From: Lactarius indigo
Taxonomy: Eukaryota > Basidiomycota > Agaricomycetes > Russulales > Russulaceae
NCBI GenBank assembly: GCA_025766275.1
Contig: JAFKAC010000041.1
Coordinates: forward strand, 1-64,000
Direction: 5' to 3'
Length of the DNA stretch: 64,000 nt
Under the pieces are notes generated by a model. The model saw only the letters and a list, made by a program, of their open reading frames with translations, did not search any database and was not told where the DNA came from. Below are positions 1 through 64,000 of this stretch, in pieces (the first letter of the stretch is position 1; each line of letters opens with the position of its first letter). The translations under genes were made by a program, and so were the position numbers.

Positions 1-1683
1 GGTGGGTTCGGCACCAAGACATACGGCACGAGTTTCTTCCTCTTCGATGACACGTGCCGACGGAGAGCGGGGGCTATGGAAGGGGAGTGGTCGTCGATGG
101 GAACAGGAGAGTCGGCAGCAGGGGTAGGGGGAATGGGAGTGGTGGCGGCAGGGGGAATGGCGGCGGCAGTGGTAGGAGGAACGGCGGCAACAGTGGAAGG
201 GGCGGCGGTGGCAGAGATAATGGGAATGGAAGCGGGAGTAGGGACAGAGGGCTCGGCAGCTGCGTCAACAGCAGGGAACAGCTCTGCAGAGGGTGGGACA
301 GGCGACTCAGCTGCAGATGGTGAAACTGAAGCTGCCGAGCGAGAATGGCCATGAGATGACCCGCTGTCCAGCTTCATCCTCCCAACCATCCTCGAGGCCA
401 ACGCTACCGAGTTTGAACCCACCCTGACCCCGCGCCTCGGCTGCTTCCCCTTGAGCTGCTCGAGGCGGAACTTGAAGACCTGCTTGGCCGTCAGCGTCCG
501 CCAATCTGCCTTGCCTGTCTTCGCGTTGATGGGCATCAGACTGCATTGCTGCTTCTTCTCCTTGCAGCGAATGCAAGGCCCTGTCGGCCTTGTCTGGCAG
601 TCGACCCCTGCACGGGCGCATCGAGAGCACTATTTACATTTCCTTTAGCTGCGAATAATGAAAAGATAACGAATACGCACCTCGAACTTATACCCCTCAT
701 CCTCGTTTTCTCCCTCACCCTCTTCACCCTTGCCGTCGTCGTCTTCATCGTTGTCGTTGTCGTCGATCTCGTCCTCCTCGTCCTCCTCATCGTCCTCCTC
801 GATCTCGTCTTCCTCCTCGATCTCATCCTCTTCTTCATAGCCATTGTCACTGGAGCTGTCGCTCTTGCTGTCGTCTTCCTCACTCTCAAACTCGTCCTTG
901 TCATTGAGCGCGGGCATACGGTGCTGCCGCGAGGGCCCCACATGGCGCTTCTTGGCCTTGTTGCCTGAAGGCGAAGGCCGCTTACGCTTCCTTGAATCGG
1001 CCACGGCAGCAGCTTCGGCAGCCTTTTCGCGCTGCCTTCGGTTGCGGGTGGCCCTTAGCAACTGTTGGAGGAAGTCAGAATGATCAGCGGAATAGAGATA
1101 TAATTACTCACCTTCTGCGACCCATCCACCTGCATTGCCGCATAGTCGGCAGGTGGATCCGGCAGGATGAGCTTCACCCTCGGCAGGTGATGTGGGACCG
1201 TCTTTGGTGGTGGTCCCACATTTCGAGACTTGGCAACTGTGGGGAGACATTGAGAAAACAAATGAGACAGTTTGTAATGACTCACCAAGGGTTTCCCACC
1301 AGCGACCCTCGCTCGGCAACAAGTCCGAGATGTCCTGGGGGAACTTGGCCCCAGGTTGGTAATACTTATGCCTCTTAAGGCTGGGGTTTGTCCTGGTGAT
1401 CTCTGAAAGATCACCATCAGCGTCTAATACGATGTAGAGCGCCGCTAGTGTGGGATGCAGTGCTGGTGCCTCCCCCGAATTGTCCTTCTTGACCTGCCGA
1501 AAAACTTTTGTTGCCTTGGCCTAACTCAAATGGGGATGAGATCAAATGGAAACCTAAACAAGGACTTACCTTCTCCTTCTCAAGGTGGCATTTCCATTCT
1601 GCCCTGTCAGTTATGTCTCGGACTGAGACATAAGCAGCAACGGCAGCTTCGATCACTGATGCGACGGAAAGAAGAGATGTCAT
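1..1683 (-). CDS. Zn2Cys6-cluster protein, five visible exons, C-terminus outside window
   Basis: Spliced model on the minus strand: exons 1683-1570, 1493-1286, 1236-1112, 1061-681 and 629-1, with GT-AG introns of 76, 49, 50 and 51 bp whose phases all agree. The ATG is at 1681-1683. About 485 residues are visible and the frame is still open at the window edge. Around residues 215-260 there is a basic patch (KRKRPSP), then a long Asp/Glu-rich stretch. Directly after the last intron (from about residue 277) come six cysteines spaced C-x2-C-x6-C-x7-C-x2-C-x6-C, which fits the fungal Zn2Cys6 binuclear-cluster pattern. An Ala/Pro/Thr-rich tail follows. Family knowledge: such clusters bind DNA in fungal transcription factors, usually at the N-terminus; here the cluster is in the middle. 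A nuclear DNA-binding role is inferred. The specific family is not recognised. It diverges from the next gene across 241 bp. Confidence 0.75.
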
Positions 1684-1924
1684 GGTGTTGAAGTAAAAAA
1701 AAGAATGTGTTCAGCGGTGTCAATTGCCACGTCGGTTGAGGTTGTGCTAGTGACGGGTGGTGCCGCTGCCGAGCTGCCGAAATATCCATTCACAACCTGA
1801 CTCAGCAGAACATGGATTCTTCTTTGCATAATAAGTAATCGAGATATTGCCGACTCATTCGACTTATCGCTACATCATCAGACCACTCCACGCAGACCAT
1901 TTCCACTCAGAAAATTCTACTTTC

Positions 1925-3276
1925 ATGTCTCAATCTCGCTCTCCCCTTTCGATATTGGTCAGCACTCAACAGCTCAGGATCATTGAAGATTCGCTTCTAT
2001 CTGCCGAAGGTCAAGACGATTATGGCATGGGTGGGGAGTCATCCCCAGAAAGTAAACACAGCTTTGGGATGGATGGATCGCCGTCTCCGGTAGCTCAGGA
2101 TGACTTTGGAATGGGCAGGTCTCCATCCCCAGTAGCTCAGGACGACTTTGGAATGGGTGGATCTCCATCCCCTACAGTTCCAGCTGACTTTGGGATGGAT
2201 TCGCCTCCACCTACTCTGCCAACTCGGTCCATCGGCAGCCTCAAGGCAGCACGTGGTAAGTGTCGTTTTCACTGATTTCCATTCACCCCTAACTCTGCAT
2301 GTACAGTTTGGGAATGGGGCAAGCATGCCCCACCTTCCAGTGCCTCTGAGATGCCAAAAGGTCATGACGTCACCAACTCAGAAGCTCCTCAGGAGGTGGG
2401 AGATGGGGGCAGTTTTGGTATGGATGGGCCACCCTCACCAACAGCTCAAGACGACTTTGGGATGGACTTGGCCCTACCTGCCGAGGTTAGAGAGTGTGTA
2501 GGAAACCCTTTGGCAGCGTGTGGTGAGTACCAGATGGACTTGGCCCTACCTGCTGAGGTTGGAGAGAGTGTAGGAATCTCGTCGGCAGCACACAGTGAGT
2601 ACCATTTTGACTGATTATAAAATATGTCTTACTCTGCATATACAGACCATGAGGTCGAAGATCTGGACAGTTTTGGTATGGATGGGCCACCCTCGCCAAT
2701 GGCTCAAGACGACTTTGGGATGGACTCGCCAGTCTCGCCTGGGGCCCGTGCTCAGGGGACAACCCGTGCACCATTGCGACAGGATGGGATGCCGAATGAA
2801 GACATTAGGGCAGACTTGGCCCTGCCTACCGAGGCTGGAGAGCGCGTTGGAATCCATTCGGTAGCACACAGTGAGTACCAGTTTGACTGATTATGAAGCA
2901 TACCTTGCTCACCGTATACAGTCAGAACTTTCGGTGGGAATGACCTATCTCCCTCCAACTCACAGGTGCCGGTAGGTCATGGTGATGAAAGTGTGGAGGT
3001 GCTTCATGTGCAAGTACAGCATCCTCCCGAGCAGGTACTGGTACGCTGGATATTCCGCTACCGATTTTTGCAACACTGACCATCTATTCTGCTTTACAAC
3101 AGCAAGAAGAGTTTGATCTCAGCACCAGGGCCGCCATCTTACGTGCTGAAGGGTCAAGGAATCGTCGAATCCATGCCCAGGTATGGAATATCTATCAGCA
3201 GGAGAAAGAAATGAGTGAGGTAATAGATGAAATAATCGAGGAGTTGGACAATACTGAGGTGCAGAACCTCGTGTAG
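1925..3276 (+). CDS. Repeat-rich hypothetical protein, five exons, not recognised
   Basis: Spliced model: exons 1925-2255, 2307-2594, 2646-2870, 2922-3034 and 3103-3276, giving 376 codons plus TAG. The first three introns are each 51 bp; the last (68 bp, donor GTACTG) is less typical. The protein is built from degenerate repeats of the form FGMDGPPSPxAQDDFGMD, joined to a second repeat (LALPxEVGExVG). The C-terminal 60 residues differ: charged, probably helical, ending in acidic residues. No signal peptide, membrane segment or catalytic motif is visible. Exon 3 looks like a copy of exon 2, and introns 1-3 resemble one another, so the gene seems to have grown by exon-plus-intron duplication. 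It could be a low-complexity nuclear or regulatory protein; no function is claimed. It shares a 241-bp divergent upstream region with the Zn2Cys6 gene. Confidence 0.65.
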
Positions 3277-3359
3277 TATATCGAGTGTTATATAGTCCAA
3301 ATGTTAAAGCTTCTGATCGGAAAACATATGAGTGCGCTCAGAATAGCTTGCCGGCCAAG

Positions 3360-5470
3360 AACGCAGGGAATGATAGGCTGCCGATGGACAACAATGAGTA
3401 TCACTGGGATCATTCAGGCAGTACATGTCAAGGCAAATATGCCAGTGCTTCCCATAGAATTCTGGGCCCATTCAGGACCATCGGCAGCACTCTGGAGGGA
3501 AGGGCTCAGGCCATTAAAGGCAATCTATGGTGGCCCTTAAAAGGATTCTTAGCCCATTCAAAGCTATCAGCAACACATTTCAGGACTGACCATGGGTGGC
3601 TGGGCCTATTGAAGGTTGTTGGCTGCGCATCACAGGAACATGCCTGGGCCCAGCCAACATAGTCAGCAGTCTTGTTCCGAAGTGATATACTACCGATTAG
3701 ATTGAATTGGCCCAGAGTTGCTCTTAAGAAATGCTGCCGATGGTCTCAAATGGGCCTAATATGGTTTGTCAGTGATGCTAGGCCTGTCGGTAGCATCCCT
3801 CGTAAACAACATGGGGTCCATTCAAGACCATCGGTGCTTTCCCTCATAACTTGTCATGAGCAACATTGAGTTGATCAGGGATGTCATCAAGGGGCAATGC
3901 TGGGCCCATTTGAGCCCATCGGCAGCATGTCTCACAAGCAATGCTGGGCCCATCTAAGCCTGTTGACAGTATATCTCGCTAGCAATTTTGAGCCCATTCA
4001 AGGCAATCGGTAGTGACACTCAGGAATGACACTGGGTCGATGGGGTACCATCGGCAGCACGAATCATTTGCAACACTCGGCCATTCAAGGTAATCGGTAG
4101 TATTACTGACGAACAACACTGGGCCCATTTGAGACCATCGGCAGCATGTCTTGTGATTGACACCGGGTCTATTCAATACAATCAGCAATTTCACCAAGGA
4201 TCAATGCTGGGCCCATTTGAGACCATCGGCAGCATTTATTAAGAGCAACGCTGGGCCCATTCAAGGGAATCGGTAGTGTCACTTAGGAAATTACCAGGCC
4301 CATTTGAGACCATCAGCAGCATATCTTATGATTGACACTGGGCCCATTCAATAAAATCGTCAATATCACCAAGGATCAATTCTGGGCCCATTTGAGGCCA
4401 TCGACAGCATTTATTGAGACCAACGCTGGGCCTCTTCAAAGCAATCGGTAGTGTCGCTCAGGAAAACACTGGGCCCATTTGAGACCATCGGCAGCATATC
4501 TTATGATTGACACTGGGCCCATTCAATGCAATTGTCAATTTCACCAAGGATCAATTCTGGGCCCATTTGAGGCCATCGACAGCATTTATTGAGACCAACG
4601 CTGGGCCTATTCAAAGCAATCGGTAGTGTCGCTCAGGAAAACACTGGGCCCATTTGATACCATCGGTACCATATCTTATGATTGACACTGGGCCCATTCA
4701 ATGCAATCGGCAATTTCGCCAAGTATCAATGCTAGGCCCATTTGAGGCCATCGGCAGCATTTATCGAGAGGAACGCCGGGCCTATTCAAAGCAATCGGTA
4801 GTGTCACTCAGGAAAACACTGGGCCCATTTGAGACCATCGGCAGCATATCTTATGATTGGCACTGGGCCCAGTCAAGGAAATCGGTAGCATCACTTAGGA
4901 AAACACCGGGCCCATTTGAGACCATCGGCAGCATTTATTAAGAGCAACGCTGGGCCCATTCAAGGAAATCGGTAGTGTCACTTAGGATAATATCAGGCCC
5001 ATTTGAGACCATCGGCAGCATATCTTATGATTGGCACTGGGCCCATTCGATACAATTATCAATTTCACCAAGGATCAATTCTGGGCCCATTTGATCCTAT
5101 CGGCAGCATGTCCAAGGAGCCATTATGGGCCCGTTCAAGGCATTCGGTAGCATTGCAGGGGAATAGTACCGGGCCCATTTGAGACTGTCGGCGGCGTGTC
5201 TCAGGGGCAGCACTGGGCCTATTCAAGGAATTCGGTAGTATCACTTAGGAATAACATTGGGCCCATTTGAGACTATCGGCAGCACCTGTGAAGTGTTTTC
5301 TGTGTAGTGGGCCCATCTCTTTATCATGGTAAGGTATCTCCAGCTGATGTCACTGGCCCCATCCGAACAATTCGGCAGCTCTATTTAATAGGCCCATTCG
5401 TGATTTACGTCTGCCTTTACTATGTAGGCCCACATGGGTTTCACCGATGTATTAGGGTCATTTGCACATG
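3360..5470. repeat. 44-bp-period minisatellite with GGGCCC core (block 1)
   Basis: GGGCCC or one-mismatch forms recur every 44 bp: for example 3902, 3946, 3990, 4034, 4077, 4121, 4165, 4209 and 4253. Two unit types alternate, one containing TTTGAGACCATCGGCAGC and one containing TTCAATGCAATCGGTAG, so the higher-order period is 88 bp. The left part (3360-3900) is more degenerate. No plausible gene lies within it; short ORFs are by-products of the repeat. The same repeat recurs at 57.5-60.2 kb. The right end passes into the truncated element A near 5470-5511. Confidence 0.85.
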
Positions 5471-6364
5471 GGGTTTTACGAATGTATCGTTAATTATTTG
5501 CGTCATTATGTGCTCCCTACACCACGCCCCCCCCTTCCTTCCCACGCAACAACCACCCCTCGTGCCTCTCCTTCGTTACCTGTTGATACTCCTCCGCGCC
5601 CTCCTTCTCCCTCGCCTCCTCCAGTTGCCTCGCGCCCCCCCACCCCTGACTCCCCTATTAACTACGAGAGGGTAGCTGAACAAGCCCCTCCTGCCCCTCA
5701 CCCCAACCAGGAGAACTTTCCTCCTGCTGCTGCCACCGCCTATCAAGCCCCCCCTTGCCTCCTCCACCAAGGAGAGCATCCCCATCTTTACATCGCTGTC
5801 ATCACTCCTCAGGGAGAATCTTGGCGGCCCGCCTCTACTACACTTCGGGAACTGATCACCAGAGTTCCCCTCGCTACCACCCTTGCCAATTACCCCCCAG
5901 TGTTTCCCTCAGTCACCCCCTTTCGTCTCCTTTCCCCTCACGTCTACACCCTTTTCCCTCGCATCGTTGATCCCACTCAACACCCCAACTTCCCCCCTCT
6001 CTACATCTGTTCCAGGGCCGTCTACGACCTTCCCTCTCCGGACACCCCTTTTGGAACAATTCGCTACGACTTCAGGGAGGGCCTGCGGCGTGCTTTTGCC
6101 TCCCTTACTAACATCCATAGGGCCGGGTATATTGATTCCCTAGTTACCCTAGAGATTCAAGACTTCTTGGACGGGAGAATCGTGACCAGTTACGGACATC
6201 TTCGTTTTGCTATCGACGGACAAATCTACGCTTACCACCAAGCCTACTTTTTTGAGGACTTAGTTCGCGCCTCCCCCCATTTACTTGCTTACTGTCTTAC
6301 CCCTCGTATCCCTGCCGATCCTTTCTCCTTCATTACTACCTTCCCCGATTCCCAACCCCTCTAG
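5468..6364 (+). CDS. Element A ORF1, proline-rich, methionine-free after its start, function unknown
   Basis: An open frame of 298 codons ending in TAG. The only in-frame ATG (5468) lies in the adjoining minisatellite, so the original start was probably lost with the 5' end of the element. From 5511 to the stop there is no ATG in any sense frame. The first 100 residues are Pro/Ser/Thr-rich. The rest is more globular, with motifs such as GRIVTSYGHLRFAIDGQIYAYHQ and a Phe/Tyr-rich C-terminus. No known domain is recognised. It shares a reading frame with ORF2, but several stops and two hairpins lie between. It is either an extra protein of the element or the N-terminal part of a very long pre-Gag region. 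Confidence 0.5.
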   Translation: MGFYECIVNYLRHYVLPTPRPPLPSHATTTPRASPSLPVDTPPRPPSPSPPPVASRPPTPDSPINYERVAEQAPPAPHPNQENFPPAAATAYQAPPCLLHQGEHPHLYIAVITPQGESWRPASTTLRELITRVPLATTLANYPPVFPSVTPFRLLSPHVYTLFPRIVDPTQHPNFPPLYICSRAVYDLPSPDTPFGTIRYDFREGLRRAFASLTNIHRAGYIDSLVTLEIQDFLDGRIVTSYGHLRFAIDGQIYAYHQAYFFEDLVRASPHLLAYCLTPRIPADPFSFITTFPDSQPL

Positions 6365-6417
6365 AAGTCAGCAAGGGGGACGTACCTTTCTTTTGAAAAA
6401 TAAACTTGCCTTGATAA

Positions 6418-6500
6418 CTTAAAACGAGTGTTTTAAGCCTCAACGCAATAAGTAAGTAAACACTACTATCTAGGAAGGTCTTAAACCGAGTGGTTTTAAG
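6418..6500 (+). other. Paired GAGT-loop hairpins between ORF1 and ORF2
   Basis: Two similar inverted repeats lie in the 135-nt gap. The first is CTTAAAAC (6418-6425), loop GAGT, GTTTTAAG (6430-6437). The second is CTTAAACC (6480-6487), loop GAGT, GGTTTTAAG (6492-6500). The second ends exactly where the ORF2 frame opens, just after an in-frame TAA. Repetition of the same stem and loop suggests a selected RNA structure, possibly for reinitiation or ribosome handling; that role is inference. Confidence 0.45.
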
Positions 6501-7534
6501 TGCCCCCAGAACAACTAACAGAAGCTCAGAGGCTAGTGCTAGCCCAAGCCAACTTCGAATCCCACAGACGACGACAACTTGAACGATACTACCCTTCTAC
6601 TGCCCTTGTTGACTTATCAGCTGTAAACAACGCCGACTCCTGGACCGACCCCCCCACTGCCCTTAACAAGTTCCACTATAGTTTCGACTACGGAAGAATA
6701 CTAAGTGAAGAAGGCTACGAAACTCTTATCGACTGTCTCCCTATCCTAGTAGACGACGCCCACGAACAACTCCTTTACTGGCACCTTTCAGGTGCCGTCA
6801 CCACCAACAACAGGCCAGCAGATCAATACCTAGTTTGGACCAAGAGCGACTTCCTCTGGTTCATTTACATTCCCCCTCGGAGAGAACGACTTATTAGAAG
6901 CATAGAAGCAGGGCGTACCAAACGATACATCGACCGGGTTCTCCTCAACTACAGAGAACTACAAATCAACTTCAAAGAACTTCGGGTGGTTAGAGTCGGC
7001 GACTCCCCACCTCGACTCGTTATTGTCGAAGGAAAAGAATTTTCCTACATTTTCAGCACCGGAATTTGGGAAACAACACTTCCCAACCCAGACCAACCAT
7101 CAGTAAACCCACGGACATTCCTCGAACCCCCCAGAGAACCCGACGACCCAGAACTAGTAGAACTCATACAGGCCAGAGGAGGAAGAGCTTCTGAACGACC
7201 AAGGTCGATCGCTCTACTTGCTCGAATCGCAGAAGCAGGACCAGGCTTTGAACCCCTAGTTCCCTCAACCCCTGAATATTCTCCCCCACCTCCAGACGAA
7301 GTACCCTCTCCACGAGACAGTGACGTCTCTCTCCATAACGGAGACACTGACGAAGAAGGCGCAACAGTAGTGGATACTTGGAATAACCCAGTCAACACCA
7401 ACCCTTGTTGGTGTTCAAACGAAGTCTGCACTTGTGGATTTAGACCAGCTACTCCCCCTACCCCTCCTAACGTCGTATTGTGGGCCCCCGGACTTAATTA
7501 CTTACCATACCGAGGAAGCGTAGACGATTTTTAG
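6500..7534 (+). CDS. Element A ORF2, ATG-free reading frame with CxC-x4-CxC motif
   Basis: A 344-codon frame containing no ATG at all; the codon before it is TAA and the listed first codon is GTG. The N-terminal two thirds look globular and charged. An acidic, proline-rich segment follows, then a cysteine cluster C-x-C-x4-C-x-C at about residues 303-312. No family is recognised. It ends GAT TTT TAG, the same nine bases that end Gag. ORF3 lies in the -1 frame relative to it, as Pol does to Gag, and a short hairpin follows, so a -1 shift is conceivable. However, a TAA at 7570-7572 would stop the shifted frame before ORF3. Translation must rely on a non-AUG start, recoding or splicing, if it occurs. 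Confidence 0.5.
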   Translation: MPPEQLTEAQRLVLAQANFESHRRRQLERYYPSTALVDLSAVNNADSWTDPPTALNKFHYSFDYGRILSEEGYETLIDCLPILVDDAHEQLLYWHLSGAVTTNNRPADQYLVWTKSDFLWFIYIPPRRERLIRSIEAGRTKRYIDRVLLNYRELQINFKELRVVRVGDSPPRLVIVEGKEFSYIFSTGIWETTLPNPDQPSVNPRTFLEPPREPDDPELVELIQARGGRASERPRSIALLARIAEAGPGFEPLVPSTPEYSPPPPDEVPSPRDSDVSLHNGDTDEEGATVVDTWNNPVNTNPCWCSNEVCTCGFRPATPPTPPNVVLWAPGLNYLPYRGSVDDF

Positions 7535-7572
7535 AAATTTTGTCGGGACCTACTTTTGCTGAAAAGTGTTAA
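7526..7572 (+). other. T-run stop and hairpin at the end of ORF2
   Basis: GATTTTTAG at 7526-7534 ends ORF2 and matches the nine bases ending Gag (9820-9828). A 6-bp stem, ACTTTT-GCTG-AAAAGT, lies at 7551-7566. A -1 slip on TTT would read 13 codons in the ORF3 frame before TAA at 7570. This is either a decayed recoding site or coincidence. Confidence 0.3.
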
Positions 7573-8274
7573 GTCACAACTTTAAGTGAAAACCCGAGAA
7601 AATTATACCTGTTAAACATCAACCTGGAACCCATCACAAATTGGGCAGTCACCCTGGCTTCCACTCAGCGCACTACAAGAAGACGTCACCACCGTCCCCA
7701 AGTAGATACCCGCCCCCTTACATCCACAAACACTACCCCAGTAATTCCTAGGCAGGCAGCACGCGCCCAGCGACGAACCCCTAGTCAAATCCCTAGTATT
7801 AACCAATCCAGTCCAAACGAACCAGTTTTCCCTAGTATCCAAGATATCCCTAGACAACACACCACTAGTAGTGACGAAGCACAATACCTAGAAACCCAAC
7901 CCAGAGAAATTTATTGTCACCTCCCGGAAGCAATCCTTGTAACCAAAAGTTTACCCACACGAACCCCCAGAGAGCTCGACGTTTTTAAACGCCACTGTAC
8001 CCTCCTCTATCAAAACCGACACTCCAACGAAACCTTATTCTTTGCTCAACCGCTCACTAGGGCAACTGAAATCACCACCAGCCCCTTATACTTCCAAGAC
8101 TTCTTGTGGAGAAGTAAAACCATCCTAACCCATTTTGGTATTTGGGAAGAATACCATTGGATCCGCCGACAACAAAGAACCAACCACCCAGACCGTGCCA
8201 TCTTACTCCCTGCCTATAAAGTTTATTACCCTTGGAACATAGACAGTTGGACTGTCACCCGCCTGCAGAACTAG
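7573..8274 (+). CDS. Element A ORF3, ATG-free reading frame, function unknown
   Basis: A 233-codon frame with no ATG, opening after TAA (7570-7572) and closed by TAG (8272-8274). The first 90 residues are Arg/Pro/Ser/Thr-rich. The remainder looks folded, rich in Leu, Phe, Tyr and Trp, with segments such as YFQDFLWRSKTILTHFGIWEE. No known domain is recognised. It is in the same frame as ORF4 and Gag: TAG TGT ATG links it to ORF4 with only three bases between stop and start. That suggests a former or conditional continuous polypeptide, or stop-restart coupling. Confidence 0.5.
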   Translation, partial: VTTLSENPRKLYLLNINLEPITNWAVTLASTQRTTRRRHHRPQVDTRPLTSTNTTPVIPRQAARAQRRTPSQIPSINQSSPNEPVFPSIQDIPRQHTTSSDEAQYLETQPREIYCHLPEAILVTKSLPTRTPRELDVFKRHCTLLYQNRHSNETLFFAQPLTRATEITTSPLYFQDFLWRSKTILTHFGIWEEYHWIRRQQRTNHPDRAILLPAYKVYYPWNIDSWTVTRLQN

Positions 8275-8277
8275 TGT

Positions 8278-8787
8278 ATGAATACACAACGACCTCTCAC
8301 ACCAGAAGAAAAAGCCCACGTCCCAGTATACTTCTTCGACCCCTATTTTTCCCTTACCGACAACCTTTACTACGCCAAGTGGAAGGAGGAGGATATATCT
8401 AGCCCTACAGGAAAACACCCGTGGACAATAGTCGCTACCCAACACCAAATCGTTTTTCAGGACCTAAAAGAAGCCTTTCCTGGTATCGACAAAGTCAAGG
8501 ACCTAAGTTACAACTCCCTACACACCACTTTCAAAGGAAAGAGCGTCCGCTGGAACTTTGTAAACGAACAGTGGATCTACCTAAACAACAAACCAGTCCA
8601 TTTTAACACACCTAGTCAATCCGAAGATTCAGACAGCGACACGGAAGAAGTATCACAAATCCTAGACACTACTGCCAAAAAACTCTCTGGTCTACTATCC
8701 CAAGTAACCTCCCAACCCTCGACACCCCAGATTTCCCCTAGTACCTCCGGCCCTAGCCGTTTCCCTGCAACAGTTCCCCCACATTGA
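8278..8787 (+). CDS. Element A ORF4: pre-Gag domain protein, starts at the only leader ATG
   Basis: A 169-residue ORF beginning at the first ATG for about 2.77 kb. The ATG context is weak (T at -3, A at +4). It has no internal methionine and no other ATG occurs in any sense frame before the Gag start at 8863. A central segment, with Lys-Gly-Lys followed by RWNF and a Trp-Ile-Tyr strand, resembles the pre-Gag domains of the other elements (RPVEFNF...W motif), followed by an acidic, Ser/Thr/Pro-rich linker. It is in frame with Gag and separated from it by one TGA (8785-8787); CGA to TGA decay is common in this window, so the stop may be secondary. It may be a Gag N-terminal extension or a separate protein. 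Confidence 0.6.
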   Translation: MNTQRPLTPEEKAHVPVYFFDPYFSLTDNLYYAKWKEEDISSPTGKHPWTIVATQHQIVFQDLKEAFPGIDKVKDLSYNSLHTTFKGKSVRWNFVNEQWIYLNNKPVHFNTPSQSEDSDSDTEEVSQILDTTAKKLSGLLSQVTSQPSTPQISPSTSGPSRFPATVPPH

Positions 8788-8862
8788 CTCCCATCGCCAC
8801 CCCTAACCGTTCAAGCCTCTTCCTCAGCACCCCCTTTATCCGTTCCCCCTGTACCCACTGCA

Positions 8863-9828
8863 ATGGCAGCCCCTGCACCTGCAAAAATTTTAGGCGCAGC
8901 GCCTGAGCCCTTTGATGGCAAACCCAACAATGCCGAAGCATTTTGGAATAACCTGGCCAACTACTTCCACCTAAACCAGGATATCTTTAACACCGAGGAC
9001 AAAAAGATATCCACTGCCCTTACCTATTTCAAGGTCGGAACCCCAGCAGGAGAATGGGCTCAAGATAGGCAAAAGAAAGCCTTAAACCCGACCGGTGGAA
9101 CAGCAATAACCTTTGGCACTTGGGCGCAGTTCAAAACCGACTTTGAAGCACACTTCGTTCCTGGTCACACTGCCATGGAATCCACCAACAAAATGTATTC
9201 TCTAAAGATGGGGACCCGACCTTTCAACGAATGGTTCCAAGAATGGTCAACCCATGCTACACGAAGTGGTGCAAACGAGCAGACCAAGATGTATGCCTTC
9301 CGACAAGCTATCCCAACGGCTCTAAACATGAAGCTGCTTGGCATATCCCCCATCCCTACCACCTTCGACACCCTTGTCGAGAAAGCAAGAGAGTTTGATC
9401 GCGCCTATCGAATTTACGCTGGTCACGCCATTAACCAGTTCAACAAAACCCATAAGCCCACCACAGGACGAGCCGTCCTAGCGGAGGACGATAGCGTAAA
9501 TGTCAACGCCTCCTCATCTCGTACTACCAAACCAAGAGCCAAACTTACCAAGGAAGAGCGAGAGTATCGCTTCAAGAACAAACTCTGCCTGTACTGTGGC
9601 AAACCTGGCCACGTACTTAAAGAATGTCATGCCAAGACGGCAGCTATGAAGGCCAAAGGGGGCCAATCCAACAACAACGCTAGAGCGCGCGGCGCCTTTG
9701 TTGATGAACCAAGTCAGGAGGAAGCACCTGCTGACCACCCAGCAAACATTGGAGCGATATATCGAGAGATACTCCCTTTTGACCCGGACGCACGCCCGCG
9801 TTCGGTGCCTATTAATGAGGATTTTTAG
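8863..9828 (+). CDS. gag: Element A Gag (capsid and zinc-knuckle nucleocapsid)
   Basis: A 321-residue Gag. It starts at the second ATG after 5511, in a strong context (G at -3, G at +4). The central part (about residues 20-185) has the helical, Trp-rich pattern of Ty3/Gypsy capsid, including FKTDFEAHF. From residue 242 there is one CCHC zinc knuckle, CLYCGKPGHVLKEC, preceded by a basic patch. It packages element RNA into cytoplasmic virus-like particles. It ends GAT TTT TAG. Pol is in the -1 frame, so slipping on the T run would yield Gag-Pol. ATG codons appear at ordinary frequency from here on, which sharpens the contrast with the leader. Confidence 0.88.
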   Translation: MAAPAPAKILGAAPEPFDGKPNNAEAFWNNLANYFHLNQDIFNTEDKKISTALTYFKVGTPAGEWAQDRQKKALNPTGGTAITFGTWAQFKTDFEAHFVPGHTAMESTNKMYSLKMGTRPFNEWFQEWSTHATRSGANEQTKMYAFRQAIPTALNMKLLGISPIPTTFDTLVEKAREFDRAYRIYAGHAINQFNKTHKPTTGRAVLAEDDSVNVNASSSRTTKPRAKLTKEEREYRFKNKLCLYCGKPGHVLKECHAKTAAMKAKGGQSNNNARARGAFVDEPSQEEAPADHPANIGAIYREILPFDPDARPRSVPINEDF

Positions 9829-12800
9829 GCTCTTCCATCGTAGCACTGTCGATTGGAAGTATTCGTGCCAGTAGCGTTGTACACGGCCTTTCCCTACTAG
9901 AGACGCTTGGAGCCGAGCATGTACCTGTAGAAACAATTCGGAATAGGAGAGCTCCTTCAATTGTTCTCAGAGTTACACTAGTAGGAAAAAAGTCTGGCAA
10001 AGAAATCAGTGCCCGTGCCCTGTTGGACAGCGGTGCGGAGGGCATCATCGTGGATGATGGGTTTGCGCGAGCAAACAACCTAACAATGAGGACACTAATT
10101 AAACCCTTACCAGTTAGAAACGTGGACGGGTCTCCCAACAAGACGGGATCTGTTAGGTATACTACGATCCAAAGACTACGGATCAGAACTTCGGACGACA
10201 ACTACCACGACGAAACCGTGGAACTTTATGCAACTACTCTAGGGGAGCACGATATAATCTTAGGAACAGATTGGCTCCAAGCACATAACCCTGAAATCGA
10301 TTGGCATCAACCAAAGATAGCCTTCACACGATGCCCAAGAACCTGTACCCTGTCCTCCTCAACAGTTGTCATCTCTTCAAAAGTTCCACAGACACGACAC
10401 ACGACTATTAACATCCTTGAACTTGAAGCAACCCAAGAAGCTTACCTCCCCACGGAAGATGAAACAGAACCTCTGGAACCTACATTCGTCAAAGATGCCT
10501 GTGAACCCTGGCTGTGGATTCACAGCTTTAACAAGTATGACCACCTTGCTATCCGAGCAAAGATAACTACAAGCACCAAGATAGCAGCACGCACTGCACC
10601 CAAGCCTTCCACCGACCATATTCCAAGTCATTTCCAACGTTACACCAAAGTATTCAGCGAAATCGCGTCCCACCGACTTCCCCAACACCAACCTTGGGAT
10701 CACGCAATTGATCTCAAGCCAGGAGCCACTATGAAGAATTGTGGCATCTATCGACTTACACCAAAAGAATCTGATGCCCTCAAAGAGTATATTTCTGAAC
10801 ACCTAAAGAAAGGTTACATTCGACCATCTAAGTCACCCATGGCTTCCCCCTTCTTTTTCGTCGACAAAAAAGATGGCAAACTCCGACCTGTGCAAGACTA
10901 CCGTGCCCTCAATGATATAACCATTAAAAACGCAGCACCCCTTCCCCTTATCCCTGAACTTATCGACAAACTCCATGGCGCACGTTACTTCACCAAACTG
11001 GATATTCGCTGGGGATACAACAATATCCGTATTCGTGAAGGCGATGAATACAAGGCAGCCTTCAAAACATCCTTAGGACTTTTCGAACCTACAGTAATGA
11101 CTTTTGGCCTCTGTAATGCCCCTGCCACCTTCCAAACGTTCATGAACCAAATCTTCGAGCCCTTGATCGATGGTGGACACGTAGTGGTCTACCTCGATGA
11201 CATCTTAATCTTTACAGAAGATATCTCCTCCCTTACAGCGTTGACACACGACGTGCTTCAACGGCTGGAACGCCACGACCTCTACCTAAAACCTGAAAAA
11301 TGTACCTTCGCACAAACTTCCGTAGAATACCTTGGAATCGTCATTTCCGATGGACAAGTTTCTATGGACCCTGCAAAAGTTGCGGGCATTACCCAATGGC
11401 CCACCCCACGTACTGTCAAACAAGTCCAAGCCTTCCTAGGCTTTTGCAACTTCTATCGACGCTTCATTAAAGACTACTCCGCTATCGCTCGCCCCTTGTT
11501 TGACCTGACCAAGAAGGATGTCCCCTTTTCTTGGGATACTGCAGCGGAAAGCGCTTTCCGCACCCTAATCCAGTGCTTCACGGAGGCTCCTGTCCTTGCC
11601 CTACCCAACCACTCCAAACCTTTCCGCCTCATCACCGACGCAAGTGATTTCGCTACCGGTGCCATCCTGGAGCAACCGGATGCCTTGCAACGTTGGCACC
11701 CCGTCGCCTTCCTTTCCAAATCCCTCCTTCCTGCTGAACGTCACTACGAAATCTGCGACAAGGAACTTCTTGCCATCATCCATGCCTTGCATGCTTTCCG
11801 CCACTACTTGGAAGGACGAGATGACGTTACTGAAATCTGGTCTGACCATGGCAACCTTGTCTATTTTACCACAAAGCAGAAGCTTTCCCGCCGTCAGGCC
11901 CATTGGGCCTTGTTCCTCTCTCGCTTCCAGTTCATCATCATCCACAAACCCGGTACACAGAATAAGTCTGATGCACTGTCCCGGCGTCCAGATCATAAAA
12001 AGGGGATAGCGGATGAAGATGAAAAACGAGTGCTCCTAGATACCAAGTATTTTTCCATCAACGCAGTACAAAGAACTGCAGTAACCATTCAAGGTGATAC
12101 CACCCTCCGACAACGTATCAAAAACACCCAGACCTACGACAAGGAAGTCAGCATGGCTCTAGAATCCCTCTTAAAAAATGGCCCTCGTTCCCTAGCTAAA
12201 GGCCTAGAAGAGTGGAACTTAGAAGATGGCATTATCTTGTTCAAAGGACAAGTCTACGTTCCCAAAGACGACAACCTACGAAGAGACATTGTTAAAACAT
12301 ACCATGACCACATTGCCACAGGACATCCAGGGCGATGGAAGACCTATGAGTTAATATCCCAAGACTTCTGGTGGCCAGGCATATCAACCTTTGTTAAAAC
12401 CTATGTTGATGGTTGCGCCATATGCCAAGCCACTAAAATCAAACCACGTACCCAAGTACCCCTACAACCAAACACAATACCTGAAGAAATATGGGGGACC
12501 ATCACAATGGACTTCATCACCGACCTTCCCCTATCCCACAACTACGATTCATTATTTGTAGTGGTTGATCGACTCAGCAAAGCTATAGTCATTTCCCCTT
12601 GCAACAAAACCATCACTGCAGACGAAACAGCCCAACTCTACCTTGAAAACGTCTGGAGACGTACTGGCCTACCTCAACAAGTCATTTCCGACAGAGGCCC
12701 CCAGTTTGCATCAAAAGTCATGCAAGAAATTTGGAACAAACTAGGAGTCAAATCTACCCTGTCCACGGCTTTCCATCCGCAAACAGATGGAGAAACCGAA

Positions 12801-13589
12801 CGCGTAAACCAAGAACTTGAACAGTACCTCCGTGTCTTCTGTAACTTCCAACAAGACAACTGGGTAGACCTAATCCCGTTCATGGAATTCGCGCACAATG
12901 CACGACAGCATAGTGCAACCCACAAATCACCCTTTGAAGTGTGGTATGGGTACAATCCGGAGTTCATTCCCCCCATCCACTTCAATAGCAAGATACCCGC
13001 AGCCGAAGAAAGACTAGATGCACTTAACCGAATCCGCTCTGAAGTTACTGCAGCCCTCAAAGTTGCCGCGGAAGTAATGAGAAATTCCAAGTCAATCCCA
13101 ACCCCTCACAAGTTCAATAAAGGCGATCTAGTCTGGCTAGAAGGGACTAACATTCACACTACCCACCCCAAAGCTAAACTCGCCCCCCGCCGCCATGGTC
13201 CTTTTAAAGTCCTATCCTCCTGGGGAGTTAACTGCAAACTCCAACTCCCAAAGACATGGCGAATCCACCCAGTCTTCCATAATTCCCTGATCTCTCCGTA
13301 CAAAGAAAACACCACGCATGGCCCTAACTTCACCCGACCGCCCCCCGAAATTGTCCAAGGGGAAGACGAACACTATGAAGTCGAAAGGGTCCTGCAATCA
13401 AAGATATCGCCCAACAAGAAAGGCGTACTTTACTTGATCAAATGGAAGGGGTATCCCGACTCCGAAAACTCCTGGCTCCCCTCCTCCCAAATGACCCACG
13501 CGCAAGACCTTGTTACTCAATTTCACAAGGCCAACCCTAGTGCCCCTAAACCAAAGTCAACTAGTGCTAGTGGAATAGCACGACGTTAA
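9825..13589 (+). CDS. pol: Element A Pol: protease, RT, RNase H, integrase, chromodomain
   Basis: Open in the -1 frame from the Gag stop to TAA at 13587-13589, about 1,254 codons, apparently without a lesion. In order: aspartic protease with DSGA (about 10026); reverse transcriptase with QDYRALN and YLDD (tyrosine codon at 11190); RNase H with an ITDASDF motif (about 11630); integrase with an H-H-C-C zinc region (about 12300-12430) and catalytic DDE core (first Asp about 12511, second in SDRGPQF); and a C-terminal chromodomain (about 13370-13490, LIKWKGYPDSENSW). It makes cDNA in the particle and integrates it; chromodomains of this group bind histone marks and guide targeting. It is most likely made as a -1 Gag-Pol fusion. 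No separate ATG start is needed near 10023. Confidence 0.9.
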   Translation, partial: LGSSIVALSIGSIRASSVVHGLSLLETLGAEHVPVETIRNRRAPSIVLRVTLVGKKSGKEISARALLDSGAEGIIVDDGFARANNLTMRTLIKPLPVRNVDGSPNKTGSVRYTTIQRLRIRTSDDNYHDETVELYATTLGEHDIILGTDWLQAHNPEIDWHQPKIAFTRCPRTCTLSSSTVVISSKVPQTRHTTINILELEATQEAYLPTEDETEPLEPTFVKDACEPWLWIHSFNKYDHLAIRAKITTSTKIAARTAPKPSTDHIPSHFQRYTKVFSEIASHRLPQHQPWDHAIDLKPGATMKNCGIYRLTPKESDALKEYISEHLKKGYIRPSKSPMASPFFFVDKKDGKLRPVQDYRALNDITIKNAAPLPLIPELIDKLHGARYFTKLDIRWGYNNIRIREGDEYKAAFKTSLGLFEPTVMTFGLCNAPATFQTFMNQIFEPLIDGGHVVVYLDDILIFTEDISSLTALTHDVLQRLERHDLYLKPEKCTFAQTSVEYLGIVISDGQVSMDPAKVAGITQWPTPRTVKQVQAFLGFCNFYRRFIKDYSAIARPLFDLTKKDVPFSWDTAAESAFRTLIQCFTEAPVLALPNHSKPFRLITDASDFATGAILEQPDALQRWHPVAFLSKSLLPAERHYEICDKELLAIIHALHAFRHYLEGRDDVTEIWSDHGNLVYFTTKQKLSRRQAHWALFLSRFQFIIIHKPGTQNKSDALSRRPDHKKGIADEDEKRVLLDTKYFSINAVQRTAVTIQGDTTLRQRIKNTQTYDKEVSMALESLLKNGPRSLAKGLEEWNLEDGIILFKGQVYVPKDDNLRRDIVKTYHDHIATGHPGRWKTYELISQDFWWPGISTFVKTYVDGCAICQATKIKPRTQVPLQPNTIPEEIWGTITMDFITDLPLSHNYDSLFVVVDRLSKAIVISPCNKTITADETAQLYLENVWRRTGLPQQVISDRGPQFASKVMQEIWNKLGVKSTLSTAFHPQTDGETERVNQELEQYLRVFCNFQQDNWVDLIPFMEFAHNARQHSATHKSPFEVWYGYNPEFIPPIHFNSKIPAAEERLDALNRIRSEVTAALKVAAEVMRNSKSIPTPHKFNKGDLVWLEGTNIHTTHPKAKLAPRRHGPFKVLSSWGVNCKLQLPKTWRIHPVFHNSLISPYKENTTHGPNFTRPPPEIVQGEDEHYEVERVLQSKISPNKKGVLYLIKWKGYPDSENSWLPSSQMTHAQDLVTQFHKANPSAPKPKSTSASGIARR

Positions 13590-13600
13590 AAAGGGGATAC

Positions 13601-14292
13601 TGTCACGAACCTATAAACCAGGTCGTGACTCAAGGCGCTTAGAGCCGGACCGGACCGGACCGGACCGGACCGGGCTTATGTCATCAGCTTCCTAAAGGGG
13701 AAATCCGAAATCGGAGTTTAAATTTCGCTCTCCGACAGTCACGTGATGTGTCACGTGATTACCCTGCCTTTCCAAGTCACATGCATACCTGCACGTGTAT
13801 CAATCAACAGTTGATCGTTTATCAATCAACGAAGATAATCAACCAAGTCACAAGGAACACGTGTCCTAATCACGAGTTCCGCAGTTGCTGCGGAATCATG
13901 CCACTATGGTGCAATATGGCGTCATTGACTGCGGCGCAGTCGTGCCATGCTTATCCTTTATCCTGATTGGACAGTATAAATAACTTGTCTCTGGAATGTT
14001 CCAATCCGCAGTATTGCGCAGCACTCGTGGGCAGGCCCTAAGCTTGCCCTAAACCTACGCACAGACCACCCCCTGTAGTATATAAGCTAGCGCAATCTAT
14101 CGGACAGTCCCTCAGACTGTCCACTTGTGACATCTTCCCTCTCTTGCCTCTCAGCTCCTTCGAGTGCCCCACCTTGTGTGCGCCACTATCTTCTTTGAGC
14201 CAAGACGCCTCCTCTCCGACCCCTTCGACGCTCCCTCCGTCTCTACCTTGCCCGACGTCGTCTCCAGCCTTATCCCTCGCTGTCGAGTGACA
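13601..14292 (+). repeat. Element A 3' LTR (692 bp)
   Basis: Begins TGTCAC and ends GTGACA. A purine tract (AAAAAGGGGATAC) lies just upstream at 13588-13600. Inside are five copies of CGGAC at 13649-13673, a TATATAA at 14079-14085 and, 36 nt later, an inverted repeat GGACAGTC-CCTCA-GACTGTCC (14102-14122) at the inferred transcription start. From there to the LTR end no ATG occurs. GTGAG (14293-14297) follows; its partner TSD copy is lost with the 5' end. Confidence 0.85.
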
Positions 14293-16798
14293 GTGAGTTC
14301 ATCACACGTACAGGGCCATAATACACGACCACCACGACCCCCCTATCCATGGACATCCAGGCATCAGCAGGACTCAACGGATAGTGGAACGACACTACTG
14401 GTGGCCACGCATCCATCGAGATGTGTACGAATATGTCACGGGGTGTGCTGACTGCCAGCGGAATAAAGTCAACACAAGACCAACGCATGCGCCGCTACAT
14501 CCCATTACTGCAATAACCAACGCCCCCCCTTTTTACACCATCGCGTTGGATTTCATTACTAAACTACCAACGTCCCAATCCTATGATAGCATTCTCACCG
14601 TCACCGATCACGATTGCAGTAAGGCCTCAATATTTATCCTGTGTAACGAAGAAATCACGGCAGAAGAAACCGCTATTCTGTACGTCAATCACGTGTTTAA
14701 ACGGTTCGGACTGCCGCGTAAAATTATCAGCGATTGCGACCCCCGATTCACGTCCAAGTTCACTAAGGAAGTATGCCGAATCCTAGGCATCAAACAGAAT
14801 ATCTCAACGGCGTATCACCCACGAACTGATGGACAATCAGAACGGACCAATCAATGGTTGGAACAGTATCTGCGATTCTGGGCCAACGAGCGTCAAGATA
14901 ACTGGGCGGCATACCTTCCCATAGCAGAATTCGCTCACAACAACTGGCCCCACAAACATACAAAACAATCGCCATTCATGCTACTCATGGGCTACGACCC
15001 AATGGCCGATTGGACGGATAAGCCATCCCCTATTCCAAATGTTATCACCCGACTCACACAGCTTAAGGAAGCACGACAGCTGGCCCAGACCCTTATCAAG
15101 AAGGCCCAAGACAGTTGGGTGAAACATCGAAACACCCCGAAATATCAAATAGGCGACCAAGTGTGGTTAGAAGGGAAACACCTACGAACCAATCAACCCA
15201 CGGCAAAACTTGCGGCGCGACGCCACAGCCCTTTCAAGGTGGTCCAGGTGATGTCCCCATACAATTATCGCCTCGAACTTCCCGCACAGTGGAGCATCCA
15301 CCCGGTGTTTCACATAGATCTTCTCACACCATACAAAAGCACGACCATACACGGCGAAAATTTCCCTAGACCACCACCGGATCTTGTGGAAGGAGAAGAG
15401 GAATATGAAGTTGAGGCTGTTCTGGACTCACGGCACGTCGGCCGCCGAAGGAAACTGCAATACCTCATCAAATGGAAGGGGTACCCTCACTCGGAGAATC
15501 AGTGGGTCGATAAGGATGACGTCTTTGCTCCGGAAGCAATAGAGGCATATCAAGCGGCCCGGACAGCTGCACGAAGACTTAAAACCGAGACCGAAGGGGG
15601 TCGGGGAGAGTATCACTCCTACCTTCAATCCACTTTTACGTCTATGCCCACCTCTCCCCTCAGACATGTCACCACGGCGATCCTCCTCAACCAAGTCGCA
15701 CAAGATGCCGCCGCCATCATCCAAGACGACGAAGAAACCGTGGTTCCAACGGTCCAGCTCACTCCGTACACACCTGCAAACGTGCGAACGGGGCATATCA
15801 CCACTCAAGAATGGGCTGGCCTCCTACAGAGGTTCCCAGACCCCACGCGCCAGCCCAGCGACGAGCAGCAGCCTGCCGTCGCTCACATCTTCCGAGACGA
15901 CAGCGGGGCGCGGGAACCCATCGCGATCATCCCCCCAGACGACGCTCTTATCAGTATTAGGGGAGTTTTCCCGACCGATCGACCTAACGAAGGACCGGGA
16001 GGAGACGGAAGCGGAGGAGGCTTGGCGGAGGACGGCTCAGGAGTGGGCCAGAGAACAGTTGAGGTTGGCACAGGAGAGATTGAGCGAGTTGCAGCAGCGC
16101 AGGCAGCAATGCCGGACCAAGCTGACCATGACGACGGAGATTACTACCCGGTCAGCCACCCCCTCCTTCGAACGAATCGCGACTCTGCTGATCCTGGAAT
16201 CACCCCGTGGCTCCTGCACACTGACGGAACCCCCATGTCTCGAGGACGTGTGCGACTGCCCGGCGTCGCATTACACACCACCATTACGCGCGACGACGAC
16301 CCCACGCAGGTCCTTGCGCCTGAAGGGTTCCGGGCGAATTGACAGCCCCATCACATTCATTTCCCCATCACCGGGCCGGACGGAGTAGAGCTGCAGGCGA
16401 GTCATGTGCAGATTGTTGGAGGTGCGAACCCCTTTGTCCTGGGAGTTATCCCAGGATCCCCCTATCTTTACAGCAAACCCCTTTACGCCACTCCCCACCT
16501 TTCGGCTGCGAACCATGCCTTCATCGCCCACGAGGATCTAGTGATTCTCGCCGCCAACAAACTTACGGACCGCGCACTCAACCGCATAGGGGATGAATCC
16601 CTAGTTGCAGAGGTGACACGGTATCGTGCCGCAGCCCACGAGGAGTCGCGCCTACAAGCGCGTATCCGTCAACTCCGCGGTATGGTCCTTGTCGCCCGAG
16701 AGGACAAGATGGACTGTGTGTACCGCTTGGAGCGGGTGGACGTGTTCTGACGCATTGAAGACGAGCAGCGTGAGTGGATCGCGCGGGACTTCCAGTGA
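14293..16798 (+). pseudogene. pol: Element F Pol C-terminal part: integrase, chromodomain, extension
   Basis: The frame opens at the A/F junction with the integrase H2C2 region (HGHPGIS... and CADCQRNK). It continues through the catalytic core (ALDFITK, SDCDPRF, RTNQWLEQ), a GPY-like segment and the chromodomain (YLIKWKGYPHSENQW). A long C-terminal extension of about 400 residues follows, shared with B, B' and C. TGA at 16340-16342 replaces the CGA found at the same place in element B. A second TGA (about 16748) and the final TGA (16796-16798) follow. SDRDPRF is SDCDPRF here, an Arg-to-Cys change that a CpG transition would explain. Truncated at the 5' side, so not functional alone. Confidence 0.85.
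15666..16388 (+). CDS. Overlapping ORF in +1 frame of Pol tail (element F copy)
   Basis: 240 codons, ATG to TAG, in the +1 frame relative to Pol. It starts MSPRRSSSTKSHK and has a predicted coiled-coil segment with W-x-x-T-A-x-x-W-x-x-E-Q-L-x-x-A. It ends shortly after KGSGRIDSPITF. The same ORF, in the same frame relation, is open in B and B', and a diverged version is open in C. Basic and Ser/Thr-rich at the N-terminus. Function unknown. Both frames are conserved between F and B, so dual coding is possible. Confidence 0.45.
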   Translation: MSPRRSSSTKSHKMPPPSSKTTKKPWFQRSSSLRTHLQTCERGISPLKNGLASYRGSQTPRASPATSSSLPSLTSSETTAGRGNPSRSSPQTTLLSVLGEFSRPIDLTKDREETEAEEAWRRTAQEWAREQLRLAQERLSELQQRRQQCRTKLTMTTEITTRSATPSFERIATLLILESPRGSCTLTEPPCLEDVCDCPASHYTPPLRATTTPRRSLRLKGSGRIDSPITFISPSPGRTE

Positions 16799-16828
16799 GT
16801 CTGGGGTCTCACGCTGAAAAGGGGGTGA

Positions 16829-17306
16829 TGTCACGTTTCTGCATTGGACCCTTACTGTACCGGTTGTGACTACGGCGGTAAGGTAAATTAGTCACGGACT
16901 CGCGGCCTTAGGGCATTACGATGTAGTACGATAGGAGATTGGGGTTGATTGCTGACTGGACTCTGACTCGATCCTAGTACAGGTAGTAGTAGTACTAGGA
17001 TTGCGGTACTTACGCGATACGTTGGACACTATGATATGGTGACTCATAGCAGCGCTTGAAAGCCTGCTTTTCTTGTATTTAAGGTAGCTACGGAAGACCA
17101 AGATACGCCATCTTGGTCTTCTTCAATCATCACTTTCTGTCTCATCCTTCGTTCGCCTCTACCCGAGCTAGAGTACCGTCAAATCACAGTGTCTTTGAAC
17201 ATCTGTCAGAACTGCCTTCGTGCCATACGCTTCCAGCGTGATCAGCTAAGTCAAAGAGTCGCCTTTATCCAAGCTCAAGTCGAGCTAACGCTGTGACGGC
17301 GTTACA
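16829..17306 (+). repeat. Element F 3' LTR (478 bp, B family)
   Basis: TGTCACG...GGCGTTACA, preceded by the purine tract GAAAAGGGGGTGA. It closely matches the B LTRs at 36943 and 44165, including a TATTTAA and the palindrome GAAGACCAAGAT/ATCTTGGTCTTC at the inferred start. Confidence 0.85.
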
Positions 17307-18092
17307 TGCTCCTTTGAGTCCTCCTGAGCTCGTTGTTGGTGTTCCTCCTGTTCCGGTGCTTGAGCCGGTACCTGTGCCAGTGCCTGTGGCGTTTATGGCT
17401 GACATGATGAGTGTTGGCTGTGATGTGATGGGGATCTGGGGTGGTTCAACTGGGGAGGGTAATCTGATTGGTGGTAGTGGGGCTGGGAATCCTTCTTCCG
17501 CTGGGGATGGTTCTATCCAGATAGGGATAGTGGGGCTGGCTTGTGACGAAGCTTGTGTGGGTACTGTGATGTCTAAGTGGTGTTCTGAGGAGTGGGATGG
17601 TTCTGAGTGTGATTCCGCTTCGTCTGAGCTGGGTTCTTCTTCTGATGAGTCTTGTTGTAGTCCGTATGTTCCCCTAGTGTTTCTTGGTGCTGAGGATGAT
17701 TGTTGTGTGGGCGTTTCTGGGTTCTGTTCGTCTTCTTCATTCCACCAGCCTAGTCCTTCAGCAAATCTGTGTGGTGTGATGTTTATGGCTCTGGTATGGT
17801 AGGGGTTCTGAAAGTATCGGAGGATGTACCAGTTGTTGTTGATGAATTCCACTGGTCTGAGTTCGCCTTTGATGAGGCACTTGTAACAAGGTGGTCTGCC
17901 TGATGTTGTGGCCCAGCGAGCTCCTTTTCCTAGTTGACTGCTTTTAACGTGGTGTGGGAGGTCGTCTTGTGTTCTGGTTGTGACTGGGGTCCAATCGTTG
18001 TCTGATTCAAAGGTGACACTGATGCTAGCCACGATTGTGGTCTGTCTTGGGTGCTGATTTGTGTAAGGGGATGGCTGAAGCGGCCCCTTGTG
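17307..18092 (-). CDS. Element E pre-Gag ORF and Gag N-terminus (truncated)
   Basis: An open frame from after TGA (18093-18095) to the F junction. No in-frame ATG occurs before the inferred Gag methionine at 17405-17403 (MSAINATG), which has A at -3. Only two out-of-frame ATGs lie between the LTR and that codon; one (about 18105) starts a four-codon uORF. The domain includes LRPVEFINNNW, matching the RPVEFNF...W core of the B and C pre-Gag regions, then an acidic Ser/Gln-rich linker and a Gly-Thr run. The arrangement matches element A ORF4 plus Gag. A non-AUG start is implied if the pre-Gag part is translated. Confidence 0.55.
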
Positions 18093-18240
18093 TCAGGGAG
18101 GATCCATCGCCTGGCTATGCCGTCGTTTCTGGGTTCTGTGGAGTGTCTGGTTGTTGGCTGATGCGTCCTCTTGGATCGTCGCCCACTCTGCTGTGTGGCA
18201 GTAGTGTCTTGGGTGTGTTGGGAGTTGTAGACTTGGCTTA

Positions 18241-18768
18241 TGTTACGCCCTAGCAGGGGCGTGGGTTCTGAAGGTTTCTAATCACACAAGTATCAAGTGA
18301 AGACCTCTGTTGTCTTATTGCTATGAAATACAAGTGGCGAAAGTGTGGCACAGGGTGCAGCACTACTCTGTAATATAGGACTCCTCGTCCGAAGTGTCTG
18401 ACACTTCTCTACACTTGATCTTGCTAGTGCACAGAGTATAACAGGTGTGACGCGTTGATATAGTTCAACTGCAAAGACTTCGAAGTGTCCTGGTTAGGGA
18501 CTGAGGTAGGGGATGCACAAGAGGAGGGGAATAGGGCGAGGTCACACCAAAGTACGGAGGCAAGGTTGCTAGATTGCAAACGAAGCCAAGTCTGGCTTCC
18601 TACGGTCTATAGTACAGGTTTATATAGGACAGGGTTCCAAACAACATGAACACAAGTCCACACAATATCAAAGAGACTAAATGGAGCAAGCAGAAGTTCG
18701 GATCAAAGAAACAGCACCACTAGTAACAGTAGCTCTGTGACTGAGGTCTGAAGCGTCGGATCATAACA
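18241..18768 (-). repeat. Element E 5' LTR (528 bp)
   Basis: On the plus strand it runs TGTTACGCCC...GATCATAACA. In the sense direction, TATATAA (from 18626) lies 34 nt before the inferred start GACTTGGCTTC (18592), inside a GAAGCCA/TGGCTTC palindrome. The adjacent sequence at 18230-18240 reads TAAGCCAAGTC in sense, complementary to that start. No ATG occurs between the inferred start and the LTR end. TCTCT (18769-18773) flanks it on the right; the partner copy is lost. Confidence 0.75.
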
Positions 18769-21700
18769 TCTCTCGCATGAACTTAGATGCGAAGCAGGGA
18801 TCCTGATCACTGATAATGTGCGAGGGGAGTCCAAATCATGGGAAGACGTGAGACACATACAGGGTGGCCGTTCCTTCAGCTGTTATCTCTTCATTACAGG
18901 GGATGAAAACAGCGGCTTTGGTGCAGTCATGGTCTGTTACTGTTAGGATGGAATCATAGCCACGAGAGATGGGGAGTTTGGTGATGAAATCCACCACGAT
19001 GGTCTCAAACGGTAGGGCTTCCGGTTTAGGGTAGATGGGTTGTAGAGGCACCCTGATGGGGCGGAGGTTGACTTTGTGCCGCTGGCATTCTGCACAGCCT
19101 TTTACATAGTCTGTGACGTCGTTTTTCATCTGTGGCCACCAGTAATGTTGCTTGGTGAGCTGGAGAGTGTGCTTGATACCAGGATGACCATAGATGGGGG
19201 AGTCGTGATGAGCAGCGATAATGGTTCATTTGTCGTGAATACCACCAGTGACCACTCGTTGTCCATCCTTATACCACGTCCCTTCGATGTCTTTTAGCTT
19301 GTGAGCATCAACCCAAGGCTTCAACTTAGCTAAATCTTGTTCGTAAATGGGATGTTCTGGGGTCATCTCCATTGGTAAAATCTCTGGTCTCCAATGTGGA
19401 TGTCGTGGTTCTTCTAATGCAGTAGTGTGTGTGAAGACACTTTCTGGTAATACTGTTACTCCTTCATTATCACTTTCCCCTTGATCATAATCTGGCCTTC
19501 GTGATAACGCATCAGTGCGTCCGTTGGAAGTTCCCTTGATGTGATGAATTTCAAAGTCGTATTCAGAGAGTTTGAGTACTTCCCTGGCCACGCATCTGCT
19601 AATCTTCTGCAGTGACTTCCAGTATTGCAGGTTGAGATGGTCGGAGAAAACCTTGATTTTGTGGGGAGAGCCTGCCAAGAGAGGCCTCCAATGGTGGAAG
19701 GCTTTAACAATTGCTAGAAGTTTGAGGTCGTAAATGTCGTAATTTCATTCAGCTTCATTGAGGGTCGAAGAATAGTAACCGATAGGATGTCGTTTACTGT
19801 CGGCTTTTCATTGAAGGAGGACCGCTCCAGTGGCAAACCCTGACGCATCGACCTCCAACTTGAATTGTTGGTGAGGTCGGGGTGTGCTAAAACAGGTTCA
19901 CTAGTGACAAGGGTTTTGAGGTCTCGGAATGCTTTCTCTTCTTTGGTTCCCCAGTGCCATTCAGTGTTTTTGCATGTGAGTTTGTTGAGAGGTCGCACTT
20001 TGGACGTGAAACCTCGTATAAAAGGTCAGTAAAAATTGCAGAAACCGAGAAAAGAGCAGACGTCCTTAACTTTGGTTGGCGTCGGCCAGTCCTTAATGCC
20101 CGAAATTTTGACAGGGTCCATGCATGTCACCCCCTTTTCAAGGATTACCCCCAGGTAATCCATACGCGGGGAGTGGAAGAGGCATTTTTCGAGTTTGTAA
20201 TATAGGTTGTGTTCTGCGGAAATGCGAAGTACGTCTTTGACCGCTTCTGTAACGTTACAGTAGGAACATTCAGCTCGGCGTGAGCAAGTCTGGTCTTTCT
20301 ATGTCAATAAGCGAGGGTTCAGCCGGTAATGGCAAGGTTTAAGTGGTTAACAAGGATCTCAGAGTATGACACAATACTCAAGATGTGAGTGGAGTTCAAG
20401 GGGATTCAAGAGGTTCGACGGTTCAGCAGAGAGTTACCCCAAGGGAATGGGAAAACAATGTATACTGTGATGGTAAAGAAGTCGAGTCTAAGGATACAAG
20501 CTACCTAGGGTCATGACTTATATAGAAAAAGGTTTGTTTGTGTGGAACAAACAAATGGTGCAATCCGCAGCAAGCGTGAGAAGTAACACAGCAATCCGCA
20601 GCAAGCATGAGAAGAAGGTGCAGCAATCCGCAGCAGGCAAGGGAAAAAGAAGAAAGTGTGCACAGCTATCCACAGTAAGTGTGAGAAGAAACAAGGATAT
20701 AAAAGGCAAGTGAGACATGTCTCAGTTTTAACAAAAGTGAGACACCTGCCATAAAAGGGTGCATTTAGCCCAAGTATAGTAGTAATAAAGACTTATAAGG
20801 ACAATGAGTGTCTCATTGTCTCACTTTGCACTAGGAGAGAATCTTAAGGCTCCTAGTGTGCAGCAAGTCCAAGAAAGGGAAAGCCAAGAAAGGAAAGACT
20901 TTCCCGCGAACGCAAGTGTAAGTAAGAAACTAATAGTAAAGTCAAAACAAGTCCAGTCCGTAACAGCTTCAATGTGATCTGTTAGTGAGTGACTAAGTCC
21001 TGTAGCAATGCCGATGTTGTCCATGTAAACCCTGATAACGGTGCCGCATGCTTCATGCTTGGCCATGATGTCTCTAAATATAAAGTTCATCATGGTCTGG
21101 AATGTCGCAGGGGAGTTGGTCAAGCCAAAAAACATCGCCGTTGGTTCGAATAATCCATATCATGTTTGAACGCAGCCTTCTCTTCATCTCCTTCCTTGAT
21201 GCGTATGTTGTTGTACCCCCATCTAACGTCGAGCTTGGTGTAGATATGGGCGTTACTAAGATCAGTGATGAGGTCAGAAATGAGGGGGAGTGGGTACTGG
21301 TTGCGAATAGTGATGGCGTTGATCTTTCGGTAGTCTTGTACTGGCCGTAGTTTCCCATCTTTCTTCTTGATAAAGAAGAAGGAGGATGCGTACGGGGACT
21401 TAGAGGGTCGTATATACCCTTTCTTCAACTGTTCGTCTATCCATTCGTGTAACTTCTTGTCTTCGTCCTGTGTCATCGGGTATATCTTGCAGTCAATGGC
21501 GTCAGCTGTCCCTGGTTTAAATTCAATTGCATGATCCCAGGGTCTACTGGGAGGAAACCTGTCCGACGCTTCTTCACTGAAGAGGCGTTCAAACTCTCGA
21601 TATTCAGGAGGTAACTCAGCTTTCGTAACATATTGTTGAGTGGCGATAGTGAGATCTGTAGCCGTTGCTCTGATCTGACAGCCCTCTTCGAATTGCTGTC

Positions 21701-22260
21701 GTTGTTCATCGGTAATAACGCAGGAATGTACAACTTCATATTCATCATCTTGTACAGAGGAGGTTGTGATTACGGATGTGATTCGTTCAATGCAGGGGTT
21801 CACTGATCTGATGACGATAGGGAGCATGGCTTCGTGTATGGCTGCTTGTGACCATTTGATGTGAGGATCATATATGGCGAGCCATGGGTATCCTAGTACG
21901 ATGTCTTCATTTCCTATGTCAGTGATGAGGAAGCGCATTTCCTTGTTAATTCCTTTAGTTTGTACATTGACGTCAACGTAGTGGGTGATACGTCCCAATT
22001 TGTTTTCTGTGTTGTCGATGTTCCATATTTTCTTTGGGATGTCTAGTGGTTTGGTCCCAAATCCCATCCTTTTAACGAAGGAGGGTCTCATGAAGCAGTG
22101 GGTTGCTCCTGAGTTGACTAGTGCTTGTATGTTGGCCATTGCGTAACTGGTGCGAATTGATACTGGAACTCTCATAGAACGATAGTGAGTCATGATTACA
22201 CTGTTACAATTAACTGCCCTCACCCAGGCCAATGGTTCAGGCATCCTGAAAACCCTCCTT
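18769..22260 (-). pseudogene. pol: Element D Pol, broken (PR, RT, RNase H, integrase start)
   Basis: In sense order: protease with NSGAT instead of DSGAT (active-site Asp to Asn, about 22115); RT N-terminal half down to DVRWGYNN; then a one-base deletion near 21165 relative to element C, causing a frameshift. A solo LTR splits RT (20248-20965). RT resumes at 20247, followed by RNase H and integrase up to the catalytic core, where TGA at 18836-18838 replaces Arg in FPRFGLP. Element E ends it at 18769. Not functional. The -1 slip heptamer GGGTTTT is at 22255-22249. Confidence 0.85.
20248..20965. mobile_element. Solo LTR, family I (718 bp, TSD GCTTC)
   Basis: TGTAACG...CCGTAACA flanked by GCTTC at 20243-20247 and 20966-20970. 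It lies within element D RT. Internally, 20570-20690 carries imperfect repeats of about 35 bp around GCAATCCGCAGCAAG. No coding sequence is expected; its apparent ORFs are repeat-derived. Confidence 0.8.
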
Positions 22261-24950
22261 CTTCCACAACTGTTGGAGGATAATGTCCTTCACGTCGTCC
22301 AATTCTCCTGCTACTCCGTTAAGCCAATCGCTGGCACGCTGTTGAGGGGGTACCTCTTGAACCGCCCTTGTCACGCCTCTGCGGGGGCGCGCGTCGTTCT
22401 GTAACAGGTCCTGCCTGAGGCAAAGGACTCTGAGTCGGATCCCCACTGGGTGGAAGGATTCCTAAGGTCTTCTGTAACAGCCCTTGTACTAAGGTAGCTG
22501 AGTCTGCAACAATCCCCCTGTGCTAAGGTGGGAAAGGTCCTTCTGTAACAGCCCCTTGTGTTAAGGTGACTGAGTCGGCGACAATGGACGAGCACGAAGG
22601 CCTAAGTCCAAAGGTCACGTGTCACTGGGCTGACCAGTAAGACAGGAAGAGGATAAGAGCGAAGTCAAGGGGGAGCCTGCACAGAGGCTGAGAGGGGAAT
22701 GACCCAAAGAGGACAAGGGGGTCAAGGGTCAGAGGTTCTGGGTCAAGGGCTTGAGTGCTGAAGGGACTGAGGCACTCAAGGAGTCAATGGAGATACAACG
22801 CAGATAGTTGATTAAGCCAAAGCTAAGGAGCTAAGGCGCACTACAGGAGTCCTTATATAGTTACAGGGTTGCGCCTGAGCACATAATGCTACTGGTTGCT
22901 ATAGATAGAGTAATGTGCTGGCAAGATGATGCTATTATCGCACAAGATGGCATCATGCCAGCAAGGCAACAAGAAGGTGGACAAGAATAGCACAGAAGGT
23001 GCTAGAATGATAAGGGGAAGCATAGGTCCAAGAAAGGTAACAGTTGAGAAAGGAAATGGATCAGATAAGGACAAGAAAGGAAAAGTAGTAGGGGGTTCGT
23101 GACAGCCCTGGTAGCGACTTCGGGTTCTTGTTGGTGATAGTCGGTGTTGATATACCAACTGGTCGAGGCTTGAGGCTGATAATTTCCTCGTGGTTGTCTG
23201 CAATCATGAGCCATGTGTCCGTCCTTCCCACAATTATAACAGGTAACTGGCCTTTGATTGTTATGCCCTCCTCTTCTTTGTAGGAATCCCCCTTGTGGTT
23301 GGTATGGAGGATGGGGGGCGAGGATGTCTTCTGCTCCTGTAAGTCGCCCCTGGATTCGATCCGCCGTTGTATCCATAGCGTTTGGATCTCAGGGTAGGTT
23401 TCTTGGTTGCCAGGAACTTCTTGGTGGCCCTTGCCACCGTCGTTGTTTGCGTTGTTGTCCTTGTCCTGGAGGGACTCCTTTGTTTAATACCACTTTGAGG
23501 TGGAGGTATTGTTGTTGGCATGTAGTGGCTGCTTCTTTCCATTCGCGGTAACTACGAGGGTTATCGAGCGTATAGACCTTTTCATACAGGTCTTTTGGTA
23601 GTCTGCTTGCAAATAGATCTAACATCTGTGGGCCGTCGAGGCGGTACTGAGCGCAGCATATAAGTTGTTCAAATTGGGTGCAATACTCATCTAGGTTGCC
23701 CCCAATCATTTTGACTCCCTTTTTAAGCTCATATTGAGCTTGTTCTTGTTCCATTGTGTTTCTGAAGCACTGCATAAAGCTGCACGTGACTTTGTTCCAT
23801 AGTCCTTCACTTGTTCGGGGTATGCCGGTTTGAATCTGGCTGTTGAGCCATGTGAGCATGGCTAATACCCATTCGCTGACATTGACACCTTTGATGTAGG
23901 AAAGGAAAAGTAGGGCACGTCGGTATGGAGTCGCCATAATGCCTTCGTCTGCATTCATGCCCCAATAAACATGCCACTGTGTGAGGAAGGCTTTGACTTT
24001 GGTGCGTTCTCCATCAAATACTGTGGGTGCTTCGCCAGCTAGTTTACTGTTCAGGGGAATAAGAGGACCTGCACCTGGTAGTCCTTCTCTCAGGTGTCCT
24101 CCTCCCAGTGGTCCTTCTGGGAATCCCCCGGGGAATCCTTCAAATCCTGGTCCCCTAGGTGGTGGTCCTCCTCCTGGTAAATCACCAGGGGGTCCGCCTC
24201 CTCCACTAGGGGGGTCAGCGACGTCTGGCCCGATGGCCTGATGGATGGCTATGTCATCGTCGGTCATTCAGTGACCAGTGTATGGGTTGATGGGAGCCAA
24301 ATGGGCTTGTGATTCTGCAGCAATACGTCTTTGTTCTTCTAGGGCTATTTGATCCCTGGCTTCTGTGGTCAATCGTACTTCTTCTTGTGTGATGGTGGCA
24401 GTGGCCATTGCAACTGCTGGGCTGTGAACGTGGATTATTTCTGGTTCGGGCTGGTGAAGGGTGAGAGACTCAGTTCGTCATATAATATGGTCTCCAATAG
24501 CTCCTAGGCTGGCTTCTTCAGCTGGTGTAGTTCCTCTGCTTGGTGATTGCTGACTGTCTGAGGCTTCTTCACCGCTAATTCCCTCGTCTGTGTGTTCCTG
24601 TGTTTGTCCGTCAATGGGACTGTAGTCTGCACAGCTATTGAGTTCATGCGTGTCAATGTCACTATTATAGTTCCTTCCTGCTGGTCAAAATATGTCCCAG
24701 CGATGATCTATGGGGTTCCAAGTAACCTCGGTCCAACAGAGGTGTTCGAAATTGAACTCAACGAGTCAGAAACGGTTGGGACCGTTAAATTCTACGAAAT
24801 ATCTGGTGTCTTCTCCTCGTTCCCTCCACTGAGCTGCTCCTAAGAATCTTGTTGGTACATTGCGATCTCCTCATCGCTCTATATGATAAGGACGGAAGGA
24901 CGTCCACTGGTCTCTGGTCGAGTACGCCACAATGAGGATCTTGGTCTTAA
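22237..24950 (-). pseudogene. gag: Element D pre-Gag and Gag, broken by stops and an LTR
   Basis: Pre-Gag spans about 24950-24420 and is decayed. Gag capsid (24267-23389) is well conserved and Gly/Pro-rich at its start. TGA replaces Arg at 24270-24268 (GHRMT) and at 23391-23389 (LP-stop-DP). A zinc knuckle CYNCGKDGHMAHDC lies near 23235-23195. A 736-bp solo LTR (22369-23104) then splits Gag. The terminal segment ends at TGA 22239-22237, just past GGGTTTT. Element C has the same LP-stop-DP TGA. Confidence 0.8.
22369..23104. mobile_element. Solo LTR, family J (736 bp, TSD GCCCT)
   Basis: TGTCACGCC...GTTCGTGACA (inverted ends TGTCAC/GTGACA), flanked by GCCCT at 22364-22368 and 23105-23109. It sits in element D Gag after the zinc knuckle. 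Near 22400-22600 it holds a partly repeated segment (CTGTAACAG...CTAAGGTG). Confidence 0.82.
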
Positions 24951-25460
24951 TGTTACGCTCCACTGGCGTGAGTCCAACTTGGACGTGTGACAGGCATAAT
25001 CGACTTAGCAGATATCAGACGAAATGGGGATCACATGTCAACCCAATCGTATGCTGAACAGGGGCACACTGGCACATGCTGCAGCAGAAGGTAAAGAAGT
25101 ATTATCCCTTGGTGGATAGAAGCGGAAGTACTCTTAGTCAAAGACTAAGGCAGACAAGAGACGAGTCAAGAAGGTGGATTGAAGAAGACCAAGATGGAGA
25201 CTCTTGGTCTTCCAAGACGACTACTTATACAGATACACGTGGGCTTTAAAGCGCCGCTGGAATAGTACGTAACCAATAGCGTAACTAGCTCAAACCCTAG
25301 TACAGCTATCCTAGGAATGAGTCATACATGAGTCACAATCACATGTGAACTACAGTGCTGACTGATGCGATGTAAGAGTCCATGACTAATGTTAATATCG
25401 GACTGTAGTCATAACTGGTCATGAGTCATCCATGACATGTAATTAGTCTGTACTGTAACA
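24951..25460 (-). repeat. Element D 5' LTR (510 bp, C family)
   Basis: TGTTACGCTCCACTGG...ACTGTAACA, the same length as both element C LTRs and similar throughout, with many CpG-type substitutions. TCAGT follows at 25461. Confidence 0.85.
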
Positions 25461-26192
25461 TCAGTCCAACAAAGATGGTCGAAATTGAACTCAATGGGTC
25501 AGAAATGGTTAGGACTGTTGAACTCTACAAAGTACCTGGTGTCTTCTCCTCATTCTCTCCACTGGGCCGCTCCTAGGAATCTTGTGGGTATGTTGTGATC
25601 CCCCTGTCATTCAAGGTGATAAGGACGAAAGGACGTCCACTGTTCTCTGGTCAAATATGCCACATTGAAGGATCTTGGTCTTAATGTTATGCTTCACCAG
25701 TGTTAGTCCAACTTGGACTCAAAATAGGCATAGACAACTTATTGAAGATTAGGCAAATGGGGATCACATGTCAACCCAATGCAAGCTGAACAGGGGCACA
25801 ATAGGCACACACTGCAGCAAAGGTGAAAGAATACTATCCCTTGGTGGATAGAAGTGGAAGTACACTTAGTCAAAGACTAAGGCAGACAGGAGATGAGTCA
25901 AGATGGTGGATTGAAGAAGACCAAGATGGAGACTCTTGGTCTTCTACGATGACTACTTATACAAATACATGTGGACTTTAAAGTGCCACTAGAACAGTAA
26001 CTATCCAGTAGTGTAACTAGCTCGAACCCTAGTACAGCTATCCTAGTAATGAGTCATACATGAGTCATGAATCACATGCAAACTACATGCTGACTGATAC
26101 AATGTAAGAGTCCATGACTAATACTGGGTTGGGCTGTAGTCATAACCAGCCATGAGTCATACACAATGTGTGGTAAAGTCCATACTGTAACA
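25461..26192 (-). mobile_element. Element D': pre-Gag fragment and 5' LTR of an older C-family copy
   Basis: 25461-25684 matches the first 220 bases of the C/D pre-Gag region (heavily CpG-depleted). 25685-26192 (508 bp) is its LTR, TGTTATGC...ACTGTAACA. Element D is inserted in this pre-Gag region, so the rest of D' should lie beyond the lost left side. Confidence 0.7.
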
Positions 26193-26397
26193 CTAGGAAT
26201 GAGTCATACACAACCTACAATCACATGTAAGCTATTGTGATGACTGATACAAAGTAATGGTCCATGACTAATAATGAGTCGGACCATAGTCATAACCAGT
26301 CATGAGTCAGAGTCCTTTCAAGAATTATAACAACAAAAGTGGAAGGAACATGAGGGAGACATACTGTAACTGAGGTCCAAAGTGTCAGATCATAACA
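26193..26397. mobile_element. LTR relics (C-type then E-type ends)
   Basis: 26193-26315 resembles the 3' portion of a C-family LTR (CTAGGAATGAGTCATAC...), the target of D'. About 26320-26397 resembles the outer end of the E LTR (TGAGGTCCAAAGTGTCAGATCATAACA). Both are short and decayed. Confidence 0.5.
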
Positions 26398-27515
26398 GTT
26401 TCTCTATGGTACTTGCAGCAAAGTAGAGGCCATGGATAGAGTAGTACACATGACAATACCCTTATACATGGTTGCGGAATTTATCCCTTTCACTTAAGTC
26501 CAGCTTATGATTATGAACAAGCACTGGTTCAATGTTGTTGTCATTGTCACACATGGATGTGATGGTTCCTGTTATCCCCACCAAGTCAATCAACATTGAT
26601 TGTCTGAGTCCACATCAATTATGTCTCTCTGGGCTGAGGGGTTGTTCTCCTGCCTCCATAAAGAGACTCCTTCAGTTTGTGCTCAATGTGCTACTTGTTA
26701 CCCCCCAACACTCTCATTGACATTCAATTGCCATACATATTGCTACTCTACTTGCTGTAGAACACATTGCTCTTAGCTCCCAGCCATGGGACACACCAAA
26801 AACACTTGAGGAGTTCCTCCTATAAGGTGAACTATGAACTTGTCCCAAGGAACAAGGCATCATCAATGACCAGTAGGCTCAGAGACCTATTACATCCAGA
26901 ACTGCACAAAATTATAAGTGTGGAGTGCAGCTTTGGAGAGTGTATGTCAATCCATTGTCACTTGCAGGCTTGGCCTGTGCTCACTATGATCAACAGCTTC
27001 CAGAAGCTTAATGTGGGTGCCAAGCTTGACAACTACAAGATGCCCAAGGCCTTCATTCTGATGATTGCCAAGGCCATTGGCAGCAGATATGGTGACCCCA
27101 ATGTGTGCCTAAGGATGTATAAAAGCTAGAATAATCCTCAGTCACAGTAGGATAGAAATGACTTATATATTATACCTAGAATGATCTAGTCATATGGTTA
27201 GCTGGGCAGTAAGGTAACTAGTGAGTATGGTACATACCCTCAGTCACAGTAGGATAGAAACAACTGAGGGGGATAGTTCAGATACCAATGCATATATACA
27301 ACATATCACATGGCCCCACCACTGTGTGGTGTGACCTCAACTTTACATCAACAGGATGGTTTGTCAGTACTGAAAGAACACCACTGCTGGTCTGGACCAA
27401 GAAGGGGAACCAGTTGATCACAAGATCATAGAATCTACCATGAATGGGAGTTGTTGTGTTTCTTTCTGGCCTAACAGGAAACTTAGCAAGTAATTTTCAG
27501 TTCATTAACAATGAC
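26398..27515 (+). pseudogene. Decayed host-like region with a 120-codon open frame
   Basis: The clearest frame is 26767-27129, whose C-terminal half reads like a folded protein (MINSFQKLNVGAKLDNYK, then KAFILMIAKAIGSRYGDP). The family is not recognised. The stretch before it and 27130-27515 contain only short, stop-broken frames. Just before the family G LTR, codons ending in FQFINN appear to continue into the fragment after it (28289). Whether all of this was once one gene is uncertain. Confidence 0.3.
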
Positions 27516-28288
27516 TGTCACGGACGCTCTGTTTTTGCCTTATTTTTCCATATTTCTATGGATTTATTCGGTAAAGATACGAGCCTCCAACGTTGAGTCG
27601 AAACATCCAAGACCTTATCATTAGATATGATAAGATGGTTAGTCACGTGATGCCAACATGTGCACCCACAAGCACGTGACCCTGGGATAGTAACTTCCTT
27701 ATTAGGGGTTACCTTTCTAGGTCACCTTCCTCATTAGTACAGCAGTTTCTCATTGGACGATAAGCAGGGAACATTCTAGATAGTTCTAGACTACGTTGTC
27801 GTAGGGTTATGACTCATAGATAAGGACACGTCATTGTTCTGTCAGCGTTAATGACTGTGCATCAGTCAGCACAATAGATAACGCTATTATTAGACACGAC
27901 GCGTCAGCGTCTGACTCATTACTATTACATGTACCTTTAGTAACAAGGTTTAGTAGTAATTCGAACTCAGCTGCAGCAGTGTATATAAACCCTCATGTAG
28001 CGTCCTGAGTGGAACCAACTTGTCCTCTTGGTTCTCCACTCAGGTGCGCATTCCTTTGTATTTCCCTTACTTCTCCAATGTTAACTTGTCCTCTTGGTTC
28101 TCCACTCAGCGTGCCACTGCGTGATCACCTTGCCTTTGATCTTGAATAAAGATCTCGAGTGTGCATATTCTCCGCAGTGACTGTACGTTCGGCGCGTGAC
28201 TTGTCTCCGCGCTAGGCTTGGGTGTGCTACTAGTTCAGTTCACTTACCTTCTCTTGGTCTAGTTGTCGCGATAAGTCATACCGCTACA
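27516..28288 (+). mobile_element. Solo LTR, family G (773 bp, TSD ATGAC)
   Basis: TGTCACGGACG...ACCGCTACA, flanked by ATGAC at 27511-27515 and 28289-28293. It contains a TATATAAACC about 25-45 nt before an imperfect palindrome (CTGAGTGG-AACCAA/TTGGTT-CTCCACTCAG). A second, opposite-strand copy was split by element B' (31832-56775). Confidence 0.82.
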
Positions 28289-28560
28289 ATGACCTCCAGA
28301 AGGAGCTTGAGCTGTGTTGTTTCAAATGTGCAAGGAAGTACATCACCATGCCTCATCTCGTCTACCTTTCCAGGCTACTGTTGGGTTACAACTGGCATTG
28401 ATATGGCAGCCCAAAGGACCTTCTTGATCTGTGGGACAGCATCTTGCTCAAAGTCTTCACATCTGCTCAAGTTGATAAGTACATCAAGTCAACTGCTCAC
28501 AAAGGGGGTGGTTGAGGCCTGCACTACAGGGTTCGTCTGCTTCTTGGGCATTGTTTAATT
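28289..28560 (+). pseudogene. Decayed protein fragment (NDLQKELELCCFKC...), unrecognised
   Basis: With the LTR removed, the plus-strand frame reads FQFINN, then DLQKELELCCFKCARKY and LVYLSRLLLGYNWH, then TGA, YGSPKDLLDLWDSILLKVF, a further TGA and decay. Both TGAs would be Arg (CGA) codons before CpG decay. The composition looks like a real, intracellular, helical protein. No family is recognised. Confidence 0.35.
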
Positions 28561-29087
28561 ATACTTGGTTGTACTGACTAATGCCAATCCAACCAGGACA
28601 TGATTGTCCTTGGGTTGAACATTCTGAGTTGAAAGTTGGAGGTCCTCAAGTCAAACCTGCTCATTTGCAAATGCAGAGGCCTTAGAGAAGGGAAACTCAA
28701 GATCTTCAACAAGTGTCAATGGCTCAAATGCTCAACTCAACTATTACCTGGACATCTTCAGTTCATTAATTGCACATGGGTTAACAACCAAACAAAGTGT
28801 TCATTTGTAAAGTGACCATAAACTGAGTGGTAATCCACCAAGCAAGACACACCCATGCACTGACAACAATGAGAATGTAACTGGCAGCCAAGAAATGCAA
28901 GTAAGGGCAGTTGGGAGTGGGGAGAGATGTATTCACAGTCAACAATGAGAACTGGGGAATGGGGGGATGGTGGAAGTGATGAGGTCAAAATAGAGATGAA
29001 GACAAGGAGGAGATAATTGCCAATGTACAGGCTGTAACATTTGTTAATCATGTATATGCATGAGGTGGAAGAAAGACAAACCTATCC
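28561..29087. other. No gene seen
   Basis: Stop-rich in all frames. No LTR ends, repeats or motifs found. A sequence like the family G insertion site (TCAGTTCATTAA) recurs near 28760. Confidence 0.4.
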
Positions 29088-29660
29088 TCAAGTGTCCCAG
29101 GTAGTACAATAGAAGTTGGTGTGCTTATATTTCTTCTTAATCTCAGTGAGGAGGTACCAGCCAGGGGTGCAATAGGTAACATGGTTGCTGGTTGAACTGT
29201 CTCTATTCTTGGCAGAGTGGAGTTGACTGACAATATGAGCCTTCCCATCCTTCATGTGCCAAACCAGAGACCCTGAGTCTCCTTTGGAAGAGAAGACCTC
29301 AACACCCTTGTTGCTGGTGTTGTAGATGGTGAGCTCCCTGGATTTGATGCCAACTTTGTTGAGAGTGAAGGATTTGAGGCTGAAGTAGCACCCAACAGTG
29401 AGGTCAGTGGTGTTTCTATCTTTACCAACCATGAGACATTGCTTGCCTTCATTACCAAACTCTGCAGGGACAGCGATCTCCTCCTTCATAGTGCAACCAA
29501 CAATCCTAAGCATCCTTGCCTCAGGATACTTGAATGTGGTTGGACAACCACTCTGGGGATAGAACATACTTGTGAGCTTAGAAGCAGAGTACTTTGCTCC
29601 TGCACAAGGGTTGATTTCATCAGATGACACTGGATGGAAATCTTGCCTTTACTGCTGACA
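29088..29660 (-). pseudogene. Trypsin-fold (GDSGS) protein C-terminal relic
   Basis: A 180-codon frame ending TAG. It carries SKGDSGSLVWHMKDG about 60 residues from the end, followed by IVSQLHS and PGWYLLTEIKKK. GDSGS with a following hydrophobic strand is the catalytic-serine region of trypsin-like peptidases, and related uncharacterised proteins with this C-terminal layout are common in Agaricomycetes. The N-terminal half, with the catalytic His and Asp, is not visible. Upstream is a stop and AT-rich DNA, and no clear ATG or splice acceptor fits, so this is probably a truncated pseudogene. It could also be a last exon whose upstream exons were not found. Confidence 0.5.
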
Positions 29661-30240
29661 AAATGATAGCATATTTGTAACAAAAGACAATTAAATCACC
29701 TTTAATTTACATGATACAAAATCTAGGAATGATGACTACATATTGCCAAGTTGAATTCATATCACAAAATCAAGCTGAAACAATATTTATTGATTTAGTT
29801 TTTTTATATCCCTTGTGAATAGAAAAATGTATCCCTTTGCTAAGATGATTCACTTGAACATAGGTTAAAAAAAATAAAAAAACAAATAATGTTTTCTAAG
29901 TGTAAATGGCATAACAAAATGCTAGAAAAGTTTTTCCATCTACCTAAATATTTTACATGGAAAGAAAATGACAAGCAGTCAAAACTATATTCACAATGCT
30001 AGATATAAAATCTTGACTTGACCATAATACAATGTCTTTGTTTTTTTGATGGTAATATGTTTTGTTTTGACATCATGTTTCACAAAGAAAAATTATAACA
30101 AAATCACATATGAAGTATTATAATAATTTTTATGTTTTTTCATAAGTATTTTATTATACAATATATAATATGTTTCCATTACATAATTTTATATATTTTA
30201 TTGGGATTTATCAGGGATTTATTATAACAAAATGAAATTG
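29661..30240. other. AT-rich island
   Basis: About 580 bp strongly enriched in A/T homopolymer-like runs (for example 29860-29890, 30120-30200), sharply different from the surrounding DNA. No ORF or repeat unit is seen. It may be an old, deaminated insertion or intergenic spacer. Confidence 0.5.
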
Positions 30241-30629
30241 GTCACTGTTGGACAGGATAGGCAACAACAAGGGGAGGGGGTGCAATTAGGCCCCCCTTCC
30301 CCCTAACATGGGTATGGGTGCTTACATTCCTGCAAGCCCCTTGGCTATGCCTAGGTATGACAACCTGGCAACAAGAGTTTACATGCTCACACTCAAAGGA
30401 GAGGTAAGAGATAGAAGTTAAAAGGAGGGAAAAGCTCCAAGTTCACAAGAAAGGCAGAATACAAGAACTCAAGCTAAGGAAACCCAGTACAATTTACCAG
30501 GTATATGTAACACTCAGCTGGGCATTATCTGAAATGTCTTGACTTTCACACAGGAAAACCTTCAAATGACAAGGGACTATTGTTGACAACACTTGACCTT
30601 CTGAGATTTTAGGAATCTTGTGGGATATG
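30241..30629. other. No gene seen
   Basis: Contains a purine/pyrimidine-skewed patch near 30270-30305 (GGGGAGGGGG, then CCCCCCTTCCCCC). No supported coding frame or element end before the C-type LTR. Confidence 0.4.
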
Positions 30630-31664
30630 TGTTACAGTATAGGTTTCAGACTCCGTTGTGGATGACTCATAACTGGTTATAACTATAGTTCAAGTATTAG
30701 TCATAGATTCTTATGTTCATATCAGTCAGCATTAGTAGTTTACATGTGATTGTAACTCATGCATGACTTACTCCTAAGATAGCTGTAGTAGGGTTCAAGC
30801 TACTTACACTATTGGCTACTTGTGGTTTGGGTGGAGCTTTAAAGCATCTGTGTATATGTATAAATAGTCACTGTGATAGACCAAGAGTCCCCATCTTGGT
30901 CTTCTTCAATTCACACCTTTGAACTTGTCTTCTGCCTAGTCTTAGACTAGTGTGCCACTTCAACGTATCAAGGGTCAAGCCTCTTTATCATCTTTGCTAT
31001 GGATGTGTTGCCAGCCAGGCTGTTATGTTTTGAACGTGGACCCTTACTGTACCGGTTGCAACTACGGCGGTAAGGTAGATTAGTTGCGGACTTACCTACG
31101 GTGATACGGTAGTGCGATAGGCGATACGACTGATAGCTGACTGAGTGGTGCCTGCATGACTCGATACTAGTACAGGTACTAGTAGTATTAGTGTTTGAGA
31201 TGTTTCTGCAATACGTTGGACGCTACATTACTGTGACTCATAGCAGCGCTTCAAAGCCTGCTCGACTTGTATTTATAGTGTCTCGTGAAGACCAAGATAC
31301 GCCATCTTGGTCTTCTTGAATCGTCACTTGTTTTCTCTTCCATTCTCACTTCTCTTCCCTTTCTATCTCGCCTCGAATCTTCTAAGAGAGTCCGACTTTG
31401 TTCGTGACTAAGACAGCGTAAAGCTTGCCAGTGTACCTTCGCATATTCACTAAGGCAAGGACTTGGACCTTCGAGTCTTCAAGCCAGGATTATTGCTAAG
31501 TTGTTATTGCCATTTGTGCTCAAGTCGAGCTAACGTCGTGACGGCGTTACAAGGCCCCCATTTAGCTTGCATCATGTTGACACATGGTCCACATTCACCA
31601 TACTTTGCTAAGTTGTTATCACTGTCACATGTCCAGGTTGGACTAACACCTGTGGAGTGTAACA
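30630..31664 (+). mobile_element. Solo LTR of C family, split by a B-family LTR (TSD ATATG)
   Basis: Outer ends are TGTTACAGTA (30630) and GAGTGTAACA (31664), flanked by ATATG at 30625-30629 and 31665-31669. In plus orientation it is the reverse complement of the element C LTRs. The inner 31021-31551 is a later B-type LTR. Confidence 0.8.
31021..31551 (+). mobile_element. Solo LTR, B family (531 bp) inside the C-type LTR
   Basis: TGTTATGTTT...GGCGTTACA. It contains the TATTTATA and GAAGACCAAGAT/ATCTTGGTCTTC start palindrome of the family. Only four bases (AGGC) are duplicated cleanly at the flanks (31017-31020 and 31552-31555), so the TSD is imperfect. Confidence 0.75.
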
Positions 31665-32099
31665 ATATGTGTAAAGGGAGCCAGTAAAGGGAGCCAGAAT
31701 CTTGGTGAATATGCATGATGTCCTGATATTTTTCCTATTTACTGTCTTGATCCTTGCTATTGCATTGTCCTGTGGATGCAGAGGAAAACATTTATATTTA
31801 TTTTTGAATACTCTTAGTATAAATGGCTCATTGTAGTGGTATGTATGACTTATCATGTACAACTAGACCAAGGTGAAGATAAGTGAACTGAACTGGTATA
31901 CACCCAAGCCTAGTGCAGAGACAAGTCACATGCCAAACATACAGACACTGTGGAGAGTAAACCACTTGAGGTCTTTATTCAAGACTAAAGGTTAGATGAT
32001 CACACAGTGGCACACTGGGTGGAGAACCAAGAGGACAAGTTAACATTGGAGAGGTAAGGAAAGTACAAGGGAGATACACGCCTAAGTGGAGAACCAAGA

Positions 32100-32493
32100 T
32101 GTTACAGCTCAGTGGGGCCATCAACTTCTGGGCTTCTGATGGAACTTTGTTGGGAGAAGTTTGGGTTCTGACACATCAAAGGTTTTGGCTTAGTTCCTTT
32201 TCCTTTCACAGAGATGAGGGCAGTGGACTTGTGGAGCAAGTGAGTGGGGTAAAACAAGCACTGTATTGCAAATGAAGAGTAGACAAAGTATCTATGGTGT
32301 TACAAGCCTCTACTTATACTCCTACAGACTGGGGTTTTCAGTACAGTTTTATAATCTAATGAGCTGGCAAATGAATAGCTGGCATACAGTGAGCTGGCAG
32401 AACCTTGAGCTGACAATCTTATCATATATCAAACCAGAGGGGAAGAACAAACTTTGTACTTCTTTGTGACTGTGATGTTATGGAGGCATGACA
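32100..32493 (-). mobile_element. Solo LTR, family H (394 bp, TSD CAAGA)
   Basis: TGTTACAGCTC...GGCATGACA, flanked by CAAGA at 32095-32099 and 32494-32498. It lies inside the split family G LTR. A second copy in the opposite orientation is at 61026-61413. Confidence 0.8.
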
Positions 32494-32634
32494 CAAGAGG
32501 ACAAGTTGGTTCCACTCAGGATGCTACATGAAGGATTATATACAATGCTATGACTGAGTTCAAATTACTATGAAACCTTATTACTAAAGGTATTGTAATA
32601 GTAATGAGTCAGATGCTGATGTGTTGTGTCTAAT

Positions 32635-33088
32635 TGTAACGCCGTCACGACGTTAGCTCGACTTGAGCTTCAATAAGGCAACTCTGTAACTTAGCTAAGC
32701 ACGCTCCAAGGCGTATGGCACGAAGGCAACTCCTAGATGTTGAAGACACTAGTATAACTGTGGCACTCCTATCCAGGATAGAGGCAAGATCCGAAATGTG
32801 AGAATAGAGAAGTGACAATTGAAGAAGACCAAGATGGCATATCTTGGTCTTCCACAGCTACCTTAAATATAAGAAGAGCAGGCTTTCAAGCGCTGCTATG
32901 AGTCACAGTAATGTAGCATCCAACGTATCGCATAAGTAGTGCAATCCTAGTACTACTACTACCTGTACTAGGGTTGAGTCATCCTTCAACTCCTAACCCC
33001 TATTGTAAACTCCGAGTCTGTGACTAATCTACCTTACCGCCATAGCCACAACCGGTACAGTAAGGGTCCGACATGTGCAACCATAACA
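32635..33088 (-). repeat. Element B' 3' LTR
   Basis: TGTAACGCC...ACCATAACA on the plus strand. It differs from the 5' LTR at about 16 positions or sites, all but one of them CpG transitions. The purine tract in sense lies just upstream (TCACCCCCTTTTC on the plus strand at 33089). Confidence 0.88.
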
Positions 33089-33492
33089 TCACCCCCTTTT
33101 CAGCGTGAGACCCCAGACTCACCGAAAGTCCCACGCCGTCCAAGTAGACTGCTCATCGCTAATCCTCTTGAATACGTTAGCCCTCTCTAGTCAGTAAATG
33201 CAGTCCCTCTTGTCACCCCTGGCTGACAACCGCATGGCCTGGAGTTGGCGGATGCGTGCGGCGAGCCTCTCTTCTTCATATGCGGCCGCCTGGTAACGCA
33301 TTACCTCCGCAGTCAGGGACTCATCCCTGATGCGATTCAGCGCACGGTCCATAATCTTGTCGGAGGCAAGGATGACTAAGTCCTCGTGGGTGATGAAGGC
33401 GCGTTCCGCAGCCGATAGCATCGGGAAGGTGTATAGAGGTTTGCCATAGAGATGGGGGGAGCCAGGGATGAGCCCCAGCACAAAAGGATTCG

Positions 33493-34076
33493 TGTTACGC
33501 CACTACAGGGGCGTAGAGTACGACCTGTACCAAGTCAGTCGAGTCACGGTAGCGCAAGCTCTAGGGCTCGGCTTCAGTAGGATGATGCACAAGGATCACA
33601 AGGACGATGGTCACTTGGATCGTAGAGGAAGGCTAAGACTGCAAAGGTCTAGCAAAGACTGAGGAGTTCGCGAGACAAGGAAAGCATGAAGGTGTCCGTC
33701 TTAGACGAGTGTAGTTATTACACAAGAAGTCTAGTCTACCGTACAAGCTAGGTAAAACTAGGGCTTAAATAGATAACGGTCTGTGTGGCGATTGTAAACA
33801 GATGGTGCCATCGCTAAACTCGGAATAACGGGTGGTACATAAGGAGAACAAGGGAACGTCATACTGGGAATAAAGGCGAATCACGCGGGGTCGCGCGTGA
33901 TTGGGAACACAACGGAAACTAGCACATGTTGAACTTTATCAGAAGTAGGCATCGATAAGTAAGGCACGCAATAGGAACCGGGTAATCGTAAAGTCCACGT
34001 AATCGTACAGGGCTCGTATGGGATGAGGGAAGGAACAGTGATACGTGAAAGAACAAGTCCAAGAAAAATCGTAACA
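33493..34076 (-). mobile_element. Solo LTR, family K (584 bp, TSD ATTCG/ATTCA)
   Basis: TGTTACGCC...ATCGTAACA on the plus strand, flanked by ATTCG (33488-33492) and ATTCA (34077-34081). The one mismatch is a CpG-to-CpA change; element B has GGATTCGCAC at this place. It matches the solo LTR at 58776-59358 in the other orientation. Confidence 0.82.
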
Positions 34077-34117
34077 ATTCACACCTCCAACGATCTGAAC
34101 ATGACTGGCATTCCTCT

Positions 34118-34912
34118 CTACACTGTCAGGTCCGGTGATGGGGAAGTGAATGTGATGGGGCTGTCGATTCGCCCTGAACCCTTCAGGCGCAAGGACCTGC
34201 GCCGGGTCATTGTCGTGCGTGATGGGGGTGTGAAGTGCGACACCGGGCAGTCGCACACGTCCTTGAGACATGGCGGTTCCGTCGGTGTGAATGAGCCATG
34301 GGGTGATTCGGGGATTAGTAGGGTGGCTGTGCGTTCGAAGGAGGGGGTGTCTGACCGGGTAGTAATCTTTGTTGTCAGCATGAGCCTCGTCATTAGGGAG
34401 CGCTGCCTGCGCTGCCGCAACTCGCTCAATCTCCTCTGCGCTAAGCGCAGTTGTTCGTCAGCCCACTCCTTCACCACTCTCCGCCAATCCTCTGCTGCTT
34501 CTAACTCCAGTTGGGTCTTCGAGGGGACGGTCGGCAGGGAGAATTTCCCTCGTGCCGATGAGGTCATCACCTGGGGGGATGACGGCAACGGGTTCTCAAT
34601 TACCGTTGTCATCTCGGAAGATGTGAGGGACGGCATGCTGCTGCTCGTTGTCGGGCTGGTGAGTTGGGTCGGGGAACCTCTGTAGGACATTAGCCCACTC
34701 TTGAGTGGTGATATGCCCCGTTCGCATGTTTGCAGATGTGTACGGAGTGAGCTGGACCTGTTGAACCACGGTTTCTTTGTCGTCTTCGATGAGGTTGGCG
34801 GCATCTTGTGTGACTTGGTCGAGGAGGATCGCCGTGGTGACATGTCTAAGAGGGGAAGTGGGCATAGAGGTATGAGAGGATCGGATGTAGGAGTGATACT
34901 CTCCCTGATCAC
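34118..34912 (-). CDS. Overlapping ORF in +1 frame of Pol tail (element B' copy)
   Basis: 264 codons if the upstream ATG is used, or 240 from the conserved MSPRRSS start. It stays open in an element whose Pol and Gag carry many stops. The coiled-coil W-x-x-V-V-K-E-W...EQL segment and the KGSGRIDSPITF end are kept. It lies entirely on one side of the K LTR. Function unknown. Confidence 0.4.
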   Translation of the reverse strand: MIRESITPTSDPLIPLCPLPLLDMSPRRSSSTKSHKMPPTSSKTTKKPWFNRSSSLRTHLQTCERGISPLKSGLMSYRGSPTQLTSPTTSSSMPSLTSSEMTTVIENPLPSSPQVMTSSARGKFSLPTVPSKTQLELEAAEDWRRVVKEWADEQLRLAQRRLSELRQRRQRSLMTRLMLTTKITTRSDTPSFERTATLLIPESPHGSFTPTEPPCLKDVCDCPVSHFTPPSRTTMTRRRSLRLKGSGRIDSPITFTSPSPDLTV

Positions 34913-36942
34913 CCTCGGGCTGGCTTTTAAGATGGCGTACGGCTGTTCGGCCTGCTTGATACTCCTTTATTGCTTCTGGAGCAAACACGTCGTTCTTATC
35001 GACCCACTGGTTCTCCGAGTCTGGATAACCCTTCCATTTGACAAGGTATTGCAATTTCTTCCTTCTCCCGAAATGCCGGGAGTCTATAATGGCCTCGACT
35101 TTGTACTCCTCTTCGCCTTCCACAAGATCTGGCGGCGGACGTGGGAAATTCTCGCCGTGAAAGGTTGTGTTTTTGTATGGCATGAGAAGATCGATGTGGA
35201 ATACTGGATGGATGCTCCACTGCGTGGGAAGTTCGAGACAGTAATTGTAAGGGGACATCACCTGAACCACTTTAAACGGTCCGTGGCATCACGCCACTAG
35301 TTTTGCCGTGGGTTGATTGGTCCGTAGATGTTTTCCTTCCAGCCATACTTGGTCACCAACTTGATAGCGTGGGGTATCTTTATGCTGGACCCAGCTATCT
35401 TGTGCCTTTTTGATAAGGTCTTGGGCAAGTTGGCACGCTTCCTTTAGCTGTGTCAGTCTGGTGATCACGTTTGGAATTGGGGATGGCTTATCCGTCCAAT
35501 CAGCCGTCGGGTTGTATCCCATTAGGAGCATGAACGGCGATTGTTTCATGTGCTCGTGGGGCCAGTTGTTGTGAGCGAATTCTGCTATGGGGAGATACTC
35601 TGCCCAGTTATCTTGGCGCTCATTAGCCCAAAATCGCAAATATTGTTTGAGCCATTGGTTAGTTCGCTCAGACTGCCCGTCTGTGCGTGGGTGATAGGCC
35701 GTGGAAATGTTCTGTTGGATGCCCAGTATATGGCATACTTCTCATGTGAATTTGGAGGTAAATCGGGGGTCGCGGTCGCTGATGATTTTACGTGGTAGCC
35801 CAAATTGTCTGAACACATGGTTGACATACAGAATGGTGGTACCTTCTGCCATAATCTCCTCATTGCATGGGACGAATATGGACACCTTACTACAGTCGTG
35901 GTCGGTGATGGTTAGAATACTGTCGTACGACTGTGAGGTTGGTAGTTTGGTGATGAAGTCTAGGGCGATGGTGTGGAAAGGAGGGGCATCCGTGGCAGCA
36001 GTAATTGGGTGTAATGGGGCACGGGTTGGTCTGGTATTGACTTTGTTTCGCTGACAGTCAGCGCACCCCGTGACATACTCATACACATCTCGGCGAATAG
36101 TCAGCCACCAGTGGTGCTGTTCTACGATTCATTGTGTCCTGCTTATCCCAGGGTGTCCATGTACTGGCGGGTCATGATGGTCTTGTATGATGGCCCAATA
36201 CGTCGTCATAGGTCCCGTAATCACCAGTCGCCCATCCTTGTACCATTCTCCTTCTATCTTTTTGAGGCGATGGGCATCGATCCAGGTTTTGATTATGGCA
36301 GGGTCTTGTCATCGCCTCGGTTGTTGCATCATAGGATGTAGTTCCAGTGTACACGCAACATTAGTGGCTTGTATAAATACCTCTGGAGGTAGGACAACCA
36401 CACCTTGGTTATCTTCTTCTCCCTGATCGTAATCCGGTCATCTTGATAGTGCATCTGCTCTGCCGTTGTTCTTCCCCTTGATATGATGGATTTCGAAGTC
36501 GTATTCCATCAGTTCCAGCACTTCCCAGGCAACCCTTCGACTGATCTTTTGCGGTGTCTTCCAGTACTGCAGGTTCAAATGGTCTGAGAATATTTTGATC
36601 TTGTGTGGGGATCCCGCAAGCAGGGGGCACCAGTGTTGGAGAGCTTTTATGATGGTGAGAAGTTCTAGGTCGTAGATATCGTAGTTACGTTCTGCTTCGC
36701 TCAGCGTCACAGAATAGTATCCTATTGGGTGCTTGCGCCCATCATGTTTCTTTTGTAGAAGAACTGCACCCACCGCGAACCTGGAGGCATCAACCTCCAG
36801 CTCAAATTGCTCTTGTAAATTGGGATGCACCAGCACTGGTTCTTCGGTAACGAGGCGTTTGAGTATTTTGAACACACGGACTTCTTCCTCCGTCCACCGC
36901 CATTCAGTGTCCTTTCTTGTGAGTCGGTTTAGTGGTCAGGCA

Positions 36943-37398
36943 TGTTACGGTCGCGCGTATTGGACCCTTACTGTACCGGTTGTGGCTACGGCGGTAAGGT
37001 AGATTAGTCACGGACTCGGGATTTACGATAGGAGTTAGGCGATAAGGGATGACTCGATCCTAGTACAGGTAGTAGTAGTATTAGGATGGCGGTACTTACG
37101 CGATACGTTGGACGCTACCATACTGTGACTCATAGCAGCGCTTGAAAGCCTGCTCTTTCTGTATTTAAGATAGCTGCGGAAGACCAAGATACGCCATCTT
37201 GGTCTTCTTCAATCGTCACTTCTCTACTTCTCATCTTTGAAAGTCTCGCCCTTGTGTTGGGCTTGAGTGCCGCAGTTATACTAGTGTCTTCGAACATCTA
37301 GAAGTTGCCTTCGTGCCATACGCCTCGCAGCGTGATCAGCTAAGTTACCAGATCGCCTTAACGAGCTCAGGTCGAGCTAACGTCGTGACGGCGTTACA
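36943..37398 (+). repeat. Element B 5' LTR
   Basis: TGTTACGG...GGCGTTACA, 456 bp. U3 carries TATTTAA (37162-37168). No ATG from the inferred start (37196) to the LTR end. Confidence 0.93.
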
Positions 37399-37412
37399 TT
37401 AAGACCAAGATA
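37162..37412 (+). promoter_or_regulatory. Element B TATA box, start palindrome and self-primer site
   Basis: TATTTAA at 37162 is followed 34 nt later by ATCTTGGTCTT (37196), the right arm of a 12-bp inverted repeat with GAAGACCAAGAT (37179-37190). Two bases past the LTR, 37401-37411 reads AAGACCAAGAT, exactly complementary to the inferred transcript 5' end. This is the layout of Tf1/sushi-type self-primed reverse transcription, in which the RNA 5' end folds onto the primer site instead of a tRNA. The same layout and 34-nt spacing occur in C and, with different bases, in E. Confidence 0.65.
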
Positions 37413-39410
37413 TCCTTCATTGTGGCGACTGTTAATACCAGAGACCAGTGGACGAGTTTCCGTCCCTACCATCTAGACCGAAGAGGAGACCGCAACGTAC
37501 CAACCCGATTCCTAGGAGCAGCCAGGTGGAGGGACCGAGGAGACGAAACCGGGTACTTTGTAGAGTTCAACGGACCCACAAGGTTCAGACCCGTTGAGTT
37601 CAATTTTGACCACTTGTGTTGGGTAGAGATTACGTGGAACCCCATAGACCACCGCTGGGACGTCATCAGACCAGCAGGAAGACAGTACCAGTGCGATATA
37701 GACGCGCGCGAGCTCAATTCACGAGCCGACTGGGGACCTATCGACGGTCAATTACGAGAACACTCCACGGGAGAAGCGGTTAGCGAAGAAACCGAAGAAG
37801 ACGAACAAAGCGAAGAAAATCAACCCGCAAGTGTCGGGCCCATCGAGCAGTATACTATCCAACAAGCTGAGTCTCTGCACATCTCGGACCAGCCAGAAAT
37901 CATTCACGTACGATCGCCAGCGGCAGAAATGGCAACTACCACTATGACGGCTGAAGAAATCATAACCATCAGAGAACAAGCGGCGCTAGAAGCGGCCGAA
38001 GCGATCAGACGAGAGTCACAGCAAAATCTCATGCCCATTAATCCTGAAACGGGGCATCGCATGACAGCAGACGACGCAGCGATCTTTCGGGCTATCGGAC
38101 CCGACCAAGGAGACCCTCCGTCCGGAGACGGAATAAGACGAGGTATACCGCTAGACCCCCCACCAGGATGGGGAGGGCCACCGGGAGGGGACTTCCCCCG
38201 ATGACCTGGAGGAGGAGGAAACCCACCTGACCTCCCAAACAACCCGCCGGAAGGAGGCCCACCGGAAGGAGGGCCGCCGGGAGGAGGCGGTGCAGGAGGA
38301 GGAGGACATGGCCATGAAAAACTGACCGGTGAACCTCCCACCATCTTTGACGGAGACCGCACTAAAGTAGACTCATTCCTCACGCAATGGCACGTATACT
38401 GGGGAATGAATCTCGACACCTCCGTCATGCGTAACGACTACCGACGGAGCCTCCTGTTTCTATCTTACATAAAGGGGGTATCGGTCAGCGAATGGGTACT
38501 TTCGTACCTCAAGTGGCTCAACCGACAAATACAACGCGGAATAAACCAACACACGAGGGATCTGTGGAATGCAGTGGCAGAGGGTTTTAACCAAAGGTTC
38601 GTTAACACCCTCGAGCGAGAACAAGCTCAAGCGCTTCTAAGGAAGGGACTCAAGATGGTCGACGGAGACATCGACAAATATGTCAACGAGTTCGAAGAAG
38701 CCGCTAGAAAAGCAGGATACCGCCTCAACGACCCCCAAACCATCGACCTTTTTACCAAGGGGCTACCCAAGAAGTTGTACGAAAAAACGTATGATCTAGA
38801 CGAACCCGAAACGTTCGACGAATGGAAGCGAGCAACGCTCCGAAGACAGCGCAACTACATCCACATTCGAGCAAGAGTGGATGAATACAAGGACAATAAG
38901 CCGAAGAAAACGGGCAACGCCGGATGGACCGTTCCCCAAAACCTCGCAAACCCATGGGCAATGGATACGTCCGCCAATCGAGTCAAAGCCAGGCTTGCAG
39001 GGTCGGAAGAAATCGACTACGGTAAGCCACCGTATACAGGTCTACCTCCCTACCCACCAAGAGGAGGGCCGGGAGCGAGGGGACGAGGAAGGGGGGGATC
39101 CCGACGAGATCTAAGGACAGTGTTGTGCTATAATTGCAACGCACCGGGCCATCTCTCACGAAATTGTCCCAGTCCCCGACGACCGCAACAGTGGCAATCA
39201 CAAAACCCGGGGCCTTCAACCATCCGAATGACGGAGACGGACTATTACGCACAAGAAACCCCGCCGGCTCAAATAAACGCCGCTTCAACAAGTAAAACAG
39301 CCGAAGAACGAGCCAAGGAGTGGCTCACGGGAGTCGCTAATGCCCCGGACGAGGTGAAGGATCTCATACTGCAAGAAATGTGGGGAAAAGAGGGTTTTCG
39401 GAGCGCCTGA
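37389..39410 (+). CDS. gag: Element B AUG-less pre-Gag domain fused in frame to Gag (one TGA)
   Basis: The frame opens at 37389, inside the LTR end, and runs to TGA 38202-38204, then continues in frame to TGA at 39408-39410. No ATG in any frame lies between the inferred start (37196) and 37929, which is the probable Gag start (GAAATGG, strong context). The 180 codons before it encode a conserved domain (FRPYHLDRRGDR, RPVEFNFDHLCW, ITWNPIDHRW) that must use a non-AUG start; GTG 37422 or ATT 37419 are candidates. Gag then has a Gly/Pro linker, capsid (38320-38900) and a CCHC knuckle CYNCNAPGHLSRNC. The TGA at 38202 replaces a probable CGA, so Gag of this copy is broken unless read through. GGGAAAA (39383) and GGGTTTT (39392) heptamers precede the stop. 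Confidence 0.8.
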
Positions 39411-42400
39411 ACCCGTCGGTCTGGGTGAGGGCTTTAAATTGTAATTCTGTAATCATGACGCGCTTTCGTTCTCTTCGAATCCCAGTCTCGATACGCACGA
39501 ATTACCGAATGGCCGATATAAGAGCACTGGTGGACTCCGGAGCCACCGACAATTTCATACATCCAAGCTTCATAACAAAAATGGGGATCGGTACGCAACC
39601 GCTCGCCCAATCACGAAAAATCTGGAATATAGACCAAACGGAAAACAAAGCTGGGTCTATCTCCCACTTCACCGACCTTGACGTATACGCCAAAGGGTAC
39701 CACAGGACAATGCGCTTCCTGGTAACGGATATCGGAACAGAAGAAATTGTACTAGGATACCCATGGTTGGCGACCTATGAACCAACTATCAATTGGCGCG
39801 ACGCGGTAATACACGAGGAAATCATGCCAGTGGTGATCAGTACACAGGACAGTCTCCATCGCCACACCATTATTGCCGCCGCCCTTACTGATAATCAAAA
39901 AGAGGAGATAGTCGACGCCCTAGAAGAAGAGGATGATATATACCTACGCGCCACAACATCCACAGAGCTGGCAATCCAAGCACAGAAAAAGGCGCCGCTA
40001 GTCGAACTACCGGAAGTTTACCAGGCATTTCAGAAGCTCTTCAGCGAAGAAGCGTCCCAGCGTTTTCCCCCGGCCAGACCTTGGGATCACGCCATCGAGT
40101 TCAAACCAAACGCCCCATCCGCAATAGACTGCAAGATATACCCACTAACGCAAGAGGAAGAGGGCAAACTCAAGGAGTTTCTGGATGAGAAGCTCAAGCA
40201 GGGCTATCTCCGCCCTTCTATTTCCCCGTATGCATCATCCTTTTTCTTTGTTAAAAAGAAGGACGGAAAACTACGCCCGGTACAGGACTACTGGGTAATC
40301 AACGCTCACACTATACGCAATCAGTATCCTCTTCCCCTCATTCAAGACCTCATTTACGACCTCAGCAACGCGCACATCTATACCAAGCTCGACATCCGCT
40401 GGGGGTATAACAACATTCGCATCCGAGATGGAGATCAGGAGAAAGCGGCCTTCAAGACCAAGTTTGGCCTCTTCGAGCCGACGGTAATGTTCTTTGGCCT
40501 TACAAACTCACCCGCAATGTTCCAGACAATGATGAACCACATATATCGGGACACGATCGCAAAACATGAACTGCGCGGCACCGTCATCCGGGTCTATATG
40601 GATGACATCGGTATTGCCACACGCGTCGGTCACGGCTCCGCGGACCACATCGCGGCAGTCATGGACGTCCTTCGTGTCGCCCAGGACCACGACCTATACT
40701 TCAAACTTGAAAAATGCCTCTTCCACCAACCTCGGATGGATTACCTGGGGGTAATCCTTGAAAAGGGGGTAACACGCATGGATCCGGTAAAAGTTCAGGG
40801 CATCAAAGACTGGCCAACGCCAACAAAGGTCAGGGACGTGCGCTCCTTCTTAGGATTCTGCAACTTTTACCGCTTGTTCATCCGAGGTTTTGCCACCCAC
40901 GCTCGACCACTAAACCGACTCACGAGAAAAGATACCGAATGGCGATGGACGGAAGAGGAAGACCGGGCGTTCAAAACACTTAAACGCCTTGTTACTGAAG
41001 AACCGGTCCTGGCACACCCCAATTTACACGATCAGTTCGAACTAGAAGTCGATGCCTCCGGGTTCGCGGTGGGTGCAGTCCTCTTACAGAAGAAAAGTGA
41101 CGGGCGCAAGCACCCAATAGGATACTACTCTGCGACGCTGAGCGAAGCAGAACGCAACTACGACATCTATGACCTGGAGCTTCTCGCGATCGTGAAAGCT
41201 CTCCGGCACTGGCGCCCCTTACTTGCAGGGTCCCCACACAAAATCAAAATATTTTCGGACCACCTAAACCTGCAATACTGGAAGACGCCGCAAAAGATTA
41301 GCCGAAGGGTCGCCCGGGAAGTACTGGAGCTGATGGAATACGACTTCGAGATCCATCACATCAAAGGAAAGCACAACGGCAGAGCAGACGCCTTATCAAG
41401 GCGACCGGACTATGACCAAGGGGAAGATGATAACCAAGGTGTGGTCGTCCTACCGCCAGAAGTGTTCGTACGAGCCGCTAACGTTGCACGGACGTTGGAA
41501 ATACATCCCATGATGCAACAACCGAGACGACGACAAGACCCCGCCATAATCAAGACATGGGTCGACGCCCATCATCTCAAGAAAATAGAGGGAGAATGGT
41601 ACAAAGATGGACGACTAGTTGTTACGGGGCCAATGGCCGCATACCGGGCCATCATACACGACCATCACGACCTACCGGTACATGGACATCCGGGGATAAG
41701 CCGAACACAGCGTATCGTAGAACGACACCACTGGTGGCCGAGTATTCGCAAGGACGTTTACGAGTACGTTACGGGATGCGCGGATTGTCAGCGGAACAAA
41801 GTCAACACTAGACCAACCCGCGCCCCACTGCACCCAATTACCGCCATCACGGACGCTCCTCCGTTCCACACCGTTGCCCTAGATTTCATCACTAAACTGC
41901 CTATCTCACAGTCATATGACAGTATTCTGACCGTCACAGACCATGACTGCAGCAAGGCATCTATATTCATCCCATGCAATGAGGAAATAACGGCGGAGGA
42001 TACAGCAATCCTGTACGTCAACTATGTGTTCAGACGATTCGGATTACCGCGTAAAATTATCAGTGATCGCGACCCCCGGTTCACCTCTAAGTTCACAAGA
42101 GAAGTATGCCGCATATTGGGTATCCAACAGAACATCTCCACGGCCTATCACCCACGAACGGATGGGCAGTCCGAACGAACCAATCAATGGCTTGAACAGT
42201 ACTTGCGATTCTGGGCCAACGAGCGCCAAGATAACTGGGCGGCCTATCTTCCTGTGGCAGAATTTGCTCACAACAACTGGCCGCACGAACATACGAAGCA
42301 ATCCCCATTCATGCTCTTAATGGGGTATAACCCAACAGCCGATTGGACGGATAAGCTATCCCCAATTCCGAACGTGATTACCAGACTGACACAATTAAAA

Positions 42401-44134
42401 GAAGCGCGTCAGCTGGCCCAGGACCTCATCAGAAGGGCACAAGATAGCTGGATCAAGCATAAAGACACTCCGCGCTATCAGATCGGTGATCACGTATGGC
42501 TAGAAGGAAAGCATCTACGCACCAATCAACCCACGGCAAAATTAGCGGCGCGGCGCCACGGACCATTTAAAGTGATTCAGGTGATGTCCCCTTACAACTA
42601 CCGCCTTGAACTTCCCACGCAGTGGAGCATCCACCCAGTGTTTCACATCGATCTTCTCACGCCATACAAAAGCACTATCTTCCACGGTGAGAACTTCCCA
42701 CGTCCACCACCGGATCTCGTAGAAGGAGAAGAAGAATACGAGGTCGAGGCCGTTCTGGACTCCCGGCATTTCGGCAGAAGAAGGAAGTTGCAATATCTGA
42801 TCAAATGGAAGGGGTACCCGGACTCGGAGAATCAGTGGGTCGATAAGGACGACGTGTTCGCCCCGGAAGCAATCAAGGAGTATCAAACGGGCCGGACAAC
42901 CGCGCGATGCCTTAAAAGCCAGCTTACGGACGATCAGGGAGAGTATTACTCCTACATTCGATCCTCTCATACCTCTATGCCCACCTCTCCTCTCAGACAT
43001 GTCACCACGGCGATCCTCCTCGACCAAGTCGCACAAGACGCCGCCAACCTCATCGAAGACGACGAAGAAACCGTGGTTCAACCGGTCCAGCTCACTCCGT
43101 ACACACCTGCAAACTTGCGAGCGGGGCATATCACCGCTCAAGAGTGGGCTGGCGTCCTACAGAGATTCCCCGACCCGACTCAACAGCCCGACGACGAGCA
43201 GCAGCATGCCGTCCCTCACATCTTCCGAGACGACAACGGCAATCGGGAACCCATCGCGGTCATTCCCCCAGGAGACGACCTCATCGGCACAAGGGGAATT
43301 CTCCCTGCCGACCGTCCCCTCGAAGACCCAACAGGAGTTAGAAGCAGCGGAGGATTGGCGGAGGACAGCGAAGGAGTGGGCCGACGAACAACTGCGCTTA
43401 GCGCAGAGGAGATTGAGCGAGTTGCGGCAGCGCAGGCAGCGCTCCCTCGCGACGAGGCTTACGCTGACGACGAGGATTACTACCCGGTCAGACACCCCCT
43501 CCTTCGAACGCACAGCCACCCTACTAATCCCCGAATCACCCCATGGCTCGTTCATACCGATGGAACCGCCATGTCTCGAGGACGTGTGCGACTGCCCGGC
43601 GTCGCACTTCACACCCCCATCACGCACGACGACGACCCCGCGCAGGTCCTTGCGCCTGAAGGGTTCAGGGCGAATCGACAGCCCCATTACATTCACTTCC
43701 CCATCACCGGACCCGATGGCATAGAGAGGAATGCCAGCCACGTGCAGATTGTCGGAGGTGCGAATCCTTTCATACTGGGGCTCATCCCCGGTTCCCCCCA
43801 TCTCTACGGCAAACCCCTCTACGCCCATCCGATGCTATCGGCTGGGGGACGCGCCTTCATCGCTCACGAGGATCTGGTCATCCTCGCCTCCGACAAGATC
43901 ACCGACCGCGCACTTAACCGCATTGGGGATGAGTCCCTTACTGCGGAGGTCACGCGTTATCGGGCGGCCGCGTACGAAGAAGAACGGCTCGCAGCCCGCA
44001 TACGTCAACTCCAGGCTATGAGGTTGTCGGCAAGAGACGACAAGAGGGACTGCATCTACCGACTGGAGAGGGCGAACGTGTTTGAGAGGATTAGCGACGA
44101 GCAGTCGACTTGGACCGCACGAGACTTTCGGTGA
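39380..44134 (+). CDS. pol: Element B Pol: PR, RT, RNase H, integrase, chromodomain, long C-terminal extension
   Basis: 1,584 codons, no stop, in the -1 frame relative to Gag and overlapping it by about 30 nt. Domains: aspartic protease with VDSGATDNF (about residue 51); RT with YMDD (about residue 406); RNase H (DASGFAVGAVL, about 558); integrase zinc region, DDE core (ALDFITK, SDRDPRF); chromodomain (YLIKWKGYPDSENQW, about 1140); then about 400 residues of extension ending in a coiled coil and ERI. One oddity: QDYW replaces the near-invariant QDYR in RT (TGG 40292-40294, residue 305). That Arg contacts the incoming nucleotide in retroviral RTs, so this otherwise intact copy may be RT-dead. 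Expressed as Gag-Pol by -1 shifting. Confidence 0.92.
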   Translation: MGKRGFSERLNPSVWVRALNCNSVIMTRFRSLRIPVSIRTNYRMADIRALVDSGATDNFIHPSFITKMGIGTQPLAQSRKIWNIDQTENKAGSISHFTDLDVYAKGYHRTMRFLVTDIGTEEIVLGYPWLATYEPTINWRDAVIHEEIMPVVISTQDSLHRHTIIAAALTDNQKEEIVDALEEEDDIYLRATTSTELAIQAQKKAPLVELPEVYQAFQKLFSEEASQRFPPARPWDHAIEFKPNAPSAIDCKIYPLTQEEEGKLKEFLDEKLKQGYLRPSISPYASSFFFVKKKDGKLRPVQDYWVINAHTIRNQYPLPLIQDLIYDLSNAHIYTKLDIRWGYNNIRIRDGDQEKAAFKTKFGLFEPTVMFFGLTNSPAMFQTMMNHIYRDTIAKHELRGTVIRVYMDDIGIATRVGHGSADHIAAVMDVLRVAQDHDLYFKLEKCLFHQPRMDYLGVILEKGVTRMDPVKVQGIKDWPTPTKVRDVRSFLGFCNFYRLFIRGFATHARPLNRLTRKDTEWRWTEEEDRAFKTLKRLVTEEPVLAHPNLHDQFELEVDASGFAVGAVLLQKKSDGRKHPIGYYSATLSEAERNYDIYDLELLAIVKALRHWRPLLAGSPHKIKIFSDHLNLQYWKTPQKISRRVAREVLELMEYDFEIHHIKGKHNGRADALSRRPDYDQGEDDNQGVVVLPPEVFVRAANVARTLEIHPMMQQPRRRQDPAIIKTWVDAHHLKKIEGEWYKDGRLVVTGPMAAYRAIIHDHHDLPVHGHPGISRTQRIVERHHWWPSIRKDVYEYVTGCADCQRNKVNTRPTRAPLHPITAITDAPPFHTVALDFITKLPISQSYDSILTVTDHDCSKASIFIPCNEEITAEDTAILYVNYVFRRFGLPRKIISDRDPRFTSKFTREVCRILGIQQNISTAYHPRTDGQSERTNQWLEQYLRFWANERQDNWAAYLPVAEFAHNNWPHEHTKQSPFMLLMGYNPTADWTDKLSPIPNVITRLTQLKEARQLAQDLIRRAQDSWIKHKDTPRYQIGDHVWLEGKHLRTNQPTAKLAARRHGPFKVIQVMSPYNYRLELPTQWSIHPVFHIDLLTPYKSTIFHGENFPRPPPDLVEGEEEYEVEAVLDSRHFGRRRKLQYLIKWKGYPDSENQWVDKDDVFAPEAIKEYQTGRTTARCLKSQLTDDQGEYYSYIRSSHTSMPTSPLRHVTTAILLDQVAQDAANLIEDDEETVVQPVQLTPYTPANLRAGHITAQEWAGVLQRFPDPTQQPDDEQQHAVPHIFRDDNGNREPIAVIPPGDDLIGTRGILPADRPLEDPTGVRSSGGLAEDSEGVGRRTTALSAEEIERVAAAQAALPRDEAYADDEDYYPVRHPLLRTHSHPTNPRITPWLVHTDGTAMSRGRVRLPGVALHTPITHDDDPAQVLAPEGFRANRQPHYIHFPITGPDGIERNASHVQIVGGANPFILGLIPGSPHLYGKPLYAHPMLSAGGRAFIAHEDLVILASDKITDRALNRIGDESLTAEVTRYRAAAYEEERLAARIRQLQAMRLSARDDKRDCIYRLERANVFERISDEQSTWTARDFR
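42999..43724 (+). CDS. Overlapping ORF in +1 frame of Pol tail (element B copy)
   Basis: 241 codons from ATG (G at -3) to TGA, wholly inside the Pol extension. The N-terminal 100 residues are Ser/Thr/Arg-rich. From about residue 112 there is a coiled coil with W-R-R-T-A-K-E-W-A-D-E-Q-L. A short CLEDVCDCP cysteine motif and KGSGRIDSPITF follow. The same W-x-x-T-A-x-x-W-x-x-E-Q-L pattern is kept in the diverged element C in this frame, where the Pol frame is poorly conserved, which supports real coding. It could be translated from an internal start or a +1 shift. Function unknown. Confidence 0.5.
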   Translation: MSPRRSSSTKSHKTPPTSSKTTKKPWFNRSSSLRTHLQTCERGISPLKSGLASYRDSPTRLNSPTTSSSMPSLTSSETTTAIGNPSRSFPQETTSSAQGEFSLPTVPSKTQQELEAAEDWRRTAKEWADEQLRLAQRRLSELRQRRQRSLATRLTLTTRITTRSDTPSFERTATLLIPESPHGSFIPMEPPCLEDVCDCPASHFTPPSRTTTTPRRSLRLKGSGRIDSPITFTSPSPDPMA

Positions 44135-44164
44135 GTCTGGAGTCTCACGCTGAAAAGGGGGTGA

Positions 44165-44620
44165 TGTTACGGTCGCGCGTATTGGACCCTTACTGTACCG
44201 GTTGTGGCTACGGCGGTAAGGTAGATTAGTCACGGACTCGGGATTTACGATAGGAGTTAGGCGATAAGGGATGACTCGATCCTAGTACAGGTAGTAGTAG
44301 TATTAGGATGGCGGTACTTACGCGATACGTTGGACGCTACCATACTGTGACTCATAGCAGCGCTTGAAAGCCTGCTCTTTCTGTATTTAAGATAGCTGCG
44401 GAAGACCAAGATACGCCATCTTGGTCTTCTTCAATCGTCACTTCTCTACTTCTCATCTTTGAAAGTCTCGCCCTTGTGTTGGGCTTGAGTGCCGCAGTTA
44501 TACTAGTGTCTTCGAACATCTAGAAGTTGCCTTCGTGCCATACGCCTCGCAGCGTGATCAGCTAAGTTACCAGATCGCCTTAACGAGCTCAGGTCGAGCT
44601 AACGTCGTGACGGCGTTACA
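44165..44620 (+). repeat. Element B 3' LTR
   Basis: Identical on reading to the 5' LTR. The purine tract GAAAAGGGGGTGA lies directly upstream (44152-44164). Followed by TSD AGGCA. Confidence 0.93.
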
Positions 44621-47600
44621 AGGCATGTGTGGCGAAACCTCGGATGAATAAGCGGTAAAAGTTGCAGAAACCTAGGAAAGAGTGTACGTCCCTGACTTTC
44701 GTTGGCATCGGCCAATCCTTGATACCCCGAACTTTTACCGGATCCATGCGAGTTACCCCCTTTTCAAGGATTACCCCCAGGTAATCCATCTGAGGTTGGT
44801 GGAAAAGGCATTTTTCGAGTTTAAAGTACAGGTCGTGTTCTTGGGCAACGTGAAGGATGTCCGTGACTGCTGCGATGTGGTCCACGGAGTCATGACCTTT
44901 GCGTGTTGCAATCCCAATGTCGTCCATGTACACTCGGATAACGGTGCCATGGAGTTCGTGTTTTGTGATTGTGTCCCGATAGATGTGGTTCATCATCATC
45001 TGAAAGGTTGCGGGCGAATTTGTAAGGCCGAAGAACATGACCATTGGTTCAAAGAGGCCAAATTTGGTTTTAAAGGCTGCCTTCTCCTGATCTCCATCTC
45101 AAATGCGGATGTTGTTATACCCCCAGTGGATGTCAAGCTTGGTGTAGATGTGTGCATTGCTGAGGTCATAGATGAGGTCTTGAATGAGGGGGAGAGGGTA
45201 TTGGTTGCGTATGGTATGGGAATTGATTACCCAGTAGTCCTGTACTGGGCGTAGTTTTCCATCCTTCTTTTTAATGAAGAAGAACGATGATGCGTATGGG
45301 GAGATAGAAGGGCGTAAGTACCCCTGCTTGAGTTTTTTGTCTAGAAACTCTTTGAGCTTGCCCTCCTCTTCCTGTGTTAGCGGGTATATCTTGCAGTCTA
45401 TTGCCGATGGAGTATTTGGTTTAAAATCAATGGCATGATCCCATGGCCTAGCAGGAGGGAAGCATTGAGATGCTTCTTCACTGAAGAGCTTCCGGAACGC
45501 TTGGTAAACCACTGGTAGTTCCACAGGTGGTTCTTCTCCTTTTGCTTGAATTGCCAGTTCGGTGGATGTAGTAGTGCGTAGATGTACGTCCTCTTCATTT
45601 AAGTTCGCAACTATTTCTTCCTTCTGATCGTTAGTGAGGGCGGCGGCAGTAATGGTACTCTGGTGGAGACTGTCCTGCGTACTAATCACTACCGGCATGA
45701 TTTCTTCATGTACCACCGCGTCGCGCCAGTTGATAGTTGGCTCATAGGTTGCCAACCACGGGTATCCTAACACGATCTCCTCAGTCCTGAGATCTGTTAC
45801 GAGGAATCGCATTGTTCTGTGATATCCTTTGGCATATACATCAAGATCGGTGAAGTGAGTGATGGACCCAGCTTTGTTTTCCATTTGATCAATATTCCAA
45901 ATTTTTCTTGGCTGAGCCAGTGGCCGTGTGCCAATGCCCATCTTCTTTATGAAACTTGGGTGTACAAAGTTGTTGGTGGCTCCTGAGTTCACCAGTGCTC
46001 TTATGTCAGCCATTCGGTAATTTGTGTGTATCGAGACTGGAATTTGAAGGGAACGAAAGCGTGTCATGATTACAGAATTACAATTTAAAGCCCTCACCCA
46101 GGCCGATGGGTTCAGGCGCTCCGAAAACCCTCTTTTCCCCATAAATCCTGCAATATCAGGTCTTTTACTTCGTCGGGTGCGTTTGCGACTCCGGTAAGCC
46201 ACTCTTTGGCCCATTCCTCGGCGGTTTTGCTAGTTGAAGCGGCCTGTATTTGAGTCGGCAGTGTTTCTTGTGTGTAATAATCGGTTTCCACTGCTTGGAC
46301 AGTGGAAGGTCTGGCGTTCTGCGGTTGCCATTGTCGTGGCTGTCTGGGATGGGGGCAGTTTCGTGAGGGATGACCGGGGGCATTGCAATTATAACACAAC
46401 ACCGTCCTTAGGTCTTGTCGTGACCCTCCTCTTCCTCGCCCTCTTGCTCCAGGCCCTCCTCTTGGTGGGAAGGGGGGTAAGCCTGTATAAGGCAGCTTAC
46501 CATAATCGATTTCTTCTGACCCTGCCAGTCTCACCTTCGTTCAGTCGGCGGAGGTGTCCATCGCCCAAGGGTTTGCGAGGTTTTGGGGAACAGTCCATCT
46601 GGCGTTGCCCGTTTTCTTCGGTTTGGTGTCCTTATACTCATCCACCTGAGCTCGGATGTGGATGTAGTTGCATTGTCGACAGAGTGTTGCCCGCTTCCAC
46701 TTGTCGAACGTTTCTGGCTCGTCCAGATTGTACATCTTTTCGTATAGTTTTTTGGGCAGCCCCTTGGTGAACAAGTCGATGGTTTGGGGATCGTTAAGGC
46801 GGTATCCTGCTTTTCTGGTGGCTTCTTCAAACTCATTGACGTATTTGTCGATATCTCTGTTGACCATCTTGAGCCCCTTCCTTAGAAGCGCTTGAGCTTG
46901 TTCATGTTCAAGGGTGTTAACGAACCTTTGGTTAAAACCCTCTGCTACTGCGTTCCACAGATCTCTTGTGTGTTGGTCTATTCCTCATTGTATCTGCCGG
47001 TTGAGCCATTTGAGGTACGAAAGTACCCATTCGCTGACTGATACCCCTTTAATGTAGGACAGAAACAGGAGACTTCGTCAGTAGTCGTTGCGCATGACGG
47101 AGGTGTTGAGATTCATCCCCCAGTACACGTGCCATTGTGTGAGGAACGAATCCACCTTAGTGTGGTCTCCATCGAAGATGGTGGGAGGTTCACCTGTTAG
47201 TTTCTCATGCCCGTGTCCTCCTCCTCCTCCACCTCCTGGCGGACCTCTGCTGCCATCTACGCCTGGGGGTCCTCCTTCTGGTGGGTTATTTGGAAGGTCT
47301 GGTGGATTTCCTCCTCCGCCTGGGCGTCAAGGGAAATCTCCCCCTGGCGGCCCTCCCCATCCTGGTGGGGGGTCGAGTGGCAGTCCTTTTCTTCGTCCGT
47401 CCCCTGACGGGGGTCTCCTTGATTGGGTCCGATAGCCCGAAAGATTGCCGCATCGTCTGCAGTCATACGATGCCCCGTTTCGGGATTAATGGGCATAAGG
47501 TGTTGCTGTGACTCTTGTCTGATTGCTTCGGCCGCTTCTCACACCGCTTGTTCTCTAACGCTCATGATTTCTTTGGCCGTCATGGTGGTTGTCGCCATTT

Positions 47601-47723
47601 CTGCTGCCGGCGATCATACGTGAATGACTTCTGGCTGTTCTGAGATGTGTAAGGACTCAGCTTGTTGGATGGTGTATTGCTCTATAGGTCCGATACTTGC
47701 AGGTTGATTTTCTTCACTTTGTT

Positions 47724-48233
47724 TGTTACGCTCCACCGGTGTTAGTCCGACTTGGACTCTTTAAGGGCGTAATCGACTTAGTGAAAATAGGTGAATGGGG
47801 ATCTCGTGTCAACCCAACGCAAGCTGAACAGGGGCACGCTGGCACACACTGCAGTTAAGATAATAGAGTGCTTATCCCTTGGCGGATAAGAGCGGAGGCA
47901 CACTTAGTCCGGAGGCTAAGGCAGACAAGAGACGAGTCAAGTAGTGGATTTTGAAGAAGACCAAGATGGGGACTCTTGGTCTTCCGAGTCAACTACTTAT
48001 ACAAATACGCGCGGGCTTTGAAGCACCGCTAGAATAGTACGTAACCAATAGCGTAACTAGCTCGAACCCTAGTACAGCTATCCTAGGAATGAGTCATATG
48101 CGAGTCACAATCACATGTGAACTATCATGCTGACTGATGTGAAGTAAGAGTCCATGACTAATATCAATGCCGGACCGTAGTCATAACTGGTCGTGAGTCT
48201 TATGTAGTGAGTCATTTAGTCCGTACCGTAACA
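47724..48233 (-). repeat. Element C 3' LTR
   Basis: 510 bp. The sense purine tract is read from TCACCCCCTTTTC at 48234 on the plus strand. Confidence 0.92.
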
Positions 48234-48265
48234 TCACCCCCTTTTCAGGAGTGAGGCCCACCTCA

Positions 48266-51200
48266 CTAATCTGCTTGCGATTCCTGCCTCATCCACTCCG
48301 CTTCGTCTTCCATGCGTGCTAAGATATTAGCGCGTTCCAGGCGATAGAGACTGTCCTTTTTGTCCGCAATCACCATCTCCCTCTCTATCTGCAGCTGCCG
48401 AATTCGTTTCTCCAATTGATCTTCGGCGAACGCGAATTGCCGGAACCGGCGCAGTTCTTGAATGAGGGTGACATCCCCAATGCGCGTTAACAATAGGTCA
48501 GTGGGGTGTCAGTCATGGAGCATGAAGTACTCCTTGTGTGGGATGAATGCGCGGTTGTTCTTCGGGAGATGAGGGGTGGCGTAGAGGGGTTTGCCGTAGA
48601 GGAAACCCAACCCCAGAGCTAATCCAAGTACGAAGGGGTCTCCTCCTCGGATAACCTGTACGTGAGAGGCTTGTATCGTCGGTCCGTTGGGGAGCTTGAT
48701 CAGGAACGGAATGTAATTGGGTCCTCTATTGACCCGGAACCCTTTGGGGACGACGGCCCTGGTTGCTGGGTCTCGTTCTCCCATTGTTGTATAACGAGCC
48801 GCTTGTGCCACGGCGACCCGTCCTCTGTGTAGAGGCCCCCCCGCTGCGTCGACGAGGTAGGGAGTGGCGGCTGGATCTTCAGCATAGAATTCATGGTTAA
48901 GGAATGCATGCCTGATGGGGTAATGGTCTCCAAGCTCGTCTTCATCCTCATCTTCGTCCAGTACTCCTTCCACTCCTTCATCATTCGGCGTTGGCAGGCG
49001 GCGATATGCAGTTGCTCCTGCTGCCACCGCGCCGCCGTCTCCTTCCACTCTTGTTCGTACTTCTTCATGGCGTCTGGTGGCTTCACCACGTGGGACAGCT
49101 GCTTGAAGCCAAAATAACTCGTCTTTGGTGAGGAAGACTTCAGGCTCACCGGTGTTGGGGTTTGTGAGGGTGTACATTGGTGGCAGAGGTGCTGGTTGAG
49201 TTGCTGCTGGATCGTCGTCGACAACTCCCTGTAGGGGCAGAGGGAATCGTTGCAATGTCTGGTGCAATTCTTCACCAGTGATAGGGCTGTCGTCCTCATG
49301 CTGCATGGTGGGACCTTCTGTGGTTGCAGCTCTAATGGCTGCGGTGTTGTTGGGGGAGTCGGGGTTGACAAGTGTGGCGGAGGAGTCATTGATGAGGGTA
49401 GAGAGGAGTGCGAGCTGGTCATTGCGTCAAGTAGAGGACATGGAGTGAGAGGATGATGGGGACTTATCACGACAGAGGGTCATCCTTATATGCGTTTCTC
49501 TGTCGGGGTTGGAATGTTTGAATTCCCGAATGGCTTCATCGGCAAATACGTCATCCTTATCTATCCATTGGTTATCAGAGTCTGGATACCCTTTCCATTT
49601 CACGAGGTATTGGAGTCGACGTCTTCTGCCGAATCGCCGAGAGTCTAGAATCTTCTCGACTTCGTATTCTTCTTCGTTATCGACCAAATCAGGTGGTGGG
49701 CACTGATAGTTTGGTCCATGCGTGGGTGTCTCGCGATAAGGTGTGAGAAGATCTATGTGGAAGACATTGTGGATGCTCCACTGCGTGGGAAGTTCAAGGC
49801 GATAATTGACAGGGGACATCACCTGGATGACCTTAAACAGTCCGTGTCGCTTAGCAGCTAGTTTTGCGGTTGGCTGGTGTGTACGTAGGTGGCGTCCTTC
49901 TAACCATACAAGATCTCCTTCCTTGAATTTGGGTGTATCTTTGTGTTTGACCCATGACTTCTGTGCCCAGAGCATGCATGAGAACGCGCGCTGTCATGCC
50001 TGCTTGAACTGGTCTAGCCTCAGGGACACTTGTGGGATAGGAGAGGGTCTATTGGTCCAATCAGCACGAGGATTGAACCCTGATAAGAGGAAGAAAGGGG
50101 ACTCTCACGTGGTTTCGTTAGGCCAATTGTTATGCGTGAATTCTGCCATAGGCAGATAACGAACCCAGTCGTCTTGTCGTTCATTTACCCAGAAGCGGAG
50201 ATATTGTTCCAGCCATTGGTTTGTTCGTTCCGATTGGCCGTCAGTTCTAGGATGATAAGCGGTTGAGATATTTTGGCTGATGCCAAGGATTTTGCATATC
50301 TCCCGCATGAACTTGGATGCGAAGCGGGGATCTTGATCACTGATGACATGCGAGGGGAGTCCAAATCATGGGAAAATGTGGGAGACGTACAGAGTGGCTG
50401 TTCCTTCTGCCGTTATTTCTTCGTTGCAGGGAATAAAAACAGCGGCTTTCATGCAGTCGTGATCTGTTACTGTTAAGATAGAGTCATAACCCCGGGAGAT
50501 AGGGAGTTTGGTGATGAAATCCACTGCAATGGTTTCAAATGGCAGGGCTTCTGGTTTGGGGTAAATGGGTTGTAGAGGTGCTCTGATGGGACGAAGGTTG
50601 ACTTTGTGCCGTTGGCATTCCGCACATCCTTTGACATAGTCCTGAACGTCGTTCTTCATTTGTGGCCACCAGTAATGTCATTCGGTAAGTTGAAGAGTGC
50701 GTTTGATTCCAGGGTGACCGTAGACAGGAGAGTCATGGTGAGCGGCAATGATGGTGCGCTTGTCGTGGATGCCACCGGTGACCACCCGACGTCCGTCTTT
50801 ATACCATGTCCCTTCTATGTCTTTTAGTTTGTGAGCATCAACCCAAGGTTTCAACTTAGCTGTATCTTGTTCGTAAATTGGGTGTTCCGGGGTCATTTCC
50901 ACTGGTAGGATTTCAGGTCTCCAGTGTGGATGTCGTGGTTCTTCCATTGTAGTGGCGCGTGCAAAGACGCTTTCCGGCAATACTGTCACCCCTTCGTTAT
51001 CATTTTCTCCTTGATCGTAATCTGGCCTTCGTGATAGTGCGTCCGCACGTCCGTTGGAGGTGCCCTTGATGTGGTGAATCTCAAAATCGTATTTGGAGAG
51101 CTCAAGTACTTCCCTAGCCACACGCCTGCTAATCTTTTGTGGCGATTTCCAATATTGGAGGTTGAGGTGGTCGGAGAATACTTTGATCTTATGGGGTGAT

Positions 51201-53074
51201 CCTGCTAGGAGGGGTCTCCAATGGCGAAAGGCTTTGACGATTGCTAGGAGTTCAAGATCATAAATGTCGTAATTTCTCTCGGCTTCATTGAGGGTGGATG
51301 AGTAGTAGCCGATAGGGTGTCGTTTACCGTCTGCCTTTCGTTGAAGGAGGACTGCACCCGTGGCAAAACCGGACGTGTCAACTTCTAATTCGAATTGTTG
51401 TGTGAGATCTGGATGCGCTAAGGTGGGTTCGCTAGTGACAAGGGTTTTAAGGTCTTGGAATGCCTTTTCTTCCTCGTTTCCCCAATGCCATTCGGTGTCC
51501 TTGCGCGTGAGTTTGTTAAGTGGTCGTGCTTTGGTTGCGAATCCTCGTATAAAGGGGCGGTAAAAATTGCAAAATCCAAGGAAAGAGCGGATGTCCTTAA
51601 CTTTGGTTGGCGTTGGCCAGTCTTTAATGCCCAAAATTTTGACGGGGTCCATGCGTGTCACCCCCTTTTCAAGGATTACCCCCAGGTAATCCATACGTGG
51701 GGAGTGGAAAAGGCATTTTTCGAGCTTGTAATAGAGATTGTGCTCCGCAGATATGCGGAGAACATCTTTGACTGCTTCGATGTGGTCTGGTAAAGAGTGG
51801 TTAAGTCCCGTAGCGATGCCGATGTCGTCCATGTAAACCCAAATAACCGTTCCACGTTTCTCATGTTTTGCAATGATGTCCCTGAAAATGAAGTTCATCA
51901 TGGTCTGGAACGTGGCTGGGGAGTTGGTTAAGCCGAAGAACATCACCGTAGGTTCAAATAAGCCATAGCGTGTTTTAAACGCGGCCTTCTCTTCATCCCC
52001 TTCTTTGATACGTACATTGTTGTATCCCCATCTAACGTCAAGCTTAGTGTAGATGTGAGCGTTACTAAGATCGGTGATGAGGTCGGAGATGAGAGGGAGC
52101 GGGTATTGATTGCGGATGGTGACTGCATTGATCTTTCGGTAATCTTGTACTGGTCTTAGCTTTCCGTCCTTTTTCTTGATGAAGAAGAAGGACGAAGCAT
52201 AGGGGGATTTAGAGGGTTGTATATACCCTTTCTTCAGCTGTTCGTCAATCCATTCACGTAGTTTCTTATCCTCTTCTTGAGTCATCGGGTATATCTTGCA
52301 ATTGATTGCGTCAGCAGTTCCCGGTTTGAATTCGATAGCGTGATCCCAGGGCCTGCTGGGTGGAAACCTGTCTGATGCTTCTTCGCTGAAGAGACATTCA
52401 AACTCGCGATATTCAGGGGGTAACTCAGCTTTAGTGACGTATTGTTGGGCGGCAATAGCAAGGTCGGTAGCGGTGGCTCGAATGCGACATCCTTCTTCAA
52501 ATTGCTGCCGTTGGTCATCTGTGACAACACAGGAGTGTACTACTTTGTAATCGTCGTCTTGGACGGTGGTTGTTGCAACAATTGGCGTTGTCTTGATGTA
52601 GGGATTAGTTGAGCAGATAATGATAGGGAGCATATCTTCATGTATGGCGGCTTGCGACCATTTGATATGTGGGTCATAGATAGCGAGCCAGGGATAGCCT
52701 AGTACGATATCTTCATTGCCAATGTCTGTGATGAGGAAACGAATTTCCTTGTGAATGCCTTTAGTTTGGACATCAACATCAGTGTAGTGAGTGATACGCC
52801 CCGATTTATTCTCCATGTTGTCAATATTCCATATTTTCTTTGGGACTTCGAGTTGTTTGGTCCCCAACCCCATCCTTTTCGCGAAGGAGGGTTTCATGAA
52901 GCAATGGGTTGCTCCTGAGTCGACTAGTGCTCGTATGTCGGCCATTGTGTAACTGGTGCGAATCGATACTGGAACTCTCATAGAACGATAGCGAGTCATG
53001 ATTACACTGTTACAATTAACTGCCCTCACCCAGGCCGATGGGTTCAGGCATCCTGAAAACCCTCCTTCTTCCAC
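48266..53074 (-). pseudogene. pol: Element C Pol with nonsense codons
   Basis: The longest piece (53074-50678, 798 codons) covers protease with VDSGATHCF, RT with DYRKINA and YMDD, RNase H and the start of integrase, ending at TGA 50680-50678 where relatives have Arg (E-R-H-Y-W-W). Further TGA-for-Arg changes lie at 50368-50366 (FP-stop-FGLP, shared with D), 50108-50106 and 49996-49994. The chromodomain is near 49640-49530. The long extension, weakly similar to that of B (GPNYIPFLI, ASHVQVIRGGDPFVLGL), runs to a stop at 48266. Slip heptamer GGGTTTT is at 53062-53056. Confidence 0.87.
48700..49470 (-). CDS. Overlapping ORF in +1 frame of Pol tail (element C, diverged)
   Basis: 256 codons from ATG (a second ATG follows at codon 16). 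It is in the same +1 relation to Pol as the B, B' and F copies. It is Pro/Ser/Thr-rich, then carries W-K-E-T-A-A-R-W-Q-Q-E-Q-L-H-I-A, closely matching the B coiled coil in spacing and residues, and it ends near KGSGSIEDPITF. The Pol frame over the coil is not clearly conserved. It remains open despite at least four stops elsewhere in this copy. Confidence 0.45.
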   Translation of the reverse strand: MISPHHPLTPCPLLDAMTSSHSSLPSSMTPPPHLSTPTPPTTPQPLELQPQKVPPCSMRTTALSLVKNCTRHCNDSLCPYRELSTTIQQQLNQHLCHQCTPSQTPTPVSLKSSSPKTSYFGFKQLSHVVKPPDAMKKYEQEWKETAARWQQEQLHIAACQRRMMKEWKEYWTKMRMKTSLETITPSGMHSLTMNSMLKIQPPLPTSSTQRGGLYTEDGSPWHKRLVIQQWENETQQPGPSSPKGSGSIEDPITFRS

Positions 53075-55041
53075 AATTGTTGGAGGATAATGTCCTTTAC
53101 GTCATCCAATTCTCCTGCCACTCCGTTAAGCTAGTCGCTGGCGCGCTGTTGTGGGGGTACGTCTTGGACGGCCCTGGTAGCGACCTCTGGTTCTTGTTGA
53201 TGATAGTCGGTGTCGACATACCGACTGGTTGATGTCTGGGGTTGGTATCCCCCTCTTGGTTGTCTGCAATCGTGGGCCATGTGTCCGTCCTTTCCACAAT
53301 TATAGCATGTGACTGGCCTTTGGTTATTACGTCCTCCTCCCCTTTGGAGGAATCCTCCCCTTGGTCGGTATGGGGGACGTGGAGCGAGTATATCTTCTGC
53401 TCCTGCGAGTTGCCCTCGGATTCGGTCAGCCGAGGTATCCATAGCGTTAGGATCTCAGGGCAGGTTTCACGGTTGCCAAGAACTCCTTGGCGGTCCCTGC
53501 CACTGTCGTTGTTGATGTGGTCGTCCTTGTCCCTGTCCTGGGGGTACTCCCTTGTTTAGCACTGCTTTGAGATGAAGGTACTGTTGTTGACGGGTTGTGG
53601 CAGCTTCCTTCCACTCGTGGTAGTTGCGAGGGTTGTCAAGGGTATAGACCTTTTCATATAGGTCTTTTGGTAGTCCGCTTGCGAATAGATCCAACATTTG
53701 GGGATCATCGAGCCTGTACTGAGTGCAGCGTATTAACTGTTCAAACTGGGTGCAATACTCATCTAGGTTGCCCCCAATCATCTTGACTCCTTTCTTAAGC
53801 TCATATTGAGCTTGTTCTTGTTCCATCATGTTCCGGAAGCGCTGCATGAAGCTGCGCGTGACTTCATTCCATAGTCCTTCACTTGTATGGGGTATTCCAG
53901 TTTGTATCTGGCCGTTGAGCCAGGTGAGCATAGCTAGTACCCATTCGCTGACATTGACACCCTTGATGTAAGAAAGAAAGAGTAGGGCACGTCGGTACGG
54001 GGTTGCCATGATGCCTTCATCCACATTCATGCCCCAGTAGACATGCCATTGAGTGAGAAACGCCTCGACTTTAGCGCATTCTCTGTCAAATACTGTCAGT
54101 GCTTCGCCAGCTAATTTGTTACTAGGAGGGGGAACGATAGGACCTGCACCTGGTAGTCCTCCTCCCGGATGTCCTCCTCCTGGTGGTCCTGCTGGGAACC
54201 CTCCAGGGAATCCTCCGAATCCTGGTCCTCGTGATGGGGGTCCTCCTCCTCCTGGTAAGTCACCAGGGGGTCCGCCTCCTCCGCTAGGGGGGTCTGCTAT
54301 GTTGGGCCCGATAGCTCAGTGAATTGCCATGTCATCTTCGGTCATTCGATGGCCGGTGTAAGGATTGATAGGAGCCAAATTGACTCGTGATTCTTCTGCA
54401 ATGCGTCTTTGTTCTTCTAGGGCTATTCAATCCCTTTCTTCGGTAGTGAGTCGTACTTCTTCTTGTGTAATGGTGGCTGTTGCCATAGCAATTACTGGGC
54501 TGTGAATATGGATTACTTCTGGTTCTGGTTGATGAATAGTTAACGACTCAGTTCGTTGTATGATGTGATCGCCGATAGCCCCTAGGCTTGCTTCTTCTGC
54601 TGGCGTTGTTCCTCGGCTTGGCGATTGTTGGCTATCAGAGGCTTCTTCTCCGCTAATCCCTTCGTCAGTGTGTTCTTGTGCTTGTCCGTCAATAGGACTG
54701 TAGTCTGCGTGGCTATTAAGCTCTCGCACGTCGATATCGCAGTTGTAGTTTCTTCCTGCTGGTCGTACAATATCCCAGCGATGATCTATAGGGTTCCAAG
54801 TAACCTCGGTCCAACAGAGGTGTTCGAAATTGAACTCAACGGGTTGGAAACGGTTAGGACCGTTAAATTCTACGAAATACCCAGTGTCTTCTCCTCGTTC
54901 TCTCCAATGAGCTGCTCCCAAGAATCTCGTTGGGATGTTGCGATCTCCTCGTCGTTCGATATGATAGGGACGGAAGTTCGCCCACTGGTCTCTGGTCGAA
55001 TACGCCACAATGAGGATCTTGGTCTTAATGTTACGCTCCAC
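53044..55041 (-). pseudogene. gag: Element C AUG-less pre-Gag plus Gag, with TGA codons
   Basis: Pre-Gag starts at the LTR edge. No ATG was found on the sense strand from the inferred start (55272) to MATATITQ at about 54486. The domain (FRPYHIERRGDR, QPVEFNFEHLCW, VTWNPIDHRW) parallels element B. TGA appears at 54429-54427, where element D has CAA (both derivable from CGA), and at 54318-54316. Gag capsid (54030 onward) and the knuckle CYNCGKDGHMAHDC follow. Two TGAs lie near 53470-53455, one of them shared with D. The Gag stop is at 53046-53044. Confidence 0.82.
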
Positions 55042-55538
55042 CGGCGTTAGTCCAACTTGGACTCTTTAAGGGCGTAATCGACTTAGCGAAAATAGGCGAA
55101 TGGGGATCTCGTGTCAACCCAACGCAAGCTGAACAGGGGCACGCTGGCACACACTGCAGTTAAGATAATAGAGTGCTTATCCCTTGGCGGATAAGAGCGG
55201 AGGCACACTTAGTCCGGAGGCTAAGGCAGACAAGAGACGAGTCAAGTAGTGGATTTTGAAGAAGACCAAGATGGGGACTCTTGGTCTTCCGAGTCAACTA
55301 CTTATACAAATACGCGTGGGCTTTGAAGCACCACTAGAATAGTATGTAACCAATAGCGTAACTAGCTTGAACCCTAGTACAGCTATCCTAGGAATGAGTC
55401 ATATGCGAGTCACAATCACATGTGAACTATCATGCTGACTGATGTGAAGTAAGAGTCCATGACTAATATCAATGCCAGACCGTAGTCATAACCGGTCATG
55501 AGTCTTATGTAGTGAGTCATTTAGTCCGTACCGTAACA
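55029..55538 (-). repeat. Element C 5' LTR
   Basis: 510 bp. In sense, TATAAG begins at 55306 and the inferred start ATCTTGG is at 55272, 34 nt later, within an 11-bp palindrome. The primer site AAGACCAAGAT is read from 55026 to 55016. No ATG between the inferred start and the LTR end. Confidence 0.92.
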
Positions 55539-55945
55539 TTGTTCGTCCTCTTCAGTTTCTTCGCTCACCACTTCTCCAGTGGAGTGTTCTCGTAACTGGC
55601 CGTCAATGGGCCCCCAGTCAGCTTGTGAATTGAGTTCGCGCGCGTTGATGTCGCACTGATATTGCCTTCCTGCTGGTCTAATGATGTCCCAGTGGTGGTC
55701 TATGGGGTTCCATGTAATTTCTACCCAACACAAGTGGTCGAAATTGAACTCAACAGGTCTGAACCTTGTAGGTCCGTTGAACTCTACAAAGTATCCGGTT
55801 TCGTCTCCTTGGTCTCTCCACCTGGCCGCTCCTAGGAATTGGGTTGGTACGTTGCGGTCTCCTCTTCGTTCTAGATGATAAGGACGAAAACTCGTCCACT
55901 GGTCTCTAGTATTGACAGTCGCCACAATGAGTATCTTGGTCTTAA

Positions 55946-56399
55946 TGTAACGCCGTCACGACGTTAGCTCGACTTGAGCTTCAATAAGGTGACTCTGTAA
56001 CTTAGCTAAGCACGCTCCAAGGCGTATGGCACGAAGGCAACTCCTAGATGTTGAAGACACTAGTATAACTGCGGCACTCCTATCCGGGATAGAGGCAAGA
56101 TCCGAAATGTGAGAATAGAGAAGTGACGATTGAAGAAGACCAAGATGGCGTATCTTGGTCTTCCGCAGCTACCTTAAATACAAGAAGAGCAGGCTTTCAA
56201 GCGCTGCTATGAGTCACAGTAATGTAGCGTCCAACGTATCGCGTAAGTAGTGCAATCCTAGTACTACTACTACCTGTACTAGGGTCGAGTCATCCTTCAA
56301 CTCCTAACCCCTATTGTAAACTCCAAGTCTGTGACTAATCTACCTTACCGCCGTAGCCACAACCAGTACAGTAAGGGTCCAACACGTGCAACCGTAACA
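55946..56399 (-). repeat. Element B' 5' LTR
   Basis: 454 bp, TGTAACGCC...ACCGTAACA on the plus strand, paired with 32635-33088. TSD CTAAT follows. Confidence 0.9.
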
Positions 56400-56775
56400 C
56401 TAATAATAGCCTTATCTTTTGTGCTGACTGATGCACAGTCATAAAGGCTGACAGATCAGTGATGTGTCCTTATTTATGAGTCATAACCCTATAACAACAT
56501 AGTCTAGAACTATCTAGAACCTTCCCTGCTTATTGTCCAATGAGAAACTACTGTATGTATATGAAAAGTGACCTAAAGAGGTAACAATCAATAAGGAAGT
56601 ACTATCCCAGGGTCATGTGCTTGTGGTGCACATGTTGGCATCACATGACTAACCATCTTATCATATCTAATGATAAGGACTTGGATGTTTAACTCAACAT
56701 CAGAGGCTTTGTATCTTTACCAAATAAATCCATAAAAATATGGAAAAATAAGGCAAAAATAGACCATCCATGACA

Positions 56776-57370
56776 CTCATATTCTTCACATTGTAGCACC
56801 TCAGTATCTGCTCTAGCATGCATAGACACTGAGCTGAGTTATAGTAGCTTACTATTCACTGCCTGTACTTACCTGCCCAAGTGGCCTTATCCATTTGTAC
56901 AGACACAGGTGGCACATGCGTTCAAACCTATTTATTACTTACTACTTTATTATTCTGAACATTCATACCTTGTAAGAGAGGGCACATAAGGACTCTGCTT
57001 CAGCCCCTAACATTGATACCACTCTCACCTTTCCATCTCAATTCCTTGTTATTCCCTTTGGTCTCCACCCTATACTATAAACATGATTTGTCTGCTGAAA
57101 TATGCTGTGAACCTGACTTGTGGGGGAGCATCTGGCACTAGGATCCTGTCAGGGCTGAATCAGGCTGGTGGCCCTAAGGATTCATCCTGTGTCATAACCC
57201 TGGCTAGGGTTCATATGACTTGGGTGAATGGGGAAACTTTGGAGGAAGGACAGGCTTCTGTAGGATAGAGTTGTAACTCTAAACTACAGAAATAGAAATG
57301 ACTTTGCAGCTTTAGTTCAAGCAAGAAGATGGTGGACTGGCAACCAGCAAGAGGAGAAGGCAGTGACTAA
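56776..57370. other. No recognised gene
   Basis: This is the right flank of the split G LTR. The longest frame (57083-57268, 61 codons) has no homology or splice context I can support. Parts are pyrimidine-rich. Confidence 0.4.
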
Positions 57371-57520
57371 TGTTACAGTACAGACCCTGTTACGTTTTGT
57401 GGATGACTCATGGCTGGTTATGACTATGGCCTGGTATTAGCACTTAGTCATGGACAAGCCCATGTAGCATAGTATGACCATAGTGGTCGGTAGAACCCAC
57501 GTGACAATGCACTGTAAACA
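57371..57520 (+). mobile_element. C-family LTR fragment
   Basis: Begins TGTTACAGTACAGACCC and continues with GGATGACTCATGGCTGGTTATGACTATGG, matching one end of the C-type LTR at 30630. The similarity fades after about 130 bp into minisatellite DNA. Confidence 0.55.
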
Positions 57521-58193
57521 TCAGGAACAACCACATAGGCCCATTGTCAGAATATAGCACATGTGTTCATATGGGCCCACCAAAAAAGATTGTAAACATT
57601 CTCATGTGGGCCCATTATTCTACTATATAATTACCATCCAGATGTGTACAATAGCTGCCAATGGTCTCACATGGGCCCATACACTGGGTTTAAGTTGCCA
57701 AACAAAAACCTTGAATGGGCCCAAAGCTGTTGAAGCAGCTTCTGAGCAATGTCCACAGTTGGGCCCAGAGTTGTCTAAGGGGCTGCCAAACAACACTCAC
57801 AGTTGGGCCCAGAGCTGGAAAAAGAGCTGCCGAATGAAGCTCACAGCTGGGCCCACCAAGGGTCACTGCTGATGAAGTTGCATGGGCTCAAAGCTGTTGG
57901 GGAAGCTGCTGAACGACACTCACAATTGGGCCCAGAGTGGGCAAAAGGGCTGCTGAACAAAACTGACAGCTGGGCCCTGAGCTGGTAAAGGGGCTGCCAA
58001 ATGAAACTGACAGCTGGGCCCACCAAGGGTCACTGCCAATGAAGTTGCATGGGCCCAAAGCTGTTGAGGAAGCTGCCGAACAACACTCACAGTTGGGCCC
58101 AGAGTGGGCAAAAGGGCTGCCAAACAAAACTGACAGCTGGGCCCACCAAGGGTCACAGCCAATGAAGTTGCATGGGCCCAAAGCTGTTGGGGA

Positions 58194-58754
58194 TGTTGAT
58201 AAGTGACCCTTGCACACTTAGCGGCTCAGATGGACTGGACTTGCAGCATGGACTGCTTTAGATTAGATTAATTGGACTTTTAGATTAGATATTGATCTGT
58301 ACAATCTCGGACACCTTGTATTTACTTATCTATGACATCACTATACCATGACATCATGTGAACTCCTCTAGAACTGTCATTGTACTACGCCTTTGTTCTC
58401 TCTTTAGCGATATCTTTATTGTGATGTCATTATGATATCATTTCAGTCTGGACTTTCTTTGTTTCTACACTCCTTGTTCTCCATCTGTACATTCCTTTTG
58501 TCCACATGTAGAACAACGTCCCTTGTACTATGTGACTCTATGTTACTTCCTTGTACTAGTGTCACACCTGTAAAACAGTATAAGTAGTGTACCATGTATG
58601 CTCCTGGTCCACATCAGTTCTCACTGCTTGTGTGCCAGACTTCCACTTTGCTTCACTCTGCTTGACACCCCTGTGCTGCTTCCAGTCACCCTCTATATCT
58701 CACCACGGTCTTATCAATCCACTGTGAGTATAGTTCTTATGTGTCTGTTCATCA
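58194..58754 (+). mobile_element. Copia-family solo LTR (561 bp, TSD GGGGA)
   Basis: TGTTGATAAGTGACCC...GTTCATCA, flanked by GGGGA at 58189-58193 and 58755-58759. It matches the LTR of the Copia element at 61502-62113 in the opposite orientation. It contains a TATA-like GTATAAGTAG near 58580. Confidence 0.85.
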
Positions 58755-58775
58755 GGGGAAGCTGCTGAACAACAC

Positions 58776-59358
58776 TGTTACGATTTCTTTGGGACTCGTT
58801 TTTTCGCACACTACTGTTCCTTTCCCCATACTACACGAGCCCTGTATGATTACACAGACTTTACAATTACTCGGTTCCTGTCATGCGCCCTACTTATCAA
58901 TGTTCCCTTCTGATAAAGTTCAACATGTGCTAGTTTCTGATTTGTTCCCATTCACGTGCGACCCCATGTGATTCACCTTTGTCCTTGATATATCCATGCC
59001 TTGTTCCCCTTATGCCTATCCCTTTATCCCTTAACCTGGCGATGGCGCCATCTGTTTGTAAGAACCATACAGCACGACCTCTATTTAACCCTTGTTATAC
59101 CTAGCTTGTACAGTAGACTAGACTTCTTGTGTAATACTACACTTGTCTAAGACGGATGCCTTTGTGCTTTCCCTTGTCTCGCGAATTCCCCGCTGTTGCC
59201 AGACCTTTGAGTCCTGGCCTTCCTCTACAGCCCAAGTGACTAAACGTCCTTGTGACCCTTGTGCATCATCCGACTGAAGCCAGGCCTCTGAGCTTGCACT
59301 ACCGTGATTTGACCAACTTGGTACAGGTTGTACCCAACGCCCCGGTAGTGGCGTTACA
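58776..59358 (+). mobile_element. Solo LTR, family K (583 bp, TSD AACAC)
   Basis: TGTTACGATTTC...GGCGTTACA, flanked by AACAC at 58771-58775 and 59359-59363. It is the same family as 33493-34076. Confidence 0.83.
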
Positions 59359-59641
59359 AACACTCACAATTGTGCCCAGAGTGGGCAAAAAGGCTGCCAA
59401 ATGAAACTGACAGCTGGGCCCACCAAGGGTCACTGCCAATGAAGTTGTGTGGGCCCAAAGCAGTTGGGGAAGCTGCTGAATGACACTCACAGTTGGGCCC
59501 AGAGCTGGCAAAGGGGCTGCTGAATGAATCTCATAGCTGGGCCCACCAAGGGAAAGCATGCCAATAGAGCCATTGGAGGGTCACTGCCAATGAAGTTGCA
59601 CAGGCCCAAAGCCATCAGGGCAGCTGCCAAATGACACTCAC

Positions 59642-60142
59642 TGTTACGTTTCTGTGGACCCTTACCATACCGGTTGTGACTATGGTGGTAAGGTAGATTA
59701 GTCACGGACTCACAGCCTTAGGCCTTTACAATGGAGGTGCGATTACAGATAGGTGATAGTGGTGTTGCGGTATGACTCAACCCAAGTACTACTAGTAGTT
59801 GTATTAGGGTTTGCTCGGTTTCCATGATATGTTGGATGGTTAGTTACTGTGACTCATAGCAGCGCTTGTAAGCCTGCTCGACTTGTATTTAAGATAGCTG
59901 GCAAAGACCAAGATACGCCATCTTGGTCTTCTTTAATTGTCACTTGTTTCCTTCTCCTCTCTCCAGTCTTCATCTTCTCTCGCCTTCTTCACATCGACTA
60001 CACAAGATTAGCAGGACTTGCCAGTGTACCTTCACGTATTCACTAAGGCAAGAGCACAGGTCTTCGCACCGTCGTGTCTATTTGCTAAGTTGTTACTGCC
60101 TCTACCGAGCTCAAGTCAAGCTAACGTCGTGACGACGTTACA
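59642..60142 (+). mobile_element. Solo LTR, B family (501 bp, TSD CTCAC)
   Basis: TGTTACGTTTCTG...GACGTTACA, flanked by CTCAC at 59637-59641 and 60143-60147. It carries the TATTTAA and AAGACCAAGATA/ATCTTGGTCTT start palindrome. Confidence 0.83.
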
Positions 60143-60190
60143 CTCACAGTTGGGCCCACTAAGGGAAAATGTGCCTTTGCTGATGTCCTC

Positions 60191-60506
60191 AAATGGTCCC
60201 AATTTCTGCTTAGTCTCAGTGTAACTATTCATTGGTATGGGCCAATCCACTGTGGATGACTGCCGATGAACTTGTATTGGCAGATCCCCTTTATCCTAGG
60301 AAATCACATGCCATAAATTCATGCGCACATGTCTGGTAGGTAATCTAATTCATCTGATTAAATCTCCACTGCTGATGGAGTCGTGATAGCCCAAAGGAGG
60401 GGTCCTACCAAAAGTATATGTCTGGCAGTGATATTCCTGCCTGCCCTCTTCTTCTCTAGCCTACTTGTACACTAGTTTGACCATCCACACTCTGCACTCA
60501 GGCACT
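60191..60506 (+). other. Probable 5' region of the following gene
   Basis: Unique sequence between the minisatellite and the ATG at 60507. Pyrimidine-rich before the start (CCTGCCCTCTTCTTCTC near 60440-60456). No certain TATA box. Confidence 0.3.
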
Positions 60507-61501
60507 ATGTCCCTGTATAATCTGACTGAGGATGAATCAACTCTCTACCACTATGCTGCTCTTGTTTGGCATGATCTTGAAGCCTACCACCGATCTGCCT
60601 CCAGAAATGAAGTAGTTTGGAAGACCAAGTTTGAGGGTCACTTGGTATGTTTGTATTCTTCCAATTCAATTTTATCATCTAAGCTTTTATTACAGAGACA
60701 GTCCATGAATTATTTTGAGGAGGTAGCAAGAGGAAGCCAGACCCCTCCTTGTGTTCACCCCCTGTTGCTGAGCCTTGTGGCAGCTTGGAATGCCTCTGAA
60801 ACCTCCCCAGACATACATTCCATCTCAGAGAATGACCCAAGGGTTATTGGGAATCCCTATTATGTTTCCCCTGGTGAACTCCTACCACTCAATACCTATT
60901 TCTCTGGAGATAACAATCAGCCACTAGAAAACAGTGGTGGGTAGACCTTCTCTGGTTGTGATGGTATTGGCAACTGACATTACTGACATGCAGCTTTTAA
61001 ATCCCAGGGTCCTTCAGGGGAGGTATGTCACACCTCCGTGGCATCATGGTCACATTCAAGAGTTCGCATTCTATTTGTCTTTTCCATTTGTACAACAGAA
61101 GCCCTGCCAGCTCACCAGATTCTATGACTCGTAATATGCCAGCTCACTATCTCCCAGCTCAAGTATCATAGAAAATAGTCTAGGAAAAACCCAGTCTTGT
61201 AGGAGTATAAGTAGAGGCTTGTAACGAAGTAGATACTTGTCTACTCTTCATTGAAATACAGCTCTTGCCCCCAAAATCCCACTCACTTGCCTTGCAAGTT
61301 CCCAACTCTCATCTCATTAAGTCAGAACCCTTGCCAGCAGAACTCCTGAACTTCTACCAAGAGAAGTTCTCCACCAAAGGTCTAGAAGTTGATGGCCCAG
61401 CTGAGCTGTAACAAGGTAGGTCATTGTGTCAGAGTTTTACTGTCTCTCTGAAGATTGTTGTTTCTGCAGGAAACTAGTGGCCATCAGGGCACTGGCAGCA
61501 C
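60507..61501 (+). pseudogene. Host gene interrupted by an H LTR (intron) and a Copia element (exon)
   Basis: Exons 60507-60644, 60696-60936, 60994-61022 and 61470-61501 join in frame. Introns are 60645-60695 (51 bp), 60937-60993 (57 bp) and a third that holds the H LTR (61026-61413). The ATG at 60507 has A at -3. The visible product starts MSLYNLTEDESTLYHYAAL; it is soluble-looking, with a W-rich helix and a PYYVSPGELLPL segment. No known domain is recognised. The H LTR landed right on the donor of intron 3 and left it reconstructable. The Copia LTR at 61502 cuts the fourth exon, so any product is truncated. The continuation lies beyond the window. Confidence 0.5.
61026..61413 (+). mobile_element. 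Solo LTR, family H (388 bp, TSD AGGTA)
   Basis: TGTCACACC...GAGCTGTAACA, flanked by AGGTA at 61021-61025 and 61414-61418. Opposite orientation to 32100-32493. Confidence 0.83.
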
Positions 61502-62113
61502 TGATGAACAGCACAAATAGAGAGCATACTCACAGTGGCAAAGGTGACTGTGGTGAGATATGCAGAGAGTGCTTGAAGCAGCAACAGGGAGTTGTTAGGC
61601 AAGTTAAAGCAAGAGTGTCTGGCACACAAACAGTGAGAACTGATGTTATATATTGCAGGAGAGGGAGCTTACCTGGCACACAAACAGTGAGAACTGATGT
61701 GGACCAGGAGCGTACATGGTACTCTACTTATACACTTTCTGGGAGTGGCACTATACAAGGGATGTAACACAAGTCACGTACTACAAGGTAGTTATTGTTC
61801 TACAAACGGACAAAGGAGTGGACGTTCTGAGAACAAGAACAGAAAGAACAAGGAGAGTCCAGAACCAAATGTTATCATAGTGACATCATAATAAGGATAG
61901 ACCTAAAGAAGAACAAAGAAAGATACAAGAACGTGTAGTACAATGAAAAGTCCGAAAGTAGTCCATATGATGTCATTGTATAGTGATGTCATAGAAGTCC
62001 TAGATTGTACAGATCAAATCTAATCTAAAGTGGTCCTAATTAATCTACAGCAGTCCATATCTGTAAGTCCGGTCCGTGCGAGCTGCTAAGTGCGCAAGGG
62101 TCACTTATCAACA
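61502..62113 (-). repeat. Copia element 3' LTR (612 bp)
   Basis: TGATGAACAG...TTATCAACA on the plus strand. It carries a local duplication of GGCACACAAACAGTGAGAAC (61621 and 61676) not seen in the solo LTR at 58194, which partly explains the length difference. Confidence 0.85.
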
Positions 62114-62132
62114 TCTCCCTGTGATCTACAAT

Positions 62133-64000
62133 CTAAGTACACAAGAGTCCCATGTCATTGTTGTGCTTCTGCAGCAGGACACGTGGTAGTGACTTTGTAA
62201 AGCCATCCGCAACCATATCCACAGTAGGAGTTCTAATGAGGGTAATGGTCCCCTTTTCGATGTACTCCCTAATGACATGATGCCATATGGCAATGTGCTT
62301 AGACCATCTCCCAGTGACAGGGTTCAAGGCCAAGTCAATGGCACCCTTGTTGTCACCATGCAGTGGGATGGGGTCGTTGACCTCGTACCCGAGTTCTGTG
62401 AGGAAGCTCTGATACCACGCAGCCTGGTTAGCTGTGTCGGTCATGGCCATGTATTCCGCTTCCATTGTGTTTTGGGCAACAGTCTTTTGCTTGCGTGAAG
62501 ACCAGCTTATTGCACCGTTAGCTAGTAGGAACACATAACCAGAGGTGGAGTGGCGGTCATCAGTCTGATCAGCCAGACTGGAATCAGTGTAGCCATGAAG
62601 GCCATCACCATTGGCGCCATCATAAACAATATGCATATCCATGGTTCCCACTAGGTAGGATAGGACATACTGTGCAAGTCGCAGATGTTGTGGTGAGGGA
62701 TTCGCTGCATACTGCGCCAATCATGACACAGCGAAAGAGATATCTGGCCTAGTGCAAATCTGCACATAGAGCAGACTCCCAATCAAGGATTGGTAGTGGG
62801 AAATATCTGAGGCAGTTGCCTGCGACATATATTTAACCAGGTGCTCGTCAGCACCAGCGGGCAAGGGTGTGTTGTGTGGTGTGGCATCAGACATGCCAAA
62901 GTGTTCAAGGACATCCTTGATGTAGCCAGACTGATCTATTTCGATGCGTCTGAGGGAGCGGTTGCGCACAATGCGCATACCAAGATAGGACTCTATCTCC
63001 CCGAGATCCATCATCTCATAGCGTTCAGACAAGTCTGACTTAAGGCGTTTGATTCCACTCAATGAGGGACCCAGTATAGTGGTGTCATCAACGTAGACAA
63101 TAACGAAGAGTGGATCATACCCCTCTCGTTGAGGCATCACATATATGCCAGCATCAGCAAACGTCCGCTTAAAGCCAAGTGCAGTGAGCACTCCATGGAA
63201 TTGCAAGTTCCATGCGCAGGAGGCCTGTTTGAGACCATAGATCGCCTTGACTAGGCAACACACCTTCATCTCAGAACCAGTGACAGTGAAACCTTGTGGC
63301 TGCTCCATGTAAATCTCCTCGTCAAGCATGCCATTGAGAAAAGCAGACTTAACATCCATCTGATGGATGTGCCAGTCCTCCAGCACGGCCAACGCCAGAA
63401 GTAATCGTAGCGACTCAAATCGTGCGACGGGAGAGAAGGTTTCATCAAAATCTACACCAGGGATCTGCGTGAATCCCTTAGCCACCAAGCAAGCTCTGTA
63501 GCAGCCATCCACTTTGAGCTTAAAGACCCATTTGGATTTTACTGCCTTGTGATTAGGCGGGAGATCCACTAACTCCCAAGTCCCATTCTTAGCTAGGGCG
63601 TCCATTTCATACTGACATGCCTTAGTCCACTCATCTGCAGCTGCAGACTGCATGGCCTCTGCATAAATTGCAGGGTCTCGGCCCACAAAGGCAGCAGCCA
63701 ATAACTCCGCATACCCCAGGCGCCTGCCGCGCCATGCCACATTGTCCGCATTGAAGTAACACGGATTTGGCACAGGGACACGAGCAGTGCGCCTTGGTGC
63801 ATTGTCCATCTCACACAACAGCTGACTACGCTGTGCACAATCCTCAAATCCCCCAGGCATTTCTGGTGAGGGAGGAGGGACATGGCGCATAATGTGCGTT
63901 GCACTAGGACGCGGCGGGGGTGAAGTGGGAGTGGCTTGCTCACGCTTAGGTGTGGTGGGCAGAGCCGGCAGAGTAGGTGGTGGAGTGGTGGGGCGTGGTT
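62133..64000 (-). pseudogene. pol: Copia Pol C-terminal part: RT and RNase H, one TGA
   Basis: The frame is open from the window edge to TGA 62723-62721, then continues in frame to a stop near 62133. A Pro/Thr linker leads into RT: WTKACQYEMDAL, VDFDETFSPVARFESLR, QMDVKSAFLNG, YGLKQAS and catalytic YVDD. RNase H follows: GYTDSSLADQTDDRHSTSGY, AEYMAM and an HGDNKGAI segment. The TGA sits where relatives have Arg (FAVSRLAQYA). Several other sites show Arg to Cys or Trp (DGCYRACLVAKG, KQASCAW, GRWSKHIAIWHH), all expected from CpG transitions. The copy is inactive. Integrase and Gag lie outside the window. Confidence 0.88.

Follow-up and report, generated by a model that had tools for sequence, protein, structure and literature searches.

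Fungal Ty3/gypsy chromoviruses as a group encode Gag, then protease, reverse transcriptase, RNase H and integrase (PR-RT-RH-IN), and a chromodomain; Tf1 is a self-primed element whose primer-binding site (PBS) is complementary to the 5' end of its RNA. In HIV-1, a donor near the PBS lies in the leader hairpin SL2 and accessory genes are expressed from spliced RNA, while barley BARE keeps RNA pools set apart by splicing. For the Arabidopsis Ty1/Copia element EVADE, PMC8892269 describes intron retention and removal as what separates its RNAs, with a spliced short-GAG RNA. For rice tungro bacilliform virus (RTBV), PMC5902531 describes two upstream long ORFs without internal AUGs over about 900 nt, leaky scanning past a moderate AUG, and one extra protein produced via splicing.

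The element and its AUG-free leader

The window, the whole 64,000-nt stretch of Lactarius indigo DNA analysed here, carries on its plus strand a Ty3/gypsy chromovirus that is present in this fungus in high copy number; the copy seen here is broken and has lost its 5' end. Its nearest named homologues are from Lactarius; in viral_contigs and genome_contigs the search for relatives returned only a doubtful 33-residue match (L052), left unused. The Gag body (8788..9828, +) matches Retrotrans_gag and, weakly and below curated cut-offs, the zinc knuckle. Pol (9819..13589, +) lies in the −1 frame relative to Gag and is built of protease, RT, RNase H, integrase, SH3 and chromodomain, with Pfam matches to RVP_2 (45-171), RT (349-509), RNase H (572-703), H2C2 (817-874), rve (895-987) and Chromo (1186-1237); this PR-RT-RH-IN order with a C-terminal chromodomain places it among the chromoviruses (Metaviridae). 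The 3' LTR (13601..14306, +; predicted boundaries TGTCACG...TTCATCACA) starts with TG and ends with CA, as in Metaviridae. Its TATA box lies at 14079-14085, and it also contains the R motif AGACTGTCCA and the hairpin of donor 1. The 5' LTR equivalents of these three features are missing from the window copy, which starts at 5513; copy L009 adds about 0.64 kb of ATG-free leader. In the three copies inspected, a putative PBS, TGGACAGTCT, pairs at 10/10 positions with AGACTGTCCA, which follows the TATA box; a tRNA scan of the window found none, and an Rfam scan of L009 1500-5700 gave no match.

As the earlier note had claimed, a recount finds a single plus-strand ATG in 5511-8862, at 8278, followed by the next at 8863, and the depletion is strand-specific because CAT occurs 32 times in the same interval. 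The gap of 2770 nt just before 8278 is the longest of the window (runner-up 843). Under a first-order Markov model, 5513-8277 contains 0 ATG against 15.3 expected and 29 CAT against 28.1. Codon-preserving shuffles of L009, a check proposed earlier, give mean ATG counts of 2.8 (ORF1), 4.4 (ORF2) and 1.4 (ORF3) against 0 observed, so that out-of-frame ATG is missing from all three frames as well; ORF3 alone shows no significant deficit (340/2000 shuffles give zero), and CAT in ORF1 falls slightly below the shuffles (11 vs 15.9).

The ATG-poor stretch is larger than first described: in longer copies of the same genome it sets in at about the TATA box of the promoter and continues for 3.4-4.0 kb until the first ATG of gag is reached. 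For comparison, 27 sequences were fetched (L009-L031, L042-L045), and element copies share descent, so that copy counts are not independent. Twenty-four leaders were counted from TATA+35 to the gag ATG (L018, L025 and L027 are omitted, their limits being unfit for the frame used), with open-frame flags from rough script criteria; 11 of them have no ATG and 13 have 1-24. The AUG-free state vanishes in decaying copies: among 20 fetched sequences plus the window (L042-L045 lie outside this set), the decayed L019 and L024 have 18 and 24 ATG, while ACG drops to 20 and 17 from 42-54. Conservation of the desert, absence of out-of-frame ATG and loss with decay together support the earlier proposal that the element has been selected against AUG.

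Three frames occupy this leader. ORF1 is represented by its 3' two thirds (5513..6364, +; homologues P0019-P0054); the earlier estimate of about 283 methionine-free codons holds for the window piece, whereas intact copies have 421-425 codons stop to stop. ORF2 (6500..7534, +) has 344 codons unspliced, with GTG first, and a cysteine-rich tail; ORF3 (7573..8274, +) is an open frame of 233 codons. ORF2 and ORF3 are Met-free in the window, as noted before; the three frames are nearly without methionine, internal Met is absent from 15/18 ORF2/ORF3 homologues, and most homologues in other fungi are Met-free. All three evolve under purifying selection, with median dN/dS of 0.136 (ORF1, 18 copies), 0.217 (ORF2, 18 copies) and 0.105 (ORF3, 19 copies), taken from copies that passed filters on ORF length and on motifs (11-19 copies for each ORF) and from pairs with dS >0.05. 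They are orphan proteins under selection: Pfam gave nothing convincing for ORF1, ORF2 or ORF3, profile comparisons reached a best E of 0.016 (probability 2.8%), for which no relationship is claimed, and the AlphaFold model of ORF2 (mean pLDDT 59) matched the PDB with a best E of 0.089.

Splice-like signals and candidate start codons

GTRAGT is found in each of the 24 leaders at two sites and nowhere else, shortly upstream of ORF1 and shortly upstream of ORF2 (in one subfamily donor 2 is a tandem GTAAGTAAGT, and in L016 the LTR end is repeated). An A precedes it at both sites, and an in-frame AG|TG lies 47-56 nt beyond each donor. Since the Markov expectation is 0.8-1.2 GTRAGT per leader (computed for six leaders), it is the placement of the hexamer, not its number, that is telling. 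A search for this donor type found none in the leaders beyond the two described that could serve an intron spanning the whole desert, but a few donor-like hexamers of other types are present elsewhere in them. A conserved donor, branch site and acceptor, as expected of regulated splicing, are found, with an atypical branch site and an AAG acceptor in intron 2. Host actin introns measure 50, 53, 56 and 59 nt, and one of the four uses an AAG acceptor; their donors all differ from GTRAGT, so weaker donors are in use in this host.

The predicted intron 1 (55-56 nt) begins inside the LTR end, extends across the putative PBS and includes a branch-like GACTGAC. Its donor is found at 63 places in the genome, all GTGAGT (the hexamer was in the search pattern, with up to 3 mismatches allowed), and its branch-acceptor at 104 places (93 + 11; AGTG was in the pattern, and the 1 mismatch allowed was unused there). 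All 104 have C or T before AG (counted by eye), while the spacer carries substitutions and a 1-nt indel and the following codon varies. These counts cover pattern-near places, and poorer donors or acceptors would escape them. The junction is in frame in 25/28 sequences, the junction codon reading GTG unspliced in all 25 in which it was located; in the window copy the ORF1 site lies upstream of the truncation point. The spliced junction has 0 matches in the genome, as expected because intron 1 carries the PBS.

The predicted intron 2 (6452..6500, +; 49 nt; A|GTAAGT ... TTTTAAG|TG) lies between ORF1 and ORF2, and its removal would join A6451 to TG6501-6502 to give the AUG of ORF2. Its length across copies is 47-53 nt; the acceptor AAG|TGCC is present in 28/28 sequences and the donor GTAAGT in 27, being decayed in L018. 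The junction is in frame in all 28, with GTG as the unspliced codon. In the unspliced RNA this GTG has a T at position −3; the spliced AUG would have A at −3 only in the subfamily of the window (20/28) and C in the other eight, or G in L029 (read by eye). The spliced junction has two genomic matches, neither with ATG; such absence is less expected here than for the PBS-bearing intron 1. Two RNA hairpins with a C-GAGU-G loop flank and overlap this intron. Hairpin 1 (6418..6437, +; 8 bp) follows ORF1 and precedes intron 2; its stem is complete in 28/28 sequences, loop or pair variants counted in. Hairpin 2 (6480..6500, +) is complete in 24/28 and shows the compensatory variants CTTATACC/GGTTATAAG (4 copies) and CTTAAATC/GATTTAAG (5 copies); the candidate branch site CTTA sits in its 5' arm, and the AAG acceptor ends its 3' arm.

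Annotated proteins bear on both junctions. The N-terminal motif of ORF1 occurs in 20 NCBI models, which were counted by eye. Twelve of them, each from Lactarius, contain SSDMSDY, the translation of TCG AGT GAC A|TG at the spliced ORF1 junction; of the other eight, two have M there, two read the junction unspliced and four do otherwise. These Lactarius models are automatic, and several start within the LTR, ahead of its TATA box. P0002 (EDB89DRAFT_1915510, L. sanguifluus) is homologous to ORF1/ORF2, though listed merely as a hypothetical protein, and its two internal Met coincide precisely with the two predicted split-AUG sites. If the proposed splicing is real, it may account for odd hypothetical proteins annotated in Lactarius.

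For ORF3, five copies scanned contain no usable A|TG split, and its start may be a conserved CUG (7624..7626, +) with A at −3 and G at +4, CTG in 19/19 copies, from which the protein would likely be made. In 9/19 copies no other strong-context CUG comes earlier in the RNA; in 10/19, 1-3 others lie upstream. A second in-frame strong-context CUG follows 30 nt beyond.

The first AUG of the RNA (8278..8280, +), 3 nt past the ORF3 stop or overlapping it, has the weak context T−3, A+4, and the second gag AUG (8863..8865, +), 585 nt away and in frame, the strong context G−3, G+4; both contexts, as previously reported for the window, recur in 22/22 copies (20 fetched sequences, L018 and the window). 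The stretch between them, earlier taken as a separate gene ORF4, is instead the N-terminus of Gag, continuous with it in one open frame in 17/22 copies. The window copy is interrupted by a nonsense TGA (8785..8787, +); recoding at this stop was rejected because those 17 copies have neither stop nor shift there. Leaky scanning between the two starts, also proposed earlier, fits these contexts, and no ATG lies between them in 17/22.

Proposed start-codon switch and its alternatives

We judge it likely that splice choice sets which ORF owns the first AUG. A single LTR promoter would yield one RNA, whose first 3.4 kb holds the accessory genes ORF1-3 without AUG. Removing either intron, 1 or 2, would bring the final A of one exon up against the initial TG of the next, so that the AUGs of ORF1 and ORF2 most likely exist only after splicing, and unspliced RNA stays AUG-free. 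As a donor starts with GT, an exon ending in AT would create ATG in unspliced RNA; A|TG is thus the sole start-codon split compatible with an AUG-free RNA, and it is the split seen at both ORF1 and ORF2. Removal of intron 1 would give ORF1 the first AUG, retention of intron 1 with removal of intron 2 would give it to ORF2, and retention of both would leave Gag/Gag-Pol and the genome. With no AUG in the leader, scanning ribosomes on unspliced RNA would reach gag, where the weak AUG would direct long Gag and the strong AUG short Gag and Gag-Pol; ORF3 would most likely be initiated at a low rate at its CUG. Splicing is probably restrained by the hairpins that cover donor 1 and acceptor 2. We infer the splicing itself, CUG use, leaky scanning, the cap site and hairpin function from these patterns. 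The earlier note had considered that the region might be spliced out or joined to an upstream AUG exon; the region appears to stay, with short introns predicted to complete its AUGs.

That note's own model, in which ORF1, ORF2 and ORF3 start at GUG, GUG and CUG on full-length RNA and ribosomes leak through to Gag as in RTBV, is unlikely. Its non-AUG starts are plausible for ORF3, with an invariant strong-context CUG, but ORF1 and ORF2 are better explained by split AUGs. GTG stands at the junction codon wherever located (25 for ORF1, 28 for ORF2), nine ORF1 homologues from non-NCBI callers start with V, five of them clearly at the junction, and RTBV offers a precedent over about 900 nt (PMC5902531); yet the model leaves unexplained why GTRAGT, with its preceding A, occurs only just upstream of both GTG codons, why YAG or AAG precedes TG, and the branch-like GACTGAC, and the T at −3 disfavours the ORF2 GTG. 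It is improbable that the ORFs are made as fusions, with AUGs farther upstream, in the LTR U3, spliced to ORF1 or ORF2 as some Lactarius models have it: the N-terminal parts of P0040, P0041, P0043 and P0049 do match LTR 13959-14069, upstream of the TATA box, but the onset of ATG depletion at about that box suggests that the cap site lies beyond the U3 AUGs.

Little probability likewise attaches to translation of the ORFs by reinitiation or internal ribosome entry, driven by the GAGU hairpins and by the closeness of the ORF3 stop to the gag AUG, with AUG avoidance secondary. GAGU hairpins are confined to gaps within the stretches scanned, and the gag AUG adjoins the ORF3 stop; however, internal entry has no need of AUG-free ORFs, and two of the hairpins sit on splice-like signals. 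That the desert is a compositional or mutational accident found no support and is practically negligible, being contradicted by CAT near expectation, common ACG, the rise of ATG in L019 and L024 and the Met-free homologues. For the splice switch, we lean with less assurance towards a broader reading: a retroelement in which alternative introns would join an A near the LTR end or after ORF1 to an accessory gene's TG, turning one AUG-free RNA into mRNAs for different proteins. The PBS intron would mark unspliced RNA as genome, and desert, A|TG phase and hairpins would be co-adapted parts of a single system so old that the host, Lactarius and the sources of metagenomic homologues share it.

Comparison with known systems

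The open-licence library searched for such a system yielded no precedent. If correct, the proposed reading shows a way in which accessory genes could be accommodated ahead of gag in a retrotransposon, and fungi would offer a natural case of scanning over long distances. Like fungal chromoviruses, the element has Gag, the same Pol order and a chromodomain, with possible Tf1-like self-priming; it differs from them in three orphan ORFs upstream of gag within an AUG-free region. It resembles retroviruses in a donor hairpin near the putative PBS and in accessory genes predicted to come from spliced RNA, but here these genes precede gag and their start codons would straddle exon junctions. In EVADE and in BARE, splicing leads to a Gag-only mRNA, whereas in this element it would yield accessory proteins and unspliced RNA would yield Gag.

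With RTBV and the badnaviruses (Caulimoviridae), the element shares AUG-free long ORFs ahead of the main polyprotein, and with RTBV a weak AUG followed by a stronger one with none between (contexts 22/22, ATG-free 17/22). An RTBV-type leader with a short AUG uORF is absent, 11/24 leaders lacking any AUG. Unlike RTBV, it is an LTR retroelement of fungi that encodes an integrase and a chromodomain, and its upstream AUGs are themselves apparently made by splicing. Its three ORFs span 3.4-4.0 kb against two ORFs in about 900 nt, which, if the proposed reading holds, would make it an AUG-free multigene leader far longer than the 900 nt given for RTBV in PMC5902531.

The chromovirus and its upstream frames

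By its Pol domains (protease, RT, RNase H, integrase and chromodomain), the element holding the ATG desert is a Ty3/gypsy chromovirus, and its Gag carries a Retrotrans_gag domain in the same domain search. Gag and Pol overlap at 9819–9828, with GAT TTT TAG at the gag stop and Pol in the -1 frame. A DNA search of the 90-Mb genome, with 40 of 186 candidates scored, recovers at least 51 matching pieces, and ORF2 as a protein query gives 121 matches, indicating a high-copy family with subfamilies. Similarity to other copies starts at about 5513, where those copies run on upstream into the LTR and a tandem repeat precedes the window copy, which is therefore 5'-truncated; its 5' LTR appears to have been lost at the 5512/5513 break. 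Upstream of the truncated element, 3812–5293 is occupied by tandem repeats (GGGCCCATT...) spaced about 44 and 175 nt apart. At 14297–16342, starting at the 3' LTR end, lies an open frame for the integrase and chromodomain of a further gypsy element, a nested or abutting insertion. Additionally, in copy L009 (1630–1639 and 1825–1834), TGGACAGTCT right after the LTR complements AGACTGTCCA downstream of the TATA box, which may point to Tf1-like self-priming.

Judged from their sequence evolution, ORF1–3 upstream of gag are real ORFs. The dN/dS analysis proposed in the earlier note gives median pairwise values of 0.136 for ORF1 (18 copies), 0.217 for ORF2 (18 copies; up to 0.41) and 0.105 for ORF3 (19 copies; up to 0.57), compared with 0.075 for gag (17 copies) and 0.068 for pol (11 copies). 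The absence of methionine from these frames, first read in the window, extends to the copies compared, apart from single methionines in four of them (ORF1 of L025 and L031, ORF2 of L042 and L043, and ORF3 of L042). Protein homologues number 36 for ORF1, 10 for ORF2 and 8 for ORF3, many of them from Lactarius (Russulales). Internal methionine is absent from 15 of the 18 ORF2/ORF3 homologues (one each in P0003 and P0018, two in P0002) and from 10 of 12 non-NCBI ORF1 homologues (three each in P0044 and P0050).

ATG avoidance in the leader

The 5511–8862 interval indeed contains a single plus-strand ATG, at 8278, and CAT is common in the same DNA (32 occurrences). The desert is larger than first noted and is conserved among copies: the leader, about 3.4 kb from 35 nt past the TATA box to the first gag ATG, has zero ATG in 11 of 24 copies. 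The nine leaders flagged with ORF1–3 all open contain 0, 0, 0, 0, 0, 0, 0, 1 and 2 ATG, and the fifteen in which one or more of these ORFs are broken contain 0, 0, 0, 0, 1, 1, 2, 4, 5, 5, 5, 9, 10, 18 and 24. A first-order Markov model of 20 leaders predicts 16–20 ATG per leader, the two most decayed copies excepted, and CAT is close to its Markov expectation (20 leaders). In decayed L019 and L024, ATG reaches 18 and 24, and ACG drops to 20 and 17 from 42–54; mutation in this genome thus creates ATG, so that its absence requires selection. Genome-wide, nonsense codons in matched ORF2 copies are mostly TGA. This predominance of TGA, together with the fall of ACG as ATG rises, suggests C-to-T decay of copies, perhaps at CpG or through a RIP-like process.

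The codon-preserving comparison suggested earlier shows that avoidance extends to out-of-frame ATG: synonymous-codon shuffles of L009 reach zero ATG in 59 (ORF1), 14 (ORF2) and 340 (ORF3) of 2000. The exceptions are ORF3 by itself, whose deficit falls short of significance within the window's subfamily, and ORF1 of L028, with 2 ATG observed versus 2.7 expected.

Elsewhere in the window, the plus strand has another long ATG gap at 37086–37929 (843 nt), in which tblastn with ORF1–3, the Gag N-terminus and the homologues yields only a short P0052 match on the minus strand. A remnant of another element lies on the minus strand at 17265–18647; between its TATATAA (18626) and 17405 only two minus-strand ATG occur: 18107, ahead of a 275-codon frame, and 17740, within it.

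Predicted introns, split start codons and hairpins

In the copies, the 5' LTR ends as ..CTGTCGAGTGACA|GTGAGT...GACTGAC...YAG|TG.., predicting an intron 1 of 55–56 nt whose excision would create GACATG and so put an AUG, with G at position -3, in frame with ORF1. By script, this junction is present in 25 of 28 sequences, being missing in L018, L027 and the window copy, the last explained by its lack of the intron-1 region. Donor 1 with its following stretch matches 63 genome places and the branch-acceptor stretch 104 (93 + 11, the 11 one base shorter); C or T precedes AG|TG in all 104 despite spacer variation, the search pattern itself including AGTG and permitting one mismatch, which never falls at AGTG in these places. 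Intron 2, A|GTAAGT...AAG|TGCC, of 47–53 nt, is predicted between ORF1 and ORF2 in 28/28 sequences, with donor 2 decayed in L018 and, script limits being off in L029, 51 nt read there by eye. Its removal would generate AUG CCN CCN as the ORF2 start; position -3 is then A in the 20 of 28 sequences that form the window's subfamily and, among the remaining eight, G in L029 and C elsewhere.

Within the leaders, a scan for the GTRAGT motif only, the host also using weaker donors, places it solely at the two donors and each time after A (24/24); in eight leaders donor 2 is a tandem, GTAAGTAAGT, and in L016 the LTR end is duplicated. Since about 0.8–1.2 GTRAGT are expected per leader (six computed), the evidence lies in placement, not number. 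Host actin introns, of 50, 53, 56 and 59 nt, end in TAG, TAG, TAG and AAG, so the predicted lengths and AAG acceptor are ordinary in the host; none of the actin donors is GTRAGT, which shows that weaker donors are in use there.

Lactarius gene models, although automatic, appear to provide independent support for the split AUG. Among 20 NCBI models with the ORF1 N-terminal motif (19 Lactarius plus P0023), tallied by eye, 12 read ..SSDMSDY.. and two more (P0029, P0047) have M at the same place; P0023 and P0054 follow the unspliced ..PLVSDY.., and P0019, P0041, P0049 and P0051 read otherwise. L-S-S-D-M translates CTG TCG AGT GAC A|TG, the LTR end spliced as predicted, and P0002 carries a Met at the ORF2 junction as well. 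Four models (P0040, P0041, P0043, P0049) include LTR sequence upstream of the TATA box.

For ORF3, no usable A|TG split is found in the five copies scanned. The Leu codon at its conserved start is CTG in all 19 copies and has A at -3 and G at +4; no other strong-context CUG precedes it in the RNA in 9/19, and one to three do so in 10/19. The non-AUG starts proposed for the upstream frames are plausible for ORF3, with this invariant CUG as candidate, and less likely for ORF1 and ORF2, where the predicted split AUGs fit better.

Hairpins whose loop is C-GAGU-G (or C-AAGU-G), with at least 8 pairs and one bulge allowed, are confined to sites over donor 1, ahead of intron 2 and over acceptor 2, plus a fourth site before ORF3 in one subfamily; the scan took in six copies, starting at position 1500 of each and extending no further than part of Pol, and donor 1 in all but L031. 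Among 28 sequences, all retain the full stem of the first intergenic hairpin and 24 that of the acceptor-2 hairpin, where two compensatory variants occur; the donor-1 pattern is exact in 21/28, one of these having a loop-closing change. We infer that the hairpins may restrain splicing; alternatively, they could serve as Gag binding sites instead of splicing brakes.

Gag starts and known systems

The frame at ATG 8278, which the earlier note considered a separate gene, ORF4, is open from the first to the second gag ATG in 17/22 copies and is part of Gag, whose complete frame spans about 516 codons. It is broken by a stop in the window copy, L018 and L019 and by a frameshift in L024 and L029. 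The start contexts described earlier hold in 22/22 copies, with T at -3 and A at +4 for the first ATG and G at both positions for the second. The interval between them is ATG-free in 17/22 copies and contains 1–4 ATG in L014, L016, L018, L019 and L024, with only about 2–4 expected. These contexts and the ATG-free interval fit leaky scanning, which would produce a long and a short Gag. Overall, the first reading of a desert stands and is extended, and its interpretation is half right: scanning as in rice tungro bacilliform virus (RTBV) fits, a separate ORF4 does not.

Searches of open-licence PMC literature turned up no retroelement whose start codons are split or that has a similar block of genes upstream, and on that basis the proposed split-AUG switch is provisionally judged undescribed. 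According to excerpts of PMC5902531, RTBV keeps AUG out of ORF I and II over about 900 nt, starts translation at an AUU, relies on leaky scanning and expresses one distal ORF by splicing; an excerpt of PMC8892269 describes splicing in EVADE that separates Gag RNA from Gag-Pol RNA. The element resembles RTBV in its predicted scanning, and its splicing, as predicted, would resemble that of a retrovirus.
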